A DNA stretch of 21,942 nt from a virus: the IMG/VR virus record IMGVR_UViG_3300044535_001629, positions 1-21,942 of that record, one strand, 5' to 3'. Numbering within the stretch: position 1 is the stretch's first letter; each line of letters opens with the position of its first letter. This document shows, in pieces, positions 1 to 21,942 of the stretch. Position numbers and translations under genes: made by a program. Under the pieces are notes generated by a model. The model did no database searches. It was not told where the DNA came from and saw only the letters and a list, made by a program, of their open reading frames with translations.

Positions 1-1840
1 TACAACCTGACCCATCTACAATAGTAACCGTATAATTACCTTCACCTAAATTAGTTAAGGTTGAACCTGTTGCACCATTTGACCAATTGTACGTGAATGG
101 TGGTGCCCCATCATAAATTTGAACTTGAGCGGTCCCGTCATTAGCCCCCGTACAATTTGTGGTTACAATACCTGTAATCAAATTACCTCCTGTTGTGATT
201 GAGAATCCTGTGGAAACGACACATCCGTCAGCATCAGTAACACTGATTGTATATGACCCAGCCGCTAAATCTGTATAAGTTACAGACGATAGTGGAGAAT
301 CTATTAGAGTGTCACCATTACTTAAAATATAATCTAAAGGTGCAGTATAACCCGTACCCACCGTAATAATCGCTTCGCCATTTAATTGTCCACATGTAGA
401 ACCTGTAGTCGAAGCGCTTATTGTAAATTTAGGTGTTGATGTTACGTTTACCTGTTCTGTATAAACACAATTACTACCACTACCTGAAATTGTTACAAGA
501 TATGTGTCTGTTTGTAGGTTTGAAAATGTGTAAGTTTGACTTTGGCTATTTTCTGATTGAACATTTCCTGACGTTTGTCCCGATAATGTAAAAACATAAG
601 ACTGATTAGTCCCACCAACGGTAACTTGTATTGCTCCTCCGTTTGCATTACAAACAGGATTTGTTGTTGATATATTTACAGTATCAAAACCTCCCGGTGT
701 TATTACGTTACCGCCAACAAAAATCTCACAATAACTTGCGTCTCTTACTAATACTTGGTAATTTCCAGCACTTAAGTTTGGAAGTGTGAACGTATTATTA
801 AGTGTATAACTTACATAACCAGTTGTTGCCGAATAATAAAAAGGTAAGGTTCCACCTGTCACTGTGAAAGTTAAAGAACCATCATTTTGAAAGCACGTAG
901 GTTGTGTTGCCGTTAAAAACCCTAAACCTAATGGGTCTGCAACACCAACGGTTTCGCTTTTGGTTGTTTGACATCCAAGACTATCCGTTACAGTACAACT
1001 ATAAACCCCTTGAGTTAATCCTGTAATAATTTGTGTTGTTTCACCATTACTCCAAGAGTACGTATATGGTCCTGTACCCGTAACACCTGTGACTGCCAAT
1101 TTACCCCAATTCTGAACACAGTTTGAAGTATTTACCTTCCAAAACCCAAAATCGACCGCAGTACTTGTACTTATAAGTGCATTTTCAGTATATGCGGTCG
1201 CTAAACCATTATCTACAACAATCGCATAATATATACCATCACCTAAGTCCGTAAAATTATGTGGAAAAACCGTCGCAACTTCTGTTGAGTCATAAACACC
1301 ATTTTTATATAATAATATGGTATATGGTGACCCTGACGTTGCAGCACTTACTTGTAAAAATCCGTTATTTACCCCGCAAGTGGTTCCACTCGCATTAAAT
1401 ATTTTAGCATCAAAACAACCACTCACAGTTACGTTGATGTACAATTCATTATTTTGTAATCCTTGTGAGTCGTTTAATCTAAAAACATATGTTCCACCCG
1501 AAAGCCCTGAAAACGTAATTTGTGTTGTCCCTGTTTGAGCACTTATTGTTGGGTCAAAAACATTATCAATCGTATAAGGTGGAACACCACCAATAGGATT
1601 AAATTGAATTGTTCCTGTTGCTGCAGAACATACCCCAGTTAATGAAAAACTATAGTCAAGAATTCCTTGATTACAATTTATAGTACAGGTTTGTCCTGTT
1701 GCAATGTATACACCTATTGATGAACCTGTATATGTTTCATCCAAACAAATACCTTCTCCAACGGATACACCTGTTCTTGTGAAACCACAACAATCCACAT
1801 ATGTATATACCCCGTTAGTTAAACCTGAAACACAAGCCAT
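1..1840 (-). CDS. SprB-repeat-like adhesin/tail-fibre protein, 3' end cut by window edge
   Basis: An open frame runs from ATG at 1838-1840 to the left edge without a stop, giving 613 codons plus one leftover base. It is therefore partial at its C-terminus. I do not recognise the whole protein. After a Cys-rich N-terminal segment (C3, C17, C18, C32, C52, C56, C71) it consists of about seven degenerate beta-rich repeats of 60-80 residues, each with a pattern of Cys, Gly-rich turn, aromatic-Tyr, 'G-x-Y-x-(V/I)-x-V-x-D-x-x-G-C'. The clearest are residues 240-290 (YSWSNGETTQ ... GVYSCTVTDSLGC) and 560-613 (YNWSNGATGS ... GNYTVTIVDGSGC). That pattern matches the SprB repeat known from the Flavobacterium gliding adhesin. 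It starts 8 nt after the stop of the 1119 aa tail gene, with an A-rich leader (TATAAAAA), so it is probably the last visible gene of the same operon. Inference: a virion surface or fibre protein that contacts the host. No signal peptide is seen. Confidence 0.85.
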   Translation of the reverse strand, partial: MACVSGLTNGVYTYVDCCGFTRTGVSVGEGICLDETYTGSSIGVYIATGQTCTINCNQGILDYSFSLTGVCSAATGTIQFNPIGGVPPYTIDNVFDPTISAQTGTTQITFSGLSGGTYVFRLNDSQGLQNNELYINVTVSGCFDAKIFNASGTTCGVNNGFLQVSAATSGSPYTILLYKNGVYDSTEVATVFPHNFTDLGDGIYYAIVVDNGLATAYTENALISTSTAVDFGFWKVNTSNCVQNWGKLAVTGVTGTGPYTYSWSNGETTQIITGLTQGVYSCTVTDSLGCQTTKSETVGVADPLGLGFLTATQPTCFQNDGSLTFTVTGGTLPFYYSATTGYVSYTLNNTFTLPNLSAGNYQVLVRDASYCEIFVGGNVITPGGFDTVNISTTNPVCNANGGAIQVTVGGTNQSYVFTLSGQTSGNVQSENSQSQTYTFSNLQTDTYLVTISGSGSNCVYTEQVNVTSTPKFTISASTTGSTCGQLNGEAIITVGTGYTAPLDYILSNGDTLIDSPLSSVTYTDLAAGSYTISVTDADGCVVSTGFSITTGGNLITGIVTTNCTGANDGTAQVQIYDGAPPFTYNWSNGATGSTLTNLGEGNYTVTIVDGSGC

Positions 1841-1848
1841 TTTTTATA

Positions 1849-4800
1849 TTAACAAATTACGTATCCGCTACCAGTGTTTTGGATGTTTATGTAGATAAGG
1901 TTTGAACCACTAACTACTGTGTGTGTATTGTAAGAACTAATTCCACAATATCCCGTATAAATACCACTATTGTTACCACTACCAAATACAATATTATTAA
2001 ATGTCGAATTTAATACCCCAAAGTCAATAACACTACCAACAACCGCAGAAGTTCCGTAAGGTTGGTAGTTTTGGAAAGTAGATGGTTTATTTCCAACGGT
2101 TTGTCCATTCAAATAAGTCCAAGCACCGCCATTAACTCTATAAACAAACGATACGTTTGCTGGTAACGCAACAGGTGCCCCAAAATAGAAATTCACTTCA
2201 GAGTAAACCGGAGTCGGTGTTGGCGTCGGTGTAGGTGTTGGCGTCGGTGTAGGTGTTTGTGTTGGTTCTGGTGGTGTACAATTTATATCTATATCAATAC
2301 CAATATTCAAATATAATGTACTAGCTGAGAAATTATCATAACAAGATGAATTACTTACAATTAAAGTATTACCAGCAAAGTAGTAATTTAATCCATAGTT
2401 ATATAACCCCGCAAGTTCTGTATCTAAAGCGTTAATTAATTGAGTCTGTGTTGGGTAATCATTAATACCGTAACCAGTGTAGAATTGTTCTTGTACTAAT
2501 ATTTGTGAGTCCAATCTACAATCAACATACCAATTAGAAACTATACTGTTTAAATCACACATGTTTTGTGTGAATCCGCTTTGAGTTAATAAACTTGAAA
2601 GTAATGATTGAATCATTTCTGAAGGTGAGCCTTGAATTGTGCAAGTAAGTGTTTGGTCTATACAATCATAAGCGAATGGTTGTCCTGTATATTTACAAGG
2701 AATACAAGCAACCGGAATAATTTGACAACCTCTTTGTCTTCTCCAAACGTACTTTTGTCTATGGAAAATAGAGTTTTCCATTTTTTGACCTGTCAACCAC
2801 AATGACGTACCAGGAACCATTTGTTCTAATAGTCTTTGCCAATAATCACCAAGACCCAAAGTATAATCAATCATTTTTTGGTAAGTGAAGTTGTTGTTTG
2901 GGATACCTATAGTTTGTTCAGATTGTAAGTAATTCCAAAATACAGATTGTAGGGTCGGATAACCTCCCGTTTTACCATCGCTTATAGTTTGTCTGTTTCT
3001 TACATTTATAAAATTGTTATAGAAACTTTGAGCGAACTCAAAGAAAGTTTTTTGTTTTGGTTTTGGGTCAATATGCGTCCAATCGACATTACCTGGATAT
3101 GGGTATGGTGCAGTTAGACCTGAATTAGGAATCGGATAGTCATACTTAACGGACATATCCCATACATCATATACCATACCTTGTCCCATATTCACGTATA
3201 GTTCAAGATTTTTTGAGTTGATTACTAATTTATCGTTTGATATTGAATAATCAACCCCATTAAAGTTATCGTTATTTTTTCTTGTTCCAACTTGGTCAAC
3301 CACCCAAGATTTTTGATTATCAGATACTCTTCTTAAAGTATACCCGACATTCATGTCAGGAAACTTTCTAAGACTATTCATGTAATCTTGCCCAAAATTA
3401 AATGGTTGTAACTTTGTTATTAAGTATGGGTTTGAACCACTAAATGATGAATTTTCAGAGTCGGTAACTTGAGCTGACCTATGTTTTGCGGTTTTTTCAA
3501 ACCAACCTGAACCTTTTTGAAAAAAGTTATCAGTCGTTTGTTGTGGGCTTTTTGGGTATCCCTCACTATCTACACCGTAATCCTGTAAAGTCGTATTAAC
3601 TAATTTAATTAAACCACTATTTGTATATCCTGTATATTGAACTCCTTGTATTTTAAATACATTAGTCCCATCTAAAACAGGTGTTGTTACATATTTTGTT
3701 CCACCTGATATACTAGCATATTCTTCATTAAATTTATCTACATTTATTTTAGCATCTGCAACATATACAATCTCATTAAACTCTAACAAAGCTTCAGGAG
3801 CTCCAATGAATCTCATAACATACTCTAAAGATTGTCTCGTACCTTTAGTTTTATACATATAAGCCGCATTCAATATTAAGTTTCTATAATATTGATAGTT
3901 TAACTCGGTTGGTGATGGTGTATTTTCTTGACCAGGATAAATTTGTTGTGGTTTTGGATTGAAGACTGATGTTAAAAAGTCTTCATTCGTATTTGGTGAA
4001 ATGTTTGGGTTTATACCTAATGTTTGTGCTAAATTAAAAAGTAATTGTGATGGAATATCATTACCCACTTGGTAATTAACCGATGTCATATTAGCTAAGC
4101 TGTCTATGAATTTTTTTACCTCATCAAAACTTCTACCATAAATTTGTAAAACTTTTTCAACTTTTTGGTCGGTAGTATCAAATTCTTTAAACGAACCTGT
4201 TATTAAGAACCTACTAATTAAATTTGTTTTATACTCGTCTAATCTTTCGGCTACTAACTGTAATCCATCAAGATATTCTGTAAATATACTTGATTGAATG
4301 TCTAAATTCCATACACCATCAATTGGCCAATTTAAAGTCCTATTATATTGAGTATACTTACCATTACTATCGTATTCAGGATAAGAAAACGTAGCACTAT
4401 ATTTTGGAGTTGTGTTTTGATTTAATAAGAATTTTTCAACCTCATCAAAATCATTTGTAAAAATTTGTTGAGTTTTATCATTATTTGGCCTGATAACTAA
4501 AGTCCTTATTGATGTTGTCAAACCACTAAACACATTACCTTTAACGGTTATAGTTAAGGTTCCTCCGGATAAATTTGGTGTTGGTACAATATCGGTTAAT
4601 GGGTATTCAGTTTGTAAATCACTATAATATAGAGCATAACTTTCGTACTCACTTGTGAGTGCTCTAATTGGACTTATTGGAAATGGTCTTACTTCTAAAT
4701 TTCTTTTCGCATTTACTGAATAGTCAATTTCAAATGGGTTTCTAAATAGACCCGTATCCATGTCAAATGTTGTCTCATCGTTTATAGAATCATAAACGAT

Positions 4801-5208
4801 ATTAAATGCAGTGTTACCTGTATATAAACTAGATTGTTGTTTGGTGTAAACCTCAATTGCTGCCGGAAAATTGTTAATTATTTTAATAGCGGTTGAAGAT
4901 ATCCTTTTGGCTAACGAACCGTAAAGTGAAAAACTTGTAATTTCCGATAAATCAAAGTTTGGATAAACTTTAAAGTTTTGTTCAATTATCGCTTTAGCCT
5001 CTTCAATACTACCTACATTAAGATTTTCTAATGTGTATGGTTGTGAAAATACACCAGTATCAAAATTTCTATTTGTTTTTTCATAAATGGCACTTGTGAA
5101 TTGAAAATTACCCTGCGTAAGTCCACCCGCATCAGTAATCTGAACTCCGACAAGATTATCTGCGAAAGTATTAGTTCCAATAGGTGGGTAAAATATTTTA
5201 TTTGCCAT
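1849..5208 (-). CDS. Large baseplate/tail protein with tail-protein-I (T4 gp7-like) region, Thr-Pro hinge and C-terminal beta domain
   Basis: This is an 1119 aa protein starting at ATG 5208, in a TAATG stop/start overlap with the 302 aa gene upstream. Residues 345-470 are helical and recall the P2 gpI / tail protein I family: 'VLQIYGRSFDEVKKFIDSL', then 'PSQLLFNLAQTLGI', then 'NLILNAAYMYKTKGTRQSLE', the family's typical R/KGT-containing helix. In T4 the equivalent wedge protein is gp7 (1032 aa), which pairs with gp6, so the size fits. Residues 828-897 hold seven cysteines (C828, C835, C838, C849, C856, C884, C897), unusual for a tail protein. Residues 983-1000 are Thr-Pro repeats acting as a hinge, followed by a beta-rich C-terminal domain (1001-1119). 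Inferred role: baseplate wedge scaffold carrying a flexible outward domain. The CDS is certain. The gp7/gpI assignment rests on motif resemblance and gene context, at roughly even odds. Confidence 0.9.
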   Translation of the reverse strand: MANKIFYPPIGTNTFADNLVGVQITDAGGLTQGNFQFTSAIYEKTNRNFDTGVFSQPYTLENLNVGSIEEAKAIIEQNFKVYPNFDLSEITSFSLYGSLAKRISSTAIKIINNFPAAIEVYTKQQSSLYTGNTAFNIVYDSINDETTFDMDTGLFRNPFEIDYSVNAKRNLEVRPFPISPIRALTSEYESYALYYSDLQTEYPLTDIVPTPNLSGGTLTITVKGNVFSGLTTSIRTLVIRPNNDKTQQIFTNDFDEVEKFLLNQNTTPKYSATFSYPEYDSNGKYTQYNRTLNWPIDGVWNLDIQSSIFTEYLDGLQLVAERLDEYKTNLISRFLITGSFKEFDTTDQKVEKVLQIYGRSFDEVKKFIDSLANMTSVNYQVGNDIPSQLLFNLAQTLGINPNISPNTNEDFLTSVFNPKPQQIYPGQENTPSPTELNYQYYRNLILNAAYMYKTKGTRQSLEYVMRFIGAPEALLEFNEIVYVADAKINVDKFNEEYASISGGTKYVTTPVLDGTNVFKIQGVQYTGYTNSGLIKLVNTTLQDYGVDSEGYPKSPQQTTDNFFQKGSGWFEKTAKHRSAQVTDSENSSFSGSNPYLITKLQPFNFGQDYMNSLRKFPDMNVGYTLRRVSDNQKSWVVDQVGTRKNNDNFNGVDYSISNDKLVINSKNLELYVNMGQGMVYDVWDMSVKYDYPIPNSGLTAPYPYPGNVDWTHIDPKPKQKTFFEFAQSFYNNFINVRNRQTISDGKTGGYPTLQSVFWNYLQSEQTIGIPNNNFTYQKMIDYTLGLGDYWQRLLEQMVPGTSLWLTGQKMENSIFHRQKYVWRRQRGCQIIPVACIPCKYTGQPFAYDCIDQTLTCTIQGSPSEMIQSLLSSLLTQSGFTQNMCDLNSIVSNWYVDCRLDSQILVQEQFYTGYGINDYPTQTQLINALDTELAGLYNYGLNYYFAGNTLIVSNSSCYDNFSASTLYLNIGIDIDINCTPPEPTQTPTPTPTPTPTPTPTPVYSEVNFYFGAPVALPANVSFVYRVNGGAWTYLNGQTVGNKPSTFQNYQPYGTSAVVGSVIDFGVLNSTFNNIVFGSGNNSGIYTGYCGISSYNTHTVVSGSNLIYINIQNTGSGYVIC
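2209..2277 (-). repeat. Tandem 18-bp repeat encoding the Thr-Pro hinge
   Basis: Two perfect adjacent copies of an 18-bp unit lie at 2216-2233 and 2234-2251 (plus strand ggtgttggcgtcggtgta), with degenerate partial copies on both sides. On the minus strand they encode alternating Thr and Pro (residues 983-1000 of the 1119 aa tail protein). The unit is a multiple of three, so gain or loss of a copy would change hinge length in steps of six residues without breaking the frame. Confidence 0.85.
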
Positions 5209-6116
5209 TAAGTAATAATATTTGTAAAGTTTTTACTAAAATCTATATTGTTACCTCTATCTTGTCTAACTTCATATAGTAACTCGTTAAAGTTATCTCT
5301 AACCTCAAATAAGTTGTATTGTTTATATATATTGTTGTTACTGTCGTATAATGTGTAAATTCCGTCTTCCATACTTTTTGTTTGGTTACCGTAAAGTGCA
5401 ATAGCCAATGTATCCAAATCATAATCTGCCATTTGAATATCGATAGTGATTGGATTAAAGAAAGTGTTAGTTACTATAATATTTTGATTTGGTTGACCAA
5501 TGAATGGTGTTGCCGTTGGTTTGTTTGTTGGTGAAGATGATGGTGACAAAGTACAAAATACTAAATCACTTCCCCCATCCACATATCGATATCTTATTGT
5601 TTTTTGTGATGAGTTAATTTGTTCTGTTACTATTGGTTCACAAAAGAACGATGATGTAACTATTCTATAAAAGTTAGGTATTTTACTACCATCATTATTT
5701 AAGTACTCAACTCTAAAACCAACTAATCCTTGATTTGTAAATTTATTTCTAAATTGTGATGGGACATCATTAAGATTTATGATAATACCTTTCACATTAG
5801 GTAATGCCGATAATACACCACAGTCCGTAATTGTTGTTCTTATTTCTGCCGGTTTAATGTATAATGTGTAAATCCCCTTCTTATCGAATTCGCTTGCAGG
5901 TAATTTTAAATTATAAAGTCCTCCTAGTATTTCAACTCCAGCATTTCCACCTGTATCAGCATTATGGAAATAAGGTGTTAAAATACTTTGTGAGTTTAAT
6001 TTTTTAAGTAAAAAATTATTTGTCACATCCCTACTTGGGGTGTAATGTAATATTATATCAACATCTGCTGGTGATACGTCTGAAGGTCTTACAATACCAT
6101 AAGTTCCTAATGCCAT
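5208..6116 (-). CDS. Unrecognised structural protein (302 aa) of the baseplate block
   Basis: This 302 aa protein starts at ATG 6116 with an A-rich leader (AAAATAAAAA), and its stop TAA overlaps the next ATG by one base (TAATG at 5206-5210). I do not recognise the family. The N-terminal half (about 1-190) is beta-rich with short charged stretches. Residues about 190-210 form a Ser/Pro/Thr-rich linker (SPSSSPTNKPTATP), and a second domain follows (about 213-302). The linker resembles in style the Thr-Pro hinge of the next protein. No signal peptide or membrane segment is seen. Its place between the PKD protein and the gp7-like protein, with tight coupling to the latter, suggests a baseplate or fibre-attachment component. 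It is the first gene after a 32-nt gap holding the AACTATTTAT motif, so it may start its own transcript. Confidence 0.85.
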   Translation of the reverse strand: MALGTYGIVRPSDVSPADVDIILHYTPSRDVTNNFLLKKLNSQSILTPYFHNADTGGNAGVEILGGLYNLKLPASEFDKKGIYTLYIKPAEIRTTITDCGVLSALPNVKGIIINLNDVPSQFRNKFTNQGLVGFRVEYLNNDGSKIPNFYRIVTSSFFCEPIVTEQINSSQKTIRYRYVDGGSDLVFCTLSPSSSPTNKPTATPFIGQPNQNIIVTNTFFNPITIDIQMADYDLDTLAIALYGNQTKSMEDGIYTLYDSNNNIYKQYNLFEVRDNFNELLYEVRQDRGNNIDFSKNFTNIIT

Positions 6117-6127
6117 TTTTTTATTTT

Positions 6128-6137
6128 ATAAATAGTT
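6128..6137 (-). promoter_or_regulatory. Recurrent intergenic 10-mer AACTATTTAT (copy 1), candidate late promoter
   Basis: The minus strand reads AACTATTTAT in the 32-nt gap between the 380 aa and 302 aa genes, with 11 nt between the motif and ATG 6116. The same 10-mer occurs at 14782-14791 and 17176-17185, both also intergenic. It could be a phage late promoter element. Read on the opposite strand it contains TAAATA, as in T4-type late promoters (TATAAATA), but that orientation would point away from the genes. With so short a spacing the transcript would be almost leaderless if this is a -10 box. Function is inferred only. Confidence 0.4.
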
Positions 6138-6148
6138 TATCTATATTT

Positions 6149-7291
6149 TTATGCAGTATTAATTTTAAAGAAACCGTAACCGTATCTTTCTAAATCTCCA
6201 ATATTATCAACTTCACCTAACCTTTCAATCGATTCAAAGGCGCTATATTTTCCTCTTTCAACATACACATCAGTTTGAATTTGGGGTGCCATAACAAAAT
6301 CAAGTAATTGTTCGTTTTTAACAATCATGGACGTATCAAAATCATTAGCAGTTAAACCATTACTATTCATAACATAGAATGTTTTTCCATTAGGTAAATC
6401 GTAATAAGTTATTGCTTCAATAGTATATCCCGTTATCCCATCGATTATTGAATCTATTTTACCATAAAACTGATTGTTTTTTGTAAAAATGTACCCAACA
6501 GTAAATGGATTTGACCCATATCTTTTTAAGTCTTGTATTTTTGATTTTGTAAATCCTGAAACAACAAATGGTGTTGTTGTCCAGTTAGATGAAGCTTGGT
6601 ATGATGGGTTATTATTACTATCTAATGGATAAATGTAGTTATATGCGATAGGTGTCCCATTCCAACTTCCCCCTTGTGGTGTGAAAGATATAAACCCATT
6701 TGGGTTTGGTGTAAACGCTGGGGCTAAAGGTATTGTTACAGGTTTAGATATAGTTGTTAAACCAAATGGGTTTGAGCCTGATAATGTTATCGTATAATTA
6801 CCTGCATTTTGATATACATGAGTGATTTGTGTGCCCACCAATTGCTGAATCGATGAATTGTCTCCCCAATCAACCGCGTAAGTACTAAAATCTAAATAAC
6901 TTAAAGTAAAATCTCCTGATGTGTTATAAAGAGTTAATGAATATAAATTAAGTGGTGTTGTTGCCGAATATAAAAAATTGGTAACCACATCTTTTTGACA
7001 CAATAAACCATCAAATTCTGAATAATACCCTACATCATTATACGTTTGTGTTAACATAATCGGTATTGTCAAACCTGTAAGTAGTGAAGAACCATTTGTC
7101 CCACCACTTAAAATTTGTGACATACCTGAATATATTGCAAAATTCTGAGTTACTGAAGTAAAAGGTGTTGAATTAGTAGGGACACCATTACTTGGTAAGT
7201 CGTAGTAAGTTTTTGCAGTATAAACTAAATTAAAGATGTCACTCGATAATACTTCAGGTGATATTTTATAACTATATTCTTCAGCTTCCAT
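6149..7291 (-). CDS. PKD-domain structural protein (380 aa)
   Basis: This 380 aa protein starts at ATG 7291, in a TAATG overlap with the stop of the 280 aa gene. Residues about 118-187 form a PKD/Ig-like domain: the hallmark 'DWGDNSS' (141-147) is followed by 'HVYQNAGNYTITLSGSNPFG' (158-177). The flanking regions (1-115 and 190-380) are not recognised. The C-terminal part has repeated aromatic and Gly-containing beta stretches and ends 'LERYGYGFFKINTA'. No signal peptide or transmembrane segment is visible. PKD domains in phage virions usually decorate exposed surfaces and help in weak carbohydrate or surface adhesion, so a peripheral baseplate or fibre role is the likely reading. The gene ends at TAA 6149-6151, just before the 32-nt gap with the repeated regulatory motif. 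Confidence 0.88.
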   Translation of the reverse strand: MEAEEYSYKISPEVLSSDIFNLVYTAKTYYDLPSNGVPTNSTPFTSVTQNFAIYSGMSQILSGGTNGSSLLTGLTIPIMLTQTYNDVGYYSEFDGLLCQKDVVTNFLYSATTPLNLYSLTLYNTSGDFTLSYLDFSTYAVDWGDNSSIQQLVGTQITHVYQNAGNYTITLSGSNPFGLTTISKPVTIPLAPAFTPNPNGFISFTPQGGSWNGTPIAYNYIYPLDSNNNPSYQASSNWTTTPFVVSGFTKSKIQDLKRYGSNPFTVGYIFTKNNQFYGKIDSIIDGITGYTIEAITYYDLPNGKTFYVMNSNGLTANDFDTSMIVKNEQLLDFVMAPQIQTDVYVERGKYSAFESIERLGEVDNIGDLERYGYGFFKINTA

Positions 7292-8133
7292 TATGGGTTC
7301 ACGTATTCGTACCAGGTTATAGCTTCATTCGCTGTTTGACCAACACCCACCCTAACTTGTGCCGGCGATTCTCTATATATTTTATATTCATAAGTGCTAT
7401 AATCTAACACTACCGAATAGTAAAAGAATTGTTCTTTATCAAAATTAAATTTAACAGGTCCTGAAAATCCAGATTGTGGTTGATTAATCATTCTAACAAA
7501 TTGACCTATTTTAGCATTGAAGAATTTACAACTCATATAAAATTTTGTTCTCGATATATATGACTTATTTCTTAACCAATAAAAGAAGAACCCTTCTTTA
7601 TCTTGTCCAACATAATCTAAAATGTATTTTGGTTTTTTAACCATGACGTTTGTAGGATTTAATGCTGGTCCTATTGTTCCCGGTTCCTTTACACCTTGTT
7701 GTGTTGGTAAAATTACACTAAACATTATCTTTTGACTTTCGGCAATTTTTGTATCATAAAAGTCTAACTTGAAAAACGAACCTTTAAAAGAATTTGAAAA
7801 ATAATAAATCTCAGAATCTGTAAAAGTTGCATACTGATAATCATCCAACCAATCACCTATACTTGGTGCGTTTGTGTTAAATGTTGTGGGTAAGTTTGGA
7901 TTAAAGAAATTAAAAACATAATTTATTTCCGTTTTGTCAGGATTTGAATCCCATGGTGCATGTGCGAATCTACCAATCTCAAAGTCTTCAATACCATTTA
8001 TTAGTTGTTGAACAACATTTGTTTGAAACTCTTCAACACCTTCCTCTCTACCTTCCATATCAAAACTAATATTAATTGGAATATTAATTTCAGTGTCATT
8101 TGGATTTAATTTATATCTATAATAATTACTCAC
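7291..8133 (-). CDS. Unrecognised structural protein (280 aa), GTG start
   Basis: This 280 aa protein has a GTG start at 8131-8133, overlapping the end of the 583 aa gene as GTGAGTAA (8 nt). The next in-frame Met is 25 codons downstream, and this overlap has the same geometry as the ATGTCTAA overlap upstream at 9870-9877, which supports the GTG start. I do not recognise the family. The protein is rich in Phe, Tyr and Asn and probably beta-sheet-rich (for example 'FFKLDFYDTKI', 'FFYYSVVLDYSTYEYKIY'). It has no signal peptide, membrane segment or enzyme motif that I can see. Coupled translation with its neighbours implies a fixed stoichiometric role with the 583 and 380 aa proteins, probably in the outer baseplate. 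Confidence 0.85.
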   Translation of the reverse strand: MSNYYRYKLNPNDTEINIPINISFDMEGREEGVEEFQTNVVQQLINGIEDFEIGRFAHAPWDSNPDKTEINYVFNFFNPNLPTTFNTNAPSIGDWLDDYQYATFTDSEIYYFSNSFKGSFFKLDFYDTKIAESQKIMFSVILPTQQGVKEPGTIGPALNPTNVMVKKPKYILDYVGQDKEGFFFYWLRNKSYISRTKFYMSCKFFNAKIGQFVRMINQPQSGFSGPVKFNFDKEQFFYYSVVLDYSTYEYKIYRESPAQVRVGVGQTANEAITWYEYVNP

Positions 8134-9877
8134 AGTCGTCTGTTGTAGGTTGGTTTATAATTGTTGTAACAATTTCATCAGTTCTTTGCATTGGTTTTTG
8201 TAAAAACAAAACTTGTTTATACGGGTAATGAGCCCCATTAACAAACGGATAATCTAAACCATTACCATCGGAATCTATAAACCCAAAACTATATATGTCT
8301 CTCCAAATAAAGGATTCATTATATTTGGAATACCACGCATAACTTGGTATTCCATCAACATTATTTTTGGATGACGCTTCTATATAATTACTATAAACTC
8401 TAATTGGTATTGAGTGATGTGGTTCATAAACATATCCGCTTGGTAAGTTTAATGGTGAATTATCAGAAAAATACGAGCTATTGAATGAGTACTTATGATA
8501 CATTCGTGAAATCACATATTCTTTTTGTTCGATATAATTGTATTCACAAAAATCTCCCTTTATTGTTGAACCTGTCGTTAAAAAATCGTTATAGTAAAAT
8601 TTTTGACCACTTCCTGCAGGTTGTTCATAATTAGACAAAGGTATATTATCTTTGTTATTGGTTGATGTGTGGTTCCACCATGTGTCGACAGAATTTGATA
8701 GGAAGTTAAATCCCCAACCAATATCAATACCCGTAGGTTGGTTGTTTGAATTTATTGCCGGTGGGTTAAACCATCCCATATACCCCCTTTGTATAAATGA
8801 TAAGTATAGTTCGGTAATTGGGTTTCCGTTATTATCCTGTAATCCCGCAATTTGTATATCTTTATTTAAAACAAAACTAAAAGTTTTAGACCCTTCTTTA
8901 ACCGAAACTCTTTGTGTATTATTAGGTGTAAGTGCCGAATATTCTATCTTAGATTTAGTGTTAAATGGTATGTTTTCAAACCCCGCCTGTGTTATATTAA
9001 ACTCATCGTTAGTTGATAATACTTTATGTAATCTGATGTAATAAATTGATTTTGTTTCGGCGCTGTTTACAATGTTTGTAATCCTTTTAAAAGTCCCATT
9101 TAATCCTGTTGTGGTTTGGTTTGTTGGGTATTTTAAGTTAAATACTGAAAATACTTTTTCTTCTGAACGATACTGTCCATCACCTAACCCAAACACTTCA
9201 AAAACTTTTTTACCACCAATACCGTTAGGTAATGTTGGCATATTAATTTCAATAAACTCACCAACATTAAGGTTATGCTGCACACCACAATAGAAAAATA
9301 AAACTTTTTTACCATTTATTACTCCTGTACTTAAAATAAATGGGATTCCATCACCTGAATTAAAATTAACCGTCACATTAAACTTTTCAGATGTATAAGC
9401 CATAGGTTGTGTTGTATCACTACTATATGGGTATGTTAGATTCATCATCCAATTATAAGATGTCGCACTTTTTGTCACAAAACTTCTATGCCCCGTAACC
9501 GCAGTGTATCTTACAAATGTAAATTCATCATATTGTGGATAACCTTCCCATGGGACATTAGGGTTTGGTGGTGTGTTTAAGGTTGCATTTGCAATAGCAT
9601 TAGTATAATAAAGAATGTTTCTATATGGTGTGTAAGTGGTTTTACCTGAGACCGTATTTTGAAATATGTTTGTTAATTTTCCAGATATTCTAAATGTATC
9701 ACTATCTTGTCTTTCAGTTTCAAACTGGTCTGTTAAATTTACAGTTATTGACCTATCACCTTCAACCATAGTTCTTCTATCACCAATAAGTGGTGGTTGA
9801 ATCCAAATGTCTTTGTCGGTATTGCCCGCAAATTGTTTAGAACCTAAAACTATTTGAATTTCGTTTTGATTAGACAT
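8126..9877 (-). CDS. Unrecognised structural protein (583 aa) downstream of the giant tail protein
   Basis: This 583 aa protein starts at ATG 9875-9877, overlapping the stop of the giant gene upstream as ATGTCTAA. I do not recognise the family. It is Asn-, Tyr- and Phe-rich and appears mostly beta. Features to note are an N-terminal segment with a basic/acidic turn (LIGDRRTMVEGDRSITVNL), a Trp/Gly-rich stretch near the middle (RGYMGWFNPP, IGWGFNF), and a C-terminal region with 'YEPHHSIPIRVYSNYIEA'. No hydrolase or lyase motif, membrane segment or signal peptide is evident. From its position after gp6 and the giant protein, it is probably a baseplate wedge or peripheral component. Role is inference. 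Confidence 0.87.
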   Translation of the reverse strand: MSNQNEIQIVLGSKQFAGNTDKDIWIQPPLIGDRRTMVEGDRSITVNLTDQFETERQDSDTFRISGKLTNIFQNTVSGKTTYTPYRNILYYTNAIANATLNTPPNPNVPWEGYPQYDEFTFVRYTAVTGHRSFVTKSATSYNWMMNLTYPYSSDTTQPMAYTSEKFNVTVNFNSGDGIPFILSTGVINGKKVLFFYCGVQHNLNVGEFIEINMPTLPNGIGGKKVFEVFGLGDGQYRSEEKVFSVFNLKYPTNQTTTGLNGTFKRITNIVNSAETKSIYYIRLHKVLSTNDEFNITQAGFENIPFNTKSKIEYSALTPNNTQRVSVKEGSKTFSFVLNKDIQIAGLQDNNGNPITELYLSFIQRGYMGWFNPPAINSNNQPTGIDIGWGFNFLSNSVDTWWNHTSTNNKDNIPLSNYEQPAGSGQKFYYNDFLTTGSTIKGDFCEYNYIEQKEYVISRMYHKYSFNSSYFSDNSPLNLPSGYVYEPHHSIPIRVYSNYIEASSKNNVDGIPSYAWYSKYNESFIWRDIYSFGFIDSDGNGLDYPFVNGAHYPYKQVLFLQKPMQRTDEIVTTIINQPTTDDCE

Positions 9878-12800
9878 CCTGATTAAAAATATATTTAGTT
9901 ATGTATCTGTTCATTACACTTTTACCTTTAAATAAACCAAAATAGAAATGGTATGGTGCCCCAACAACAAATTTATCGTTTTGTCCCGGTGGGAATGTTG
10001 CGGTATTTCCATTACTATCCGTATTATAGATATATCCTTTCTTACCGTAATTTGTCGTGTTAAAGTAATTTGAAAATGGTGCCTGATAAAAACTCATCGT
10101 TTGGTATTTTTGTTTATAAAAACCTAAACCTTGTAATCCTGTTTGCCATTCGTTTTCATCAGAACCAAATATGGTATTAGTGTTCGCTAACTTCCATAAA
10201 TAAAATGGAACTTCCTGAGTTTTAGGGTAACCAAAATAATTTGTTAGTGTTGGTGTAAATGTTGTAATTCCAGGAGTTAGTTTAATTCGGTTTTCGGTAC
10301 TACCCGTAAAGAAAACACCAACTAACGCATCCCCTGAACCGGCAACGTATAACGAATCATCATTATAAACGTCATCACTAAATCCTTCGACACCATATTC
10401 TGAATTAATACTGAACAATTGTGCAATATCACCATCAATTCTATCCTCACTTCTTGAGAACATTCTGTTGATTGATGCATCTCCAATACCTAACATTTGA
10501 CCTAAGAAATTGGAATTTATCAATCGTGAAATAATAAACAATTGTAATAAATCTGAGGTATCATTAAACGATGTAGATTGGAAGGTTTCCATTAGGTACC
10601 CTTCAAATTGTGGGTTAGCACATATTTCTTTTGTAAATTGGTCTCTCGGACCTAAATCCATTATTGTTGTTGGGAAATATAAGTTCCTTTCATTCATACC
10701 TCCATATCCGGCAGGTACAAATGGTGTTAATGGTACAAGTTTTCTTTTTGGCATTTGACCAACAAATTGGCTACCTGTGTAAGGTGTTGCCCGATAATAC
10801 AATCCATTTGTTTTTCCTTCGGCATAAAATACAGGTCCTTGACCAGGTCTAAAGACGCTATCATAACTACCACAGAATTGATATTTTTTGGGTTGTCCTG
10901 TAATATTAAAAATTGTTTTTTTCTTAAACGAGAACATATATAAAGAACCGTTTACCCAATTATTCTGAAATACTTGTGAAAACACACCCCTACAAGCCCC
11001 AAACATCATTCTAAATCTAGCCTTCCACTCAATAAAATATTTAATATCCTTAGGTATTGAAATAATTAATGGTTTGTCCACAAAATAATAACACCCACCA
11101 CTTACTCGTTTATTATCTAAATTTCCATCACAAGGGTCATTAACACCAAAACTTGTACCCGTACCACTATAACATTCTAAAAGTGTTAAGTTCTCACATT
11201 GTAAAGAACCGATAACAGCATCTGTAATGGCGTTAGAAGTGTCACCAGTTAAATCCGCTAAATTATTAGTCGTATCTGTTGGTTGTAATGAAACAAAAGG
11301 AGCCACCGTTCCATTACCATCTTCACCAACCAAATACACCGCAAAATTATCATTAAGGTGTAAAGAATATGATGTATTACCACTTGTTTGTGTTTTTGTT
11401 GATGTTGGTAACCTATCGGACCTTAACACCATTCTATTATTATTTGTAATTGTTACATTAGCATTTAACTGTAAATGGTACGCCGGTGACATTAATCTTG
11501 CTTGACTATTAGGGTTAGCAATAGGGTTAAAAGGTGTTCCAGCAGGTATACTGGAAGTTAATAGAGTACCCCCTTCAAAATTACCTTGTCCGATAAATGC
11601 GTTAGTTATGTAATTATACTGAAAGGTAAAATTATTAACAGTGTTATTACTAATAGCCCCTCCGTTATTTGAATAATGACCTAAATTATAACTGTCACCA
11701 TTAAATGATTTATGAGTTGTTTGGCTTTTATCAGTTGAGTTATAGTAGTAAACTGAATTATTTGTGAATGAAGTAAACTGAGTTGGGTCCACAGTAAATC
11801 CATATGGTTCAAAGTATAGGTTAGCTCCATTATATGGTGAGGTTGTGGTATTATCTGTAACTTTATGTGTTTGTGGTGTCACATATGAACTATACCAAGG
11901 ATACATACCTTGTCCAAATGATTGTGGACCCGAATTTGGTTGTATAGGTATATTCAAATGATATATACCCTCTACCGTAGGTCCATTTGATAATGCGTAA
12001 CCAAATAATTTTGAGAGGTCATATTTTATTTTTTGTTTCTCAGTGTAAGGGTCAACCCCTCTACTAAGAATTAAAATTTCCATTTCTAAAAATCCATCTA
12101 AGAATTTCCACGGAGTGATATAATCATTATGATTAAATAATGGTGGTAATCCATAATTATATGTTTGTGTTTTTCTAAACAAATACTGATTTAATAAACC
12201 AGTTGTTCCACTTGTTATACCTGAAAATTGCTGAGTGGTGGCACCTGTAATAAGTTGGAAGTACTCGACCCCAGCTTTAAATTTATATTCTTTTCCGTTT
12301 TCAGTGATTTTTAATTTTAAAGTCCCACTTTGTACGTTACCGTTTGTATCAACCCAACTAAATTGTTTGTTATATAAACTGTTTGGACTATAAGGCGTTG
12401 AACCTGTTATATTATTTGTATTATACTGATTAATTGTCGTTAACCCTGTAGTGTTTGGGTCATTGATTGCACTTAAATCTGTAAAGGTTAATAATTGTCC
12501 TGGAGGCATATTTGATATGGTTCCTGAATCACATAACATAACAAGAACACTATCATCAAAGGTTGTTGATGGGTCAACCGTATTAGTAAGCGGATTAGTA
12601 TTATTTACAGTAACTTTGATATGATTTAACCCGTCAAAATATCTTTGTCTTACGTTTGCTAAATTCATTGATTGAGCTAAATGAACGTCATATCCTATTG
12701 AAGGTATTCCCCCTTGTACTAAAAATTGCGTCACAGGAACTTTTAATAGTTTATCTAAGTTGTTTCCTGAATTCAGTACTTGATATCCTGCATATGCTTG

Positions 12801-14768
12801 TCTAATCGCATTATTATAACTTTCAGGACTACTAGATGTTGATGCATATGAACTATTATATGTTTCAAATGAAGATATAGAATTTAAATCCGCCAATGGA
12901 CTAAAATTACTTGCTGATATAGTAATAGTTGCACTTTGTTGGAATGATGATTCATCAGGGGGTAATGCAACATCTTCACAAGGACATGCTTCACAATCAG
13001 GATAAGACATCATAGGTAAAGAAATTCTTTTAAATGGATTTTCTTTATCTAATGGGGTTATGTTTTCTTGTTTACAATCTTCTTTTTTCTTTTTAGCTGA
13101 TATCGCGGCGATAATTAAACAAATTCCATATATAACTACGTTTATTATCCATATTATAAGATTTATTATTATTCGAATTACAGGGTATAATAATGCTAAA
13201 ACATGTAATATTATAATTAAAGACACAAAAACAGGTGTTAAAATTGTAACAAGTAAGTTTAATATGAATACCAAGAAATCAAAATTTCTAACACCATCGT
13301 TAACCGGAAACTTATTAACCGTATTAACACAAGTCCTATCTGTAATATCTTTAATACCTAAATGTCGTAATCTATTTGAACCCCATTTCCATCTATCAAC
13401 TAATCCAGATATGGTATAAACTTTATTATAATTAAATTGGTAGAACCTATCTTCACAATCAATAGCCTCTTGTATCATTTGTTGGCCTATTGTTGTTGTT
13501 GGGTCCCCGTATTCAGTCCAATCTAAACTAAAGGCGTATGAATATAACTGAGCGTCCGTATCGGTTGGCTCGTCATTATTATTAGATGACCAACCCCATT
13601 CTTTAACATTAGGAACTAAATAATCACCACGCATAATACTATTTTCCATACCAGCCTCGTTCTGATATTGAATTCTAAATCTGTATTTACCTTTTGTTGG
13701 GATTCCTACTGATGGGTCATTTGACAATACTTGTTCCCCGAATTCATTAGTTGTGACATAATCTAAGTTCATAGGAACTTCAATTAACCACGTTCCGTTG
13801 TCATCAATTACTTTACCACCTTCAGGTAATGTGTATTGTTCTAAAACAGGTCTTCCATCATTATCGTAATTAATTGTTTGTCTAACCGCTAAAATTCTAC
13901 CAGGAGCGGTAACTAAACTACATAGATTACCTGTTTCTTTTCCGGGTTTACAATTTGTTTTCAAATAGTCTTCATCGGCCGATGAAAAAATTGACCCCAT
14001 AAAAACAGCGTGAGGTTTAATATCAATTCCAAAATCTCTTAAATCAAAATCCGCCCTTGTAATCCCAACATTACATAATTCGGTTTCACCCCAAAATGAA
14101 GTAACATCGACATCTTGTTTTATATTAACAATTTGTGGTAAGGAATTTAAATCTGTTGATGATTTGAATTGGTCTCCATCAAATTGCTCAGCTGTAGCTA
14201 ATCCTGCCCTTATTAAATCTGCAGGTCTTAGAGAAAAACAACCAATGTTTGATAAATCTAAATCTAAAATTAATGTTTGAATTCCAAGTGGTGCTCCGAT
14301 TATCATAAAGTCGCCACTTTCATTAGTTTTAACGGTAAACTTATAATACTTTTCGTATACCTCTAAAACTTCAGTTCTTGTTAAAACATCATTTTTATCA
14401 GGAAAAGTTCCAGTTGCTGTATGCCCATCATATTCTTTTACATAAGGTAATAGGTTATATCTATAACCATCTTCATTTTTTTGTTCTACGTTTTTATAAG
14501 GATAAAGTGTGGATATTACCGGGTCATTTTCATCTATAGCATCAAGAGGAATAAATATGGATACATTTGCGTTTGGGACCCCATATCCACCATTAACTAT
14601 AACCCTACCAGCAACTACACCATAATCAGCACAAAATCTCGTATAAACGTCTTCTTGTCTTAATTTTAAAGATAGTATTTCTAAAAAATCAAAATCCTGA
14701 GTGACGTTAATTCTTATACTTCTTTCTTTTTTTCCCGGTGTTGATTTTATCCTATAACTTTTGGTCAT
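9870..14768 (-). CDS. Giant tail/baseplate protein with regulatory-like beta domain and internal membrane-type hydrophobic segment
   Basis: The protein is 1632 aa from ATG 14768. A GTG six bases further upstream (14774) would give 1634 aa, but ATG follows a short A-containing leader and is preferred. I do not recognise the whole protein. Numbered from the GTG, residues 52-172 resemble a carboxypeptidase-regulatory/CNA-B-like beta sandwich ('VAGRVIVNGGYGVPNANVSI' and 'TNESGDFMIIGAPLGIQTL'). Residues 499-560 are almost uninterrupted Leu/Ile/Val/Phe, enough for two or three membrane helices, and are followed by KKKK and a Cys cluster (C594, C597, C599). The remaining 1000 residues are Asn/Thr/Tyr-rich and probably beta. 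It follows gp6 after a 65-71 nt gap holding the AACTATTTAT motif and overlaps the 583 aa gene by 8 nt. It is probably a major tail or baseplate component, perhaps able to engage the host membrane. It could alternatively fill the position of T4 gp7, which directly follows gp6. Confidence 0.93.
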   Translation of the reverse strand: MTKSYRIKSTPGKKERSIRINVTQDFDFLEILSLKLRQEDVYTRFCADYGVVAGRVIVNGGYGVPNANVSIFIPLDAIDENDPVISTLYPYKNVEQKNEDGYRYNLLPYVKEYDGHTATGTFPDKNDVLTRTEVLEVYEKYYKFTVKTNESGDFMIIGAPLGIQTLILDLDLSNIGCFSLRPADLIRAGLATAEQFDGDQFKSSTDLNSLPQIVNIKQDVDVTSFWGETELCNVGITRADFDLRDFGIDIKPHAVFMGSIFSSADEDYLKTNCKPGKETGNLCSLVTAPGRILAVRQTINYDNDGRPVLEQYTLPEGGKVIDDNGTWLIEVPMNLDYVTTNEFGEQVLSNDPSVGIPTKGKYRFRIQYQNEAGMENSIMRGDYLVPNVKEWGWSSNNNDEPTDTDAQLYSYAFSLDWTEYGDPTTTIGQQMIQEAIDCEDRFYQFNYNKVYTISGLVDRWKWGSNRLRHLGIKDITDRTCVNTVNKFPVNDGVRNFDFLVFILNLLVTILTPVFVSLIIILHVLALLYPVIRIIINLIIWIINVVIYGICLIIAAISAKKKKEDCKQENITPLDKENPFKRISLPMMSYPDCEACPCEDVALPPDESSFQQSATITISASNFSPLADLNSISSFETYNSSYASTSSSPESYNNAIRQAYAGYQVLNSGNNLDKLLKVPVTQFLVQGGIPSIGYDVHLAQSMNLANVRQRYFDGLNHIKVTVNNTNPLTNTVDPSTTFDDSVLVMLCDSGTISNMPPGQLLTFTDLSAINDPNTTGLTTINQYNTNNITGSTPYSPNSLYNKQFSWVDTNGNVQSGTLKLKITENGKEYKFKAGVEYFQLITGATTQQFSGITSGTTGLLNQYLFRKTQTYNYGLPPLFNHNDYITPWKFLDGFLEMEILILSRGVDPYTEKQKIKYDLSKLFGYALSNGPTVEGIYHLNIPIQPNSGPQSFGQGMYPWYSSYVTPQTHKVTDNTTTSPYNGANLYFEPYGFTVDPTQFTSFTNNSVYYYNSTDKSQTTHKSFNGDSYNLGHYSNNGGAISNNTVNNFTFQYNYITNAFIGQGNFEGGTLLTSSIPAGTPFNPIANPNSQARLMSPAYHLQLNANVTITNNNRMVLRSDRLPTSTKTQTSGNTSYSLHLNDNFAVYLVGEDGNGTVAPFVSLQPTDTTNNLADLTGDTSNAITDAVIGSLQCENLTLLECYSGTGTSFGVNDPCDGNLDNKRVSGGCYYFVDKPLIISIPKDIKYFIEWKARFRMMFGACRGVFSQVFQNNWVNGSLYMFSFKKKTIFNITGQPKKYQFCGSYDSVFRPGQGPVFYAEGKTNGLYYRATPYTGSQFVGQMPKRKLVPLTPFVPAGYGGMNERNLYFPTTIMDLGPRDQFTKEICANPQFEGYLMETFQSTSFNDTSDLLQLFIISRLINSNFLGQMLGIGDASINRMFSRSEDRIDGDIAQLFSINSEYGVEGFSDDVYNDDSLYVAGSGDALVGVFFTGSTENRIKLTPGITTFTPTLTNYFGYPKTQEVPFYLWKLANTNTIFGSDENEWQTGLQGLGFYKQKYQTMSFYQAPFSNYFNTTNYGKKGYIYNTDSNGNTATFPPGQNDKFVVGAPYHFYFGLFKGKSVMNRYITKYIFNQDV

Positions 14769-14781
14769 TTGCACTTTTAAA

Positions 14782-14791
14782 ATAAATAGTT
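14782..14791 (-). promoter_or_regulatory. Recurrent intergenic 10-mer AACTATTTAT (copy 2), candidate late promoter
   Basis: The same 10-mer as at 6128-6137 and 17176-17185 lies in the gap between gp6 and the giant tail gene, 13 nt from ATG 14768. The hairpin at 14795-14817 sits immediately upstream of it in the direction of transcription. Promoter function is inferred from recurrence and position only. Confidence 0.4.
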
Positions 14792-14794
14792 ATT

Positions 14795-14817
14795 TTACCC
14801 ATTTTAAAAATAGGTAA
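14795..14817 (-). other. AT-rich hairpin between gp6 and the giant tail gene (weak terminator or processing site)
   Basis: On the minus strand TTACCTATTTT and AAAATGGGTAA are complementary, with one U-G wobble and a minimal loop (the innermost A-U pairs probably open). It lies 22 nt past the gp6 stop. It is not followed by a continuous U-tract, so it is a poor intrinsic terminator. It may be a partial terminator or an mRNA processing or stability element ahead of the next gene. Confidence 0.35.
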
Positions 14818-14839
14818 GTAGTTTAGGAAATAAATAATC

Positions 14840-16678
14840 TTAGGAGAAATCTACGGTTGAAAGATTTTTAACATATACTCGTATGTCTTTATTATCAAAA
14901 CGTATTTGATAAATTTGAGACGGTTCAGCGTAAATATTATCATCAATTAATCTAATCTCACGAGTCGCTTTATTAACATATGCTTGTGATGTTTCTGATG
15001 TTGAATATTGTCCACCCACTAAGTTAAAAACTTGTAAATTTGATAAACTTATCACTCCGGCAGTATTTTGAATTAATCTTCTTACATCCGATACGTTTAC
15101 GTTTTGACCCATATCACGATTTCCAGGTGTCATATAATTCGAAACCTGATTAATAATTTCAGTAATTACTTGTCCTCTATTAACATTAGATTCTACGACC
15201 ACGTAAATGTCGAAAGCCAAATCAATAACTTTAGCCACATCAATTTGTATATAGTCATTAATCATCCTATATTTAGATAGGTAAGTTGCTAAGTTTGATT
15301 TAAGGTGATTTGATACCGTTTGTGTTAATTTACCATTCTCGTCGTAAGCCAAAATTTGAACTGTGATTTTATTATCCAACTCAGTTATCGCTACTTTTGC
15401 TGGTGCTCCAAATTTACCAGGCATTGTATCAATTAATGATTTATAGTCATTTACGGTTACCGCCCTTTTTTGTGCCGCAAAATTAAAAGTGACCATGTTT
15501 CTTACTTCTTCTGTTGTTGGTGGGTTAGCTCCTCCAATTGCGGCGGTAACGTTATTAACCGTTAAAGAATCAACTACATTTGAATTAATCGATATTGATG
15601 GTCCGTTCACGGCAAAATCAATTGTCCCTACTTGATTAATAACACCGACACCAACATTTGACGCTAAACCCCCACCCGTTCTGTATTGTATAAAAAGAGT
15701 TGTGTTTGGTTGAACCGTTAACCCTAATCCAATATTGTTTTGGTAATTAGCTAAGTCTAAGTTTATCCCTAATTTTGCAAAGTTTGCTAATTGTATATTT
15801 GGAGTTGTTGTTCCTCCACCAAATTGGACTTTTAAGAACCCTTCTGCGGTATATTCACTAATAAACCTGTTATCAGTTTTAATATATTTTCCAACTTTAA
15901 CTCCAGCGTTATCAACGGGTTTTGTTGGGTCTTCTATAAATACAGTATCCTCAGCTAGAGCATCAACTTCATACCATTTATTTGTTGATGTTGCGAATTC
16001 CGTATAGTCCGGAACATTTGGATAATTAGTTCCGTCTTTTTGGATAATTGAATTAATACCTAAAACGTTTCTTTCAGGTAAAAAGAAATTAAAGAAAGGA
16101 ACCACATCAGATGGATTAATTACTCTTTTAAAAACTTTGGTTGTTCCATTAACCACAACCTCTTGTTTTGTAATTACATAATTAATAATTTTTTGGTTAG
16201 CATCAAAAGTTGGTACTTTAGTTCTATTAACTTCACCTTCTTGATTATATTGATTGGCGAAGTCAATGTCATAAATGGTTTCGAATGTGTTACCTCCACC
16301 GTTAAATTGTGACCCTGCCCTTAAAATTCCTAAATATCTAAAATCTTCAGCGTCCCCTAATGGTGGGACTGTAATTGAAATATTAACCACAGCAACTGAT
16401 GGTCTGTAACCTGGTATTTTTAAACCATAAGTTCTAGCAATATTAAAAATTGATGACTTCTGTTGGGCGTATTGTAATACAGTCTCTTGTATACTCCTGT
16501 CAATATGGTAATGTAAATTATCGGCGACCGCAGCATTTAAATCCATTAAAACAGAGAATACAGACGCATCATTAAAATTTTGAACGAGTTCAGGATAATA
16601 CTGTTTAGTGTAATTTATTAAACCATCTCTGATTGATTCAAAATCCCTATCGGTATAGTTAATTTTATTATTAGCCAT
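14840..16678 (-). CDS. gp6: Baseplate wedge protein, T4 gp6 / gpJ family
   Basis: This 612 aa protein starts at ATG 16678, one base after the gp25 stop. The N-terminus (TDRDFESIRDGL; 'ASVFSVLMDLNAAVADNLHYH' truncated here to its key residues D38, L44, D46, N54; 'AQQKSSIFNIARTYG') has the helical pattern of T4-type gp6 proteins. Residues 331-347 (QYRTGGGLASNVGVGVI) match the Gly-rich 'GG...N' motif of Baseplate_J proteins. Residues 401-420 (AAQKRAVTVNDYKSLIDTMP) match their conserved 'RAVT..DY..L' motif. A C-terminal alpha/beta domain follows (about 425-555). In T4 the protein is 660 aa and forms, with gp7, the heterotrimeric wedge core that joins into the inner baseplate ring and changes shape on sheath contraction. 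The immediate neighbour gp25 is its known structural partner, which supports the call. Confidence 0.92.
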   Translation of the reverse strand: MANNKINYTDRDFESIRDGLINYTKQYYPELVQNFNDASVFSVLMDLNAAVADNLHYHIDRSIQETVLQYAQQKSSIFNIARTYGLKIPGYRPSVAVVNISITVPPLGDAEDFRYLGILRAGSQFNGGGNTFETIYDIDFANQYNQEGEVNRTKVPTFDANQKIINYVITKQEVVVNGTTKVFKRVINPSDVVPFFNFFLPERNVLGINSIIQKDGTNYPNVPDYTEFATSTNKWYEVDALAEDTVFIEDPTKPVDNAGVKVGKYIKTDNRFISEYTAEGFLKVQFGGGTTTPNIQLANFAKLGINLDLANYQNNIGLGLTVQPNTTLFIQYRTGGGLASNVGVGVINQVGTIDFAVNGPSISINSNVVDSLTVNNVTAAIGGANPPTTEEVRNMVTFNFAAQKRAVTVNDYKSLIDTMPGKFGAPAKVAITELDNKITVQILAYDENGKLTQTVSNHLKSNLATYLSKYRMINDYIQIDVAKVIDLAFDIYVVVESNVNRGQVITEIINQVSNYMTPGNRDMGQNVNVSDVRRLIQNTAGVISLSNLQVFNLVGGQYSTSETSQAYVNKATREIRLIDDNIYAEPSQIYQIRFDNKDIRVYVKNLSTVDFS

Positions 16679-16679
16679 A

Positions 16680-17144
16680 TTATATGTTAATTATAACGAA
16701 TTGTCGACTACCAAATGCCCTTGCATCATTTGTATAATCAATTTTTATTTTTGCACTATATTCTGCGGTGTTTGCTCCCGGTATACGATAAATACTTGCC
16801 TGACCCAATAATTCATAATCCAATTGTCCTGCAGTTTCACCGGCATCAGTATAGGATTCTACAGTAATACTATTAATAGTAACATTTGGTATGTATTTTG
16901 AAATTTGTTCTTCTATTTCAGATTTAATCTCTTCAAAGGTTGCTCCATCAAGAGGTTCAAAAATATACTCATACAATCTAGTACCAAAATCAGGTAAAAA
17001 ATATCTTGACCCTCTTCTAGTTAATAATAAATGAACAATATTTGCCCTGATTTCTTCATCCGTAGTTTCAGTTAATTTTAAATAATTACCCTTTTCACTT
17101 TGTATGAATGGAAAATTTATACCATATGTAATTCCGTTAGCCAT
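16680..17144 (-). CDS. gp25: Baseplate wedge protein gp25 (GPW/gp25 family)
   Basis: This 154 aa protein starts at ATG 17144. T4 gp25 is 132 aa, so the length fits. The family core is visible: 'EEIRANIVHLLLTRRGSRYF' (residues 30-49) then 'LPDFGTRLYEYIFEPLDG' (50-67), including the conserved 'DFG' plus aromatic/Phe-Glu-Pro motif, followed by a helix (TFEEIKSEIEEQISKYIP) and a terminal beta region. Despite the old 'lysozyme-like' label of the family, the role is structural: gp25 attaches to gp6 in the wedge core and nucleates sheath assembly. It is the first gene after the nrdA terminator and a candidate promoter motif, so it probably leads the structural operon. Its stop is separated from the gp6 ATG by one nucleotide. 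Confidence 0.94.
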   Translation of the reverse strand: MANGITYGINFPFIQSEKGNYLKLTETTDEEIRANIVHLLLTRRGSRYFLPDFGTRLYEYIFEPLDGATFEEIKSEIEEQISKYIPNVTINSITVESYTDAGETAGQLDYELLGQASIYRIPGANTAEYSAKIKIDYTNDARAFGSRQFVIINI

Positions 17145-17175
17145 ATTAGATAAATATAGTGTCTCGATATTTTCA

Positions 17176-17185
17176 ATAAATAGTT
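17176..17185 (-). promoter_or_regulatory. Recurrent intergenic 10-mer AACTATTTAT (copy 3), candidate promoter of the structural operon
   Basis: The motif lies directly after the nrdA terminator and 31 nt before the gp25 ATG, which is where a promoter for the baseplate genes would be expected. Identical 10-mers occur in the two other long gaps of this block. The leader between motif and ATG is AT-rich without a Shine-Dalgarno sequence. Promoter function is inferred. Confidence 0.45.
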
Positions 17186-17186
17186 A

Positions 17187-17219
17187 TAAAATAAAAAATC
17201 CCGACATAGTGTCGGGATT
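17187..17219 (-). terminator. Rho-independent terminator after nrdA
   Basis: On the minus strand a perfect 10-bp stem AATCCCGACA / TGTCGGGATT with loop CTA (17197-17219) is followed at once by a T-rich run (TTTTATTTT). It begins 10 nt past the nrdA stop. No T-run follows in the plus direction, so it acts on leftward transcripts only. It separates the nucleotide-metabolism genes from the baseplate genes. Confidence 0.88.
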
Positions 17220-17229
17220 AATGTCGTGA

Positions 17230-19659
17230 TTAGGATGAACACCCAAAACAATCAAAGTCACTATTTTCAGGTTTTGGTGGTAAGTTCATATCACTATAAC
17301 TAACAGTGGGAACTTCAACTTTAACTTTAGGTTGTTGTATTTTTGATACGTCAACCGCCAAGTGTTTAGCCCCTGTTGAAATAGCTTTGGTTCTAACATA
17401 ATAACATAATGTTTTCAAACCACTTTCCCAAGAGTGGAAGTGTGATGATGTGATTTTAGATAAAGTTGGGTTACCCATATAGATATTCATTGACTGTGAT
17501 TGGTCGATGAATGGTGCTCTATCGGCAGCCATATCAATTAATTGTTTCTGTGAAATCTCCCAAATTGTTTTATACTTAGGTATTAAGTGTTCAATTCTTT
17601 TTACTTTTTTCAAATAATTTTTGTCTTCAGAATCTAAGTAATTATTAAAATTAATATTTTGAATCGACCCTTCATTTAAGATAATTTCATTTTTTAAATC
17701 TTCAGACCAAATACCAATCTTTTCAAAATCATTGATGAGGTATTTGTTAACAATCATTATTTCTCCACCGACAACTCGTCTATTAAATATTGCCGAGTGA
17801 GCTGGTTCAGTCATTTCGTATGAACCTGTGATTTTTGCTGAAGACGCAACTGGCATTTGTGCGGTAAATAATGAATTACATATACCATAGTCAGAAACAC
17901 TTTTCTTTAGTTTGTTCCAATCCCACATTCCTGAAAGTTCTGTTTCATTAACTCCCCACATATCAAATTGGAAAATACCTTTTGACATTGGCGAATCTTT
18001 AAAGAATGAATATGATTTGTATTTACCGTTCATACATAACTCATTACTTTCTGTAATTGCTGCATAATAGATAGTTTCAAAAATATCTTTATTTAATTTT
18101 TTAGCATCATTCGATGTGAAAGTATAATCCATTAAATAAAATACGTCAGCTAAACCTTGTGTTCCAATAGCGATTGCTCGTTGTTCTAACCCACCTTTTA
18201 AACCTTTTTCTGTTGAGTAATTATTAATGTCGATAACTTTGTTTAAAGCCTTAACAACTTTACGTGTTTCTTCATATAATAAATTGAAATTAAACTCCCC
18301 GTCTTTAACGAAGTTTTTCAATACCATAGATGATAAAGTACAAATTGCAGTAGTCTTTTCATCGGTATATTGGTAAATCTCATTACACAAGTTAGATTGT
18401 TTAATCACTCCAATATTTTGGTGGTTAGTCTTTCTATTTGCATTGTCCTTAGAACATAGATAAGGAACTCCCGTTTCTACTTGTGACTCAACAATTTTAG
18501 ACCATATGTCTTGTGCTTTAACTTTTTTACCAAGACCCATACTAACCGCAGTGTTATAAACGTCTTCGTATTCTTCGCCATAACATTCTTGTAAACCTTT
18601 TAATCCCGCCTTTTTAATATCATTAGGACAGAACAAATACCAATCAGCGTTATTTTTTACAGCCTTCATAAAATTATCAGGAATCCAAAGTGCCGTAAAT
18701 AAATCACGAGCTCTTAGTTCTTCAGCACCTGTATTCTTTTTAATATCTAATAAATCAAAGATATCTTTGTGCCATGGTTCAAGATAGATAGCAGCACTAC
18801 CAGGTCTACGACCTTGTTGATTAAAGAATCTAAGTGATTCATTAACAATCTTTAAGTATTTTAAAAGTCCACCAGCATAACCACCTGAAGTCGATATTCT
18901 ACTTTCTTTACTACGGATGTTTGACATTGAAAGTCCGATACCAGCAGCGTCTGAAGAGAATGTTGAGATGTCTCTTAAAGTTCCTAACAAACCTTCTCTT
19001 GAATCTGAATCATTATAATGTAATACGCAAGATGCTAATTGTGGAACTTTTGTACCCGAGTTAATCATGATAGGTGTCGCCTTGGAAATTAGTTGGTTTG
19101 ATAAAGAGGTGTAATATTCTTTAGCCTGTTCCAACGTATCTGTAACCCATAACGCAACTCTCATATACATATGTTGTGGTCTTTCAATAACCAACCCTGT
19201 TGGTCTTTTTAACAAGTACATCTCTTGTAAAGACCTCCAAGCAAAATAATCAAAGTTATAATCATTTTCATGATTGATTATGGAGTCAATGTTTTCTTCA
19301 CCGTATTGATTTATCTTGTTCATCAACTCTTCATGAACGACACCATCACCATATAAAACTTTCATGGTATCACAAAAACTATCTGAAGTTTCTTTATGGT
19401 AAGATGAAATAGCAACTGAAGATGCAAGTCTTGAATAGTCATGATGACTTCCGGTATATGCCGCAGCAATTTCATAAATTAACTTATCCAACTCTTTAGT
19501 TGTGACTTTACCTTCTGTTGGTACAGAAGTAATGACTTTGATGAAAATTTCATCAGAGTTAACGTTTAATCCTTTTGCGGAACGCTTTACTCGGTTGTAA
19601 ATCTTTTGTGGGTTAAATGCCACAAGGTCTCCGTCTCTTTTAATTATTTTTAATGACAT
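17230..19659 (-). CDS. nrdA: Ribonucleoside-diphosphate reductase alpha subunit, class Ia
   Basis: This is the catalytic subunit that reduces ribonucleoside diphosphates to deoxy forms for phage DNA synthesis, working with NrdB. It has 809 aa, slightly longer than E. coli NrdA (761) and T4 NrdA (754). Residues 1-95 form an ATP-cone (KRDGDLVAFNPQKIYNRVKR...), the allosteric activity site. Catalytic residues are all present: C211 (QLASCVLHYND), N423-C425-E427 (SNLCNEIYQ), C440 (AICTLSS, thiyl radical Cys), Y753-Y754 (CYYVRTKA, radical relay), and the C-terminal redox pair C804/C807. The tail pair is spaced CxxC (DCFGCSS), tighter than the CxxxxC of E. coli. The frame is continuous, with no intron or intein, although phage nrd genes often carry them. 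The ATG lies 10 nt after the nrdB stop, with a T/A-rich leader. The gene ends in a strong terminator. Confidence 0.98.
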   Translation of the reverse strand: MSLKIIKRDGDLVAFNPQKIYNRVKRSAKGLNVNSDEIFIKVITSVPTEGKVTTKELDKLIYEIAAAYTGSHHDYSRLASSVAISSYHKETSDSFCDTMKVLYGDGVVHEELMNKINQYGEENIDSIINHENDYNFDYFAWRSLQEMYLLKRPTGLVIERPQHMYMRVALWVTDTLEQAKEYYTSLSNQLISKATPIMINSGTKVPQLASCVLHYNDSDSREGLLGTLRDISTFSSDAAGIGLSMSNIRSKESRISTSGGYAGGLLKYLKIVNESLRFFNQQGRRPGSAAIYLEPWHKDIFDLLDIKKNTGAEELRARDLFTALWIPDNFMKAVKNNADWYLFCPNDIKKAGLKGLQECYGEEYEDVYNTAVSMGLGKKVKAQDIWSKIVESQVETGVPYLCSKDNANRKTNHQNIGVIKQSNLCNEIYQYTDEKTTAICTLSSMVLKNFVKDGEFNFNLLYEETRKVVKALNKVIDINNYSTEKGLKGGLEQRAIAIGTQGLADVFYLMDYTFTSNDAKKLNKDIFETIYYAAITESNELCMNGKYKSYSFFKDSPMSKGIFQFDMWGVNETELSGMWDWNKLKKSVSDYGICNSLFTAQMPVASSAKITGSYEMTEPAHSAIFNRRVVGGEIMIVNKYLINDFEKIGIWSEDLKNEIILNEGSIQNINFNNYLDSEDKNYLKKVKRIEHLIPKYKTIWEISQKQLIDMAADRAPFIDQSQSMNIYMGNPTLSKITSSHFHSWESGLKTLCYYVRTKAISTGAKHLAVDVSKIQQPKVKVEVPTVSYSDMNLPPKPENSDFDCFGCSS

Positions 19660-19669
19660 GTTATAAAAT

Positions 19670-20617
19670 TTAAAAATCGTCTGTGAATGTTATAGTTTCG
19701 TTTAACTTCGCTTTTTGGTATTCCATTGTTCTTGATTCAAAGAAATTACCTTTAGTTTCAACCGCAATTTGTTCCATGAACTTAAATGGTTGTTCTACAT
19801 TAAATTCTTTACTACATCCGAATTTAAGTAATAGACCATCAACAACAAACTCCAAATATTGTTTCATCAAGTTTGAATTCATACCGATTAAAGATACAGG
19901 TAAGGATTCAGTGATAAATTCTTTTTCAATTTCCAAAGCCGATAACAAAATCTCTTTAATTCTTTTTTCAGATGGTTTTTCTTCCAAGTGGTTATTCAAC
20001 AAGTGAATTGCAAAATCACAATGTAAGTTTTCATCTTTAAAGATAAGTGAGTTAGCATTACATAGTCCTTGCATAATTCCTCTTGATTTCATCCAGAAAA
20101 TAGAACAAAATGAACCTGAAAAGAAGATACCTTCAACGGCAGCAAACGCAACTAATCTTTCAGCGAATGATGCATTTTCAATCCATTCTAATGCCCATTT
20201 AGCTTTCTTTTGAACTGCAGGTAGTCTATCAATCGCATTGAAACACTCGTCCTTTTCTTTGGCGTTTGAGATGTACGTATCAATCAATAATGAATACATT
20301 AATGAGTGAATGTTTTCCATCGCCAATTGGATTCCATAGAAAAACTTAGCTTCAGGATATTGAACTTCACGATAGAAGTTTTCAGCCAAGTTTTCATTTA
20401 CAATACCATCTGAAGCCGCGAAAAATGACAATACGTTCTTAATAAAGAATTTTTCGTTGTCTGTTAAATTTTCCCAATCTCTGATGTCATTTGTTAAATC
20501 GACCTCTTCTGCCGTCCAAAATGCGGCTTGGTGTTGTTTGTAATATTCCCATATATCATTGTGTTCGATAGGGAAGATGACGAACCGACCAGGGTTTTCT
20601 GTTAATATTTTTTCCAT
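19670..20617 (-). CDS. nrdB: Ribonucleoside-diphosphate reductase beta subunit, class Ia
   Basis: This is the radical-generating small subunit, which houses a di-iron centre and a tyrosyl radical passed to NrdA. It has 315 aa, shorter than E. coli or T4 NrdB (about 375-390), mainly from a short N-terminus. Metal ligands can be read as D40 (WTAEEVDL), E101 and H104 (MENIHSLMY), E162 ([11 protein letters not shown]), E196 and H199 (KDENLHCDF). Y108 is the candidate radical tyrosine. The sequence resembles the eukaryote-type R2 subgroup (compare 'FWTAEEVDL', 'ASDGIV.ENL', 'YSLLIDTYI'). The position after H104-Ser is Leu, where the eukaryotic type has Glu; this site also varies in bacteria. The C-terminus 'TFTDDF' is the expected docking tail for NrdA. 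It lies between the helicase (14-nt gap) and nrdA (10-nt gap), on one transcript. Confidence 0.98.
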
Positions 20618-20631
20618 AATTTTTAATTAAT

Positions 20632-21942
20632 TTAAGATTGTTGTTCTTTTTGCTTTTTCTTTTCTAAAAGCTCTTTGATTCTATTTCTGTTTCTATCTTC
20701 TTTTTGTTCTTCTAAACCTAAGAAAGTAACACTTTGTTCTGTATCTATTTCAAGCATTGCGTTGTCGAATTTACAATTTTCAAACACAATACCATCTTTT
20801 CCGATTCTTGATTTTGTAATCGCTATGGTTGCCAAGTTCATTTCTTTTTGTTGTAATGATTTAGCAATCGTAATGATTACGTGACCAACTTGAGCCTTTT
20901 TAATTGACCCACCCATTTGGTCTGTGGTTACAACATCTGATGAAATCGAATTACGATTTCCTTGTGTTGCCGTCCAACCTGCAATATCCAATTCGTGACA
21001 CATCGCCTCAAATGCTCTCATAACCGAACCTTCACTTTTCCACTCATCTCCCAACATTTTATCAGGAACCACACAATCAATGTAATCCAAGATAACCATA
21101 TCTACTTTATTACCCTCAGCAATCATTTTTCTAACCTGATTTTTAATCTGGTTCATAGTGACCGTGTCTGAAGGTAACTTTTTCATTATCAATTTATTTT
21201 TTCTTGTAGATTGGATGTGTCTTACTTTTTCAATAACATCTTCTCTATTTTCTGTTAAATCGTCAGGGTGCATTCCAGTCCAAAGTGTAATGTGTTTTCT
21301 TTGGATAATTTTAGGATTGTCTTCAAAAAATATTTGTAAAACATTATATCCCAAATTAAATGCGTGGTTTGCAATTTTTGTAGTAAATGTAGACTTACCA
21401 ACTCCTGTAGGTGCTAATATAACGCCAATTTCTCCTTTTGCCAAACCTCCACGAAGAAGATTGTCAATACCAGGGATTCCAATTGGAACCGGGTGTCTAT
21501 AGTCGTCATCTAAAACCTCATCAAGGTTAAAGAAAACGTCGGTTGTTCCTTTATCAACTTCACCAACTTGTAAGGCTCCTCTTACCATCTCTTCTAAGTG
21601 GTCATAACTTTCAAACTCACCTTTATCAATGATTGATTGAGCCTTTGTCATAACCTTCTGTAATTCTTGTTGTTTACAGAATTTTAATGACTTCTCTTGA
21701 ACGAAGATTGAACCTTCATCAGATACGTCTTTTACTTGTTTTAATGTGTCCAAAACACTCTTCTGAGCCATTGGAGAGGAGATTTCTGACTTTGTTAGTT
21801 GTTCTAAAGTATCAAATGTAGGAGTATGTTCATATTTTGAATAATACTCCTTAATCATTTGACAAATGATACGAAAATACTGGTTATCAAAGTAATGTGG
21901 GTCAATGACTTCGAGAATCGAATTTGAGAAATCCTTGTATAC
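20632..21942 (-). CDS. Replicative DNA helicase, DnaB / T4 gp41 family, 5' end beyond window
   Basis: This is a hexameric RecA-fold 5'-3' helicase that unwinds the fork at the phage replisome. The frame stays open to the right edge: 28 codons precede the first visible Met (21858), and they read as a typical helicase N-terminal domain (VYKDFSNSILEVIDPHYFDN, then FRIICQ). The gene therefore begins outside the window and the Met at 21858 is internal. 436 codons are visible, against 475 aa for T4 gp41, so some tens of residues are missing. In visible numbering, Walker A is at 178-185 (APTGVGKST region, 21388-21411), Walker B is 'VDMVILDYID' at 280-289, and a sensor-like 'ATQGNR' lies near 325. 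The C-terminus is a charged coiled tail (RNRIKELLEKKKQKEQQS). It is the first gene of the visible helicase-nrdB-nrdA transcript. Confidence 0.95.
   Translation of the reverse strand, partial: VYKDFSNSILEVIDPHYFDNQYFRIICQMIKEYYSKYEHTPTFDTLEQLTKSEISSPMAQKSVLDTLKQVKDVSDEGSIFVQEKSLKFCKQQELQKVMTKAQSIIDKGEFESYDHLEEMVRGALQVGEVDKGTTDVFFNLDEVLDDDYRHPVPIGIPGIDNLLRGGLAKGEIGVILAPTGVGKSTFTTKIANHAFNLGYNVLQIFFEDNPKIIQRKHITLWTGMHPDDLTENREDVIEKVRHIQSTRKNKLIMKKLPSDTVTMNQIKNQVRKMIAEGNKVDMVILDYIDCVVPDKMLGDEWKSEGSVMRAFEAMCHELDIAGWTATQGNRNSISSDVVTTDQMGGSIKKAQVGHVIITIAKSLQQKEMNLATIAITKSRIGKDGIVFENCKFDNAMLEIDTEQSVTFLGLEEQKEDRNRNRIKELLEKKKQKEQQS

Follow-up and report, generated by a model that had tools for sequence, protein, structure and literature searches.

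Why a virus should carry a protein built of SprB repeats, which are known from surface adhesins, and what such a protein does for a phage were the questions raised by the window analyzed here, i.e., the whole stretch of 21,942 nucleotides covering positions 1 to 21,942 of IMG/VR virus record IMGVR_UViG_3300044535_001629. The protein is probably a virion baseplate arm, composed of a fixed-length SprB-type Ig/FN3-like shaft, an adapter acting as a joint and an optional, exchangeable tip, and its gene is referred to below as the arm gene for that presumed role.

Seven SprB repeats at the window edge

The arm gene occupies the first positions of the window. The residue limits of repeats R1 to R7 follow the numbering of L012 and L042, two entries for a single contig bearing the complete gene.

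2 to 1,840, minus strand: SprB-repeat arm gene, first 613 aa; ATG start, 3' end past the window edge, no stop inside
1,661 to 1,840, minus strand: Cys-rich N-terminal head, residues 1-60
1,415 to 1,660, minus strand: repeat R1 (residues 61-142)
1,160 to 1,414, minus strand: repeat R2 (residues 143-227)
932 to 1,159, minus strand: repeat R3 (residues 228-303), the most conserved of the seven (same-position identity of 62% on average)
689 to 931, minus strand: repeat R4 (residues 304-384)
431 to 688, minus strand: repeat R5 (residues 385-470)
182 to 430, minus strand: repeat R6 (residues 471-553)
2 to 181, minus strand: repeat R7 (residues 554-624), truncated by the window edge

The edge reading frame matched the Pfam SprB model PF13573 at 60.5 bits (E 1.2e-16, cut-off 28) over six stretches, the best at residues 562-591, and a scan of the whole record with the same model gave six separate matches in one frame, two of which exceeded the cut-off. 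An HMM built exclusively from bacterial repeats (953 rows) scored 237 bits on the window protein, with a match in each of the seven repeats, while none of 1000 shuffled copies matched at E<=10; its rows had been gathered and aligned through a phage-derived HMM, which makes this test not fully independent. The SprB repeats proposed by the sequence-only reading are thus real, given the PF13573 score, the match in every repeat and the outcome of the shuffling. That reading had estimated about seven degenerate repeats, correctly, since the repeat limits give seven, with a mean pairwise identity of 25.9% inside the window protein; the two stretches it singled out as the clearest (residues 240-290 and 560-613) are R3 and R7. 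Among relatives, PF13573 exceeded its curated cut-off in 7 of 7 proteins and in 5 of 6 further, mostly diverged ones, the remaining protein (L093) giving no match.

IMG/VR holds hundreds of relatives of the arm protein, from which three overlapping sets were drawn: the best 80 of 433 relatives found with the family alignment, the best 80 of at least 592 found with a diverged alignment, and the best 80 of 365 found with the adapter only. Four contigs occurred in both the first and the second set (L099/L191, L100/L218, L101/L196 and L102/L212), and those of the adapter scan were largely shared with the earlier scans. Seven repeats were counted in all 72 complete proteins of the first set, once six ORFs open at the 3' end, L054 (an upstream gene) and L094 (open at the 5' end, five repeats visible) had been left out. 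The 78 complete proteins of the second set all carried seven repeats before the adapter (raw counts gave seven matches in 77 of them and eight in L220, the eighth scoring 5.8 bits and lying past the adapter). Loci selected by the adapter alone displayed seven repeats as well (80/80). Pooling these best-ranked relatives yielded exactly seven repeats in 134 of 134 distinct R1-to-adapter sequences, including a few with the adapter cut by the contig end (e.g., L197), which formed 63 clusters at 70% identity and 15 at 50%.

Bacterial SprB-repeat proteins contained from 4 to 43 repeats in 56 complete ORFs; these loci were the best 80 of at least 567 matches to the phage alignment, and hence no random sample of adhesins. 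Their titles mostly named Bacteroidota, with isolated ones naming Chlorobiota, Rickettsiales or an uncultured bacterium. The constant number of seven in phages may be due to shared ancestry no less than to a constraint on length, because the baseplate block described below looks vertically inherited.

Repeats were sorted by their position in the array. In 31 phage proteins below 70% identity to each other, repeats from the same position were 48.7% identical versus 26.5% for different positions, and a repeat and its best partner shared their position in 2929 of 3255 comparisons, the most diverged pairs giving 733 of 931. In a tree of the phage repeats with 150 of 1452 non-redundant bacterial repeats, R1 to R4 each formed one clade (31/31), R6 a clade of 31 plus one bacterial repeat, while R7 and R5 grouped 29 and 26 of their 31 members, respectively. 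A clade of 245 leaves contained all 217 phage repeats along with 28 bacterial ones. The most similar pair of repeats within a protein had a median identity of 67% in bacteria (n=90) versus 40% in phages (n=31). The phage array is old and stable as far as repeat comparisons can tell, because of this sorting by position and of the low similarity within proteins compared to bacteria. A recent repeat expansion, as in bacterial adhesins, was ruled out by the constant seven together with the sorting by position.

The interpretation given by the sequence-only reading, which includes capture from host adhesins, was borne out in part. Kinship with bacterial repeats, nearly all from Bacteroidota, was recovered; the capture itself is plausible and unproven, since in size-matched draws the share of proteins in which bacterial repeats lay closer than phage repeats from other positions ranged from 0.42 (R2) to 1.00 (R4). 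These values would fit the capture of an already diverged array rather than the multiplication of a single repeat in the phage, with the reserve that domains of 75 residues cannot settle the origin.

No isolate in INPHARED carried the arm gene, the only match being the metagenomic record LR756502 (642 kb). In that huge-phage record (L188, LR756502.1), the ORF at 6885-11897 encoded a protein of 1670 aa that lacked the adapter and contained SprB-type repeats, 14 of them clear and 2 very weak. This is a further use of the repeat, in a different number. In phages bearing the arm gene, a second repeat family was observed downstream, its proteins being about 530 aa long, starting with MGLLSGNSCNIIT or similar and containing two SprB-type repeats (L061:19942, L030:21595, L080:20902, L085:18586 and others). 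It accounted, with its fragments, for 25 of the 27 repeat-bearing ORFs devoid of an adapter; this second SprB-repeat ORF is of the MGLLSGNSC type and not of the type starting MANVVFSS.

Baseplate gene block and shared adapter

The arm gene closes a block of genes on the same strand, at the head of which the gp25- and J-type baseplate genes are found in the window.

16,680 to 17,144, minus strand: baseplate wedge gene, gp25-like
14,840 to 16,678, minus strand: baseplate wedge gene, Baseplate_J / T4 gp6-like
9,870 to 14,774, minus strand: 1634-aa gene of the conserved block
8,126 to 9,877, minus strand: 583-aa gene of the conserved block
7,291 to 8,133, minus strand: 280-aa gene of the conserved block
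6,149 to 7,291, minus strand: 380-aa gene with a PKD domain
5,208 to 6,116, minus strand: 302-aa gene of the conserved block
1,849 to 5,208, minus strand: partner gene, 1119 aa (about 980 aa in many relatives), directly upstream of the arm gene
4,711 to 4,890, minus strand: weak partial adapter-like stretch of the partner gene, residues 107-166 (16 bits)
2,275 to 2,673, minus strand: adapter domain of the partner gene, residues 846-978
1,852 to 2,274, minus strand: Pro-Thr linker and C-terminal tip of the partner gene

Among the 160 loci of the first two sets (four contigs being counted twice), gene order was identical in 159 of 159, with the arm gene last, in agreement with the sequence-only reading, which had placed it at the end of a baseplate operon. 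A homologue of the 1119-aa partner lay upstream on the same strand in all 159 eligible loci; the 302-, 380-, 280- and 583-aa genes were present in 158 of 158 loci and the 1634-aa gene in 155 of 158. The 14 longer contigs examined, with lengths of 61 to 326 kb, all carried Baseplate_J, at 57-83% identity. Profile comparison (hhalign) related the J family to the J protein of Flavobacterium phage immuto (99.9%) and to T4 gp6 (53%), and the partner family to i161, a large protein of the immuto tail operon (84.4% probability, 163 columns). No other pair exceeded 2.3%, the runs being weak for gp25 and J (one row each) and for the 1634-aa gene (ten rows). T4 equivalents of the block genes were thus retrieved by profile comparison for J only, and weakly (53%), which speaks against the baseplate-arm reading.

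Several observations were made around the block. In L007 (16982-20884) and relatives, the arm gene was followed by a gene for a long collagen-like protein (133 bits), and this in turn by ORFs starting with MKIFVQIASYRDPE, glycosyltransferase-like by eye. Two Baseplate_J matches (G017:C1:23327-25150 and G008:C1:113557-115374) contained one TAA each, maybe an end effect, and the gene picked upstream of the arm gene in L215 was only 500 aa long, about half of the usual length, perhaps through a break or a frameshift. In the window, two ORFs resembling by eye the large and small subunits of ribonucleotide reductase were located between a helicase and the baseplate block (17230-20617).

Secretion features separated phage from bacterial proteins. 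A hydrophobic N-terminus, as seen by a hydropathy proxy and not a signal-peptide predictor, was detected in 2 of 117 phage proteins versus 47 of 56 bacterial ones. Models of the type IX sorting domain were applied to five full-length phage proteins selected among more than 100, and none of the five matched at E<=0.1. All eight bacterial controls, taken from 25 complete ORFs shorter than 1900 aa, exceeded a sorting-model cut-off, with the best stretch C-terminal in 7 of them. The gene could be thought to encode a non-virion protein produced in infected cells, e.g., an adhesin displayed on the host surface, as its repeats are kin to secreted bacterial proteins and as the window fragment displayed a sub-threshold internal type IX sorting match (11.3 bits against a cut-off of 23, residues 394-456). 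The 115 phage proteins without a hydrophobic N-terminus, the five full-length proteins without a sorting match and the membership in the baseplate block make this very hard to credit. The description as a phage structural-operon protein therefore stands, based on block membership and on features that are those of phage structural genes and not of secreted adhesins.

The complete arm gene was present in L012 (contig 3300002835_001114), where it encoded 1005 aa; the window protein was identical at 612 of 613 residues to the first part of L042, from the same contig. In the L012 protein, a Cys-rich head of 60 aa preceded R1 to R7 (71-86 aa each), which were followed by the adapter (about 138 aa), then by a short Pro-Thr stretch and finally by a tip of 230 aa. 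The adapter occurred in both the arm protein and the upstream partner, followed in each by linker and tip. In the first set it scored above 60 bits in 72 of 79 upstream proteins (the 79 include a wrong gene, from L054), and in the second set in 72 of 80. As candidates for a known family, HMA (9 of 24 members, best 0.0041) and DUF389 (1 of 24, 0.0031) were set aside as scattered weak matches, and PHROGs gave matches in at most 2 of 24 members.

The full-length model was weak (pLDDT 63.4), whereas a model of R1 to adapter built from 44 sequences was good (83.2), with seven beta-sandwiches and an alpha/beta adapter, the placement of the domains relative to each other not being fixed by the model (pTM 0.36). 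The Aureispira grappling hook protein GhpA was the top PDB match of both models in Foldseek (E 8.7e-19, TM about 0.2). VIA-align gave fibronectin-type arrays at Z 9.4-10.7, GhpA (9flv) at Z 9.7 (362 aligned, rmsd 28.0) and, at Z 9.6 (156 aligned, rmsd 10.4), the central fibre of phage lambda (8xci), for which another comparison reached Z 10.0 (160 aligned, rmsd 7.6), such scores being common for the Ig/FN3-like fold, with many fibronectin-type rows alike. These searches were dominated by the Ig array and hardly probed the fold of the adapter itself. The best match among viral models (BFVD/UniProt) was A0A6J5LD72, from an uncultured Caudovirales phage.

Ig-like domains projecting from the capsid, as in a Hoc-like head decoration protein, would be another setting for such an array. 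Hoc-like PHROGs matched the core proteins (phrog_3945 in 12 of 44, best 4.3e-9; phrog_2973 in 7 of 44, best 4e-11) and the window ORF (E 0.0041), and the sequence profile matched two solved decoration proteins in the PDB; its best solved match, however, was a putative neck whisker protein (E 3.8e-5), so that Ig-like models do not indicate the head alone. The constant place at the end of the baseplate block and the adapter common to the upstream block protein also oppose a head location, which appears quite improbable.

Tips, repeats and host contact

Both ends of the arm protein varied among relatives. The head before R1 ranged from 6 to 1,441 residues and was missing, replaced or extended; a von Willebrand A domain (65.4 bits) was observed in the head of one arm protein (L096:8369-13171). 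A tail of at least 60 aa after the adapter was found in 38 of 152 proteins, none that long being present in the other 114, and these tails fell into 12 BLAST clusters, of which two consisted mainly of linker. The tip of L013 was a Fib_succ_major domain. L034 and L044 had cores 95% identical and tips without BLAST match to each other; among pairs with 60-97% identical cores, tips matched in 36, were both present and unmatched in 11 and were single-sided in 161. Tips appear to move between the slot of the SprB gene and that of the upstream gene, because the upstream gene of L017 carried a tip resembling a SprB-gene tip (36% identity). A diversity-generating retroelement as the source of tip variation gained no support, RVT_1 being absent from all 8 records of one search and all 13 of another, though these records may be fragments. 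Two very similar proteins, L009 and L010 (1108 and 1112 aa), differed in the length of the Pro-Thr linker after the adapter, the coding repeat of which may be a length-variable microsatellite.

In the baseplate-arm reading, the phage would be contractile-tailed, judging by its gp25- and J-type genes, and gene position suggests that the arm protein is a virion component on the baseplate. The seven SprB-type Ig/FN3-like domains would form an elongated shaft of fixed length and the adapter a joint, through which the neighbouring proteins may dock mutually or onto a common partner. In some phages, a Pro-Thr linker and an exchangeable tip past the adapter would meet the cell surface, with a putative receptor-binding role. 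A role as tip holder is not general, because 114 of 152 members lack a tail of 60 aa or more; in the tip-less phages, the larger part of the sample, contact could occur via the shaft, the N-terminal head, the upstream protein or downstream fibre genes.

The same abundance of arms without a longer tail means that something else in the arm could bind, and the SprB-type repeats themselves might do so, either to polysaccharides of host adhesins or to the adhesin itself, as the sequence-only reading had suggested. The unusual conservation of R3 and the occurrence of SprB repeats in surface adhesins would agree with it. A host-range surface usually varies, which is opposite to the constant number and order of repeats; in these phages it is the heads and tips that vary, and binding by the repeats is considered unlikely. 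Passages of PMC13288928 describe gliding genes as important for infection by flavobacterial phages and name SprB and RemA as possible receptors, and part of PMC7345892 makes a similar suggestion on gliding adhesins and phages, in line with binding by the repeats.

Shine-Dalgarno-like motifs preceded 5% of the 223 starts considered in 20 selected family loci, against a background of 9%. They were seen before none of 11 starts of the window and none of 23 of immuto, before 2% of 49 starts in five Bacteroidota contigs, and before 62.5% of 32 in T4. Their scarcity fits a Bacteroidota host and is no proof of it; from sequence evidence the host is probably a member of this phylum. A more daring proposal, which we regard as a long shot, is that phages captured an entire, already diverged seven-domain stretch of a Bacteroidota adhesin, froze it as a baseplate arm of fixed length and exploit the kinship to engage the moving adhesin machinery of gliding hosts. 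If so, the virion would be retained at the cell surface, or transported over it, until the tail fires.

Returning to the baseplate arm, an uncultured phage clade with contigs up to 326 kb would possess, as a standing part of its baseplate block, a protein built from a repeat of Bacteroidota surface adhesins. The constant number of domains, the domain common to the neighbouring gene and the exchangeable tips offer a testable layout for changing host contact, and the arm gene can be used as a marker gene for the clade.

Comparison with known systems

SprB and other SprB-repeat proteins of Bacteroidota belong to the same repeat family (PF13573, over the curated cut-off). Unlike them, the phage proteins lacked a hydrophobic N-terminus and a type IX sorting domain, and had seven diverged repeats instead of a variable number (4-43) of often similar ones. 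Aureispira GhpA (PDB 9flp, 9fly, 9flw and others) is likewise an Ig-like array in a Bacteroidota surface protein; it belongs to a bacterial hook protein about 5000 residues long, with 14-20% identity and TM-scores of about 0.2 to the arm models. The FN3/Ig-like central fibre of phage lambda (8xci) likewise contains tandem beta-sandwich domains, a likeness suggested by the structure models.

Among viral proteins, A0A6J5LD72 (annotated 'SprB repeat', 714 aa) aligned along the entire core at 32% identity and is very probably a member of the arm-protein family, so that the 'SprB repeat' label already exists in phages as a database annotation. Literature searches, with most subscription journals outside their coverage, returned no study of A0A6J5LD72 or of SprB repeats in phages among the matches listed, and those on virion proteomics nothing on the arm-protein family among the matches listed.

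The nearest published parallel is the BACON protein of crAssphage, described in sections of PMC6949934 as a tail-associated tandem-repeat protein, with eight repeats stable in one lineage and an array distinct from bacterial BACON domains. Both are arrays of a Bacteroidota-type Ig-like repeat kept in stable number. Unlike the crAssphage protein as presented in those sections, the arm protein is built of seven repeats of the SprB family, shares its adapter with the neighbouring gene, has linkers and exchanged tips, and is encoded alongside baseplate genes of the gp25 and J types. The arm would be a second example, beside crAssphage BACON, of a Bacteroidota-type Ig-like repeat serving in the tail of a phage, a location that is predicted here.
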